From: Pseudomonadota bacterium
GTDB taxonomy: Bacteria; Desulfobacterota; Desulfobacteria; Desulfobacterales; RPRI01
Length of the DNA: 47,196 bases
Assembly: GCA_018901125.1 (NCBI GenBank)
Contig: JAHIFE010000118.1
Span: 1-47,196 of the forward strand
Direction: 5' to 3'
The position numbers were made by a program, and so were the translations under genes. Positions 1 to 47,196 of this stretch are shown one piece after another. Position 1 is the first letter of the stretch. The number at the start of each line of letters is the position of its first letter. The notes below the pieces were generated by a model. That model saw only the letters and a program-made list of their open reading frames with translations. It searched no databases and was not told the DNA's origin.

Positions 1-80
1 ATCAACTCAAATAATAAGTCGTCATCAAGATCAATGACGGCATCTTTCATCTTTACCAACATTTCTGCTTTACTTGACAT
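1..80 (-). CDS. Corrinoid (B12-binding) methyltransferase protein, N-terminal fragment
   Basis: Only the first 26 codons lie in the window; the gene runs off the left edge. The start is the ATG at 80-78 on the minus strand. The peptide begins MSSKAEMLVKMKDAVIDLD, which looks like the helical cap (B12-binding-2) domain of corrinoid proteins of the MtaC/MtbC type, proteins that carry a methyl group on cobalamin between two methyltransferases. It lies 28 bp downstream of the UroD-fold methyltransferase gene on the same strand, the usual pairing for corrinoid-dependent methyl transfer, and this neighbour is the main support. Identity from so short a piece is an inference. Confidence 0.6.
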   Translation of the reverse strand, partial: MSSKAEMLVKMKDAVIDLDDDLLFEL

Positions 81-108
81 ATTTCTCACCTTCCCTTTGT
101 GACGATTC

Positions 109-1344
109 TTATATCTTGGCAAATTTCATAGCTGCCGCTATGCTGCCATCCAGATGCTCGGGGGTTGTATAATAGTCAATAGCACCCAAACCTATCGTAC
201 ATCTGTTGTTGGGTATTTTTTTGGCTGCATTACATCTTCCTTCTATTTCTTCTTCTATTTTGGACATAGGTCCGCTGACAAGAAGCTTGTCTGAAGGAGC
301 ATAGCATCCGTACATGTTATTTTTTTGCAGAAAATCATTTACAGTATTGTAATCGATAATATCCCCCGTACACATAACACCGTCAAAGCTGTCATCTCCC
401 AAAGCTCCGGCTTTAAGCAATTCATCAAGCCAATCGATTGCTCCGTTAAATGCCCAGGCATGAACGATAGGCTTTTTTACCGCAGCTTTAACAGCCTTGC
501 CGACCCTTGCATATTCACCGGCAATCCACTCTGTGCCTTTTATGGGGTACATTCCGACAACAGAGCACATATAGCTGTAATCTACTTTACCCAAATTGCT
601 TACCGCTATACCTAATTTTATCAGCCAATCGGAGGCAAGGTTTGCTGCTTTCTTGCAGAATTCCGGATTCTTGCGAAGAAGCTTTAAATATTGATTATAG
701 CCCATCATATGAGAGCAGGCAAATCCGTCCGGTCCTTCACAAAAAGATCCTTCAATGGGCATAATATCGCTTAGTTGATATTTGTCAAATATCCGTCTTA
801 TTTCCTGGCAAAACCAGAGATATTGGGCAAACATGCCGTGTTTTGTTGGATCGGGTGCTTCAAGACCTTCCAGATCTTCAATTGTTTTTATCGACATTTC
901 TCCTTCATGAACAGGATTGCCATTTTCAATAAACATTGAATCTGTACCGAACAATTCTTCGCCATAAGAAATAGGTCCGCAAAACATTCTTTCCATTTTA
1001 TAGCGGGCTGTGGTCGCAAGATGGGATTTAACAAGCAACTTGGGATAAAAGTAAGCATCTATGGATTTAACGGCATCGGCAAATCCGTCTAAAGCACGCA
1101 TGGCATAAGAGGGATGGAAAAACGTTTCAACAACCAGACGATCTCTCTGTTTGCCTTCCATCGTTGCCTTGAATCGTTCCATCGGCGTCATCTCTTCCTC
1201 GGAGATATTTTTATGAATCTTCCCGCAGTATCGCTCTATCTCTCTTTCCTCTTCAGGACTCCAGGTAAGGCTGGCTTTCAATTCGTCCAATGACATCCCA
1301 TAATACGGTCCTGCACCTTTCATCTTTCCTAATTTAACAGCCAT
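109..1344 (-). CDS. Uroporphyrinogen decarboxylase-fold (URO-D/MtaA-like) methyltransferase
   Basis: A 411-residue protein of the URO-D superfamily, which includes HemE and the corrinoid-dependent methyltransferases MtaA, MtbA and CmuA. The first 60 residues are a charged helical extension not seen in HemE; the URO-D barrel covers about residues 55-405. A role in haem synthesis is unlikely, because a corrinoid protein gene follows 28 bp downstream on the same strand; methyl transfer from an unknown methylated substrate or to a C1 carrier is the likely job. The HxC zinc motif of MtaA is not obvious: the equivalent strand reads VHAWAFNG, and a cysteine appears later in VMCTGDI. The ATG is supported by AAGGAGG about 8 bases upstream. 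Substrate cannot be named. Family call is firm, function inferred. Confidence 0.75.
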   Translation of the reverse strand: MAVKLGKMKGAGPYYGMSLDELKASLTWSPEEEREIERYCGKIHKNISEEEMTPMERFKATMEGKQRDRLVVETFFHPSYAMRALDGFADAVKSIDAYFYPKLLVKSHLATTARYKMERMFCGPISYGEELFGTDSMFIENGNPVHEGEMSIKTIEDLEGLEAPDPTKHGMFAQYLWFCQEIRRIFDKYQLSDIMPIEGSFCEGPDGFACSHMMGYNQYLKLLRKNPEFCKKAANLASDWLIKLGIAVSNLGKVDYSYMCSVVGMYPIKGTEWIAGEYARVGKAVKAAVKKPIVHAWAFNGAIDWLDELLKAGALGDDSFDGVMCTGDIIDYNTVNDFLQKNNMYGCYAPSDKLLVSGPMSKIEEEIEGRCNAAKKIPNNRCTIGLGAIDYYTTPEHLDGSIAAAMKFAKI

Positions 1345-1615
1345 GTTTCTTTGCCTCCTTATTTATGTATTAAATATTGTTCCGATTGCCATAACTTAAT
1401 TATTATTTAAGCTACATGATAACATATAAAATCTTGATTTCCACGACAAAAAATGTCTGCATGAGTCATAATTAAATTGCATAAATAATCTTATCTTGTT
1501 ATATATAACCGGATCGTAAGTATTGATAACCTGATAAAGTATTTATTATGATCGAAATAGTATTATAAATAATATTCTTCATTGCATTATTTATTTAAAA
1601 ACACAGGAGAATTTG

Positions 1616-3058
1616 ATGCTTCCGGGACGTCCGCTTACTAACATTTATCTGAGTGCAGATGAAAAAAAATCTTTGGAACAATGGTCCCGTTCAATTACGA
1701 CGCCAAAGTTAGCTTTGCGATCGAGTCTGATACTTGCCTGTGCTGAAGGGAAGAAAAGCAGCGATGTAGCAATCGCCTTTGGACTAACTCAGTCAACAGT
1801 GGGAAAATGGCGGGCACGATTTATTAAATATCGTATAGATGGTCTGCTGGATAAGCCTCGTTCCGGACCTCCCCGAAAAATCTCCGATGAAGACATAAAA
1901 CGCGTGATCGATAAAACAAAGAAACTGAGTAAAGAAAACTCCTCATCTCTCAGTACGCGTTTTATTGCAAAGGAATGCGGTCTTACCCAAAGCGCTGTGA
2001 GTCGTATCTGGCGATCATATTCCTTGTGTTCTCCCGGCTCTAAAAAGCAAAAGTCATCGAATGCCGCTGGATTTAATGAAGGAACTGATAACCCTGAAAC
2101 TGCTAATTTCAAATTCTACCGATCGCTTGGTTCACTTATCAAAGATTACAGACAAAAACACGGAATAAATCAGGAAACCCTGGCACAAGCAATAGACATC
2201 AGTTCCCGGGAATTACAGAGGTGGGAAACAAACCGCCATCGAGCCCATATGAACAATCTTCACGACCTGTCGGAAGTCACCGGCATACCGATGCAGGTTT
2301 GTCTGGCTCTGAATGCGGATCAGCCAATCTGGTATTCATCACGGGAAAGGCGTTTTGCTTATACATCAATCGAAATGGCGAATTTTAAGATCGAAAATTT
2401 ATTGAAAAGCCGCGATCAATCCAATGCCGGTGATATTGAAAGATATGAACGTGTTACAAAAGATAAGCACATCAGTTTAATTCTATCGACTCATAGCGAT
2501 ATATACGGTTCAAAACGATTGTTGGCAAAAGATGCAATTAAAAAAGCCAACAAGATCCTTCCTGACCTGAATTACATTGCCTTTGACTGCTGGTGTCATT
2601 ATGTGGGCCATCTCGTCTGTTTACCTATGAGCATAGAAGTATATGAGCAACTCAAGAAAGCAAAAAACTGGAAAAACTTTCTGAGTGCAGACAGAATAAG
2701 TGACATAATAGCCTTTCGCAAAGGGGTGTTTTTCTTTTATTCAGCTTTTATGGTTAATGCCAGTGTTGGTTATGCACAGTTGATAAGAAGCGCCTGGCAC
2801 CTTGCAAAGGTAGAACAAAAAAAAAGTTATCTGGCTGTTTTTAATATGGCCGCAAAAGAGGTCAAAGAATTTTTTTGTAATTTCGGGGCAAGGATAGTAT
2901 CCGGGGATACAGAGGGTCATGATCATTCCAATGCTCAATATGCCCCTGTAATGTATGAAATAGAATTGGATGTTATGGTCAAAAGGCTAAGATCTTCCGG
3001 GGCGTTGGAAAGGATTATCGAAGAGCAAAACAGGAAAATACAAATGCCTGGCGGATAA
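1616..3058 (+). CDS. Chimeric regulator: IS630-type HTH plus XRE-type HTH plus unknown C-terminal domain
   Basis: A 480-residue protein. Residues ~1-140 resemble the DNA-binding half of IS630/Tc1-like transposases (a helix-turn-helix with SDVAIAFGLTQSTVGKWRARF, then a second winged helix with FIAKECGLTQSAVSRIW), but no DDE catalytic domain follows. Residues ~165-225 form an XRE/Cro-type HTH (IKDYRQKHGINQETLAQAI). The last ~240 residues have mixed helix and strand character; I do not recognise them, though segments suggest a small ligand-binding or acyltransferase-like fold. The ATG at 1616 is preferred over the TTG at 1613 because AGGAG at 1605-1609 gives a 6-base spacer. The gene is monocistronic between the methyltransferase and mutase loci and is followed by a 14-bp perfect inverted repeat and a hairpin. 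Likely a transcription regulator; target unknown. Confidence 0.7.
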   Translation: MLPGRPLTNIYLSADEKKSLEQWSRSITTPKLALRSSLILACAEGKKSSDVAIAFGLTQSTVGKWRARFIKYRIDGLLDKPRSGPPRKISDEDIKRVIDKTKKLSKENSSSLSTRFIAKECGLTQSAVSRIWRSYSLCSPGSKKQKSSNAAGFNEGTDNPETANFKFYRSLGSLIKDYRQKHGINQETLAQAIDISSRELQRWETNRHRAHMNNLHDLSEVTGIPMQVCLALNADQPIWYSSRERRFAYTSIEMANFKIENLLKSRDQSNAGDIERYERVTKDKHISLILSTHSDIYGSKRLLAKDAIKKANKILPDLNYIAFDCWCHYVGHLVCLPMSIEVYEQLKKAKNWKNFLSADRISDIIAFRKGVFFFYSAFMVNASVGYAQLIRSAWHLAKVEQKKSYLAVFNMAAKEVKEFFCNFGARIVSGDTEGHDHSNAQYAPVMYEIELDVMVKRLRSSGALERIIEEQNRKIQMPGG

Positions 3059-3102
3059 GATAAATTTAATGGTGTATAAGTATTCCATTTCATAATTTCG
3101 GC

Positions 3103-3152
3103 ATCATTTCGAACAAAAGACTATTATGACAAAGCCTCTTGTTCGAAATGAT
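3103..3152. repeat. 14-bp perfect inverted repeat
   Basis: ATCATTTCGAACAA at 3103-3116 is repeated in inverse at 3139-3152 with a 22-base spacer. No T-run follows, so it is less terminator-like than the next hairpin. It sits 3' of the chimeric regulator gene and could be an operator or a remnant of transposon ends, the latter suggested by the transposase-type HTH next door. Confidence 0.6.
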
Positions 3153-3182
3153 AATATGTAACAGAATTTATGATCCTTAGTA

Positions 3183-3221
3183 ATCAGCCCATAGTCTTAA
3201 AAAGCATGGGCTGATGTTTTT
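3183..3221 (+). terminator. Rho-independent terminator
   Basis: Stem ATCAGCCCAT (3183-3192) with ATGGGCTGAT (3206-3215), followed on the plus strand by GTTTTT. It ends transcription of the chimeric regulator and lies directly after the stop codon of the convergent mutase gene, so it probably serves both. Confidence 0.8.
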
Positions 3222-4863
3222 AGTCTTTAAAAGGTGATTCAATCATTTCAAACGGGTCATAATGAAGGCCGCGGCCCACTCTCAATGAACCCCATATTTC
3301 ACCAAGGGTTGCATATTCCTTGCAAGCTTCTATCATGGTTGGAACAAGATTGATATTGTCCAGTTTATCTTCAGCAATAAGTTTCTTTAACAATTCTTTT
3401 ACTGCATTGTTGTTTCTCTTCTTTTTAATATCTCTTACTCTTTGCACTTGTTCAGCAGTGGAAGCCTTTGATACCTGATGAATGGGAACCTTAAATTCTT
3501 TTTCCGGCGGGAGAACCATATCGTTTATTCCGATTAACTTGATTGCTCCGCTTTCTATATCTTTCTGGCGTTTTATAGCAACTTCGTCTATCATTGCCCT
3601 TATCCATCCGTCTTTGACGCCTTCTTCCAGACCTCCCTTGTCAAGGATCTTCTGAAGAAGTTCCCATGATCTCTTTTCCACCTCGTTTGTAAGCCATTCA
3701 ACATAGTAAGATCCTGCAAGCGGATCAACTACATTGGGGATGCCGGTCTCATAGGCTAAGATGTTTTGTGTACACATCGCAAGCCAGGTTGACTCTTCTG
3801 TCGGCAGGCATAAAGGCTCGTCATACATAACAGGATCAATGGCGTTGCAGCCTCCAAGAGCGGCTGACATAAGCTGGTAAGCAATCCGCGCTACATTGTT
3901 AAGGGGCTGCTGGGCAATAGCAGTAAGACCCGATACACGGGCAGCAATATAAAGCTTTTGAGCTCTTGGATTCTTGGAACCGTATCTTTCTCTTGCAATC
4001 CTCGCCCATATTCTTCTGGATGCCCTGAATTTGGCGATCTCTTCAAAAAAATCCATCCAGATAGTAAAAGTAAAAGGAACTCTGTTTGCAAATTCGTCAA
4101 AATTCAACCCACGCTCAACAAGCTTGTCGGCAAACGCGATTGTGGAAGCAAATCCCAAAGCTATTTCCATAACCGCAGGCGTTCCTTCTTCAGATACATT
4201 ATGTGCGCTTGTATGAAATGTTGCAAATCTCAGTTTATTTTTAGAACAGAATTCTACAACATCAACAGCAAGCTTGGACCACAGATCCAGAGGCTGAGGA
4301 GTGACGAAGCCGCTGTAATACTGGCAGTATAAATTAAGAGCCGCGCCGCCGTTTAAGGCTGAAAAAGGAACACCATGTTTTTGCGCCATGGCGAAATACA
4401 TACAGGGTAAAACAGGGCCGCTTGCTCCTGAAGATTCAAACGTAATTGTTGTCTTGTCAAGCGGAAAGCCTTCCAGAATTGTTTCTACATCGTCCAATGA
4501 ACTTACAGGAATACCCACTAAACCGGCTTCATCGACTGCCATAGGATGGTCAGCGTCAATGCCAACCTGAGTGGGATAATCATTTACAACCTCAACTCCT
4601 TCCGATCCGATGCTTGCCAGATACTTAAGCCTTTCCATGGAATCTTTAGCAGAACCGAATCCGGAAAGAAACCGCCTTGTCCAGATCTTATTTCTATACA
4701 TTCCCTTATATAAACCTCGTGTATAAGGATATTCTCCTGCTTCGCCAAGATCCCTGTCATAATCAAAATCTTTTAAGTCTTCCTTTGTATACATCTCCTT
4801 TAACGGAATGCCTGAACCCGACTCAAATTTTCTGTTAGTGTCTCCCTGAATCGTTGTTTTCAT
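3220..4863 (-). CDS. Adenosylcobalamin-dependent acyl-CoA mutase, large (catalytic) subunit
   Basis: A 547-residue TIM-barrel subunit of the methylmalonyl-CoA mutase family without the B12-binding domain, which is the separate small-subunit gene 10 bp upstream. This split architecture is that of isobutyryl-CoA and 2-hydroxyisobutyryl-CoA mutases. Family marks include YPYTRGLYKGMY (residues ~46-57), VNDYPTQVGIDADHP, DFFEEIAKFRASRR, AQQPLNNVARI, LPTEES and VDPLAGSYYVE. By remembered alignment, pocket residues differ from methylmalonyl-CoA mutase: the Tyr89 position is Leu (WTRRFLSGF), the SMR motif carrying Arg207 is absent (PQPLDLWSK), and the SGYH motif is SAHN. A carbon-skeleton rearrangement of a different acyl-CoA is therefore likely. 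It is the last gene of an operon with dehydrogenase and thiolase. No MeaB-type chaperone gene is present. Confidence 0.88.
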   Translation of the reverse strand: MKTTIQGDTNRKFESGSGIPLKEMYTKEDLKDFDYDRDLGEAGEYPYTRGLYKGMYRNKIWTRRFLSGFGSAKDSMERLKYLASIGSEGVEVVNDYPTQVGIDADHPMAVDEAGLVGIPVSSLDDVETILEGFPLDKTTITFESSGASGPVLPCMYFAMAQKHGVPFSALNGGAALNLYCQYYSGFVTPQPLDLWSKLAVDVVEFCSKNKLRFATFHTSAHNVSEEGTPAVMEIALGFASTIAFADKLVERGLNFDEFANRVPFTFTIWMDFFEEIAKFRASRRIWARIARERYGSKNPRAQKLYIAARVSGLTAIAQQPLNNVARIAYQLMSAALGGCNAIDPVMYDEPLCLPTEESTWLAMCTQNILAYETGIPNVVDPLAGSYYVEWLTNEVEKRSWELLQKILDKGGLEEGVKDGWIRAMIDEVAIKRQKDIESGAIKLIGINDMVLPPEKEFKVPIHQVSKASTAEQVQRVRDIKKKRNNNAVKELLKKLIAEDKLDNINLVPTMIEACKEYATLGEIWGSLRVGRGLHYDPFEMIESPFKD

Positions 4864-4873
4864 AATGTCAATT

Positions 4874-5293
4874 TCACTCCTTTATGCCTGCGGCCTGTCT
4901 TTTCTGTTCGACAAGAGATGTAATTGTTTCTACTATCGGTCCTGACATAGTGCCAGGCCCGATAATTGCGTCAACTCCCAATGCCTTGAGTTCGGCAGGA
5001 AATGGATCCGGAATTGTACCGCCAACTACTATAACAACATTATCCATTCCTTCTTTCTTGAGCATATCAATCAACTTGGGGACCAGCCTGGTATGGTTTG
5101 ATGATTGACAACTAATTCCAATAACATCCGCATCCTCTTCCACAGCGGCCTTGAATATTGTTGCCGGACTTTGAAATCTGCCGAGATAAACCACTTCCAT
5201 GCCGGCGTCGCGCAGCATCGCGCTTACTACCTTAGCTCCTACATCATGCCCGTCAAGGCCGATTTTGGACACTACAACTTTTATTTGCTTCAT
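4874..5293 (-). CDS. B12-binding small subunit of acyl-CoA mutase
   Basis: A 139-residue Rossmann-like cobalamin-binding protein, the normal size for stand-alone mutase small subunits. The base-off/His-on signature DxHxxG is present as D14, H16 and G19 in KIGLDGHDVGAKVV, so H16 is the expected lower cobalt ligand. GISCQSSNH and VVGGTIPDPF match the loops that hold the nucleotide tail. It would bind adenosylcobalamin and pair with the large subunit encoded immediately downstream (10-bp gap). The ATG at 5293 is the only good start. It lies 36 bp after the thiolase gene in the same operon. Family assignment is firm; the substrate depends on the large subunit. Confidence 0.93.
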   Translation of the reverse strand: MKQIKVVVSKIGLDGHDVGAKVVSAMLRDAGMEVVYLGRFQSPATIFKAAVEEDADVIGISCQSSNHTRLVPKLIDMLKKEGMDNVVIVVGGTIPDPFPAELKALGVDAIIGPGTMSGPIVETITSLVEQKRQAAGIKE

Positions 5294-5329
5294 AAATACT
5301 TTCCCTTTCCAGTAATTTCTATGGCAAAA

Positions 5330-6532
5330 TCAACTTACCTGCCGGGGTTCAATCCCGAATATGTTCACAAGCGCCACTGCTCCGGTTCCTCCTAAATTAT
5401 GAGTCAAGCCTATCTTCGGATCTTTGACCTGACGTTTTCCGGCCTCTCCTCTTAACTGCCAGAATATCTCGCAGGCCTGGGCCACGCCTGTGGCTCCAAT
5501 GGGATGTCCCTTGGATTTTAACCCACCGCTTACATTACATGGTATTTCGCCATCTAACATCGGGCCGCCATTTTCTATCCATTGACCGCCTTTACCGCGG
5601 TCACAAAAACCCAAATCCTCATAATCAATAAGTTCGGTACAGGTAAAGCAATCATGAATCTCGGCAACATCAATATCTTTTGGAGATATTCCGGCTATTT
5701 CGTAAGCCGTTTTACTTGCAATCGTTGTAGTATCCCACTGGTAGTAATGTCGTTTCTGATGTCCGTAGAAATCGTCACAGACTAAGGCGCTGCTCCAAAG
5801 GTAGACAGGTTTGTCGGTAAACTGCCTGGCTATATCCTCACTAGCCAATATCACCGCAGCAGCACCATCTGTGGTCGGGCAACAATCAAACAGTCCTAAC
5901 GGCCAACTGATCATAGGAGCATTCATTACCTGCTCCATGGTTACTTCAAATTGAAAATGGGCATATGGATCTAAAGTGCCGTTGTGATGATTTTTTACCG
6001 CAACCATGGCAAAATGCTCCTTTTTTGTTCCATATTTTGCCATATGAGCTACTCCAAACTGCCCGTACATTGCAGGACCTGTCAATCCTCTGGGATGCCA
6101 CCACTGATGATAAGACGTATTGGCCTGTCCAATCATGGATTCGCGCCCCGGAATGTCTCTCATCTTCTCGGCACCAACCACAAGCACCACATCATATACC
6201 CCGGCTTTTATCGCAAAAGCTGCCTGGCGAAGTGCATCACTTCCGGTACAGCAGGCATTTTCCACCCTGCTTACCGGTTTGTCATAAAAAGTAAGTGCAT
6301 TGGAAAGTGTTGCTCCGCTTACGATCTCTTTTCTCAAACTTGTTCCGGGCAAACAACAGCCAAACCATGCTGCTTCAATTGCATTTTCTTCAATTCCCTT
6401 ATCAACGCTTTTCAAACAATTTTCATATGATTCAAAAATCATGTCTTCCAGGCTCTTTTCAAAAAGCTCTCCGAAGCGAATCATCCCAGCGCCCACCATA
6501 GCTACGTTTAACGGATTCTTAACTCGCGCCAT
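5330..6532 (-). CDS. SCP2/BbsB-type thiolase (acetyl-CoA acetyltransferase family)
   Basis: A 400-residue thiolase of the lipid-transfer/SCP-x branch, which includes BbsB of benzoylsuccinyl-CoA thiolase and the thiolase of the archaeal thiolase-HMGCS-DUF35 complex. The nucleophile is C94 in VENACCTGSDAL; the partner histidines appear in AEIHDCF and KSKGHPIGATG, and GGTGAVAL closes the oxyanion loop. All catalytic residues seem intact. It would cleave a 3-oxoacyl-CoA with free CoA, the final step of a beta-oxidation-like branch. It lies 3 bp downstream of the HMGCS-like/DUF35 gene, the typical arrangement for thiolases that need a DUF35 partner. The acyl substrate is unknown. Confidence 0.88.
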   Translation of the reverse strand: MARVKNPLNVAMVGAGMIRFGELFEKSLEDMIFESYENCLKSVDKGIEENAIEAAWFGCCLPGTSLRKEIVSGATLSNALTFYDKPVSRVENACCTGSDALRQAAFAIKAGVYDVVLVVGAEKMRDIPGRESMIGQANTSYHQWWHPRGLTGPAMYGQFGVAHMAKYGTKKEHFAMVAVKNHHNGTLDPYAHFQFEVTMEQVMNAPMISWPLGLFDCCPTTDGAAAVILASEDIARQFTDKPVYLWSSALVCDDFYGHQKRHYYQWDTTTIASKTAYEIAGISPKDIDVAEIHDCFTCTELIDYEDLGFCDRGKGGQWIENGGPMLDGEIPCNVSGGLKSKGHPIGATGVAQACEIFWQLRGEAGKRQVKDPKIGLTHNLGGTGAVALVNIFGIEPRQVS

Positions 6533-6535
6533 AAA

Positions 6536-8023
6536 TCACCCCCCTACTTTATCTTCTTTTATAAGTCTGAATTTATATCCATATTTTACTATGTCATTCT
6601 CTATGCCATGCCGCCTTAAAACAAGTTCGACTTTTGCGCCCACTTTTACATCCTCCATAGGGCTGTCAACCATCATGGCGGTAACTTTACCGCCGTATTC
6701 TTCCTGTTTTCCGGCTAACCTGGCTATACACATGGGAAATGGCGCCTGTTCAGGATCCAGATAAACCACATACTGATGAAAAAATGTCTCAATCACACCG
6801 CAACGCGGTAACGGTACTTTCTCAAACTGACGGCTCCTGCAATCTTTCTCAACACAAATGTTCCGCCTTGGAAAATTGATGGACCCGCACTTACTGCATT
6901 TTAAAGCCATCAGGCCAAAAACAAAATCCTTATCCCGCCACAAGGAAGGAGAAGAATCAACAGAAGACATAGGTTCTGGAAGAGCCTGACTCTTCAATCT
7001 TCCCTTTATCTTTTCGTACTGAATATATTCTATGTATTGTTTGCTGTTTTCTTCAAAATAATTCTGAACCGGTGTTATACGTCCTCTTTTTGCATTTATG
7101 CCTTCTTTTGCAGTAACAATGAAAGCATCGCTTCCAGCACCTGATCCATAAGAAGCCACCAATATCTTCTCATCCGGCCTGGCATTATCCAAAGCTGCCG
7201 CAAGCGCTATTAAAGATGATGCGGAACCGACATCTCCCATCATTGGAGAAAGAATGGTAAAACTTGCAGCTTCAGGTTTAAATTTTAAAGATTTTGCTAC
7301 ATCAACCGGACTCTTCCCATCAGGCTGGGAAACGGCCAGATAAGAAATATCCTCCGGTTTAAGATTCGTTTCGGCTAAACACTTGCCGATAGCCTGCTTT
7401 ATATGTGTAAAATAACCCGCTGTTCTGTGAAAACGGGCATCATCATAAAAATTAACATAATCTTTGCCTGCAACACGCCATGTTGTATTCAAGGAAGTTG
7501 ATTGTGAAGCACAACCTCCAAGCTCGGCGATCACATCATCTGCTCCGAGTATGAAAGCAGCCGCACCTGCACCATATGCAGTTTCCAGCTGACTTCCCAT
7601 TTCTCCGGCCTGACAGTCCGCGCCTATAGCCAAACCGTATTTTATCTTCTTCGAATCAATCAAACCGGCACATCCAAGAAAAGCTGCTGATCCGGCACGT
7701 ACCGATCCGCCAAAATCAGCTATTTTCACATCACAGGAAATTCCGATAGCTTCGGCAATCAAAATCGCAGAAGACTTGTCTATATATTGGCTCGACACGG
7801 TGCCCAAATATAAAGCCCCGATATCTGAAGCGCTCAGGCCGGCATGCTTTAAGGCATTAAAAGAAGCTTCCACAGCTAAAGTCACAATATCTTCGTCTTC
7901 AGCTGCTACACTCTTTTCCTTAATCCCGGCCGCGATTCCTCCTCCCGGCCAAATTTTGGCTATTGATTTAGTACTGATTCTCTTTTTTGGAATTGTCACC
8001 CCATATCCAATTATACCAGCCAT
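6536..8023 (-). CDS. Degenerate HMG-CoA-synthase-fold protein fused to DUF35 (zinc ribbon plus OB fold)
   Basis: 495 residues in two parts. Residues ~1-320 have the thiolase-superfamily fold of archaeal-type HMG-CoA synthase, but the nucleophile position reads GGSVRAGS with V108 where Cys is expected (ACKAGT in active enzymes), and the HxPxGK histidine is S232 (VSQPDGKSP). Residues ~365-495 are DUF35: a rubredoxin-like zinc ribbon with C376, C379, C390 and C395, then an OB fold that binds the CoA pantetheine in related complexes. It is therefore probably a non-catalytic scaffold or CoA-binding partner for the thiolase whose gene starts 3 bp downstream. This parallels the archaeal thiolase-HMGCS-DUF35 complex, with two parts fused and the synthase activity lost. 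Alignment is by eye. Confidence 0.85.
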   Translation of the reverse strand: MAGIIGYGVTIPKKRISTKSIAKIWPGGGIAAGIKEKSVAAEDEDIVTLAVEASFNALKHAGLSASDIGALYLGTVSSQYIDKSSAILIAEAIGISCDVKIADFGGSVRAGSAAFLGCAGLIDSKKIKYGLAIGADCQAGEMGSQLETAYGAGAAAFILGADDVIAELGGCASQSTSLNTTWRVAGKDYVNFYDDARFHRTAGYFTHIKQAIGKCLAETNLKPEDISYLAVSQPDGKSPVDVAKSLKFKPEAASFTILSPMMGDVGSASSLIALAAALDNARPDEKILVASYGSGAGSDAFIVTAKEGINAKRGRITPVQNYFEENSKQYIEYIQYEKIKGRLKSQALPEPMSSVDSSPSLWRDKDFVFGLMALKCSKCGSINFPRRNICVEKDCRSRQFEKVPLPRCGVIETFFHQYVVYLDPEQAPFPMCIARLAGKQEEYGGKVTAMMVDSPMEDVKVGAKVELVLRRHGIENDIVKYGYKFRLIKEDKVGG

Positions 8024-8102
8024 AGCTTTCTCCTTATATCAATTTCATTGATAATTATCTCTAATAACTAATAAAAGTTTTATAAAACGCAAAAGAAAAT
8101 AA

Positions 8103-9254
8103 TTATTTTACTTTTTTGGCAAGTTCAGCCGCTATAACCAAACGCTGTATTTCATTCGTTCCTTCATATATCTGGAAAATCTTGGCATCCCTGTAAAGTT
8201 TTTCAACCGGATATTCCTTGGAATATCCGTATCCTCCGAAAATCTGGACGGCTTCAACGGCTGCCCTCACAGCTGCGTCGCCAGCCATGGCCTTAGCCTG
8301 GGATGACTCCAATATAGGCAGCTTTCCCTGATCAACCATCCACGCAGCTCTCCAGGTAAGCAATCGTGCTGCATCTATTTCCATTGACATTTCAGCCAAT
8401 TTTTTCTGAATAAGCTGCTGAGAGATCAAAGGCTTGCCAAACTGAACCCTCTGGCAAGCATACTTTAAAGATTCATCCAATGCTCTTTGTGCCAGACCCA
8501 AAGCAGTAGCAGCAGCCAAAGCCCTTGAACGGTCAAGCGCTTCCATAGCCACAGCAAAACCCTGACCTTCTTTGCCTAATAAATTTTTCTCAGGCACTCT
8601 GACATCCTCAAATATCAGCTCGACCGTATGAGATGCCCGGATTCCCATTTTATCTTCTTTTTTGCCTACTATTATTCCTTCTCCTCTGGGAACGATAAAA
8701 GCGCTCATCCCCTTGTGAGCTTTGGAAGGGTCGGTCTTTGCAAGGACAACATATATTGATGCCAAATCTCCATTGGTAATAAAAGTCTTCCGCCCATTAA
8801 TAATATATTCTGAATTTTTCTTATCTGCCTTAGTGGTAATTGCAGCCACATCCGAACCGGCTCCCGGTTCGGTTACAGCAAAAGATATAAACTTTATCTC
8901 TTCGGATTCACAGATCAATTTTAAATATTTTTCTTTCTGTTCAGATGTTCCAAAAAACATAATAGGAATTGCAGCAATACTGTTTAACAACAGCGAAGTG
9001 GCTATGCCGGCACAACCATAAGTCAATCCCTCGGCAATCAGACATGATTCCATCATCCCCATGCCGGCGCCGCCATATTCTTCAGGAACCCCTGCATTAA
9101 TCAATCCCAGTTCATGCGCCTTTTGAGCAACATCCATAGGGAGCATACCTAATTTATCATATTCGGCAGCTACAGGAATAATTTCATTTTTTACAAATTT
9201 GGCTACCATATCCTGCAAAGCAACCTGTTCTTCACTTAAATCAAAACCAATCAT
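8103..9254 (-). CDS. Acyl-CoA dehydrogenase (FAD)
   Basis: 383 residues, full length for the butyryl/short-chain acyl-CoA dehydrogenase branch. Signatures AVTEPGAGSDVAAI (~126-139) and GGYGYSKEYPVEKLYRDAKI (~340-359) are present, and the catalytic base is E364 in QIYEGTNEIQR. It would form the alpha,beta-double bond of an acyl-CoA and pass electrons to electron-transfer flavoprotein; no etf genes are nearby. First gene of the mutase/thiolase operon. The ATG at 9254 has a weak AAAGGG site upstream. The only sigma-54 promoter seen is about 520 bp upstream, with a palindromic repeat in between. Whether it also decarboxylates, like glutaryl-CoA dehydrogenase, cannot be judged. Confidence 0.92.
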   Translation of the reverse strand: MIGFDLSEEQVALQDMVAKFVKNEIIPVAAEYDKLGMLPMDVAQKAHELGLINAGVPEEYGGAGMGMMESCLIAEGLTYGCAGIATSLLLNSIAAIPIMFFGTSEQKEKYLKLICESEEIKFISFAVTEPGAGSDVAAITTKADKKNSEYIINGRKTFITNGDLASIYVVLAKTDPSKAHKGMSAFIVPRGEGIIVGKKEDKMGIRASHTVELIFEDVRVPEKNLLGKEGQGFAVAMEALDRSRALAAATALGLAQRALDESLKYACQRVQFGKPLISQQLIQKKLAEMSMEIDAARLLTWRAAWMVDQGKLPILESSQAKAMAGDAAVRAAVEAVQIFGGYGYSKEYPVEKLYRDAKIFQIYEGTNEIQRLVIAAELAKKVK

Positions 9255-9402
9255 AATTTAACCCTTTTAATATATTTTAGCATTATAATCTGGATACCGG
9301 CTTTCGCCGACATAACGGTTTGTGAGCTTATTGAAAATCCATCTTATTTCGACAACAGCAAGAAATTATTTACACCAAAAAAGCTGGCGTTTAGTTCTAA
9401 AA

Positions 9403-9540
9403 GCCAGTTTCAAAACGTCCCATTTTGGCCGATCTCTACGTTGGGTGAAAATTTTAATCCTCGAAATACTCCATGTATTCCTGCGGTTAAAATTTTCACC
9501 CGCCTTGACCTTGACCAAACTGAAACGTTTTGAAAGTGGC
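9403..9540. repeat. 138-bp palindromic dispersed repeat, copy 1
   Basis: Three copies in the window share this 138-bp core without indels (others at 21485-21622 and 45939-46076). Ends are inverted: GCCAGTTTCAAAACG against CGTTTTGAAAGTGGC, 14 of 15 pairs. An inner perfect 15-bp stem pairs 9443-9457 with 9487-9501. It would fold as a long hairpin in DNA or RNA. No coding capacity; the small ORFs across it are by-products. Resembles a MITE or REP-like element. This copy lies in the leader of the acyl-CoA dehydrogenase operon. The rest of the 9255-9989 gap holds a promoter and enhancer sites. Confidence 0.85.
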
Positions 9541-9785
9541 CCCCAAGGATAACCGTAAACATTTTCCGGATATTTTCCAGTGCTTTTACTGATTAAATCT
9601 CCCGGCGATCAGACATGACTATAGTGTCATTTACTCCGCTTTAACACATATTGTATTGTTATAATCAGTATGGTACGAATATAATTTATTACTAAAATAA
9701 CAGCTTTGTGATAGTTCAACTATTTTTATTCTTCAGTAAACTTGGTTGAATGTCGCTTGTGCTTTAATATCGGATTAAATATTGA

Positions 9786-9804
9786 TAAGCATAAAGTGAG
9801 CCAA
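9786..9804 (-). promoter_or_regulatory. Sigma-54 (-24/-12) promoter for the mutase operon
   Basis: Minus strand reads TTGGCTCACTTTATGCTTA: GG at 9802-9801 and GC at 9790-9789, exactly 10 bases apart, matching the sigma-54 consensus. It is nearly the same as the promoter before the HCR-like operon. Transcription would start near 9777 and run into the acyl-CoA dehydrogenase gene after a ~520-nt leader. Confidence 0.75.
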
Positions 9805-9909
9805 TATAATATATAGTATTATAATAGTATGTTATGTATAAATACACGGACCATATTCCCATATATCGTAATATGGTTTCAGCATATCGGAATTTGTTGT
9901 AAAAAAATA

Positions 9910-9921
9910 TCAATATATTGA
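9910..9921. promoter_or_regulatory. Palindromic enhancer (UAS) for sigma-54 activator
   Basis: TCAATATATTGA, a perfect 12-bp palindrome identical to two sites before the HCR-like operon. It lies about 135 bp upstream of the predicted start for the mutase operon, a normal enhancer distance. A weaker match (TCAGCATATCGG) starts at 9879, about three helical turns away. Confidence 0.6.
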
Positions 9922-9989
9922 AACTATATTTTAAACGTCTTCAATTATGCGTATCAGATTGTGTACAAAGAAATAAAAGAGAGAATACA

Positions 9990-11540
9990 ATGAATATCAA
10001 TGAGAAAGATTTCTTCCATCAGGCCACTATCCGGATTTGCGGTAATCTTGAGATAGAACAGGCGATGCTGCATACTTTTGAGTACCTGAAAGATTTTATA
10101 CCATTAGATGAAATGTGGCTGATTTTGGTAGATAGAAATATAGGTACAATAAAAACAATTGCCGGTGCAAATCATTCAGGTGCAAGAAAAATGGATAAGC
10201 TTATTCATGTCCCGGCGATTATAAAAAAGGAACTTGATAAGTATGATTTTACACCTAAAAAAGTAACAATCATTAACAGAGCGGAACTTAATCCGCTTGC
10301 GTTTAATTTATTAAATGTTCTGGGTTATCCTGATTCTTCGTCATTAGTCTTTTCATTGTCGACCAACAGTGACAGAATAAGCGTTTTTGTTATGAGAGCT
10401 ACGGGAAAAGATCGTTTTTCGGATTCACATGCCCATCTGGTTGCAATGCTTCATGACCCGATTGCAATTGCCATGTCTAATGCCTTAAGACATGAAGAAG
10501 TACTTAAAATGAAAGAAGATGACAACAGATATCTTGTTCAGGAACTGCGTCAACTTACCGGAGAAGAGATTGTAGGCGCTGAATCCGGGTTGAAAAATGT
10601 TATGGATATGGTTCAACAAGTTGCGATGAGGGATAATCCTGTACTGCTTTTAGGAGAAACCGGAGTCGGCAAAGAAGTAATAGCCAATGCTATTCATTAT
10701 GCTTCAAACCGCAAAGATGGACCTTTTATCAAGGTTAACAGTGGAGCTATCCCTGAGCACCTAATAGACAGTGAGCTTTTCGGGCATGAAAAAGGAGCAT
10801 TTACTGGTGCGGTCAGTCAAAAAAGGGGACGTTTTGAAAGGGCAGATGGAGGTACAATTTTTCTTGATGAGATAGGAGATCTTCCTGTTCAGGCGCAAAG
10901 CCGTTTACTACGTGTTCTTCAGCAAAAAGAAATTGAGCGTGTGGGTGGAACTAAAACAATTACTATCGATACCCGGATCATTGCAGCAACCCATCGTAAT
11001 CTTGAACAAATGGTTTTAATGAAAAGATTCCGTGAGGATCTTTGGTACAGGTTAAGCGTTTTCCCTATCGTAATTCCACCACTAAGACAAAGAAAAACAG
11101 ATATTCCTGCGCTGGTAAAGTATTTTTTGAAGCGAAAATCAAGAGAAATGAATTTTCGCGACATCCCATTAATTAAGCCTGGAGCAATTGAACAAATGAT
11201 TGAATATCCATGGAGTGGAAACGTTCGTGAACTTGAAAATGTAGTGGAAAGGGCGCTTATTCAATATAGAGGCGGGCAATTAACTTTTGATCATTTAAAT
11301 ATTCATCCAGTTGAGCATACTTTGTTCCCATCCGGTACAAACGGCAAGATTTTAACACTGGACGAGGTCGATGCCCGCCATATCCGCTTGGTGCTTGAAA
11401 AAACAAACGGAAGAATTAATGGGAAAGGAGGTGCTGCAGAACTTTTATGTCTGCATCCAAATACTCTAAGGTTCAGGATGGATAAACTTGGGATCAGTTA
11501 TGGAAAAAAGAGTAAACTCCATAAAAATGATAGTAAATAA
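9990..11540 (+). CDS. Sigma-54-dependent activator (GAF, AAA+, Fis-type HTH), paralogue 1
   Basis: 516 residues when started at the ATG at 9990, chosen because its [11 protein letters not shown] aligns with the start of the paralogue at 15870; an upstream TTG would add 24 unaligned residues. Residues ~1-175 form a GAF-like sensor domain, ~190-430 the AAA+ core with Walker A GETGVGKE (222-229), the sigma-54 contact loop GAFTGA (269-274) and Walker B TIFLDE (289-294), and the C-terminus a Fis-type HTH ([17 protein letters not shown]). No receiver domain, so activation is probably by a small molecule bound to GAF. Divergent from the mutase operon and probably its activator. About three quarters identical to the second copy by eye. 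Confidence 0.92.
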
Positions 11541-11665
11541 TAAAATCTCAATCGGATATTATTTATGGCAGTGAGACTTTTCCGGGCTATGCATCACTAT
11601 ATAATTATTATCATGGCACGTTTCTGCAAAATATGTGCCATGATATTCTGGCAATAGGCTGTTTA

Positions 11666-11789
11666 ATACCAAGTTGCATTCAAAAAGATAGCAAGGCGGC
11701 AAGGAGGTTTTTCCGCAGTCGTATATGTAATAAGCCGAGGACAGAGCCGACGAAGCCAACACAGCTATAATTTGAATGCAACTTGGTAT
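11666..11789. repeat. 124-bp element with 19-bp perfect terminal inverted repeats
   Basis: ATACCAAGTTGCATTCAAA at 11666-11684 is the exact inverse complement of 11771-11789. The interior (~86 bp) is non-coding and GC-richer than its surroundings. The shape is that of a MITE. It lies between the convergent activator gene and the FAD-subunit gene and could also form a large hairpin terminating both. No clear target-site duplication was seen. Confidence 0.8.
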
Positions 11790-11800
11790 ATGCTCTCTTT

Positions 11801-12793
11801 TTATTTTGCCTTACTGCATGCCTGTTTTATTGATCTTTTTACAAGTACTCTTATCAGTTTGCGTTTATACCATGCCGAAATATTAAAATGAGGCATGGGA
11901 CGGACCTTTTCGTAAGCGGCATCGGCTGCTTTTTCTATAAGTTCGTCTGTTATGCTGTTGCCGATAAGTACTTCTTCTGCTTCCTTAAGTCTTAAGGGCC
12001 CTGATCCTACAGCAGTTACTGCAATTCCCGCATTTTTACATTTCCCGCCGGAAACAGTTATGCATGCAGCTGCTCCTGCAATCGGATAATCAATAGCCGC
12101 TCTTTGAGCCATCTTCAGATAGCAGCTTTTTGTGCCTTTGGGCGGTGTGGGTATATGGATCTGTTTAACAAAGTCGGTAGGTTTAAGGATGTTTACCTTT
12201 TTGCTTTTCTGTGTATAAAAATCCTCAATATTTATAATCTTTTCTTTTCCTGTAGCGCCTACTATCGTTACTTGTGCGCCAAGAGCTATTAAAGCCGGAG
12301 GCGTATCGGCCTGGAAAAGGGCGAGACAATCTTTGGAACCTTTTGCAACAAAACATCTGTCTCCGCCAAGCTTGAAGCATAAATGAGGTCTTCCTTTACG
12401 CCATTCGTGAGACTGGTTGAAATACATGCACATTGATTCAATGCTTATGTTGCCGCCGATTGTGCCCATATTTCTTAACTGAGGACTGGCCACTCTTCCG
12501 GCTGCCTGTGCAAGAGCCGTAAATTTTTCTATTACCGGTTTGGATTTTGAAATATTATCAAGGGTAGCCAGAGAGCCTAAGGTAAGCCCTTTTTTCTCAG
12601 CAAACTCTATTTTTTTCAGATCCTCGATCTTTGTTATATTGATAACATATTTAGGGGTTACGATTCTTTGTTTCATCTTTGGCAGGATATCTGTTCCCCC
12701 GGCAATCAGAATCGCATCTTCATTCTTTTTAAGAAGAGAGGTTATCTCTTTTACATTCTTTGGTTCAAGGTATTCAAATTTCGGTAGTCTCAT
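11801..12793 (-). CDS. HCR-like molybdoenzyme, FAD and [4Fe-4S] subunit (4-hydroxybenzoyl-CoA reductase beta type)
   Basis: 330 residues of the xanthine-dehydrogenase-family FAD subunit: FAD motifs AGGTD (31-35) and TIGGN (111-115). The key feature is the insert after TIGGN with C122, C139, C147 and C156 in a CMYFNQSHEWR...CF...DRCFVAKG...DC pattern. This loop carries the extra [4Fe-4S] cluster known from HcrB of 4-hydroxybenzoyl-CoA reductase and is missing from ordinary xanthine dehydrogenases. It points to an enzyme working reductively at low potential. Its start codon shares one base with the end of the Mo-subunit gene. Third gene of the operon. The exact substrate is not proven. Confidence 0.88.
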   Translation of the reverse strand: MRLPKFEYLEPKNVKEITSLLKKNEDAILIAGGTDILPKMKQRIVTPKYVINITKIEDLKKIEFAEKKGLTLGSLATLDNISKSKPVIEKFTALAQAAGRVASPQLRNMGTIGGNISIESMCMYFNQSHEWRKGRPHLCFKLGGDRCFVAKGSKDCLALFQADTPPALIALGAQVTIVGATGKEKIINIEDFYTQKSKKVNILKPTDFVKQIHIPTPPKGTKSCYLKMAQRAAIDYPIAGAAACITVSGGKCKNAGIAVTAVGSGPLRLKEAEEVLIGNSITDELIEKAADAAYEKVRPMPHFNISAWYKRKLIRVLVKRSIKQACSKAK

Positions 12794-15111
12794 TATTTTC
12801 CTCCTTCTTTCTTTTCCAAAGCCCTTAAAATCTTTTCAGGAGTTATTGGAAGATCTTTCATCCTTATTCCTACAGCATCATAAATTGCATTGGCAATAGA
12901 AGGAATTGTGGCAACATTTGTACCTTCGCTTGCTTCCTTGGCTCCGAAAGGTCCTTCCGAATCAATGGATTCAACAATTATTGGTTTGATATAAGGCATG
13001 TCTTCAGATGTGGCCATTTTGTAATCAATAAAAGAATTGGTTATCGACCAGCCTTTTTCCATTCTGTAATCTTCAAGCAGTGCCTGTCCAAAAGTCATTT
13101 GAATAGAGCCCTCAATCTGTCCTTCAACCGCCATCGGATTTATAGCAAACCCGCAGTCATGAGCCGCCGCAATCTTTTGAACCTTAACCTCACCGGTTTC
13201 CTTATCAACATCAACTTCCGTGGCATGAGTGCCGAAGCTGAATGTCGGAGATATGTTAACTTCCCCAAGATCAAGTCTCATTTCACCGCCAACATCAGCC
13301 GGTGGATTATAGTCGCCACTGCTGGTCAGATGTTCTTTCATTTTATTATAGTATCCTATTACAGTATCAGCGATTGAAACACTCTTTTCCGGAGTCCCCT
13401 TTACATAAATCCTTTCATTTTTAGCCTCAAGATCATCTTTGTTTGCTTCAAGCATATCTGCTGCAATATCAAATAGTTTCATTTTCATGTTGTACGCAGC
13501 AATTTTTGCGGCACCTCCCCCAAATACTGTAACCCTGCTTGAGTAACTTCCCATATCCAGAGGAGTAGTGGCAGTATCTGAGGCTATAACGCTGATCTTA
13601 TTAAGACCGACACCAAGTTCTTCTGCTGCAATCTGTGCGAGTGTAGTTTCAGAACCCTGGCCGATATCGGATGTTCCTGTAAAGAGAGTAAAATTTCCAT
13701 CCGTTTCGGCATTTATCTTAACACCTGAAAAGGAAGGAGGATTATCATAGAAAAATGAAAAAGCCGCTCCTGAGGCAAAGAACATGGAGGCCAGTCCAAC
13801 ACCTTTCCCATCCGGTAATTTTCTCCATTTGTCTTTCCACCCGATCTCTTCTACTGCTTTATCTAAAGCTTCGGTATGTCCGCAACTTCTTATTTTGAAT
13901 TTGCTTATAGTTGTTTGTCCGGCCTTAACAGCGTTCATCTTCCTTATTTCAATAGGATCAATGTCAAGTTTTTCCGATATTGAATCCATCATGGTTTCAA
14001 TAACAAAGCGGGGCTGAATTGCTCCATGTCCCCTGACACCACCGGCAAAGGGTTTATTAGTATACACTCTTATTCCCTCATATTTGAAACTGCCCATATT
14101 ATATGGTCCATTCTGAAGTGTTCCCATGATGAACATACTTATTGCGGAATGGCTGTTATAAGCACCTCCGTCGGCAAAGAATTTGGAATCTACCGCTTTT
14201 ATCGTGCCGTCTTTTTTAACCCCTATCTTATGATTTACTGTTACTCCATGCCGATGTGCCGTAGAAGTAAATTCTTCTTCCCTGCTATAAATAATCTTTA
14301 CAGGCCTTCCTGCTTTTCTTGAAAGTACAGCTGATGCGGTAAAAAGAGTGTGGGTTTCTGTTTTTGCTCCAAATCCACCGCCAACAGGAGGTTTTATGAC
14401 CCGTACTTTGCTTTCCGGTATACCAAGAGTCTCGGCTATGTTTGTTCGGTCATAAAATGGTGTCTGAGTGCTAAGCCATAATGTTACATTTCCCGATTGG
14501 GAAAAGTCGGCAACTGCCGCATGTGGCTCAATATATGAGGCAAGAATGTACTGGGTTGAATAATTGTCTTCAAAAACAAAATCAGACTCCGCAAATCCCT
14601 GTTCTATATTGCCGAGATGAAAGGAAATTACAACAGAGACATTGCTTTCTGCGTGATCATGAATTCTGACAGCATCAAGCGCCATTGATTCCTGGGGGCT
14701 GAAATATGCCGGAAGTTCTTCATAATCAACCTTTATTAAATCAAGGGCTTCCATTGCCGTATCCTCATCAACTGCCGCAACTGCTGCTATCTCATCTCCA
14801 ATAAAACGAACTTTTTCCTTGGCAAGTGAGAATTTGTCCCTTAAAAAAAATGGGGCAGGAGCTGCTCTTATAAATCCGTGAGGAATATCGCTGATATCCT
14901 TTCCGGTTGCAACAGCTCTAACTCCGGGAAGCTTTTCGGCTCTTGATGTATCTATATTAAGGATCTTTGCATGAGGCACGGTGCTTCTTAATATTTTTCC
15001 ATGCAGCATACCAGGAAGAAAAAAATCACCTGCATATTTGGCATCGCCTGTAACTTTTGCCACTGAGTCCAGTCTGGGAAGGCGTTTACCTATTACTGAG
15101 TATTTTTCCAT
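12793..15111 (-). CDS. HCR-like molybdoenzyme, molybdopterin subunit (alpha type)
   Basis: 772 residues, full length for Mo-binding subunits of the xanthine dehydrogenase family. Seen: N-terminal alpha/beta hammerhead domain (GKRLPRLDSVAKVTGDAKYAGD), the Mo-cofactor loops GGGFGAK and GVRGHGAIQ, GSYSSRVTVFGGG, and the C-terminal GAKEASEGTN with E726 at the place of the conserved catalytic glutamate. It would bind molybdenum-MCD and act on an aromatic CoA ester by removing a phenolic hydroxyl, or in another HCR-like reaction. It overlaps the FAD-subunit gene and follows the 2Fe-2S gene by 15 bp. A role in 4-hydroxybenzoyl-CoA reduction is the simplest reading; a hydroxylase for another ring is possible. 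Confidence 0.88.
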   Translation of the reverse strand: MEKYSVIGKRLPRLDSVAKVTGDAKYAGDFFLPGMLHGKILRSTVPHAKILNIDTSRAEKLPGVRAVATGKDISDIPHGFIRAAPAPFFLRDKFSLAKEKVRFIGDEIAAVAAVDEDTAMEALDLIKVDYEELPAYFSPQESMALDAVRIHDHAESNVSVVISFHLGNIEQGFAESDFVFEDNYSTQYILASYIEPHAAVADFSQSGNVTLWLSTQTPFYDRTNIAETLGIPESKVRVIKPPVGGGFGAKTETHTLFTASAVLSRKAGRPVKIIYSREEEFTSTAHRHGVTVNHKIGVKKDGTIKAVDSKFFADGGAYNSHSAISMFIMGTLQNGPYNMGSFKYEGIRVYTNKPFAGGVRGHGAIQPRFVIETMMDSISEKLDIDPIEIRKMNAVKAGQTTISKFKIRSCGHTEALDKAVEEIGWKDKWRKLPDGKGVGLASMFFASGAAFSFFYDNPPSFSGVKINAETDGNFTLFTGTSDIGQGSETTLAQIAAEELGVGLNKISVIASDTATTPLDMGSYSSRVTVFGGGAAKIAAYNMKMKLFDIAADMLEANKDDLEAKNERIYVKGTPEKSVSIADTVIGYYNKMKEHLTSSGDYNPPADVGGEMRLDLGEVNISPTFSFGTHATEVDVDKETGEVKVQKIAAAHDCGFAINPMAVEGQIEGSIQMTFGQALLEDYRMEKGWSITNSFIDYKMATSEDMPYIKPIIVESIDSEGPFGAKEASEGTNVATIPSIANAIYDAVGIRMKDLPITPEKILRALEKKEGGK

Positions 15112-15126
15112 TTTGCTCTCCTTTAT

Positions 15127-15585
15127 TTACTTTGCTGTGACCTCTATGGCTTCTACAATCTTGGTGTATCCTGTGCAGCGGCATAGATTGCCTGAAATGC
15201 CTCTTTTGATTTCAACTTGAGTAGGCTTTGGATTTTCATCAAGCAATGCCTTGGCAGACATAATTACTCCCGGTGTGCAGAAACCACACTGGATTGCTCC
15301 ATGGTCAACAAAGTTTTGCTGCAATGGATGAAGTTTGCCATCTTTAGCCAAACCTTCGATAGTAGTGATTTCTTTTCCCCGGGCTTCCAGAGCAAGAGTA
15401 AGACAGGCAAGAACCGCCTTTCCGTCTATAACAACTGTACAGGCACCACAGGCTCCAAGATCGCAACCTTCTTTTGATCCGGTCATTCCGATGTTTTCTC
15501 TTAATACCTCAAGCAAAGTTCTGTGCGGATCTATAGCTGTTTCATAAGATTCCCCATTTACCTTTAGCTCTACGAGCTGTTTCAT
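15127..15585 (-). CDS. HCR-like molybdoenzyme, 2x[2Fe-2S] subunit (gamma type)
   Basis: 152 residues, the standard length. The plant-type cluster is held by C41, C46, C49 and C61 (GCDLGACGACTVV), the second by C100, C103, C135 and C137 (CGFCTPG and CRCTGY). It passes electrons between the FAD/[4Fe-4S] subunit and the Mo site. First gene of a three-gene operon in the order 2Fe-2S, Mo, FAD. A good ribosome site (GGAGG) stands before the ATG. A sigma-54 promoter lies about 100 bp upstream, with three enhancer palindromes beyond it, so expression is probably controlled by the activator encoded divergently at 15870. Confidence 0.92.
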   Translation of the reverse strand: MKQLVELKVNGESYETAIDPHRTLLEVLRENIGMTGSKEGCDLGACGACTVVIDGKAVLACLTLALEARGKEITTIEGLAKDGKLHPLQQNFVDHGAIQCGFCTPGVIMSAKALLDENPKPTQVEIKRGISGNLCRCTGYTKIVEAIEVTAK

Positions 15586-15679
15586 AGTAAGCCTCCTGTT
15601 TGTTTTTTAAAAAAAATAATATCCGGATAAAAAATTGTTTAATTATTATTTGAGACCTCAGAATTATATATATATCAGT

Positions 15680-15698
15680 AAAGCATAAATCAGGCCAA
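15680..15698 (-). promoter_or_regulatory. Sigma-54 (-24/-12) promoter for the HCR-like operon
   Basis: Minus strand reads TTGGCCTGATTTATGCTTT, with GG at 15696-15695 and GC at 15684-15683, 10 bases apart. Transcription would start near 15671, about 86 bases before the ATG of the 2Fe-2S subunit. Confidence 0.8.
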
Positions 15699-15748
15699 TA
15701 TAAATATATATATAAATAAGTAATTTAAATAAGTATGAGCAAAATAAC

Positions 15749-15811
15749 TCAATATGTTGAATCTTTCTTTCAATATATTGAGAAATGTTGTATTAATATT
15801 CAATATATTGA
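15749..15811. promoter_or_regulatory. Array of three palindromic enhancer sites
   Basis: TCAATATGTTGA at 15749-15760, TCAATATATTGA at 15770-15781 and TCAATATATTGA at 15800-15811. Starts are 21 and 30 bp apart, that is two and three DNA turns, so the sites share one face of the helix. They lie 78-140 bp upstream of the predicted sigma-54 start, typical for activator hexamer binding. They may also set expression of the divergent activator gene. Confidence 0.75.
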
Positions 15812-15869
15812 GAGTGCGTTTCAGACAGCTCTATCAAGTGTATGATATAGCATAAAAAAGGGAAGTAAG

Positions 15870-17405
15870 ATGAATATCAATGAACAGGATTTTTTTCATC
15901 AGGCTACATTGCGTATTTGCGGCAGTCTTGAGATAGATAAGGCATTGCTGCATTCGTTTGAATATCTTAAAAATTTTATTCCGTTAGATGAAATGTGGCT
16001 GGTTCTGATTGATAAAGATATAGGCAAATTAAGAGCGGTTGCCGGGGCGGATCATAATGGTGCAAGAAAAATGGATAAAATCATATATCTTCCGTGGACA
16101 ATAAGAAATGAGCTTGGTAAACATGATTTTACACCGAAAAAAGTTAATATTATTAACAGAACGGAAGATAATCCGCTTGCGTTAAATTTATTAAATTCTC
16201 TTGGTTATCCGGATTCATCGTCATTGGTCTTTTCCTTGTCTACCGACAGCAACAGGTTAAGTATTTTTGTTATGAGAGCCACAGGAAAAGATCGTTTTTC
16301 GGATTCACACGCCCGCCTTGTTACAATGCTTCATGACCCGATTGCAATCGCCATGTCCAATGCCTTAAGGCATGAAGAATTACTTAAACTGAAAGAAGAT
16401 GACAATAAGTATCTTGTCCAGGAACTTCGTCAACTGGCCGGAGAAGAAATTGTAGGTGCCGAATCAGGACTGAAAAATGTTATGGACATGGTTCATCAGG
16501 TTGCGCCGAGGGATAATCCTGTAATACTTTTGGGAGAAACCGGGGTTGGTAAAGAAGTAATTGCCAATGCAATTCATTATACTTCACACCGTAAAGACGG
16601 GCCTTTTATAAAGGTAAACAGCGGGGCTATCCCGGAAGGTCTTATAGACAGCGAATTGTTCGGGCACGAAAGAGGTGCTTTCACAGGTGCGGTTACTCAA
16701 AAAAGAGGGCGTTTTGAAAGAGCCAATGGAGGAACGATTTTTTTGGATGAAATCGGAGACTTGCCCCTTCAGGCACAGAGCAGGCTTTTACGGGTGATTC
16801 AGCAAAAGGAATTGGAGCGTGTCGGCGGGAGTGAGACGATTAAAGTGGATGTCAGGATAATTGCCGCCACTCATCGCAGTCTTGAAAAAATGGTTGCAAA
16901 GAATACATTCCGTGAAGATCTCTGGTACAGGTTGAGCATTTTTCCTATCATAATACCCCCATTAAGACAGAGAATATCAGATATTCCGGCACTAATTGAT
17001 CATTTTTTAAAACGCAAATCAAGAGAGCTTAATTTTCGCACAATTCCTCAAATTGACCCTGGCGCTATAGACCGCTTGATGGATTATCCGTGGAAAGGAA
17101 ACGTGCGTGAACTTGAAAATATGGTGGAAAGAGCTTTGATTCAATACAGCGGAGGAATATTAAGCTTTGACCGCTTTAATTTTTTTCAGATTGAAGAAAC
17201 ACCGGTAATCTCAAAATCCGCCGGGAAAACACTTACACTGGATGAGGTTGATGCCATCCATATCCAATCTGTGCTGAAAGAAACCAGAGGTAAAATTAAC
17301 GGGGTGGGTGGTGCTGCAGAAATTCTCGGTCTGCATCCAAGCACTCTTCGGTTCAGGATGGATAGACTGGGAATCCGGTATGGAAAAATTATACGTACAA
17401 CGTAA
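15870..17405 (+). CDS. Sigma-54-dependent activator (GAF, AAA+, Fis-type HTH), paralogue 2
   Basis: 511 residues, close paralogue of the activator at 9990, collinear over the whole length. GAF-like sensor ~1-175, Walker A GETGVGKE (222-229), GAFTGA (269-274), Walker B TIFLDE (289-294), and the HTH GGAAEILGLHPSTLRFR near the C-terminus. The recognition helix is almost the same as in paralogue 1, so both should bind similar DNA, in line with the shared TCAATATATTGA sites. The sensor domains differ more, mostly at residues 45-110, which suggests different inducers. GGGAAG precedes the ATG. Divergent from the HCR-like operon and followed, 94 bp later, by a hybrid histidine kinase gene on the same strand. 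Confidence 0.93.
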   Translation: MNINEQDFFHQATLRICGSLEIDKALLHSFEYLKNFIPLDEMWLVLIDKDIGKLRAVAGADHNGARKMDKIIYLPWTIRNELGKHDFTPKKVNIINRTEDNPLALNLLNSLGYPDSSSLVFSLSTDSNRLSIFVMRATGKDRFSDSHARLVTMLHDPIAIAMSNALRHEELLKLKEDDNKYLVQELRQLAGEEIVGAESGLKNVMDMVHQVAPRDNPVILLGETGVGKEVIANAIHYTSHRKDGPFIKVNSGAIPEGLIDSELFGHERGAFTGAVTQKRGRFERANGGTIFLDEIGDLPLQAQSRLLRVIQQKELERVGGSETIKVDVRIIAATHRSLEKMVAKNTFREDLWYRLSIFPIIIPPLRQRISDIPALIDHFLKRKSRELNFRTIPQIDPGAIDRLMDYPWKGNVRELENMVERALIQYSGGILSFDRFNFFQIEETPVISKSAGKTLTLDEVDAIHIQSVLKETRGKINGVGGAAEILGLHPSTLRFRMDRLGIRYGKIIRTT

Positions 17406-17499
17406 AGAGACAATTAATTTGATTTTTACGAATACATCAACTAATAATACATTATCAGTTTAATGCCATACAGCCAGAAAGATCTAAGAAAAGTATAAC

Positions 17500-19656
17500 A
17501 TGCAAAACTATAGAATACTTGCAGCAGACGATGAACCATACTCATTGGATTTATACAGGCAAGTGCTGTCTCCCGACGAATTAAGCCAAACCTTTTGTTC
17601 TGAGTTGGAAACATCAGAAAATAGTTTCTCCGGAGAAAGTAGCATAAATATTACAGCTGCACCATTCGACCTTACAACCTGTTGTCAGGGAGATGAAGCC
17701 GTTGAAGCTGTAAAACAATCGCTTGGAGAAAAACGTCCTTTTGCTTTGGTTTTTCTTGATGTTCATATGCCTCCCGGTCCGGACGGTGTTTTGGCAGCCC
17801 GGCAGATCAGGAAATTAGATCCGGATATTGAGATAGTTATCGTTACGGCATATTCTTACGATTTCCCCCAAAATATTATTCAGCAAGTTCCTCCTGCCCA
17901 TAAGCTGCTTTTCATTCAAAAGCCTTTATATCCACAGGAAATATATCAATTTGCAATTTCTTTATGTTCAAAGTGGGAAGTGGAGCGTGAACTTATAGAA
18001 ATCCGTAATAATTTAGAAAGTCGAATCATAGAGAGCACACAAGAGCTGGTGCAAATAAATATACAACTGCTGGCAGAAATAGAAGAGCGCAAATCTGTTG
18101 AAAAGGCGCTTAAGGAGATCGAAATACGCTATCGGATGTTGTTTGAAAATGCTTCCGAAGCAATTTTTTTGATTGACGCTGAAGAAGAAAACCGTGGTAA
18201 AATTGTTGCTGCCAACAGAGCTGCCGGAATCATGCACGGTTATACAGTAGAGGAGCTTTTAAAATTAAACATAATAGATCTTAATACTACTGATATTGGG
18301 GAAGAACTACCTGACATTACTCGACGCCTGCTTAAAGGCAATAGGGTTGATATAGAAATTGAACATTACCGAAAAGACGGTACTCTGTTTCCAGTTGAAA
18401 GCAATTCCGGCTTGCTTGAATTGGGAAATAAAAAGTATGTTCTGACTTTCGACAGAGATATCACGTTTCGCAAGCAGGCGCTTGAGGAAAAAGAGAAACT
18501 GTTATCACAAATACGGCGTTCTGAAAAAATGGAGGCTATCGGTACACTGGCCGGTGGTGTTGCCCATGATCTAAACAATATTTTAAGTGCTGTTATCAGT
18601 TATCCGGAGCTGATATTAATGGATCTTACAGAAGAAAGTCTGCTCAAAAAACAGATATTAACCATTCAAAAATCCGGAGAGAAAGCGGCTGCTATCGTTC
18701 AGGACTTGTTAACTCTGGCGCGCAGAGGCGTTGTGGTAAATGATATTGTAAACCTCAATGATATTGTTAATGACTATCTGAATAGTGCTGAATATAAAAA
18801 TCTGAAATCATATTATCCGGATGTTCAAATCAAAACTCTTCTTAAATCCGATTTGCTTAATATTTTGGGTTCACCCATACATCTGTCAAAAACCATAATG
18901 AATTTGGTCTCAAATGCTGCCGAAGCCATAGGCAATAGAGGAACCATTACGATTTCAGTAGAAAATCAATATATAGACAGGCCGATCAAAGGTTTTGATA
19001 ATGTTCAAGAGGGAGACTATGTGGTTTTGAAGGTGAGTGATGATGGAATTGGTATTCCTGAGGAACACATAGAGAAAATATTTGAGCCGTTTTACACAAA
19101 AAAGAAAATGGGAAGAAGCGGAACAGGCCTTGGTATGACAGTGATATGGGGAACTGTTATGGACCATAATGGTTATATTGACGTTCAAAGTGCCGCTGGA
19201 AAAGGAACGACAATTAAACTTTACTTTCCGATTACCCGCGAACTATTCACAAAAAATAATTCTAAAAAGCTGATTGAAAATTTTATGGGCAATGGAGAGT
19301 CAATTCTTGTTGTGGATGATGTGGAAGAACAGCTGGAAATCGCAAATAGCATATTAATTAAACTTGGTTATTCAGTAAATTGCATCTCAAGCGGAGAAAA
19401 AGCGGTTGAATATCTAAAAAACAATAAAGCGGATTTGCTGATTTTAGACATGATTATGGATACAGGAATTGACGGGCTGGATACCTATCGTAAAATACTG
19501 GAAGTGAATCCGGCACAAAAAGCAATTATCGCAAGTGGATTTTCAGAAACATACAGGGTTAAGGAGACTCTCAGGATTGGTGCCGGTGCTTACATAAAGA
19601 AACCGTATACAATTGAGAAAATAGGGGTTGCTGTTAAGTTGGAACTTAGCAAATGA
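17500..19656 (+). CDS. Hybrid sensor histidine kinase (REC-PAS-HisKA-HATPase-REC)
   Basis: 718 residues, no membrane segment, so cytoplasmic. An N-terminal receiver (~1-155; D10, D11, phospho-site D87, K141) has an insert of about 30 residues before its second strand. A coiled-coil linker (~160-205) leads to PAS (~207-325), then the H-box GTLAGGVAHDLNNIL with H356, the N-box NLVSNAAEAIG, G boxes DDGIGIP and GTGLGM, and a second receiver (~599-718; D607, D608, phospho-site D650, K701). Such proteins act in phosphorelays; no separate output protein with an HTH is adjacent. It follows activator paralogue 2 and may be cotranscribed, although that activator has no receiver domain of its own. The signal is unknown. 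Confidence 0.9.
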   Translation: MQNYRILAADDEPYSLDLYRQVLSPDELSQTFCSELETSENSFSGESSINITAAPFDLTTCCQGDEAVEAVKQSLGEKRPFALVFLDVHMPPGPDGVLAARQIRKLDPDIEIVIVTAYSYDFPQNIIQQVPPAHKLLFIQKPLYPQEIYQFAISLCSKWEVERELIEIRNNLESRIIESTQELVQINIQLLAEIEERKSVEKALKEIEIRYRMLFENASEAIFLIDAEEENRGKIVAANRAAGIMHGYTVEELLKLNIIDLNTTDIGEELPDITRRLLKGNRVDIEIEHYRKDGTLFPVESNSGLLELGNKKYVLTFDRDITFRKQALEEKEKLLSQIRRSEKMEAIGTLAGGVAHDLNNILSAVISYPELILMDLTEESLLKKQILTIQKSGEKAAAIVQDLLTLARRGVVVNDIVNLNDIVNDYLNSAEYKNLKSYYPDVQIKTLLKSDLLNILGSPIHLSKTIMNLVSNAAEAIGNRGTITISVENQYIDRPIKGFDNVQEGDYVVLKVSDDGIGIPEEHIEKIFEPFYTKKKMGRSGTGLGMTVIWGTVMDHNGYIDVQSAAGKGTTIKLYFPITRELFTKNNSKKLIENFMGNGESILVVDDVEEQLEIANSILIKLGYSVNCISSGEKAVEYLKNNKADLLILDMIMDTGIDGLDTYRKILEVNPAQKAIIASGFSETYRVKETLRIGAGAYIKKPYTIEKIGVAVKLELSK

Positions 19657-19701
19657 CAGACTTTTTTGCAAGTCTGTCATTTGCTAAAGTCTGCTTTTTT
19701 T
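19646..19701 (+). terminator. Strong terminator overlapping the kinase stop codon
   Basis: A perfect 17-bp stem pairs TTAGCAAATGACAGACT (19646-19662) with 19671-19687, loop of 8. A second short stretch and a T7 run follow at 19694-19700. The stop codon TGA at 19654-19656 lies within the left arm, so the last codons of the kinase are part of the hairpin. Confidence 0.85.
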
Positions 19702-19877
19702 ACGCAAAATAACGGCCGGTTATTTATTTTTATTGAAAATAACCTTATGTTATTATAAATATTCATGTACTTATTTTGAAACACTCATCATTCAAATGAC
19801 ATTTGTTTTGTGTTGATATATTTCTGCTAATATTCACCCTTAAAACGAAGTCTGCGAACGAATAAGGAGTTTAAACA

Positions 19878-21479
19878 ATGCCTGTTGAATCCAAGAGCAG
19901 TATCACTTCATCCTCCCATCCGGGTCGTCTTGGTGAAGAACTTGTCAGTTTCAAGCTTATCACAAAAGAACAACTGGAAAAAGCCCTTGTCAGACGGTCT
20001 CAGGTTGAGATGCCCATAGGTTCATTGCTCATCAAAATGGGATTTGTATCGACCGAAGACATGCTGGACTTTCTGTCGAAAAAATTTAGTGTGCCCTACA
20101 TTAACCTGTTCAACATCAACATTCCTCATGAAATCATAAAATTAATCCCACTCAGCCAGATCAGACAGTATAAAATTCTTCCCATATCCAAAGAAAACAA
20201 TAAGTTGACGCTTGGCATGGTAAGCCCTCAGGATTTTGTGGTGATCAGTGATCTGGAATTTACCATGGGAGTCAAAATCAAGCCTGTTGTGGTGCCGTTT
20301 TTGATGATGGAGGCCGCGCTGAACCTTTTATCCATAAATTCTGTGAACGGCGTCAAAGGTGAGACAATCAAAAGCATCGCGCTGGAGGATAAAGGCGAAG
20401 CCAATGCTTCCCCCAAAATCGAATCATTACTATCCTATCTTGTTAAAACAGGGGCCACTGACATGCTGCTGACTGTTGGCGTTCCCCCTTCCATTAAAGT
20501 CAGCAATCAGGTCAAGCGAATGGCGGCCGCTTCCTTAACTCCTGCTGACTGTGAACTATACGCCAAAGAGCTTCTGATTAACAATGATAACGGCTGGGAA
20601 AAATTCCAGCAGACCAACGATCTGGATATTGCGGCAACATATCCGAATGTAGGCCGGTTCAGAATCAATTTATACAGGCAGAGAAATTCCATATCTATCA
20701 ACATCCGTCGTCTGTATGACCGTCTACCCACAATGAGCGAGCTCAACTTGCCGGAATGGATCAGAGATTACGCAATGAAACCCCAGGGTCTGATAATTAT
20801 ATCCGGACCGGCAGGTCATGGAAAATCAACGACTCTGTGTGCCATGATAGACATTATCAATACAAACCGGCAATGCAACATTGTAACCTTAGAAGATCCG
20901 GTAGAATATCTGCACAAACATAAAAAAAGTAATATCAACCAGAGGGAAATCGGCAGGGATACGGAAAGTTTTGCCAAAGGTCTGCGCGCTGTTTTCCGGC
21001 AATCCCCTGACGTGGTGGTTATCGGTGAATTGCGAGATAAGGAATCGTTTGAAATTGCGCTCAAGGCTGCCGGAACCGGCAGTCTTGTCCTTTGCACCAT
21101 GAATGCCGCTAACTCTACAGCGGTTATCCGCATCATTGTAAATATGTTCGAGGAAAGCAAGCAAAACCTTATTAGCATGTTATTGGCGGATACCCTGCTG
21201 CTATCTCTTGCGCAACGTCTTATACTCAGTAAAGATAAAACCAAACAGATTCTGGTTCTTGAACGCTTTTCAAATTCTAATCGTGTGGGCAACCTCATAC
21301 GTGAAGGTAAACTGCATCAAATCCGCTCCCAGATGGAAACCGGATGTGAAGAATTTATGTCCTTAGACTTGTCACTTGCCGAGTTGTATAAAGAAGGACA
21401 AATTGATTTTGAGGAAGGACTCACGTATTCGCACAACAAACAACTATATCAAGACCTGTCCGCCCTTAAAACCAAATAA
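19878..21479 (+). CDS. MshEN domain fused to PilT/GspE-like secretion ATPase, altered His box
   Basis: 533 residues. Residues ~15-150 match the T2SSE N-terminal (MshEN) domain, which in some relatives binds cyclic di-GMP; ~185-490 form a PilT-type ATPase. Walker A is GPAGHGKS (310-317), the Asp box VTLEDPVEY (~336-344), and Walker B DVVVIGELRD. The His box, normally STLHTND, reads CTMNAAN, with N409 where the histidine should be. The protein is also longer and domain-shuffled compared with PilT (about 350 residues). No pilus genes are adjacent, so it is an orphan. It may be a regulatory or retraction-like motor for type IV pili encoded elsewhere. An AAGGAG site precedes the ATG. Confidence 0.85.
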   Translation: MPVESKSSITSSSHPGRLGEELVSFKLITKEQLEKALVRRSQVEMPIGSLLIKMGFVSTEDMLDFLSKKFSVPYINLFNINIPHEIIKLIPLSQIRQYKILPISKENNKLTLGMVSPQDFVVISDLEFTMGVKIKPVVVPFLMMEAALNLLSINSVNGVKGETIKSIALEDKGEANASPKIESLLSYLVKTGATDMLLTVGVPPSIKVSNQVKRMAAASLTPADCELYAKELLINNDNGWEKFQQTNDLDIAATYPNVGRFRINLYRQRNSISINIRRLYDRLPTMSELNLPEWIRDYAMKPQGLIIISGPAGHGKSTTLCAMIDIINTNRQCNIVTLEDPVEYLHKHKKSNINQREIGRDTESFAKGLRAVFRQSPDVVVIGELRDKESFEIALKAAGTGSLVLCTMNAANSTAVIRIIVNMFEESKQNLISMLLADTLLLSLAQRLILSKDKTKQILVLERFSNSNRVGNLIREGKLHQIRSQMETGCEEFMSLDLSLAELYKEGQIDFEEGLTYSHNKQLYQDLSALKTK

Positions 21480-21482
21480 GAA

Positions 21483-21624
21483 GAGCCAGTTTCAAAACGC
21501 CCCATTTTGGCCGATCTCTGCGTTGGGCTCAAATTTCAATCCTCGAAATACTCTATGTATTCCTGTGGTTGAAATTTTCACCCGCCTTGAGCTTGACCAA
21601 ACTGAAACGTTTTGAAAGTGGCTC
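21483..21624. repeat. Palindromic dispersed repeat, copy 2
   Basis: The 138-bp core is 21485-21622, with the terminal inverted repeat two bases longer at each side (GAGCC... and ...GGCTC). It differs from copy 1 at about a dozen positions and has no indel. In the inner stem a T-A pair of copy 1 (9455/9489) is C-G here, a compensatory change. It begins four bases after the stop codon of the ATPase gene and may act as its terminator. Confidence 0.85.
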
Positions 21625-21770
21625 AGAAGTTTGTGAGAAACGTATCTTGAATCTTTTTCAATAATGATGAGTGTCTTTCTAAGCCTTTTGCTTAATACTC
21701 CTGAATAATCTGTTTTAAGAGGGTCGATTTTTGTATTCGGTGAATTTGTATTGTTTTGAAAGGATAATTT

Positions 21771-22415
21771 ATGAAAATAGATAAATCGTTAAAGTTCGTT
21801 ATCCTTTATTTGTTGATAGTGATATTATTTTATCAATACAATTTAAAAGAGGCTAAAGGAGCAGAGCCTGTTTCCGATGCCGAAAGCCCTTATCATGTAA
21901 GTATTAAGAACTTTCCTGCATTCGAACTTCCTGCACTTAAAAATGAATCGGAAAAAAGTTATCTGGGTCATACAGAAACAGGAAATTTCAATATTGGTCA
22001 AATCAAAGCCAAGGTTTTAATAATAGAATTATTTAGTTTCTATTGTCCGCACTGCCAGAGAGCAGCACCTAAAGTAAACGAACTTTATCAGGAAATGCAG
22101 AAACAGGATGCGATAAAGGAAAAAATAAAAATAATCGGCATAGGCGTTGGCAATAGTGATTATGAGGTAAATTCCTTCAAGAATACATACCAAATACCCT
22201 TTCCGCTTTTTCCTGACAAAAGCATGGGAATATTTAAGTTACTGCAAGCAAGAAGTACTCCTACCTTTATAGGTATTAAAGTAAATGAAAATGGATCTCT
22301 TGAACAATTTTATTTAAGAGAAGGAGGGTTTGATGATATTCAGAAGTTTCTGGCTGAAATCATAAAATTGTCGGGAATGGAATCAGGAGATAAAAATGAA
22401 CAAACAAAAAAATAA
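21771..22415 (+). CDS. Membrane-anchored TlpA-like thioredoxin-fold protein
   Basis: 214 residues: an N-terminal signal anchor (~7-25) and a TlpA/ResA-like thioredoxin fold with active site C92-P-H-C95 in FSFYCPHCQRAAP and a cis-proline loop in ARSTPTFIG. CPHC is the DsbA-type dipeptide, giving a fairly oxidising centre, although the fold reads as TlpA-like. Probably a thiol-disulfide protein on the outer face of the inner membrane. It overlaps the peroxiredoxin gene by 20 bp and heads a three-gene run ending with a CcdA-thioredoxin fusion that can supply electrons. The start ATG has AAAGGA about 6 bases upstream. Confidence 0.82.
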   Translation: MKIDKSLKFVILYLLIVILFYQYNLKEAKGAEPVSDAESPYHVSIKNFPAFELPALKNESEKSYLGHTETGNFNIGQIKAKVLIIELFSFYCPHCQRAAPKVNELYQEMQKQDAIKEKIKIIGIGVGNSDYEVNSFKNTYQIPFPLFPDKSMGIFKLLQARSTPTFIGIKVNENGSLEQFYLREGGFDDIQKFLAEIIKLSGMESGDKNEQTKK

Positions 22416-23022
22416 GTGTAGATATTTATTATACCTCAGTGCTTTTATGATTGTAACGGGAATAACAGCAGCCTATGGGCAACCGGATAAATTTATTGAA
22501 TCAATTTATCCGGTTGGAAAACTCAAACCCACGGATACCGTTTCTAAGTTAAAAGTTGGCGATCCTGCACCTGATTTTACCCTTCCGGCTGTTGCCGGTG
22601 GCAAGATATCTCTTGGACAGTATGCTGGTAAACATAATGTTGTTATTTCGTTTGTTCCTGCTGCATGGACTCCGGTTTGCTCTGATCAGTGGCCGGGCTA
22701 CAACATTTCCAGAGACCTATTTGAAAAATATGACGCCGTTTTACTTGGCATAACGGTTGACAATATTCCCACGTTGTATTCCTGGATTAAACAGATGAGT
22801 ACTCCAAAAGAAAAAATATGGTTTCCTGTCCTTTCTGATTTCTATCCTCATGGTGAGGTGGCTTCCAGATATGGTGTATTGCGTTCAGAAGGTGTTAGTG
22901 AAAGGGCTTTGTTTGTAATAAATAAAAAAGGAATTATAGTATATATAGATATCCATGACATAAATGAGCGGCCATTTCTCGAAGATCTGGCAAAGGCTCT
23001 TGAAGAAGCAAATAAACAATAA
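22396..23022 (+). CDS. Exported 1-Cys peroxiredoxin (AhpC/TSA family)
   Basis: 208 residues with an N-terminal hydrophobic signal (~9-28, ending near TAAYGQ). The AhpC/TSA fold starts at about 52. The peroxidatic cysteine is C95 in the PxxxTxxC motif PAAWTPVC. The only other cysteine is C8, before the signal, so there is no resolving cysteine in the mature part; reduction must come from a partner, plausibly the neighbouring thioredoxin-fold proteins. It would destroy peroxides in the envelope. The ATG lies inside the upstream gene with AGGAG 7 bases before it, so translation is coupled. It fits oxygen defence in an anaerobe. Confidence 0.88.
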   Translation: MNKQKNKCRYLLYLSAFMIVTGITAAYGQPDKFIESIYPVGKLKPTDTVSKLKVGDPAPDFTLPAVAGGKISLGQYAGKHNVVISFVPAAWTPVCSDQWPGYNISRDLFEKYDAVLLGITVDNIPTLYSWIKQMSTPKEKIWFPVLSDFYPHGEVASRYGVLRSEGVSERALFVINKKGIIVYIDIHDINERPFLEDLAKALEEANKQ

Positions 23023-23095
23023 TTGCAAGGCCAACGGTAATTGCTGTTTTAGGCCGGCTGAATTCTAATTCCTGTTTTATTGCAGGGGGATGATA

Positions 23096-24397
23096 ATGAT
23101 AGATTATATTCTTAATCTTGTAGAATTGGCTTTTCGTCATGATACTATATCGCTTTATTTTCTGATGTTTGGCGGTGGGATTTTAACATCTTTTACCCCA
23201 TGCATATATCCTGTGCTACCTTTGATAATCGGATATATCGGCAACCAGGCAAGTGACAACCGAAAGAAGGCTATTTATTTAAGCCTTTCTTTGGTAAGCG
23301 GTCTGTCTTTCGTATATGCCTTATTCGGAATTAGCATTGCAGCAGTTGGAGGAACATACGGTTCTATTATGGGAAACGGATGGCTTATGTATTCAATCGC
23401 TATTTTTTTCTTATTAATGAGCCTTTTTATGCTGGATGCGCTTTATATTCCCAATCCTGAATTCTTTTCCAGACTCCAGGCTAAATCGGCAAATCTCAAA
23501 GGCTTATTTGGTGCTTTCATAGTTGGCGGAGTCAGCGGCTTAGTAGTAGGCCCTTGCACCGGACCTATTCTGGCCGTTGCTTTAGGAGCAATCGCCATCT
23601 CTCTGGAAGAGTCTCATGGTGTTGATTATGTTCTGCATCTGCTAAAGAGTGGAACGCAGCTTTTTTTATTTGGGTTTGGCCAGGGTACTATAATTATTCT
23701 GGCAGGAATAATGACAGGTTTCATTTCAAAATTGCCCAAAGCAGGAGTCTGGATGGAAGTTATTAAAAAAGGCTTTGCTTTTATAATTATTATTTCTGCA
23801 AGCCTGTTTCTCGTATTCGTTGGTCAAAATACAGATTTCCCAAATCTGACCCAGTTCTTTGCAAAAGCTGAATTTAATGTACTCTCAGATTCAGAAATTA
23901 AAAATTCAACCGAACAAACAACCGCTGCCCCTGAAACAAACAAAGAAAAACCGCTTCAAAATACTGATTTAATATCTTTAGAAAAACCAGCGCCGGACTT
24001 TACTCTTGATTCGCTGTCAGGAGAGAAAGTTACTTTGAGTCATTTAAAAGGCAAAAAAGGCGTCGTGGTTGTTTTCTTTGCAACATGGTGCACCCACTGT
24101 ATGAAAGAAGTGCCTGAAATAAAACAATTTGCCGAAATGGCGCAAAAACAAAATATTGTCGTTTTAGGAATTAACTATGGGCAGCCAATGGAAGTTGTGC
24201 AACGATTTAAAAAAACACAAGAAATAAATTATACTATACTTTTAGATACTGGTGGAACAGTATCAACTGAAACATACGGAGTTAAAGGATTACCTTATAT
24301 AGTTGGTGTTAACGGAAAGGGCAATGTTATTTATACAGGGCTATCAATTCCCGATAATAAAGCAGAATTTGTAAATAATTTAAAAGAGGGCTTGTAG
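23096..24397 (+). CDS. CcdA/DsbD-type membrane electron carrier fused to a TlpA-like thioredoxin domain
   Basis: 433 residues. Residues ~15-245 hold the six-helix CcdA/DsbD core, with the redox pair C36 (TSFTPCIYP) and C154 (VVGPCTGP). A Ser/Thr/Glu-rich linker (~255-290) leads to a periplasmic TlpA-like domain with C332 and C335 in WCTHC and a cis-proline loop (GLPYIVG). The protein would carry electrons from cytoplasmic thioredoxin across the membrane to its own thioredoxin domain, and perhaps to the upstream TlpA-like protein and peroxiredoxin. The ATG at 23096 is preferred over 23090 because AGGGGG directly abuts the latter. It lacks the N-terminal DsbD-alpha domain. Confidence 0.88.
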   Translation: MIDYILNLVELAFRHDTISLYFLMFGGGILTSFTPCIYPVLPLIIGYIGNQASDNRKKAIYLSLSLVSGLSFVYALFGISIAAVGGTYGSIMGNGWLMYSIAIFFLLMSLFMLDALYIPNPEFFSRLQAKSANLKGLFGAFIVGGVSGLVVGPCTGPILAVALGAIAISLEESHGVDYVLHLLKSGTQLFLFGFGQGTIIILAGIMTGFISKLPKAGVWMEVIKKGFAFIIIISASLFLVFVGQNTDFPNLTQFFAKAEFNVLSDSEIKNSTEQTTAAPETNKEKPLQNTDLISLEKPAPDFTLDSLSGEKVTLSHLKGKKGVVVVFFATWCTHCMKEVPEIKQFAEMAQKQNIVVLGINYGQPMEVVQRFKKTQEINYTILLDTGGTVSTETYGVKGLPYIVGVNGKGNVIYTGLSIPDNKAEFVNNLKEGL

Positions 24398-24658
24398 AGT
24401 AAAGGATATTTTTCATATTAAAATTATTTTGTGGTTTATCAAAAACAAAAACGCAATTCTAAAAAATAATTAGTATTTATATTATTATCCTGATTTGCTC
24501 CTTATGAAGCCATTATGTTTAATAATACTCAAACTATTTGTAATAATTTATTATTTCAATATTTTTCTTGACTTTAACAATTTATAATCTAAGCTGTTTT
24601 TAGTGTGTTAGTTCGTGTTGAATATTTATTAACATAAAATTAAACAAGGAGGAGCATC

Positions 24659-25132
24659 ATGAAAAAAGTTAAGTTTTTGGTTGCCAGTATTGTTGTTATG
24701 TTATTCTTCATCGCGTCATTTATTGTTGCAAACCCAGGTACTGTTAATGCTGTTGAACAAGCAAAGGATCAATGCTTTGTAGTATCCTTGAATGGAAATA
24801 TTTCTCCTCAGAGTGCTGCAAAAATGGATCAGGTAATAACAATAACTCCTCAATATATGAATGTTCCAGTAGGATCATGTGTTGTCTGGGTTAATTGGGT
24901 ACGAGGTCCTGAAATCAGTACAAGCTTTAAAGAAGGTAAAACATGCGCAGCGACTACCAAGTCTGCTGTTGGGTATAGTATTACTCCCGAAACGGGTTGT
25001 TTTATTACTGATTTCTTGCCGGAAGGAGCGACGTCAAGTTTAAGATTTATGGAAGCCGGTGATTATAAGTATGATATATATGTAAAAGGTAGAAAGGCTC
25101 CACTGGCATCCGGTAAAATTACCGTGAAATAG
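24659..25132 (+). CDS. Secreted cupredoxin-like protein without copper ligands
   Basis: 157 residues with a clear signal peptide (~1-31, VNA cleavage). The mature part has the strand pattern of a small cupredoxin fold (ITITPQYMNVPVGSCVVWVNW and SLRFMEAGDYKYDIYV), but the Cys-His-Met/His copper set is missing: there are no histidines at all. Four cysteines (C39, C74, C96, C114) could form two disulfides, which would suit the thiol-redox genes just upstream. AAGGAGGAG stands before the ATG, so strong translation is likely. It is separated from the redox genes by 261 bp and probably has its own promoter. Function is unknown; the fold call is by pattern. Confidence 0.7.
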   Translation: MKKVKFLVASIVVMLFFIASFIVANPGTVNAVEQAKDQCFVVSLNGNISPQSAAKMDQVITITPQYMNVPVGSCVVWVNWVRGPEISTSFKEGKTCAATTKSAVGYSITPETGCFITDFLPEGATSSLRFMEAGDYKYDIYVKGRKAPLASGKITVK

Positions 25133-25245
25133 CTAAGCTTTAACTTTTAATTAACAACTTCTGTTTATAGAAGCTATCTATTCTGAATCAAGTATATTTT
25201 CCAGCGTATTTGCTTTTTGTAAAACAGTAGTCATAGTGATTTTGC

Positions 25246-25294
25246 AATGGGTGGCGCATCCGGGAAAATCAAATCCTGAACAACGCCGCCCATT
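25246..25294. terminator. Hairpin between convergent genes
   Basis: AATGGGTGGCG (25246-25256) pairs with CGCCGCCCATT (25284-25294), 11 bp with one G-U. No strong T-run on either side. It sits between the cupredoxin-like gene and the convergent methyltransferase gene, so a two-way terminator is likely. Confidence 0.5.
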
Positions 25295-25351
25295 CTTATA
25301 TAATATCAACAAGAAAATGCCGGCTTGACTTTCGCCTGAATTATGTCCCAG

Positions 25352-26569
25352 TCATGTTATTCTTCCATAAAGCAAGTATATGTTAAGACCGCCATGAAAA
25401 AGAGTTTGAGATTCCAGCGTGAAGGGAAGATATTTTATAAAGTTGATGTCTGATGCTATAATCCCGACTTTCCAGCCTGAAAAATCTTTTTTAAGTTTTT
25501 TGCATATGCCTTGAAAGAGTTTTATGCTTTCCGATTGGCTTCCTATCCTATGCCCGTAAGGCGGGTTAATAACAACAAGCCCTGTTTTGTCTTTAAAAAG
25601 CGAAGAGGAAAGATCAAAAAAATCTTTTTGCCGTACTTCAACCATTTTGAGGAAGTCATACTGCTTAATGCATGTCATAAACACATCGCAGGCTTTTAAA
25701 TCGGTATCTGATGCAAAGATTGAGGGTATGGAAAACATTTTGATTTGTGATTTCGCTTTTTGTTTTATATATTCCCAGCTCTCAGAACCAAAGCATGGCC
25801 AGTTTATGAAAGCAAAATCTCTGAACAAGCCTGCAGGTATGTTTTGAGCCATCATGGCTGCCTCAATTGAAAAAGTGCCGGAACCGCACATTGGATCTAT
25901 CAGGGGTTCACTTCCATTGTATCCGCATAGTTTTAAAATTGCAGCAGCAATTGTTTCCCGTAAAGGTGCTCTTGCCATATGCGTTTTTATGCCGCGCCTG
26001 TAAAGAAGCTCTCCGCTGCTGTCTATTGATATTTCAAACCTGTCATTAACGGCACGGACAAAGACTTTCTGTGCTTGTGAAGAACCCTGCGCTAAAGTAC
26101 CGTTTTGTGTGAACCGTTTGCTGATGCTTTCTGTAAAAATCTCAGATATAGCCTCTTTATGATAAAGTCTTGACTGTTTTGTCGAAACTTTTATCTCCGG
26201 AATATAATTTGTACTGACAGGCAGATAAAGCTCCCATGGAAATGTTGACAGTTTCTTTTCAAGCTGCATAAAGTTTGTAGCTTTAAATTCTCCTAAGCGC
26301 ATAAGAATTCTGTTTGCCGTGCGAAGATAAAGGTTTGCAATATAGCAGTTCTGTAAGCGCCCCTTAAAATGAATTCCTCCTTTGTCTGCAATAAAAGGTT
26401 CTCCGGGTATTAATCCTTGAGATAAGATAGCTTTAAGTTCGTCATTTAGCTCATGAAGGCAAACAGGTTCAAGGCCGGGAGATGTTGAGGCATAAAAAGA
26501 CTTTTCTCGGCCAACTACATGCCGTTTAATCCGTTTTGAAAGAGAATTATTCCCACTTATGCTATTCAC
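25352..26569 (-). CDS. THUMP-domain RNA guanine-N2 methyltransferase (RlmL N-terminal-type)
   Basis: 405 residues. The N-terminal ~45-185 hold a THUMP RNA-binding domain with its leader (FYASTSPGLEPVCLHEL). The Rossmann methyltransferase follows, with SAM motif DPMCGSGTF (225-233) and catalytic NPPYG (335-339), the N/D-PP-Y/F type that modifies exocyclic amines. This matches the N-terminal half of E. coli RlmL (m2G2445 in 23S rRNA) and the single-domain YpsC/Trm14 proteins. The RlmK half is absent. Its ATG overlaps the stop of the upstream DMT transporter gene in an ATGA arrangement, so the two are translationally coupled. Confidence 0.9.
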   Translation of the reverse strand: MNSISGNNSLSKRIKRHVVGREKSFYASTSPGLEPVCLHELNDELKAILSQGLIPGEPFIADKGGIHFKGRLQNCYIANLYLRTANRILMRLGEFKATNFMQLEKKLSTFPWELYLPVSTNYIPEIKVSTKQSRLYHKEAISEIFTESISKRFTQNGTLAQGSSQAQKVFVRAVNDRFEISIDSSGELLYRRGIKTHMARAPLRETIAAAILKLCGYNGSEPLIDPMCGSGTFSIEAAMMAQNIPAGLFRDFAFINWPCFGSESWEYIKQKAKSQIKMFSIPSIFASDTDLKACDVFMTCIKQYDFLKMVEVRQKDFFDLSSSLFKDKTGLVVINPPYGHRIGSQSESIKLFQGICKKLKKDFSGWKVGIIASDINFIKYLPFTLESQTLFHGGLNIYLLYGRIT

Positions 26570-27504
26570 TTTTTCTTTGCCCTGATAAGATCCGGAGTGT
26601 TGTTGTCATATTGCGCCTTAAACTGCAGCAGCAATATAGATGCTATTACCAGTATTCCTCCAGCTATCTGCAATGGTTCAAGAGTTTCATTTAAAAACAG
26701 ATATGAAATACCGGCAGCAGTGATGGGCTCAAGTGTTCCGGTAATGGCGGCACGCGTTGAACGTATAAGATTGATTCCTTCAAGATAAAGAATGAAGGGA
26801 ATAACAGTTCCAAAGATTGCGATATAAATAATTAACCCCCATTGTAAGGGTGAACGGACATAAAGCAGGGCTTCAAAAGGAGGATGCAATATGTTCCATG
26901 TAAATGCGCCAAAAAAAAGCGAGTAAAATACTACCGTAAGCGGATCATATCTTTTCATTCCGTATTCTGAGTGAACTGAATACCATGCAAATGAAGCAGC
27001 GGACAGAATGCCGGATATTATCCCGATTTTGTTTACAGCAAGAAGATTAAGGTTATAGGCTCCGACAACAAAATAGCAGCCTGTTATAGCGCCAAAAACA
27101 GATATCATGGTTGCGGTGTGAAGTTTTTCTTTTGCAAACAGTAAGGAATAAAGAGCTATAAAAGCAGGCGCAAGATATTGCAGGAGTATGGCTGCTGCTA
27201 CGTTTATTTTGCTTATTGTAAACAGGTAGGTAAACTGCACGGAAGCCATTACAACAGCTCCTAAAAACAAAAAGTAAAAAAAATCTCTTGGTTCTATTCG
27301 CAAAAAATTGCGGCGCCAGATTAAAAGCACAATAAATAGAAACCCTGCCGAAATTGTTATGCGAAGCTGGACAAGCTGAAAAGGGGATATCCCGGAATTG
27401 AATAAATATTTGGATGATGAGCCTGAAATCGCCCATAAAACAGCAGCTGTGACAACATAAAAATATCCGCGACTGGGGATTTTATAAGAGTTTGCTTTAT
27501 TCAT
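26566..27504 (-). CDS. EamA/DMT-family transporter
   Basis: 312 residues, ten predicted transmembrane helices in two EamA repeats of five (~15-145 and ~160-295). Marks of the family include AAVLWAISGSSSKYLF at the first helix and EPITAAGISYLFLNE in the ninth. Members export amino acids, purines or other metabolites, and the substrate cannot be read from sequence. It is the first gene of a two-gene operon with the overlapping RNA methyltransferase. The ATG at 27504 lacks a strong ribosome site. Confidence 0.9.
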   Translation of the reverse strand: MNKANSYKIPSRGYFYVVTAAVLWAISGSSSKYLFNSGISPFQLVQLRITISAGFLFIVLLIWRRNFLRIEPRDFFYFLFLGAVVMASVQFTYLFTISKINVAAAILLQYLAPAFIALYSLLFAKEKLHTATMISVFGAITGCYFVVGAYNLNLLAVNKIGIISGILSAASFAWYSVHSEYGMKRYDPLTVVFYSLFFGAFTWNILHPPFEALLYVRSPLQWGLIIYIAIFGTVIPFILYLEGINLIRSTRAAITGTLEPITAAGISYLFLNETLEPLQIAGGILVIASILLLQFKAQYDNNTPDLIRAKKK

Positions 27505-27627
27505 TACAATAATTGATTAAAAAGTTTGCGCTATAAGGTCTGTATATATAAACTGGCTCAAACTATATTCAATTAAGTAATTTTTAGCAAGCAGGTAAGA
27601 AGTTTTTCTTGTTGGAGGGATTGTGTG

Positions 27628-28734
27628 ATGAACGATGTTGTTTTCAGGAAAGCGGAATATGATTATGCAGTTTTAAAACCCGCTGTTTTTGATATGATTG
27701 ATTCTATATGCGGGACATCTATTGAAAAAGGTATGAAGGTTCTTATCAAACCAAACATGCTTTTGCCCGCAAAACCTGAATTTGCAGTTATCAGCCATCC
27801 TTTGGTGGTAAGAGCAGCGGCAGAGTATGTCCTTGAAAAAGGTGCAAGTGTTCAGATATCAGACAGTCCTGCCGTCGCTTTGTTCGATAAAATATTAAGA
27901 GACGGTGGATACAGGAAAGCCTTTCAAGGACTTGATGTGGAATTTAAAATGTTTAAGACATCGGTTAAGGTTGATATCAAAGAGCCGTTCGGATTTATTG
28001 ATATTTCCAAAGATGCGATGGAAGCAGATTATATTATTAATATTGCAAAGCTTAAAACCCATGCCCAGATGTTTCTTACTCTTGGAGTTAAAAATCTTTT
28101 CGGCTGTATAGTAGGTATGAAAAAGCCGGAATGGCATTTAAGAAGCGGAATCAGCAGAAAAATGTTTGCAAGTCTTGTCGTGCGGATATGCAGGGCAGTT
28201 AACCCGCAGGCAACAATTGTAGACGGCATACTTGGAATGGAAGGGCAGGGGCCCGGAAAAGGCGGTACCCCGCGTTATTTGGGAATGCTGATTGGTGGTA
28301 AAAGTGCATTTGCTGTGGATGTGGCCATATGCAAAATGCTTGGCATTAATCCGGATATTCTTCCTACAAACAAAGCTGCGAAAGAAATGAATCTGACCGG
28401 ATACGATATTAATATGACAGGCGATTTTAAGCAGGTAAATAATTTTGTTTTTCCGTTCCGTGATCCGCTGGTTTTTGGGCCAAGGTCTATCCAAAAAACT
28501 ATGCGAAGACATTTTATCCAAAGGCCGTTAGCAGACAACAGTTTGTGCAGGTTATGCGGCGAATGCTGGAAATACTGTCCGGCCGGTTCTATTGCATATG
28601 ACAAAGAAAAAATAATTTTTGATTACGAAAAGTGTATCAGATGTTATTGCTGTATTGAGGTCTGTCCGGAAGGAGCTTTGAAAGCCGTTGAGACTTTGCC
28701 TGGTAAGTTAATAAGAAAACTGTTAATCAAGTGA
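27628..28734 (+). CDS. DUF362 protein with C-terminal 2x[4Fe-4S] ferredoxin domain
   Basis: 368 residues. DUF362 covers ~10-285 (KVLIKPNML, NIAKLKTHAQMFLTLGVKNLFG, VDGILGMEGQGPGKGG). The last ~65 residues carry two cluster motifs, CRLCGECWKYCP and CIRCYCCIEVCP, each followed by the usual CP. Such proteins are common in anaerobes and thought to be electron-transfer or cofactor-handling iron-sulfur proteins; their exact role is unknown. The ATG at 27628 is 8 bases after GGAGGG (27614-27619); an upstream GTG at 27625 would add one residue. Single gene, convergent with a receiver-domain gene. Confidence 0.9.
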   Translation: MNDVVFRKAEYDYAVLKPAVFDMIDSICGTSIEKGMKVLIKPNMLLPAKPEFAVISHPLVVRAAAEYVLEKGASVQISDSPAVALFDKILRDGGYRKAFQGLDVEFKMFKTSVKVDIKEPFGFIDISKDAMEADYIINIAKLKTHAQMFLTLGVKNLFGCIVGMKKPEWHLRSGISRKMFASLVVRICRAVNPQATIVDGILGMEGQGPGKGGTPRYLGMLIGGKSAFAVDVAICKMLGINPDILPTNKAAKEMNLTGYDINMTGDFKQVNNFVFPFRDPLVFGPRSIQKTMRRHFIQRPLADNSLCRLCGECWKYCPAGSIAYDKEKIIFDYEKCIRCYCCIEVCPEGALKAVETLPGKLIRKLLIK

Positions 28735-28751
28735 TACGGCCTTTTACTGGT

Positions 28752-29261
28752 TTATTCCAAATCAAGAATTATGTTTCCGCTTTCATCTGTTTTATAATCT
28801 GTTATGCCGGGATGCAATCGTTCGAGTTCTTTAAGCCTTGCTTCGTAAGTTTTAATCTTGTCTGAAAGAAGATCTTTGTCTATAATCATTTGTCTCCATT
28901 CTAAAGCGCGTTGAACAGTTATTCTAAGATCAATCATATTCATAGGCTTTAACATAAACTTGTAAACCCCGGTTGAATTAATTGCCTCAAGCACTGTTTC
29001 GATATCTGCATACCCGGTTAATATTATAGTTATAATATCAGGATAGTTTGCTTTTACCTTTCTTAAAAAATTCAATCCGGTCATTCCGGGCATTCTTTGA
29101 TCGCTTATTACAAGATGGACCTGATTTTTTATTAACAATTTCAGTCCTTCTTCAGCGCTTTGCGCTGTAAGAATTCTGTATTTATCATTGGTAAGACAGC
29201 GTGTGATTAAATCAAGTATAAAGTATTCATCATCAACAACAAGTATCGTAAGAGTGCTCAT
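28752..29261 (-). CDS. Response regulator, receiver domain with short helical tail
   Basis: 169 residues from the internal ATG at 29261, where MSTLTILVVDDE begins a normal receiver domain; an upstream TTG at 29324 would add 21 residues of no recognisable character. Acidic pocket in VVDDE, phospho-aspartate in VISDQRMPGMTG, TGYAD for the Thr position and KFMLKPMN with the conserved Lys. The ~45-residue tail after the domain is helical and charged, without a DNA-binding or enzymatic domain. It could act in a phosphorelay or through protein contacts, for example with the hybrid kinase at 17500, but this is not shown. Confidence 0.85.
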   Translation of the reverse strand: MSTLTILVVDDEYFILDLITRCLTNDKYRILTAQSAEEGLKLLIKNQVHLVISDQRMPGMTGLNFLRKVKANYPDIITIILTGYADIETVLEAINSTGVYKFMLKPMNMIDLRITVQRALEWRQMIIDKDLLSDKIKTYEARLKELERLHPGITDYKTDESGNIILDLE

Positions 29262-29643
29262 AATAATTTTCCATGGGATTTCATTATAAATAACCTGTTG
29301 ATTGAACGGTAAGAATTCTACCAACAGGCCAACAGTGGCTAATCCAAGGCTAAGATAATATTATCGCTCGACCTTATAGAGATTGGCCTGTTATGTCAAG
29401 AATAAATTAACTAATCGAATTTGTTAAGATAAAATGTTTTGCAACTTGATATAGTTTGCATTCGTAATATATAAATAATTACTGAAAGCATTGAACATAT
29501 ACCGGTTTACTGGCTGATTCGGGAATGCTTTTTTTCGAATGTATTAAAGCATGAAAAATATTGACTTCGAGTTATTATAATAATAGGTGTAATTAATCGC
29601 GATATTTAGTCATTAATGGTTCGTATAAGGAAGGATATCTAAT
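29262..29643. other. Divergent intergenic region with inverted repeat
   Basis: About 380 bp between the receiver gene and the tungstate-locus regulator. No convincing small gene. AACAGGCCAA at 29323-29332 is the inverse of 29383-29392, a possible operator or cruciform. AAGGAAGG just before 29644 is the ribosome site of the regulator gene. No clean -35/-10 pair was found. Confidence 0.5.
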
Positions 29644-30564
29644 ATGAAAGAACTGATATCAACAAAAGAAGTAGCCAAATATCTTGGAATTAATGAGAAG
29701 ATGGTTTATGCTCTTATCACTGAAAAAGGGCTTCCGGCTACAAAAATAACAGGGAAATGGCTCTTTCCCTTACATCTTGTTGAGCAATGGGTAGAAAACA
29801 GCACAATTAATTATCCGAAACCTGGCAACATCCTTCCTCCTTACCATGGCTTACTGATAATATCAGGAAGCAATGACCTGCTTTTGGATAAGACTATTAC
29901 GCTTTTTAATACCCAATATCCTGATAATGTGGCAGTTTTTGGAAACCTCGGTAGTATGGGTGGTTTGAGAGCCCTGCGTCATAATTTGTGTCACATCGCT
30001 TCGAGTCATTTGCTTGAAGATAATGAAAATGACTATAATTTTAACTTTGCCTCTAAAGAACTTGGCGATATGCCTGCTGTTTGCAATTTTTGTAGAAGAG
30101 AGCAGGGAATTATACTTCAAAAGGGAAATCCCAAGGGGATATCGAAAATAGCCGATCTCGTAAAACCTGGAATTCGTATAGCAAACCGGCCTCTTGGAAC
30201 CGGCACAAGGCTGCTTTTTGATCGGGAATTAAACAAGGCAGGAATAGATTGTGAGAAAATAGAAGGTTACCATAATGAGGTGGCGAGGCATCTGGATGCA
30301 GGCGTTGAAGTGCTGACAGGCCGGGCCGATGCAGCTGCATGTATCCGGCCGGTGGCTTCCCTTTTGGGGCTTGATTTTATTACGCTCAGGTGGGAAAGCT
30401 ATGATCTTCTTATCCAAAAAGAATGGTTTTTTGACAAGGGGGTCCAGCTGTTTATAGGACTATTGCATGATGAGTCCTTCCGTGAGGCTGCAAAACAATT
30501 TGAAGGTTACGACACAAGCTCAAGCGGAAAAATGGTATTTCCTCAGGAAGCAGCAAGGGATTAA
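29644..30564 (+). CDS. HTH regulator with periplasmic-binding-like domain, probable tungstate sensor
   Basis: 306 residues. Residues 1-55 are an excisionase/MerR-like HTH (STKEVAKYLGINEKMVYALI, then TGKWLFPLHLVEQWV). Residues ~65-300 resemble a PBP-like domain found in molybdate/tungstate regulators, with LGTGTRLLFDREL and GRADAAACIRPVASLLGLDFI. Located 120 bp upstream of tupA on the same strand, so it is probably a regulator of tungstate uptake that senses oxyanion with a domain related to TupA. Analogous in role to ModE but of a different build. A structural Cys pair is seen in NFCRREQ/AVC. Effector assignment is an inference from context. Confidence 0.82.
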   Translation: MKELISTKEVAKYLGINEKMVYALITEKGLPATKITGKWLFPLHLVEQWVENSTINYPKPGNILPPYHGLLIISGSNDLLLDKTITLFNTQYPDNVAVFGNLGSMGGLRALRHNLCHIASSHLLEDNENDYNFNFASKELGDMPAVCNFCRREQGIILQKGNPKGISKIADLVKPGIRIANRPLGTGTRLLFDRELNKAGIDCEKIEGYHNEVARHLDAGVEVLTGRADAAACIRPVASLLGLDFITLRWESYDLLIQKEWFFDKGVQLFIGLLHDESFREAAKQFEGYDTSSSGKMVFPQEAARD

Positions 30565-30684
30565 ATATGATGGAGTTTTTACGGAGCCGTATTTTTTTGC
30601 TGTCTTTCTATGGGATGGTGGAAATCTATTGTCTTATAGATGAGAGCTGTTAAATTTGAATATTATATATAAGGGAGGATCTTG

Positions 30685-31521
30685 ATGAAACGTAATATTG
30701 GAATTTCTTTGATTATGATAGTTGCTCTTTTTTCGCTTTTACTTTGCAGCAGTCCTGTTATGAGCGAAGAGGCTAAGACGCTTCGAATGGCTACAACAAC
30801 CAGCACTGATAACACAGGGTTGCTGGACTATCTAAAACCTTACTTTGTTAAGGAGACCGGGATTGATATTCAATGGGTGGCGACCGGAACCGGCAAAGCG
30901 CTCAAGCTTGGGGAGAATTGCGATGCGGATGTTCTTCTGGTTCATGCACCTGATGCGGAAAAAAAATATATAGCCGATGGATTCGGCATAGATCGCAATG
31001 TTGTCATGTACAATGATTTTGTCATTATCGGTCCTGTGTCAGATCCGGCGGGTATCAAAGGCAAAAGTGTTAAGGAAGCCCTGAATACGGTTTTAAGCAA
31101 AAACGAAAAGTTTTTGAGCAGAGGTGATCAATCCGGAACACACAAGGCCGAACAGAAATTGTGGAAGGAAAGCGGACTTTCAGTTCCGGATAAAGAGAAC
31201 TGGTATGTGCAATCAGGCCAGGGAATGCTTTCAACCATAAATATGGCGGCAGAACTGAATGGCTATACTCTTACCGACCGCGGAACCTATATAAAATATG
31301 AAGATACCATGAAAAGAAATCCGCCGCTTAAGATACTTGTTGAAGGCGATATGTTGCTTAAAAATATTTACAGCGTAATTTTGGTGAATCCGGCTAAATG
31401 CGATAATGTAAAATCGGATCTGGCTAAAGTATTTTCAGAGTGGATGTCAAAACCGTCTACCCGGAAGCTTATTACTGATTTCAAGCTATCAGGAAAACAG
31501 CTTTTTTTCATCTCCAAATAA
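30685..31521 (+). CDS. tupA: Tungstate ABC transporter, substrate-binding protein
   Basis: 278 residues with a signal peptide (~1-28). After the signal comes RMATTTSTDNTGLLDYLKPYF, the TTTS motif that defines TupA and helps bind the oxyanion; GRGDQSGTHKAE-type (here SRGDQSGTHKAEQ) and PDKENWYVQSGQGM match further family signatures. It captures tungstate in the periplasm and passes it to TupB. The ATG at 30685 has GGGAGG 6 bases upstream. It is followed by a palindromic element and then tupB and tupC. Tungsten need fits a strict anaerobe with W-enzymes such as aldehyde oxidoreductase or class II benzoyl-CoA reductase, none of which are in this window. Confidence 0.92.
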   Translation: MKRNIGISLIMIVALFSLLLCSSPVMSEEAKTLRMATTTSTDNTGLLDYLKPYFVKETGIDIQWVATGTGKALKLGENCDADVLLVHAPDAEKKYIADGFGIDRNVVMYNDFVIIGPVSDPAGIKGKSVKEALNTVLSKNEKFLSRGDQSGTHKAEQKLWKESGLSVPDKENWYVQSGQGMLSTINMAAELNGYTLTDRGTYIKYEDTMKRNPPLKILVEGDMLLKNIYSVILVNPAKCDNVKSDLAKVFSEWMSKPSTRKLITDFKLSGKQLFFISK

Positions 31522-31530
31522 GATGGTTTC

Positions 31531-31642
31531 GTAAAAAGTCTGAAAACATCATATTCCGTAATACCGGTGAAGCCCGAACCCGGCAATTTAAATATATTAT
31601 GGGGTAGAGATTCACCGGTATGACGATTTGCGGACTTTTTAT
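31531..31642. repeat. Palindromic element inside the tup locus
   Basis: Outer arms GTAAAAAGTCTG (31531-31542) and CGGACTTTTTAT (31631-31642) pair at 10 of 12 positions; inner arms ATACCGGTGAA (31561-31571) and 31611-31621 are perfect. It looks like one of the dispersed hairpin repeats found in Desulfobacterota genomes. Lying between tupA and tupB, it may lower expression of the membrane parts relative to the binding protein. Confidence 0.7.
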
Positions 31643-31689
31643 AAAATCAACAAATTATTTTTTTTGGACAATTTTCAGATTGAGTAATA

Positions 31690-32376
31690 ATGAATTTTCT
31701 TATTGATGCTTTGTTCCAGTCGTTCCGATTATTGATAAGCGGAAACCAGGAAACCTATTCTGCTATATTTGCTACCCTAAAAGTATCCACATATTCTATG
31801 GTGGTAAGTCTTATTATAGGTATACCTCTTGGTTTTATACTTGGACATCATGATTTTTTATTAAAAAAGCAGATCAGAACTCTTGTTGATACCCTTATGT
31901 CATTGCCTACAGTGCTGGTAGGCCTTTTAGTTTATTCACTGTTAACACACAGAGGTCCGCTTGGACAATATGGATTACTTTTTAGCCTGGAAGGCATTGC
32001 CATAGGCCAGGCTATTCTTGCTTTGCCTATCGTCATTGCTCTCACGGCGGCCTCTGTTGAAAGTATTGACGATAAACTCCGGGTGACATTTATCTCTCTG
32101 GGCGCTAATCCAAGGCAAATCCTTCTTTCAACCCTTTGGGAAACACGTTACAGTATATTGTCCGCCTGTATGAATGCCTATGGCAGGGTGCTTACAGAAG
32201 TCGGGATCTCAATAATTGTAGGTGGAAATATAAAATGGCATACACGAACCATAACTACTGCCATTACACTTGAGACAAACAAGGGTGAGTTTGTCATGGG
32301 TGTTGCACTGGGACTTGTTCTGTTAGTTATAGCAGGTCTTGTCAATTATTCCCTTTCATTTCTCAGAAAACGTTAA
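31690..32376 (+). CDS. tupB: Tungstate ABC transporter, permease
   Basis: 228 residues, about five or six transmembrane helices, of the usual size for TupB. The ABC-permease EAA-type loop is seen near ISLGANPRQILLSTLWETRYSI, and the family sequence MSLPTVLVGLLVYSLLTHRGPLG is characteristic. It forms the membrane channel with TupC as ATPase. The start ATG has TGAGT before it, a weak ribosome site. It is 5 bp upstream of tupC and 168 bp after tupA. Confidence 0.92.
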   Translation: MNFLIDALFQSFRLLISGNQETYSAIFATLKVSTYSMVVSLIIGIPLGFILGHHDFLLKKQIRTLVDTLMSLPTVLVGLLVYSLLTHRGPLGQYGLLFSLEGIAIGQAILALPIVIALTAASVESIDDKLRVTFISLGANPRQILLSTLWETRYSILSACMNAYGRVLTEVGISIIVGGNIKWHTRTITTAITLETNKGEFVMGVALGLVLLVIAGLVNYSLSFLRKR

Positions 32377-32381
32377 TATCC

Positions 32382-33410
32382 ATGCAAACACCTGCTTATC
32401 AGCTATCCGGCATTAAAAAATATTATAACCGGCGTCAGGTCGCCGATATCCAGGAGTTAACACTTTCTGCAGGTTCAATAACAGGTTTTGTGGGTCCCAA
32501 CGGGTGCGGCAAGAGCACCCTTCTTAACATGCTTGCCTTTGTAGACAGTCCGTCGGAAGGAACAATATTATATAAAGGACAAAAGGCTCATCCCTTTTCC
32601 GAAGCAGTCCGTTTCCGTGTAAGCCTGTTGCCCCAGGAGCCTTGTTTGCTTAAACGCTCTGTATTTGAAAATATTGCATATGGGTTAAAACTCAGAGGAT
32701 TTAACAAATCGCAGTATTTGAAAAAGGTTAATGATGCTTTGATGCTGGTGGGACTTTCTCCCGACAATTTTTCCAACCGTCTCTGGTATCAGCTGTCGGG
32801 AGGTGAAGTACACAGAGTTGCGCTGGCAGCCAGGCTTGTATTAAAGCCTGAGGTTCTTATTCTGGATGAACCCACAGCCGGAGTGGATGTTGTCAGTGCC
32901 CAGCAGATTATGGACAGTGCTCTTATGGCCTCAAAGGAATGGGGCACAACTCTTGTTATCGCAGGTCATGACTGGAAATGGCTTCATGAAATTTGTGATA
33001 ATGTTATTCAGATGTTAAACGGAAAAATCATTGGAAAAAGTCTTGAAAACATACTCTATGGACCATGGAATCAGGTCTCAACCGGATTATATGAAAAGAT
33101 ACTTAATGACGGGCAGCGTATACTTGTACAGGGAGATTCGCCCTTAACATCTTTCGCAGCGATTATTCCGCAGCGCTTTATTAACATAAGCGCTAACCCG
33201 CCGGTTCAAAAGCCGGATGAACATTTGCTTAAAGGAGTACTCGTTTCGTTGTCACTTGAACCGGCAGCTAATGCAGTTATGTTATCTGTTCGCATAGGCG
33301 GCCAGAAATTTACACTTCAGATTCCATTGGAGAAAGCCAAAGAGAATAATATTTTTCCCGGTCAGATTATTTATATCACTTATCCCATCTCATCTGTTGT
33401 CTGGTATTAA
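32382..33410 (+). CDS. tupC: Tungstate ABC transporter, ATP-binding protein with C-terminal TOBE-like domain
   Basis: 342 residues. Walker A GPNGCGKST (38-46), ABC signature LSGGE (138-142), Walker B VLILDEP (158-164), Q-loop LLPQEP and H-loop AGHDWKW are all present. The last ~100 residues (~240-342) are beta-rich and TOBE-like (LLKGVLVSLSLEPAANAVMLSV...), a domain that binds molybdate or tungstate in ModC-type ATPases and may give feedback inhibition. Five bp after tupB, so translation is probably coupled. Final gene of the tungstate locus; no terminator was identified in the next 170 bp. Confidence 0.93.
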   Translation: MQTPAYQLSGIKKYYNRRQVADIQELTLSAGSITGFVGPNGCGKSTLLNMLAFVDSPSEGTILYKGQKAHPFSEAVRFRVSLLPQEPCLLKRSVFENIAYGLKLRGFNKSQYLKKVNDALMLVGLSPDNFSNRLWYQLSGGEVHRVALAARLVLKPEVLILDEPTAGVDVVSAQQIMDSALMASKEWGTTLVIAGHDWKWLHEICDNVIQMLNGKIIGKSLENILYGPWNQVSTGLYEKILNDGQRILVQGDSPLTSFAAIIPQRFINISANPPVQKPDEHLLKGVLVSLSLEPAANAVMLSVRIGGQKFTLQIPLEKAKENNIFPGQIIYITYPISSVVWY

Positions 33411-33587
33411 AATCCTTTACGCTGACAATATCCGGATTTATAATAGCAAGAGAACATAAAGTCTAAAATAACTCTTTACGTTTATAACTTTCGATGAAAT
33501 ATTAACCCTGTTCTATTATAAAATCAGAAAAAGGAGTGTAAAACGGCACTATTATAAAGCCTTTTTAAGGTTATTACTATAACGCCT

Positions 33588-34613
33588 GTGCATATTTATA
33601 AATTTATGAATAAAATTGATGATATATATGTAGACAGATTGTACCCGTATCTTGCCATGTTCAGAATCCCTTATTTTTCTTCCGGAAATGAAAAGGCATT
33701 TGCCAATGTATTTTTGGTAATTGACGATGAATTGATGCTGATTGATGCCGGCCCTTATAGTGAAGATAAAAGCAGCAAACTTACTTATGCCCTCAAACAA
33801 TCAGGTTTTGATATTAAAGATATATCAAGAATTGTGTATACACATTCGCATCCTGATCACATGGGCGGAGGGCTTGGCCTCGACGGATATAAGGGGATAC
33901 GCCATTGCATATACAGGGAAGCAAAAAATAAGGTAGAAAAATATGGCGAATATGTGAGTTCGGTAAAATCAATTGCAAAAAATATATTTTCAGAACTATT
34001 GTTTTTATATCCTGAAGCAAAAGATACCTATTTTGATGTAGTCGATCATTTCTGGAATCCCACATATGGTGAAATAGGGATAGATGAGCAACTGGATGAA
34101 GGCGATTCAATCAGTACCGGAAAACTTAAGTTCAAGGTGATTTTTACTCCCGGACACAGTCCCTGGGATATAACTTTATTGGAAGAAACAAAATCTTTGC
34201 TTTTTTCAGGTGATTTTCTTCTCAGCAAAAGTTCGACAATGACCGGCGGTTTAAACGGATTTGGTTCCGATCTGATATCATACGAATCTTCGTTAAAAAA
34301 AATAAATAAATACCTTGATCAGATAAAATGTATATATCCGGCTCACGGACCGGCGATAACTTCCTTTTCAAACCTTACGGATTCTTTGCTGGCGATTGTT
34401 AAAGGCAGAGAAGATAAGATTTTTAACGCTATATCTACTAACAATTGCAGCCTGATGGATTTGATGAAAGTTGTTTATCCCTCCATAGACAGCGTAATTG
34501 TACTTGCACGATGCCTTGGAATAGTTCTTACCCATCTGGAAAAACTTGAAAACGAATCAAAAATTCATCGCATTAAAGATTCAGATGAAGTGCGATTTTG
34601 TTTAGGAAGATAA
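33588..34613 (+). CDS. Metallo-beta-lactamase-fold hydrolase
   Basis: 341 residues. The binuclear metal motif HxHxDH is intact as H86, H88, D90 and H91 in THSHPDHMGG, with H190 (TPGHSPWD), D209 (FSGDFLLS) and H253 (YPAHGPAI) completing the site. The C-terminal ~65 residues form a winged-helix-like tail as in glyoxalase II/LACTB2-type proteins. The substrate is unknown; a thioester or nucleic-acid role is possible. The start is uncertain: the GTG at 33588 gives the longest form, an ATG at 33606 would drop six residues; neither has a good ribosome site. The stop is one base before the ATG of the MmgE/PrpD gene, so the two are coupled. Confidence 0.88.
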   Translation: MHIYKFMNKIDDIYVDRLYPYLAMFRIPYFSSGNEKAFANVFLVIDDELMLIDAGPYSEDKSSKLTYALKQSGFDIKDISRIVYTHSHPDHMGGGLGLDGYKGIRHCIYREAKNKVEKYGEYVSSVKSIAKNIFSELLFLYPEAKDTYFDVVDHFWNPTYGEIGIDEQLDEGDSISTGKLKFKVIFTPGHSPWDITLLEETKSLLFSGDFLLSKSSTMTGGLNGFGSDLISYESSLKKINKYLDQIKCIYPAHGPAITSFSNLTDSLLAIVKGREDKIFNAISTNNCSLMDLMKVVYPSIDSVIVLARCLGIVLTHLEKLENESKIHRIKDSDEVRFCLGR

Positions 34614-34614
34614 T

Positions 34615-36012
34615 ATGAGTCTAACTCAAGAGATTGCCCGTTTTGCGGCAGAAATACAATATGAAAACTTACCATCGTTTGTGGTTTCTGAAACCAAGAA
34701 ACTCCTGCTTGATTCTATAGGCTGTGCGATAGGCGGGATAAAAACCCAAAAAGGTGAGATTGCGATAAGGTTGGCACGTGTGCTCGGCGGACAAGCGGAA
34801 AATGGCCTTTGGGGTACAGGCGATAAAGTGGGTGCGGCACAGTCGGCTTACGCAATTGGTGAGCTGATGAATGCCCTTGATTATGAATCCTTGCTGTCTC
34901 CACCTGCCCACGCCACCCCCTATGTTCTTGCCGCTCCTTTGGCTATCGCAGAGATGAAAAAAGTATCGGGAAAAGAACTTATTGTTGCTACGGCAATTGC
35001 TCATGAACTCGCCACACGGATAGCATCGGCTATGGTCTTTGGCCGCAGGTTTTCTGTCGAACTTGCTGAAAGAGGGATTGCAATGTCCTTGCCCACACCC
35101 GGATATGGTGTGTGCGCTTTTGGTGGAGCTGCTGCCGCAGGCAGACTGTTGGGGCTTGATGCCTTAAGGATAGCTCATGCAATGGGCATAGCCGGTTATA
35201 ATGCCCCTGTACCTATGGTCGGCAAATTTGTAACCACGGTTCCCGTTTCGGATGCAAAATATATGTCGTCGGGGTTTTTGTCTTTGGCGCAGACAATTGC
35301 TGTTATATCGGCTGAAATGGGCTCTACAGGAGATGTTGAGGTATTGGATGGTGATCATGGTTTCTGGCGGGCTTTTGGTTGCGACAAATGGATGCCCGAA
35401 TACATAACTTCGGGATTAGGAAATAAATGGGTATTTACCGACAGGCTGTTTTATAAGAGATATCCCTGTTGTGGCGTGATGCAAAATGCCCTTTGCAACC
35501 TGGAAGAAATTATCACGACAAATAATTTATTGCCCGAAGATATAATGGAAATTACGGTAAAATTAAACAGTCTGGCAGAATTTCCTTTATGGAAAACCAG
35601 AGATGTTAAAACCAATGCACAAGCACAATTTTCCGTACCTTTTGTTTTTGCTGTTGCAGCACACAGGATAGAAACAGGCCCTTTATGGCAGATAAAAGAA
35701 ACAATTGAGGATCGGCGTATTCATGAGTTTATGAAAAAAATCAATCTTATTATTGATCTTGATGATAAGTCCGGTATCAGACCGGAAGTTGAAGTAACAG
35801 CGTTTAAAGAAGCAAACAAAAAGACTTATTTCAAGTCTGGTATTTCAAAAAAATATGAAATGACTGATGATGATATCACAGATAAGTTTAGAAGAAATAC
35901 CCGTATGCTTTTAGATGATATGCAGGCGGAAAAAGTAATAAAGGATTTTAAAAACCTGGAAAATATGGGTGATGTATCTAACATATTTAAATATTTTAAT
36001 AGAACCGATTAA
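34615..36012 (+). CDS. MmgE/PrpD family protein (2-methylcitrate dehydratase/aconitate decarboxylase-like)
   Basis: 465 residues, full length. Family marks are LLDSIGCAIGG (~31-41), the helix with NALDYESLLSPPAHATPYVLAAPLA (in which the usual DD pair is reduced to D-Y), and KRYPCCGVMQNALCNL. Members include PrpD, cis-aconitate decarboxylase and iminodisuccinate epimerase, so the reaction cannot be fixed. There is no prpB or prpC nearby and the partner here is an MBL hydrolase, coupled by a one-base gap, so a methylcitrate role is not supported by context. A short helical insert near 385-430 was noted. Probably a hydro-lyase or epimerase acting on a small carboxylic acid. Confidence 0.88.
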   Translation: MSLTQEIARFAAEIQYENLPSFVVSETKKLLLDSIGCAIGGIKTQKGEIAIRLARVLGGQAENGLWGTGDKVGAAQSAYAIGELMNALDYESLLSPPAHATPYVLAAPLAIAEMKKVSGKELIVATAIAHELATRIASAMVFGRRFSVELAERGIAMSLPTPGYGVCAFGGAAAAGRLLGLDALRIAHAMGIAGYNAPVPMVGKFVTTVPVSDAKYMSSGFLSLAQTIAVISAEMGSTGDVEVLDGDHGFWRAFGCDKWMPEYITSGLGNKWVFTDRLFYKRYPCCGVMQNALCNLEEIITTNNLLPEDIMEITVKLNSLAEFPLWKTRDVKTNAQAQFSVPFVFAVAAHRIETGPLWQIKETIEDRRIHEFMKKINLIIDLDDKSGIRPEVEVTAFKEANKKTYFKSGISKKYEMTDDDITDKFRRNTRMLLDDMQAEKVIKDFKNLENMGDVSNIFKYFNRTD

Positions 36013-36034
36013 TTGTCTTTTGAGGGTCTGAGCA

Positions 36035-36646
36035 TTGATTCATCCTGATACTGAATTGCGGCTGATAAACGACGAGATTGGTTACGGAGTAGTAGCTACC
36101 GGATTCATTCCAAAAGGGACTATTACATGGGTTCTTGATAAATTGGATCGCGTTTTTTCACCTTCGGAAATTACAGAATATCCCACACCATATCAGGATG
36201 CTGTGAGTAAGTACTGTTTCAGAAATAAATCCGGAAATTATGTTCTGTGCTGGGATAGCACCCGCTTTGTAAATCATAGTTTTAATCCTAATTGTATGAC
36301 TACTGCCTATGATTTAGAAATATCTATCAGAGATATTAAAGCAGGTGAGCAAATTACAAACGACTATGGATGCTTTAATATAATTAGATCTTTCAGGCCG
36401 AGTGATGAAGGAAAACGCCGTAAAATTGTTTATCCTGATGACTTAGCTAAATATTACCGGCTATGGGACAAGAAATTACTTTCCGCTTTCAGGCGAATTA
36501 AAAAGGTGGATCAGCCATTGATTAATTTGATATCGGTTGATTTATGGAGCACATGCTGTAGAATTTCAAGCGGTGATGAAGAAATGCTTTCTATTTTGAA
36601 CTGCTATTATGATGAGCTTAATAAGGAATCAACAGCAACAGAGTAG
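36035..36646 (+). CDS. SET-domain protein (putative protein lysine methyltransferase)
   Basis: 203 residues starting with TTG at 36035, supported by GAGGG 8 bases before it and by the start of the SET fold. SET motifs are GYGVVATGFIPKGT (~16-29), RFVNHSFNPNC (77-87) and EQITNDYG (105-112), with the NHSxxPN and DYG residues that hold S-adenosylmethionine and the catalytic Tyr. The usual post-SET cysteine cluster is absent, but a CC pair occurs near the C-terminus (WSTCCRISSG). Bacterial SET proteins methylate lysine in a few known cases, but the target here is unknown. It lies 13 bp before recB and 22 bp after the PrpD gene, so it is part of the same run. Confidence 0.88.
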   Translation: MIHPDTELRLINDEIGYGVVATGFIPKGTITWVLDKLDRVFSPSEITEYPTPYQDAVSKYCFRNKSGNYVLCWDSTRFVNHSFNPNCMTTAYDLEISIRDIKAGEQITNDYGCFNIIRSFRPSDEGKRRKIVYPDDLAKYYRLWDKKLLSAFRRIKKVDQPLINLISVDLWSTCCRISSGDEEMLSILNCYYDELNKESTATE

Positions 36647-36659
36647 GGCTTAAATACTA

Positions 36660-39600
36660 ATGAAACAGTTTGATCTGATTAATGCCCCGCTTTACGGAAC
36701 AAACCTTATTGAGGCGGGGGCCGGAACCGGAAAGACTTATACCATAGAAAGCCTTTTTCTAAGACTTATTATCGAAAATAAGCTTACAATAGATCAGATA
36801 CTTGTTGTAACCTTCACAAAAGCTGCTACCGAAAAATTAAAAGAGAGAATCAGAAGCAAGTTATCAAAGGCAAAAGAAGTTTTTTCCGATTGCACAAAAG
36901 ATGAAAGGTCGGGCGACACCCTGCCGGACGACACTTTAATTAGTGCTCTTTATGAAAAATATGAAAACCATCCTCTTGTCTATGATCTGATAAACAACGC
37001 ACTGATAAATTTCAACGAAGCGGCGATATTTACCATTCATGGTTTTTGCGCAAGAATTCTCTCCGATTATTCTTTTGAAACAGGAAACCTGTTTGATACC
37101 GAACTTGTTACCGACCAGACGGATTTGGTTCAGGAAATTGCAGAAGATTTCTGGAGAATAAATTTCTACAGAGCTGAGCCAGAATTTATAAATTATTGCT
37201 TAAAAAAAATATCAGGGCCGGATTATTTTTCAAGGCTTCTTTCAAAACAGGTATCATCTCATATAACCATAATACCGGAAATCGAAAAACCGCAATTTGA
37301 AATCCTTGCCGATTACCGCAGCATCATTAAAGAGATGAAAAGCATATGGTCAGTATCAAAAGATGAAATCAGAATTGCACTTTCTGATCCTGCTTTAAAA
37401 GGAAATATTTACGGAACTGGTGAGCCTGCAGAAAATGGTATTTCTAAAAGAGAGATTAAAATACATTCCATGTTTTCAGGGATGGAAAGATTTTTAGATG
37501 ACAGACATGCCGGCTTTCCCATCTATGACAAATTTGAATACTTTTGTTTGGAAAAAATCGGCAGATCCACAAAGGCAAAACAGAAAGTTGTCTCCCATAA
37601 ATTCTTTAATCTTTGTGATCAACTTTTGGAAATAAGCAAAGAAGTAAATGCACATTTTGACAGATACATTATTTATCTCAAAAAATTATTTATAAAGTTT
37701 TCAGATGATGAGCTTGCAAAGAGTAAACAAAGCAAGAATATTCAATATTATGATGATCTTTTGACTAAAGTAAAAGACGCTCTTTTAAGCCCTGAAGGCA
37801 ATGATCTTGCCGTTCTGATACGGCAGAAATACAAGGCTGCACTTATAGATGAGTTTCAGGATACAGATCCTGTGCAGTATGATATTTTTTCCAATCTTTT
37901 TGATTCTAAAGACAGCGTTCTTTTTATTATCGGAGATCCGAAACAGGCGATATACAGCTTTCGCGGAGCAGACATATTCTCCTACATTAAAGCAGCAAAA
38001 AACTCTGATAATAAAAATACACTTATAGAAAACTGGAGATCGATTCCGGGTTTGATTGAGGCAGTAAATGCTATTTTTTCAGGCATAAAATATCCCTTTG
38101 TATTTGAAGAGATCTCCTTTATAAACGGCGTTTCCGGAAATAAGGAAAATTACAGCCGGGAAAATGAAACTTATTTGTCTTGCGCACCATTAACTTTGTG
38201 GCACCTTTTTTCCGATGACTATACTAAAAATAACAAACCAATTACTAAAAATAATGCCGAGAAAATCATTTCCGAGTCTGTTGCATCTGAGATTTTGCGA
38301 CTGCTGACATCAAGTAATAATGAAACGGAAAAAAGTATTAAGAAAAGTGATATCGCCATACTTGTGAGAACAAATACACAAGCCAGGGTTATAAAACAAT
38401 CACTTTTAAAAAGAAGAATCCATTCCGTTATATACAGTATTGATAATGTTTTTGCCTCCGATGAAGCCACAGAGCTTGGCATAGTTCTTTCGGCAGCTTC
38501 CGATCCTTCAAATGAAAGAAAAATTAAAGCTGCTATTGTAACAGACATATTCGGCGTTTTGGGTGAAGAGATTGATTCTTATGAAAATCACCCTGAGCTT
38601 TATGAGAACTGGCAGTCTCTTTTCATTGAATGTCATCGTTTATGGAATAAATACGGTTTTATTGAGATGTTCGGCTATTTTATGAAAAAAGAAAGAGTTA
38701 AAGAACGTCTTGCTTTATTTCATGACGGGGAGAGGCGCATCACAAACTTACTGCACCTTTGTGAAATTCTGCACAAGGTATCTATAGAACAAACAACGGG
38801 CATTACCGGACTTATAAGATGGTTTGCCGAACAAAGGGATGTTTTGCGGCAATCTGAGGAGGAGCATTTGCTGCGTCTTGAAACAGATGATGATGCTGTT
38901 AAAATAGTTACAATACATAAAAGCAAAGGACTTGAATTTCGCGTTGTTTTTTGTCCATTCAACTGGCATGGATCTGAGATAAGAGACGGGGAAGTACTGT
39001 TTCATGATCAGAGTAGTGATAGAAATCTTGTTCTGGATCTTGAAGGAAATGAAAACAGCAGATCTATTGCCGGAAAAGAACTTCTTTCCGAAAACATAAG
39101 ACTTTTATATGTTGCCTTAACAAGAGCAAAAGAAAAATGCTATCTTGTATGGGGGAGAATAAATACAGCAGAAACATCGCCCATGTCTTATCTTTTTCAT
39201 TATGCCCGCAATAATGAATATGATGGTGATGAAAATATCACTAATGCCGTAAAAGACTATTTTAAAAGCCAGGATACCGATGAGCTGCTTAATGATCTGG
39301 ATAAACTTGCAAAAAGAGCCGGCGGAACAATTGATGTTTCCGTGATTCCTCCTCCTGGCAATGAAAAATACTATCCTTTGGGAATAAGTGCTGAGCAGTG
39401 TTTTGCCAGAAAATTTACTGGAAAAATTGATGATACTTATAGAATATCAAGTTATTCATCTCTTGTGGCAAGTAGTTTTACAGGCCATGACAGCAAAGAT
39501 ATGGATGCAGGATTAAGAAGCTTTGTCAAAGATTTATCAAAGGATCACGGGTTTTCGGAAGAAAGCGATATATTTTCATTCCCAAAAGGTTCAAGATCCG

Positions 39601-40334
39601 GTACTTTTTTTCATGATCTTTTTGAGCATATGAGTTTTCTTGATTCAGATTCCGATGCAAGACAAAGGCTTGTTGATGAAAAACTGACAGAATACGGATT
39701 TGCTGCAAAGTGGAAAGAACCTGTTTGCGGTATGATAAATAAAGTACTTGAAGCCGGATTAAACACTTATACAGGTTCTGATCCTGACTCCGAAGAGATT
39801 ACGATAAAATTGTCGGAAGTCAGTATGAAACAAAGGGTTAATGAAATGGAATTTTATTTTCCCTTGAACATGATTACACCTCAAATAATCAAAAAGATAT
39901 TTTATGATTACGGAAATATTAAAATAAATGATGATTATCCCGGCTGGATTGAAAACCTTGCCTTTTCCCCGTCAAAAGGTTTTATGAAAGGCTTTATCGA
40001 CATGGTGTTTTACGCAAAAGATAAGGTGTTTCTTGTTGACTGGAAATCAAATTATCTCGGAAGCAGTTTTGGATATTATAAAAAAATCAGCCTTTTTGAA
40101 GCAATGGATAAAGAATCATATATACTTCAGTATCATTTATATCTGCTGGCTCTCCACCAGTATATGAGACTAAAATATACTGATTACAATTATAAAAAAA
40201 CGTTTGGGGGGGTGTTTTATATTTTTATGCGCGGAGTAGACTCTTTAAATGCTCCGGGTTCGGGCATATATTACGATTTGCCTGATATATCTTTAATTGA
40301 TGCTCTTGGAAAGGCGATGATACCGGGTTATTGA
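36660..40334 (+). CDS. recB: Exodeoxyribonuclease V beta subunit (RecB)
   Basis: 1224 residues, close to the usual ~1180. UvrD-like helicase: Walker A EAGAGTGKT (18-26), motif II DEFQDTDP (from 397), motif III GDPKQAIYSFRGAD, motif V/VI KIVTIHKSKGLEF and LLYVALTRAKEKCYL. C-terminal RecB nuclease: GFIDMVFY with D1114 and VDWKSN with D1127 and K1129, so both helicase and nuclease centres appear intact. It would unwind and degrade double-strand ends with RecC and RecD. recD follows after 9 bp, but recC is not in this window; the place before recB is held by the SET gene. Well supported. Confidence 0.96.
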   Translation: MKQFDLINAPLYGTNLIEAGAGTGKTYTIESLFLRLIIENKLTIDQILVVTFTKAATEKLKERIRSKLSKAKEVFSDCTKDERSGDTLPDDTLISALYEKYENHPLVYDLINNALINFNEAAIFTIHGFCARILSDYSFETGNLFDTELVTDQTDLVQEIAEDFWRINFYRAEPEFINYCLKKISGPDYFSRLLSKQVSSHITIIPEIEKPQFEILADYRSIIKEMKSIWSVSKDEIRIALSDPALKGNIYGTGEPAENGISKREIKIHSMFSGMERFLDDRHAGFPIYDKFEYFCLEKIGRSTKAKQKVVSHKFFNLCDQLLEISKEVNAHFDRYIIYLKKLFIKFSDDELAKSKQSKNIQYYDDLLTKVKDALLSPEGNDLAVLIRQKYKAALIDEFQDTDPVQYDIFSNLFDSKDSVLFIIGDPKQAIYSFRGADIFSYIKAAKNSDNKNTLIENWRSIPGLIEAVNAIFSGIKYPFVFEEISFINGVSGNKENYSRENETYLSCAPLTLWHLFSDDYTKNNKPITKNNAEKIISESVASEILRLLTSSNNETEKSIKKSDIAILVRTNTQARVIKQSLLKRRIHSVIYSIDNVFASDEATELGIVLSAASDPSNERKIKAAIVTDIFGVLGEEIDSYENHPELYENWQSLFIECHRLWNKYGFIEMFGYFMKKERVKERLALFHDGERRITNLLHLCEILHKVSIEQTTGITGLIRWFAEQRDVLRQSEEEHLLRLETDDDAVKIVTIHKSKGLEFRVVFCPFNWHGSEIRDGEVLFHDQSSDRNLVLDLEGNENSRSIAGKELLSENIRLLYVALTRAKEKCYLVWGRINTAETSPMSYLFHYARNNEYDGDENITNAVKDYFKSQDTDELLNDLDKLAKRAGGTIDVSVIPPPGNEKYYPLGISAEQCFARKFTGKIDDTYRISSYSSLVASSFTGHDSKDMDAGLRSFVKDLSKDHGFSEESDIFSFPKGSRSGTFFHDLFEHMSFLDSDSDARQRLVDEKLTEYGFAAKWKEPVCGMINKVLEAGLNTYTGSDPDSEEITIKLSEVSMKQRVNEMEFYFPLNMITPQIIKKIFYDYGNIKINDDYPGWIENLAFSPSKGFMKGFIDMVFYAKDKVFLVDWKSNYLGSSFGYYKKISLFEAMDKESYILQYHLYLLALHQYMRLKYTDYNYKKTFGGVFYIFMRGVDSLNAPGSGIYYDLPDISLIDALGKAMIPGY

Positions 40335-40343
40335 TCATAAGCT

Positions 40344-42212
40344 ATGAATGATGACTATATAAAATTGTTATACAATAAAAATATATTTACAAATATCGAT
40401 TTGCATTTCGGTAAGTTTATCAATGAACTTGCAAATGAAAAAGATCCATATCTTTTTCTTGCGTCTGCTCTTGTCAGCAATGCAGCAGGAAACGGTGATG
40501 TTTGTCTTGACCTTGAAAAAATTTCAGGAAAAGTAATTCTTGAAGAAACAGAAGACAGAAAAATGCTTGCATGTCCTGCCCTTGATGTCTGGGTAGAAAA
40601 GCTTGGCAGAACAAATGTTGTAGGTAAACCAGGAGATTACCGGCCTTTAATACTTGACGATAAAAACAGGTTATATCTGCACAAGTACTGGAGTTATGAA
40701 AAAACTCTTTCTGATGCAATAAAGAAAAGAGCAATCGATGACATAAGCGGCCCTGACATAAAATATGACAGAAAACATTTCAAAATGCTGCTAAATAAAT
40801 ATTTTCCAGATATTTCAGGCGAAAAGACAAATCTTCAAAAGATTGCTGCTGCCACAACCATATTCAAAAGGTTTTGCCTTATCTCAGGTGGGCCGGGTAC
40901 AGGCAAAACTACTGCGATAGCAAAGATTCTTGCTCTTCTGATAGAAGTTGAATCCGGAAAAAAACTTAAGATTTATTTATGTGCTCCAACAGGAAAAGCC
41001 GCTGCAAAGCTTTCTGAATCCATTCGCAATACAAAGAAAAATATTAACTGTTCCGACGAGATTAAAAAACTGATACCCGAAGATGCATATACAATTCACA
41101 GGTTGTTAAAAACTGTCTCAGGCTCTTCCGGTTTTTATTATAATGCCGACAACAAGCTTTCCGCAGATATAGTTATTGTTGACGAAGCCTCGATGGTTGA
41201 TCTTGCACTTTTGACAAAATTTGTTGAAGCTTTGCCGGATAAGGCCAGGCTTGTCCTTGCAGGAGATAAAGACCAGCTTGCTTCCGTTGAAGCCGGATCG
41301 GTTTTAGGAGATCTATGCAACAGGGGAAACATACACGGATATTCCTGCAATTTGTATAATAAATTATATGAAGAAACCAATGGCAGCATTGATATCGCAT
41401 TTCCGGATAGAGAAAGTGCCGTTGCTAAACCTGTATTAAATGACTGTATTGTGGTTTTTAATAAAAACTACCGTTTTTCAGAGTCAAGCAGTATAGGCAG
41501 GTTGAGCATGGCTGTTAATAAGGGTGAAGCAGAGAGTGCTATTGGCATTTTAAAAGAAAAAAATGAGGATGGAATTTGTTGGGAAGAGATAAAATCTCAG
41601 CAGCAATTGTATCGCTTGCTTGAAGAAAAAATACTTGAGGGATATTGCCCATATCTTAAAATTAATGACCCTATAGCTGCTCTTAATTCTTTTGGCCGTT
41701 TTAAAATACTATGTGCTGTAAACAAAGGGCCTTTCGGAATTGACAGCATAAACTTTCTTGCCGAATCAGTGCTCTCGAAAAAAAGATTTATAGATACATC
41801 AAATCAATGGTACAGAGGAAGACCGGTTCTGATAAAGGAAAATAGTTACAGCCTTGGGCTTTATAACGGCGATATGGGTTTAATAATGCCCGCACAGGAT
41901 GCAGATAATAATTTGTACGCATATTTTCATGGAATCTTGGAACCGGATAGAAAGTTCAAACCAGGCATTCTTCCAAAACATGACACAGCTTATGCTATGA
42001 CTGTTCATAAAAGTCAGGGCTCTGAATTTGAAAACGTTGTATTGATTTTGCCGGAAAAAGATTATCCTGTATTAACAAGAGAACTTATTTATACCGGCAT
42101 TACAAGAACCACAGGAAAATTGACTATATTGGGAACTGCGGGTATTCTTAAAACAGCAATTTCAAGAAAAACGGAAAGAGCATCCGGTTTGCAGGATGCT
42201 CTTTGGGACTAA
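40344..42212 (+). CDS. recD: Exodeoxyribonuclease V alpha subunit (RecD)
   Basis: 622 residues, typical size (E. coli 608). Superfamily 1B helicase: Walker A GGPGTGKTT (182-190), motif Ia CAPTGKAAAKL, motif II VDEASMVDL, motif III LAGDKDQLASVEAG, and motif VI region TAYAMTVHKSQGSEFENV with YTGITRTTGKLTI. The N-terminal ~150 residues are the RecB-interaction domain. The spacing of 9 bp after recB marks translational coupling. No helicase motif seems altered. An insert of about 35 residues lies between motif III and the next core strand (NIHGYSC...EETNGSID). Confidence 0.95.
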   Translation: MNDDYIKLLYNKNIFTNIDLHFGKFINELANEKDPYLFLASALVSNAAGNGDVCLDLEKISGKVILEETEDRKMLACPALDVWVEKLGRTNVVGKPGDYRPLILDDKNRLYLHKYWSYEKTLSDAIKKRAIDDISGPDIKYDRKHFKMLLNKYFPDISGEKTNLQKIAAATTIFKRFCLISGGPGTGKTTAIAKILALLIEVESGKKLKIYLCAPTGKAAAKLSESIRNTKKNINCSDEIKKLIPEDAYTIHRLLKTVSGSSGFYYNADNKLSADIVIVDEASMVDLALLTKFVEALPDKARLVLAGDKDQLASVEAGSVLGDLCNRGNIHGYSCNLYNKLYEETNGSIDIAFPDRESAVAKPVLNDCIVVFNKNYRFSESSSIGRLSMAVNKGEAESAIGILKEKNEDGICWEEIKSQQQLYRLLEEKILEGYCPYLKINDPIAALNSFGRFKILCAVNKGPFGIDSINFLAESVLSKKRFIDTSNQWYRGRPVLIKENSYSLGLYNGDMGLIMPAQDADNNLYAYFHGILEPDRKFKPGILPKHDTAYAMTVHKSQGSEFENVVLILPEKDYPVLTRELIYTGITRTTGKLTILGTAGILKTAISRKTERASGLQDALWD

Positions 42213-42243
42213 TACAGAGCCACTGAACAGAGCCAATATAAGA

Positions 42244-42279
42244 TTTTATGTTATGACTGTATCCGTACATAACATAAAA
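42244..42279. terminator. Hairpin between convergent recD and msrAB genes
   Basis: A perfect 12-bp stem TTTTATGTTATG (42244-42255) pairs with 42268-42279, with a loop of 12. AT-rich, with no T-run of more than four, so a bidirectional terminator is likely but not certain. Confidence 0.55.
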
Positions 42280-42298
42280 GGGAACTTATATAAAACTC

Positions 42299-43408
42299 TC
42301 AATTTGTAACTTCAAATAATTCCAAATATCCGCCATATCCTTCTTTTTCAAGATCTTCTTTGGGAATGAATTTTAAGGCTGCTGAGTTCATGCAGTATCT
42401 GTTTCCGGTCGGCTCCGGGCCGTCAGGAAATACATGCCCCAGATGGGAATTGCCTTCTTTACTTCTGACTTCGGTACGAATTGAAAAGAAGCTTACATCT
42501 TCTTTCTCAACTATGTTTTTCGGCTCAAGCGGCTTTGTAAAGCTGGGCCATCCGGTTCCTGAATCAAATTTATCTTTTGAACTGAACAAAGGCTCCCCGG
42601 ATACTATGTCCACATATATTCCTTCTTTCTTGTTGTCCCAATATTCATTTTTAAAAGGCGGTTCAGTGCCTTCTTCCTGAGTCACCTGGTATTGCAGCGG
42701 TGACAGTTTTTTTCGATTTGTCTCAAGATCGGGTTTAACATCTTTTGATATGGACGCAGGACAGGATTTGCCGTTTTCATTTTTTCCCCATACTTCATTT
42801 ATAAACCAGTCTCTGCCGGAACCATTCCGGTAAGCTTTATAATGAGAGGGGTTTTTCTTATAATATTGTTGATGATAATCTTCTGCATTATAAAACTTTG
42901 TAAACGGAATAATCTTTGTAACAACAGGCTCAAAATACCTTCCGGATTTGTTCAGCTCTTCCTTGGATGCTTCGGCAAGTTCTTTTTGCTTCTCATTGTG
43001 ATAAAAAACAGCAGACTCATATTGGCTTCCCCGGTCGGCAAACTGGCCTCCTGGGTCGGTGGGATTAATATGCCGCCAGAATACTTGTAAAAGTTCTTCA
43101 TAAGTTACTAATAAAGGATCATAGAAAATCTGTACGGCTTCCAGATGCCCTGTTGTTCCGCCGCACACTTCTTCATAGGTCGGATTTTTCTTATTCCCGC
43201 CAGTGTAGCCGGATATAACTTTTGTTACGCCTTTAACTTTTGCAAAATCCGATTCCGAACACCAGAAACAACCGCCAGCAAAGGTAGCTGTTTCAAGATT
43301 TTTATTTTCTTTTGTCATATTGTCACCAGCCTTGCTTTCGTTGCTGTTAAAAAGAATGAATCCGGTAATAACTAAAAATGAAAAAATAATTATCATGAAG
43401 ATTTTCAT
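42299..43408 (-). CDS. msrAB: Exported peptide-methionine sulfoxide reductase MsrA-MsrB fusion
   Basis: 369 residues. A signal peptide or anchor (~1-28) precedes MsrA (~40-200), with the GCFWC motif at 46-50 and catalytic C47. A linker leads to MsrB (~230-365), with [17 protein letters not shown] and the catalytic C339 in RYCMNSAAL. MsrB lacks the two CxxC zinc pairs found in many relatives. It would repair both epimers of oxidised methionine in envelope proteins, taking electrons from an exported thioredoxin-like partner, such as those encoded at 21771-24397. The ATG has AGGAGG 8 bases upstream. Single gene, convergent with recD. Confidence 0.94.
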
Positions 43409-43776
43409 AGATAAAACCTCCTTTTTTTGTATGATATTTTATAATAAGCATTGATTATCAATAAGGCAATTAGGCAACCGGCAATGATCAGATTAACCAT
43501 TCTTCGCCAGAATGGTATAAAAGGGTGCGTTATTGTTTTATACGATTCTAACGAAGTAACTAAATCTAAGTAAATTTTAGATAAAAACCAATATGCTACC
43601 TATTGCAATGCACTCTTTTCGTGTTGACATATTCATAATAAAATGTATTATTTCAAGCCTATTAAATAATCTTAGTATCTTATTCCCAATTTGTATTTTT
43701 AAAATAGTTGCTCACCAATTTTATTGGAATTAATACTGATATTAACACAGGGCAAATTGACCTGCTAATGAGATCA
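43409..43776. other. Non-coding region with inverted repeat and promoter
   Basis: The upstream region of msrAB and of the TPM-domain gene. No coding sequence seen. It holds ACCATTCT/AGAATGGT (43496-43503 and 43509-43516), an 8-bp dyad with a 5-base spacer that may be an operator for msrAB, a sigma-70 promoter at 43624-43651 and a short dyad CCAATTTTATTGG near 43717. Confidence 0.5.
43624..43651 (+). promoter_or_regulatory. Sigma-70-type promoter
   Basis: TTGACA at 43624-43629 and TATTAT at 43646-43651, spacing 16 bases. A transcript would begin near 43658 and run through two large hairpins into the TPM-domain gene, giving a leader of about 245 bases. Confidence 0.6.
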
Positions 43777-43799
43777 TTCGCGCCGCACAGCGGCGCGAA
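43777..43799. repeat. GC-rich 10-bp perfect hairpin
   Basis: TTCGCGCCGC (43777-43786) pairs with GCGGCGCGAA (43790-43799), loop ACA. It is strikingly GC-rich in an AT-rich region, and sits directly before the next, longer palindrome. Confidence 0.75.
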
Positions 43800-43807
43800 C
43801 CAATCGT

Positions 43808-43877
43808 TCGACCAGCAAATTTTAGCCGAATAACCGTTCACTTCGTGCCCGTTATTCGGCTAAAATTTGCCGGTCGA
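43808..43877. repeat. 27-bp near-perfect inverted repeat
   Basis: Arm 43808-43834 and arm 43851-43877 pair at 26 of 27 positions with a 16-base loop. Arms contain GCAAATTTTAGCCGAATAAC. The element ends 26 bp before the preferred start of the TPM-domain gene. It could attenuate its expression or be a mobile repeat unit; no T-run follows. Confidence 0.8.
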
Positions 43878-43902
43878 CTCGCACATTATGCTCCGGGAGG
43901 AA

Positions 43903-45057
43903 ATGGATATAAAAACAAAACCCAAAAAGATAATGAGCATCATTAGGCTTTCATTTCTGTTTATTATCTTTCTCGCAGTAATTTACTATGCGTTTGGTGA
44001 GAAGATTAACAAGCGATTAGGAAATATCGCCCAAAGTCATGTCTTCGATAGAGCTGGAATTATAAGCTCCTCAGATTTACCCAAATTTGAATGGCTGCTT
44101 GATTTAATAGAAAAAGAATCAGATCTTGATATTAAATTCCTATTCTTGAAAACCATCGGTACTGCAACTATTGAAGAAGTTGCAGTGGAAAAAATGGATG
44201 AATATGGGATAGGTCGCCATGGCAGGGAGGAGCGCGGAGTTCTTTTTCTCTATGTGATGGATAAAAAGAAGCTCAGAATAGAAGTTGGATATGGCCTCGA
44301 GACCTACTTTCCGGACATATTTGTTGGTTACTTGATCAGAAATCAAGCTGATGCTTTTTTCAAAGCTTCAAATCCAAACTTAGGCTTGAGACTTTTAATT
44401 CGTATTCTCCATCATAGGATCCGGGAAGCAGTTCTAAACAAAGATTATGACCCAAGCATTTTGGAAAGAGGAATTAGATTATCACATCTGTCTGGTGGTG
44501 CCGGGGCAGCAGCAGAAGTCGGAGCGAATAATCAAGGCCAAATATTTAAGCGTGATCAATATGACGAAGAAAGGAAGGAGCGGCTTGTGGCCACCGATAC
44601 AGTGGTTGGGACCTTCGATAATTACATTGATTGGCTTTATGGTCGCAAATTTGATCCGAATGTAGATCTCTTCACCAAAGATAGTTTTTCTGTTTTGAAC
44701 AGATTCCCTATGACACCAGCCTACTTTGATTATATACTTATGCTGTACGCGGGAAAACAGTATAAAATCGTTAAACATGGTGATCTTGCTATCCTTTATT
44801 TTACTGATGACCCGCTCGCTTCACCTCTATTCTTTAATAGAACAGAGGGTAAGTGGAGGCTCAATATTACAGCAGAAATAAGGAACTCCCGAAACCATGT
44901 CGGTGGAGTATATTCATGGTCATACAATCCTGATAGCAGGGATGAATTTGCAAGGACATTTAAAAATATACTTGTAAATATAAGAGGTTATTATCGCTTT
45001 CAAGATGGCGACAACCGAAAACTTCCTGTGAAGGTTGATGTCCAGAAAAAGTCATAG
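43903..45057 (+). CDS. TPM-domain (YgcG-like) single-pass membrane protein
   Basis: 384 residues from the ATG at 43903, which has GGGAGG only two bases upstream; an ATG at 43888 or a TTG at 43867 would lengthen it. One N-terminal membrane helix (~10-30, MSIIRLSFLFIIFLAVIYYAF) is followed by a TPM domain (~40-170: VFDRAGIISSSDLPKFEWLL, RGVLFLYVMDKKKLRIEVGYGLE). A Gly/Ala-rich stretch (SGGAGAAAEVGAN) then leads to a second domain of about 180 residues which I do not recognise. TPM proteins act at membranes in photosystem repair in plants and in unknown bacterial functions. The gene stands alone between large palindromes and a pseudogene. Confidence 0.78.
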   Translation: MDIKTKPKKIMSIIRLSFLFIIFLAVIYYAFGEKINKRLGNIAQSHVFDRAGIISSSDLPKFEWLLDLIEKESDLDIKFLFLKTIGTATIEEVAVEKMDEYGIGRHGREERGVLFLYVMDKKKLRIEVGYGLETYFPDIFVGYLIRNQADAFFKASNPNLGLRLLIRILHHRIREAVLNKDYDPSILERGIRLSHLSGGAGAAAEVGANNQGQIFKRDQYDEERKERLVATDTVVGTFDNYIDWLYGRKFDPNVDLFTKDSFSVLNRFPMTPAYFDYILMLYAGKQYKIVKHGDLAILYFTDDPLASPLFFNRTEGKWRLNITAEIRNSRNHVGGVYSWSYNPDSRDEFARTFKNILVNIRGYYRFQDGDNRKLPVKVDVQKKS

Positions 45058-45194
45058 CATAACAAGACACTAAACACAGATGGCCTAATGCGGGGCAATT
45101 TGAACAAAATTGCTGTTAACAACATTGTGTGTATTCTGGTAGTTGGTACATTTCTATCCGCCTCTGGTTAGTTCATGGTTGATATGTGAAAATC

Positions 45195-45810
45195 ATGAAT
45201 ACGAAAACAAATAGATCAAAAAAATTACTGGACGCTTTACAGTCTTTTGAATTTTAGCAAATTTACCGTTATTGTTCTTTCTGCTTTTCGGTCCCAAAGA
45301 AGGCATGGAGGAATTAGCCATCCTCTTTCCTTGGTTATTCATCGGGCAATACATTTAACTCTCGTACTGCCAGCGTTGCTTTTCGTGCTGAATTCCCTTC
45401 ATCATTTGGCCAATAGCTGGAGCTATATTTATTTTTTGGTTTTTTTCGGGTTTCACGTTGTTTATTTAATCCAGGTTAACGCCATTGATACGCGGATTCA
45501 TCAGAAAATCATCACCGTGTGGAAACCGGATCAAGCCGAATTGCACAAGCTCCTGTCCGAACTTCGATACATACCATCCGAGGTTAAAACGACTTGGGTA
45601 GCGCAATTGATCATCAACGGGTTGATGTAAACGCCATGTTTCCCGGCGATCACCAGTCCGCCTTGTAAAAGGCAGGATACATCGATCGGAGATCCTCGAA
45701 TCATTGAATTATTGTTAAATAAAGGCGCACTCGTGGATGTGCCGCCTGATAAATCCACAACGGCTCTATGTTGGGTTGCTGGATCTTGCAGCCTGATTCA
45801 ACGGCGTTGA
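45195..45810 (+). pseudogene. Decayed membrane protein with ankyrin-like repeats
   Basis: No single open frame covers it, but consecutive pieces in different frames read as one protein. MNTKTNRSKKLLDALQSFEF (from the ATG at 45195) ends at a stop; then LANLPLLFFLLFGPKEGMEE and LAILFPWLFIGQY in a second frame; then LTLVLPALLFVLNSLHHL and SYIYFLVFFGFHVVYLIQVN in a third. Next come ankyrin-like pieces: WVAQLIINGVDVNA after a shift near 45620, an internal stop, and GDPRIIELLLNKGALVDV followed by TTALCWVAG. The 127-residue frame at 45247-45630 is just the longest surviving piece. At least three frameshifts or stops are needed. Function was probably a membrane-attached ankyrin protein. Confidence 0.6.
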
Positions 45811-45936
45811 CTGCTTTTTACCCCGATCAATAATACTGCTTTCGCAACGGTATTTTTCAATTTATAAGTTATCTGCAGATTTTATCATGCTCTGAAACCT
45901 GACCGTTCCGGCTGTATTTTTTGTTTATTATGGATT

Positions 45937-46078
45937 GAGCCAATTCCAAAACGCCCCATTTTGGCCGATCTCTGCGTTGGGATCAAATTTTAATCCTCGA
46001 AATACTCTATGTATTCCTGCGGTTAAAATTTTCGCCCGCCTTGAGCTTGACCAAACTGAAACGTTTTGAAACTGACTC
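45937..46078. repeat. Palindromic dispersed repeat, copy 3
   Basis: Core 45939-46076, same length as the other copies without indels, closest to copy 2 in the left half and to copy 1 at the inner stem. The outer ends are more worn (GCCAATTCC and AACTGAC). It fills much of the 369-bp gap between the ankyrin pseudogene and the last gene; the rest of that gap holds nothing I recognise. Confidence 0.85.
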
Positions 46079-46179
46079 GATTGATAAATAATTAAGATAT
46101 TTTTAAGTTGTACCGATATACGGGATAACTGATTCGATATTAAATTGATTACAATCTCAAAAGAAAGAGTGAATGAAAA

Positions 46180-47097
46180 ATGAATGCAATATCCCAAAAC
46201 CCGTCACTTTTTAAAGATTTTACCGGATTTCCGATGGAAAACGGCAAGTTTTATGCCGCTCAATTCAACCAGGTTACAACGTCCCAGGAAAACAGTAAGG
46301 ACATTACAATTCTTACAGCAGAGGGGGATAAAGTAACCATTTCGGCCGATTCTCAACGCACCAGTCAATATACCACTTATAACGGTTTAGCTCGTGTAAA
46401 TGACATGTCTATGAGTTTGCAAGGGAAAAGTATCTCAATAGATAGCAGCAGTGAGTTTTCAATGATAGTGGAAGGGGATTTAAACGAGCAGGAAATGAAA
46501 GATATTCAAAAGGCCATGAAAACCATTGATAAAATCATGCAATCTGTTCTTTCGGGTAATTCGGAAAATACTATGGCCATGGTAAACAAGATTGGGAATT
46601 TAGGGTCAATTTCTTCTTTTGAAGCCACTATGGAATCAAAGAATAGTGTGATCGTGGAACAGGCGTTCATGATGGTTGCTGAAGGAGCAACTGAAGCAGT
46701 ATCAGACGGGGAGATTGAGGGAAGCACCTCCAATCAGGATTCTCTGAAACCGGCAACCGATAAAATAATGGACATTGTTGATAGTTCAGGAATAAAACCT
46801 TCTAAATTCATCAAACCGCTAAACCAGTATCTGTCCAACCATCTTGATAGAATTTCAGGAGATGACAATGTGCATCCCAAGCGGCTTGAAATGGGCAAAA
46901 GGATGAGGTCTGAAATTCTGGATCGTATAAAACAATTGAATGAAGCAAAAGAAGGGATTTCCGAATCAGTACCTGTGAATGAAGGCCTGCCTAAGGTTGC
47001 TGAAAATATAGCCTCCGTTTCAGATGGATCAGCAAATATTAAAACCGATCCTTCAATCGGATCTTCCCCCATTAAAGAAACGAACTATGGCATATAA
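46180..47097 (+). CDS. Unrecognised acidic, helix-rich protein
   Basis: 305 residues, no signal peptide and no cysteine. The first ~95 residues are Ser/Thr-rich with beta character (DITILTAEGDKVTISADSQ, SMSLQGKSISIDSSSEFSM). A helical segment follows (~98-165: LNEQEMKDIQKAMKTIDKIM), then a linker and a second helical part (~190-265). Its tail is low in complexity (Ser, Asn, Glu). The pattern resembles uncharacterised Desulfobacterota proteins, some of the DUF5610 kind, but I do not claim that. Coding is supported by length and even codon use. The ATG has a weak AAGAAAGAG site upstream. The gene stands alone behind repeat copy 3. Confidence 0.75.
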   Translation: MNAISQNPSLFKDFTGFPMENGKFYAAQFNQVTTSQENSKDITILTAEGDKVTISADSQRTSQYTTYNGLARVNDMSMSLQGKSISIDSSSEFSMIVEGDLNEQEMKDIQKAMKTIDKIMQSVLSGNSENTMAMVNKIGNLGSISSFEATMESKNSVIVEQAFMMVAEGATEAVSDGEIEGSTSNQDSLKPATDKIMDIVDSSGIKPSKFIKPLNQYLSNHLDRISGDDNVHPKRLEMGKRMRSEILDRIKQLNEAKEGISESVPVNEGLPKVAENIASVSDGSANIKTDPSIGSSPIKETNYGI

Positions 47098-47155
47098 CGA
47101 TTTATATTTATTATCGTTTTCTCTCTGATGTTAGCATTTTCTTAGTGTACACATT

Positions 47156-47184
47156 TGCCGTCCGTGATGGAAGAACGGATGGCA
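47156..47184. terminator. Short hairpin after the last gene
   Basis: TGCCGTCCGT (47156-47165) pairs with ACGGATGGCA (47175-47184), 10 bp with one G-U and a loop of 9. It lies about 60 bp after the stop codon, with no T-run, so a terminator role is only possible. Confidence 0.4.
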
Positions 47185-47196
47185 GACTTACCATAG

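Follow-up and report, generated by a model that had tools for sequence, protein, structure and literature searches.

A two-subunit B12-dependent acyl-CoA mutase candidate with an altered substrate pocket in an operon of Desulfobacterales

Gene content and regulation of the mutase operon

The window, by which we mean the whole 47,196-nucleotide stretch of DNA analysed here, belongs to a genome of 4.45 Mb that is 98% complete, and carries on its minus strand a five-gene operon with intergenic gaps of 3 to 79 bases. In order of transcription, the operon comprises an acyl-CoA dehydrogenase with its YEG glutamate present (8103..9254), a fusion of an HMG-CoA-synthase-like (HMGCS-like) domain with a zinc-ribbon/OB domain (HMGCS-OB; 6536..8023), an SCP2-type thiolase with NAC, HDCF and GHP kept (5330..6532), a B12-binding mutase small subunit of 139 aa with DGHDVG and VVGGT kept (4874..5293; B12-binding, 104 bits), and, last, a TIM-barrel mutase large subunit of 547 aa (3220..4863; Pfam MM_CoA_mutase, 481 bits). 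A sigma-54 activator (9918..11540, plus strand) diverges from the operon, and the five genes together with the activator are all present, at 84-95% identity, in another genome of the genus (G399). Both genes of the separate large and small mutase subunits that the original prediction had placed at 3220-5293 are thus confirmed. Its description of the operon as beta-oxidation-like stands for the dehydrogenase and the thiolase, but hydratase and 3-hydroxyacyl-CoA dehydrogenase genes are absent from the operon, as are a TPP enzyme, an SDR and a ligase.

The nucleophilic Cys column of HMG-CoA synthase holds no Cys in any of the 36 aligned rows of this HMGCS-OB kind (Val in the window), and both Cys and His are retained in the thiolase; the thiolase is therefore likely the working part of the pair. 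PhlA is also reported to lack the synthase Cys (PMC6392133). The closest relatives outside the genus (50-52% identity for HMGCS-OB, 63-64% for the thiolase) belong to family f48, where their neighbours include dehydrogenases and a mutase small subunit; one f48 cluster (L133) adds a large subunit and genes reading as enoyl-CoA hydratases. Across 19 HMGCS-OB stretches (20 taken mostly from the top matches, with L111 excluded), a thiolase relative adjoins in 18 and a mutase subunit in 9; no mutase gene was seen in the other 10, some of which are short contigs. In genome G402 the pair lies on a 5.4 kb contig that has no mutase gene, beside an amidohydrolase and a PaaK-like ligase (145 of 646 bits), for which the best solved match is 2-hydroxyisobutyryl-CoA synthetase, with PaaK enzymes close behind.

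A second operon, possibly co-regulated with the first, encodes the FAD, Mo and FeS subunits of a molybdenum enzyme resembling 4-hydroxybenzoyl-CoA reductase (HBCR; 11801..15585, minus strand), and has its own divergent sigma-54 activator (15870..17405, plus strand), 77% identical over 506 residues to that of the mutase operon. Both operons are preceded on the minus strand by a sigma-54-type promoter-like site of the form GG-N10-GC, located 532 nt before the dehydrogenase start (9787..9804) and 95 nt before the Mo operon (15681..15698). The common pattern, TTGGC-N4-TTTATGCTT, occurs twice in the window and in none of 20 random draws, a count that gives no p-value because the pattern was written after both sites had been seen. 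An equivalent site lies 58 nt before the dehydrogenase in G399 (L069), and none was seen before the Mo-operon ortholog of that genome (L163); a scan of ten Mo-gene stretches (L163-L172) gave a single looser match ahead of Mo genes, in L165 at a distance of about 0.8 kb. Between promoter and dehydrogenase, the window has a long leader that holds a 27-nt inverted repeat (9443-9501) and is possibly an insertion, since the G399 leader is short. Separately, a sigma-54 consensus match of 11/11 stands at 11625-11640 on the minus strand, antisense to the activator gene.

The Mo enzyme scores below the NCBIfam HBCR equivalog cut-offs (alpha 777/994, beta 231/405 and gamma 190/258 bits), with HBCR the top-scoring family for alpha and beta and not for gamma. 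Its FAD subunit carries an insertion with four Cys, which we take to be a feature of 4-hydroxybenzoyl-CoA reductase. Orthologs of HMGCS-OB (at least 83% identity) and of the Mo subunits (at least 76%) occur in the same three of ten genomes of the genus, and Mo-subunit matches number 22 in G402, 8 in G399 and 6 in the window's genome, as against 0 to 2 in each of the other seven. Some of these paralogs adjoin an old-yellow-enzyme gene and genes reading as SDR and FAD enzymes. Linkage of the Mo and mutase operons shuffles, given that the G399 Mo operon sits elsewhere, next to a corrinoid protein and to relatives (92% and 67%) of the URO-D-family protein and HTH regulator found at 109-3058 of the window. 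The window's genome further contains 18 HGD-D, 15 AFOR_C and one PFL-like match, the first two being families that include benzoyl-CoA reductases. Elsewhere in the window (29644-33410), an HTH/PBP regulator accompanies genes for a PBP, a permease and an ATPase that together resemble a tungstate/molybdate transporter.

The substrate pocket of the large subunit

In methylmalonyl-CoA mutase (MCM), Y89 and R207 hold the substrate carboxylate and H244 contacts the thioester carbonyl. The enzyme of P. shermanii served as reference, with positions counted along the 1req chain, a numbering consistent with PDB entries 5req (Y89F) and 1e1c (H244A). Alignment bears out the exchange of Tyr for Leu announced by the original prediction (L66 at Y89), as well as the change of SGYH to SAHN, which places H221 and N222 at Y243 and H244 with no indel up to the following E-x-G block. 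Regarding the Arg-bearing SMR motif, the string itself is gone (the query reads LWSKL), but the Arg that binds the carboxylate is R207 of MVRNT, which is also lost (G185). Beyond the exchanges listed in that prediction, Q197 is replaced by A175, N198 by L176, H328 by A307, Q330 by R309, H364 by D343 and N366 by V345. E370 is preserved as E349, the B12 motif of the small subunit is intact, and K59 sits at the R82 position, which is Arg in the other clade copies covering it. L66, A175, G185, H221 and N222 are common to the clade copies wherever these are covered (query, L037, L038, L052 and two second-copy pieces).

Shifted residues that might stand in for the lost Arg and His were also considered. 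Query residues 176-196, around the place of R207, hold neither Arg nor Lys, so that no compensating Arg stands there; a His does stand one residue upstream of the place of H244 (H221) and might still serve in its stead. A register shift at SAHN is ruled out by the E-x-G block, which fixes the register.

Among 71 aligned large subunits, the E370 position is Glu in all, the H244 position is other than His in 46, R207 and H244 are jointly kept in 16, and His at position 243 is confined to the four rows of the query clade, tallies that are no census since similarity to the query guided the choice of rows. The query departs from the residue found in at least 85% of the other mutases at thirteen positions, of which two (L176 and H221) belong to the pocket.

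With R207, Y89 and Q197 turned into Gly, Leu and Ala, the carboxylate grip would be gone and the pocket would be lined by small, apolar residues. The best reading of the alignment is accordingly a pocket that is truly changed and rebuilt, apolar in character, in what is probably a real mutase; its activity is less than certain because H244 is Asn and because those 13 widely kept positions differ. In Lcm, another B12 acyl-CoA mutase, every rational first-shell change tried is reported to have given inactive protein (PMC11599936).

The best solved match of the large subunit is 2-hydroxyisobutyryl-CoA mutase (HCM; PDB 4r3u), other CoA mutase matches being human MMUT, MCM and IcmF. An AlphaFold2 model from a seven-row alignment reached pLDDT 64 and pTM 0.69 (pLDDT 34 from two rows), and places L66, A175, R309 and D343 on predicted strands and H221/N222 just past one. 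This arrangement fits the active end of the barrel, to which it lends weak support, since L66, G185, D343, V345 and E349 all fall within stretches of pLDDT below 50 (1-68, 182-189, 311-325 and 341-381). Foldseek returned 4r3u as the best match of this model, and VIA-align gave scores near each other for 2xiq (Z 39.0, rmsd 2.9 over 466 residues) and 4r3u (Z 37.5, rmsd 2.7 over 464).

Phylogeny, distribution and selection

A tree of 54 rows was built after removal of 17 of the 71 (near duplicates and odd or partial rows); it excludes IaaG, ECM and alkylsuccinyl-CoA mutases, and represents isobutyryl-CoA mutase (ICM) by uncharacterised signature rows such as L033. The query clade falls within a 25-row group, separated with split support 99/93 from 29 other rows that include MMUT, HCM and the ICM-like-signature rows. 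H244 is kept in none of the 25 and R207 in one (L054); among the other 29, H244 is kept in 21. The clade stem is a long, lone branch of 1.12 changes per site, tentatively placed within the 25-row group; long branches meet there (program warning; L043). Grouping with MCM is rejected (AU p 0.0013), in agreement with the prediction that the protein is no true methylmalonyl-CoA mutase, and so is grouping with HCM (AU p 0.0005). The query is a variant within a group for which no characterised member was found in the open-access literature; the proposals of a catabolic operon and of an as yet unnamed substrate are likewise supported.

Close relatives are rare. The searches of order and phylum scored no more than three candidates in each genome. 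Of 389 genomes in the order, 5 pass a threshold of 1e-135, three of them in one genus at 89-100% identity (whole copies) and the remaining two at 39-40% only; in a phylum sample of 395 genomes, once the window's own genome is set aside, the best among the matches listed reaches 43%. Six short, strict patterns scanned over 84,980 species found one locus. Among 72,556 plasmid records, 421 matched, none of them at 60% or more and the best of those listed at 38%, so that plasmids yielded nothing closer.

The large subunit is under strong purifying selection, with omega of 0.027 to 0.059 in eight comparisons at dS 0.40-1.01 (six pairs of intact copies and two with second-copy pieces), which rules out a pseudogene or a chance ORF. 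Two genomes each retain two mutase copies. A lone copy outside the operon occurs in three genomes, in G402 as the only copy found, and shares a common neighbourhood of TatD-like and Nfn-like genes and a complete or partial 396-aa protein; AAA ATPase and HTH genes are also there on contigs long enough to include them, and a UbiX-like flavoprotein is present in L072 alone. The operon copies have a distinct common neighbourhood of their own. Because dS is lower between copies of one genome (0.40-0.47) than between species (0.78-1.01) despite these position-specific neighbourhoods, the pattern suggests gene conversion between lone and operon copies.

Several further mutase loci were observed. Eight genomes of f48 (G039, G075, G108, G137, G164, G189, G212 and G234; 1.9-3.1 Mb) gave 14 to 31 mutase-like first-look candidates each, three of which were scored in each genome, an expansion that would be unusual if real. 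The window's genome holds another odd mutase (L073, G000:C73), with Tyr-Asn and without R207, adjoining HgdBC-like, Etf-like and MeaB-like genes. Finally, a distant member of the 25-row group (L081, G406:C231, 7411-12832) combines genes for a TPP enzyme, an SDR-like protein and a mutase with Asp at H244, has HgdBC-like genes lying further along, and looks like a ketone-formylation cluster.

Proposed reaction and relation to known mutases

The best explanation, to which we assign a probability of about 0.47, is an adenosylcobalamin-dependent mutase acting on a branched, bulky and non-carboxylated acyl-CoA, with an aryl-substituted one as the leading guess, that feeds beta-oxidation. A branched substrate without a second carboxylate is proposed because the carboxylate Arg is lost. 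The mutase would move the CoA-thioester carbonyl of this substrate from one carbon to the next, giving a form open to beta-oxidation that the acyl-CoA dehydrogenase would oxidise; hydratase and 3-hydroxyacyl dehydrogenase would be supplied from elsewhere, and the thiolase, held by the Cys-less HMGCS-OB in a complex of the PhlACB/archaeal type, would split the 3-oxoacyl-CoA. We infer the reaction, its direction, the step order and the complex from gene content, pocket changes, phylogeny, selection and the promoter likeness seen in the window. The aryl substituent is a reasoned guess, made because the mutase operon and the HBCR-like operon share a promoter type in the window, and conversion of 2-arylpropionyl-CoA to 3-arylpropionyl-CoA would be the leading candidate; the missing sigma-54-type site before the G399 Mo operon counts against it. 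Conservation of the operon in G399, the f48 clusters with a mutase subunit, the co-occurrence of HMGCS-OB and Mo-subunit orthologs and the HGD-D and AFOR_C matches speak for the overall proposal, whereas the absent hydratase and 3-hydroxyacyl-CoA dehydrogenase genes, the HMGCS-OB stretches that lack a mutase (G402 among them), the lone mutase copies and the below-cut-off score of the Mo subunit speak against it.

A broader and more tentative proposal is that a deep Desulfobacterota branch spanning several families gave up His244, and nearly always Arg207, and holds the thioester otherwise. The window's lineage would have rebuilt the site a second time, exchanging Tyr-His for His-Asn and Gln330 for Arg, and would rearrange an acyl-CoA that bears an aryl or quaternary substituent. 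No paper describing such a rearrangement by a mutase of this kind, or a 2-phenylpropionyl-CoA mutase, was found in the open-access literature.

The same chemistry could instead serve an alkyl or alicyclic acyl-CoA that is quaternary or branched at the alpha carbon, resembles pivalyl-CoA and derives from terpenoid or steroid-like material. This is rather unlikely, if still the strongest competitor: the apparently apolar pocket, the solution of IcmF with pivalyl-CoA and the old-yellow-enzyme, SDR-like and FAD-enzyme-like neighbours of some Mo-enzyme paralogs speak for it, while the presumed tie of the four-Cys insertion to HBCR and the promoter type common to both window operons favour an aryl compound. 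It is improbable that the mutase handles 2-hydroxy-2-alkylacyl-CoAs of ketone or hydroxy-acid origin, by analogy with Desulfococcus biacutus, Desulfosarcina cetonica or the HCM pathway. HCM being the best solved match, the G402 ligase and the L081 locus all point that way, and a setting of TPP enzyme, mutase, SDR and HgdBC is described for the ketone pathway (PMC7888143); however, the window operon pairs an acyl-CoA dehydrogenase with none of the TPP enzyme, SDR or ligase, and HCM keeps H244 and Q197, which the query does not. Equally improbable is a non-catalytic large subunit that, like the beta subunit of MCM, serves as scaffold or decoy, a role that the joint change of Y89, Q197, R207, Y243 and H244 would suit but that the protein's position as sole large subunit in its operon, the intact B12 subunit, the kept E370, the low dN/dS and the retention of two copies in each of two genomes argue against.

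Few pocket residues set the characterised acyl-CoA mutases apart from one another, and catalytic importance is ascribed to H244. A natural group that lacks H244, strongly constrained by selection in the one lineage examined, would reveal the way in which the radical is held and protected; such mutases could yield new biocatalysts and could disclose an anaerobic attack on branched or arylated acids. The mutase genes are short, encode two subunits and are directly assayable.

Among known systems, the protein has the features of the AdoCbl acyl-CoA mutase superfamily, namely the MM_CoA_mutase barrel, a B12-binding subunit, DxHxxG and E370. MCM resembles it in fold, type of B12 domain and E370; human MMUT is 30% identical and forms one chain as opposed to two, with Y89, Q197, R207, Y243 and H244 changed in the query, and the MCM copy of the window's own genome (L001) is a 707-aa frame. 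ICM carries Phe at 89 and Gln at 207 and keeps H244, where the query has L66, G185 and N222. HcmAB (4r3u) likewise consists of two subunits and lacks R207, and is 34% identical across 515 positions, but keeps H244, Y243, Q197 and N366, none of which the query has.

The parallel with IaaGH of Aromatoleum, drawn by the original prediction, is weak. Both are B12 mutases in catabolic operons with an acyl-CoA dehydrogenase, but IaaGH acts on phenylsuccinyl/benzylmalonyl-CoA (PMC8360864); because this substrate is a dicarboxylic acyl-CoA and the query lacks the residues that bind the second carboxylate in MCM, an IaaGH analogue in the strict sense is not favoured.

PhlACB and the archaeal thiolase/HMGCS/DUF35 complex likewise combine a thiolase with HMGCS-like and OB proteins; in the window the HMGCS-like and OB domains form one chain beside a mutase. 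Also related are the uncharacterised Desulfobacterota mutases with YD for YH (such as L008-L014 and L016-L025), which also lack H244 and R207, share 37-43% identity with the query and differ in keeping Q197 and Y243; one of them, L133, stands in a common gene cluster with HMGCS-OB and thiolase.
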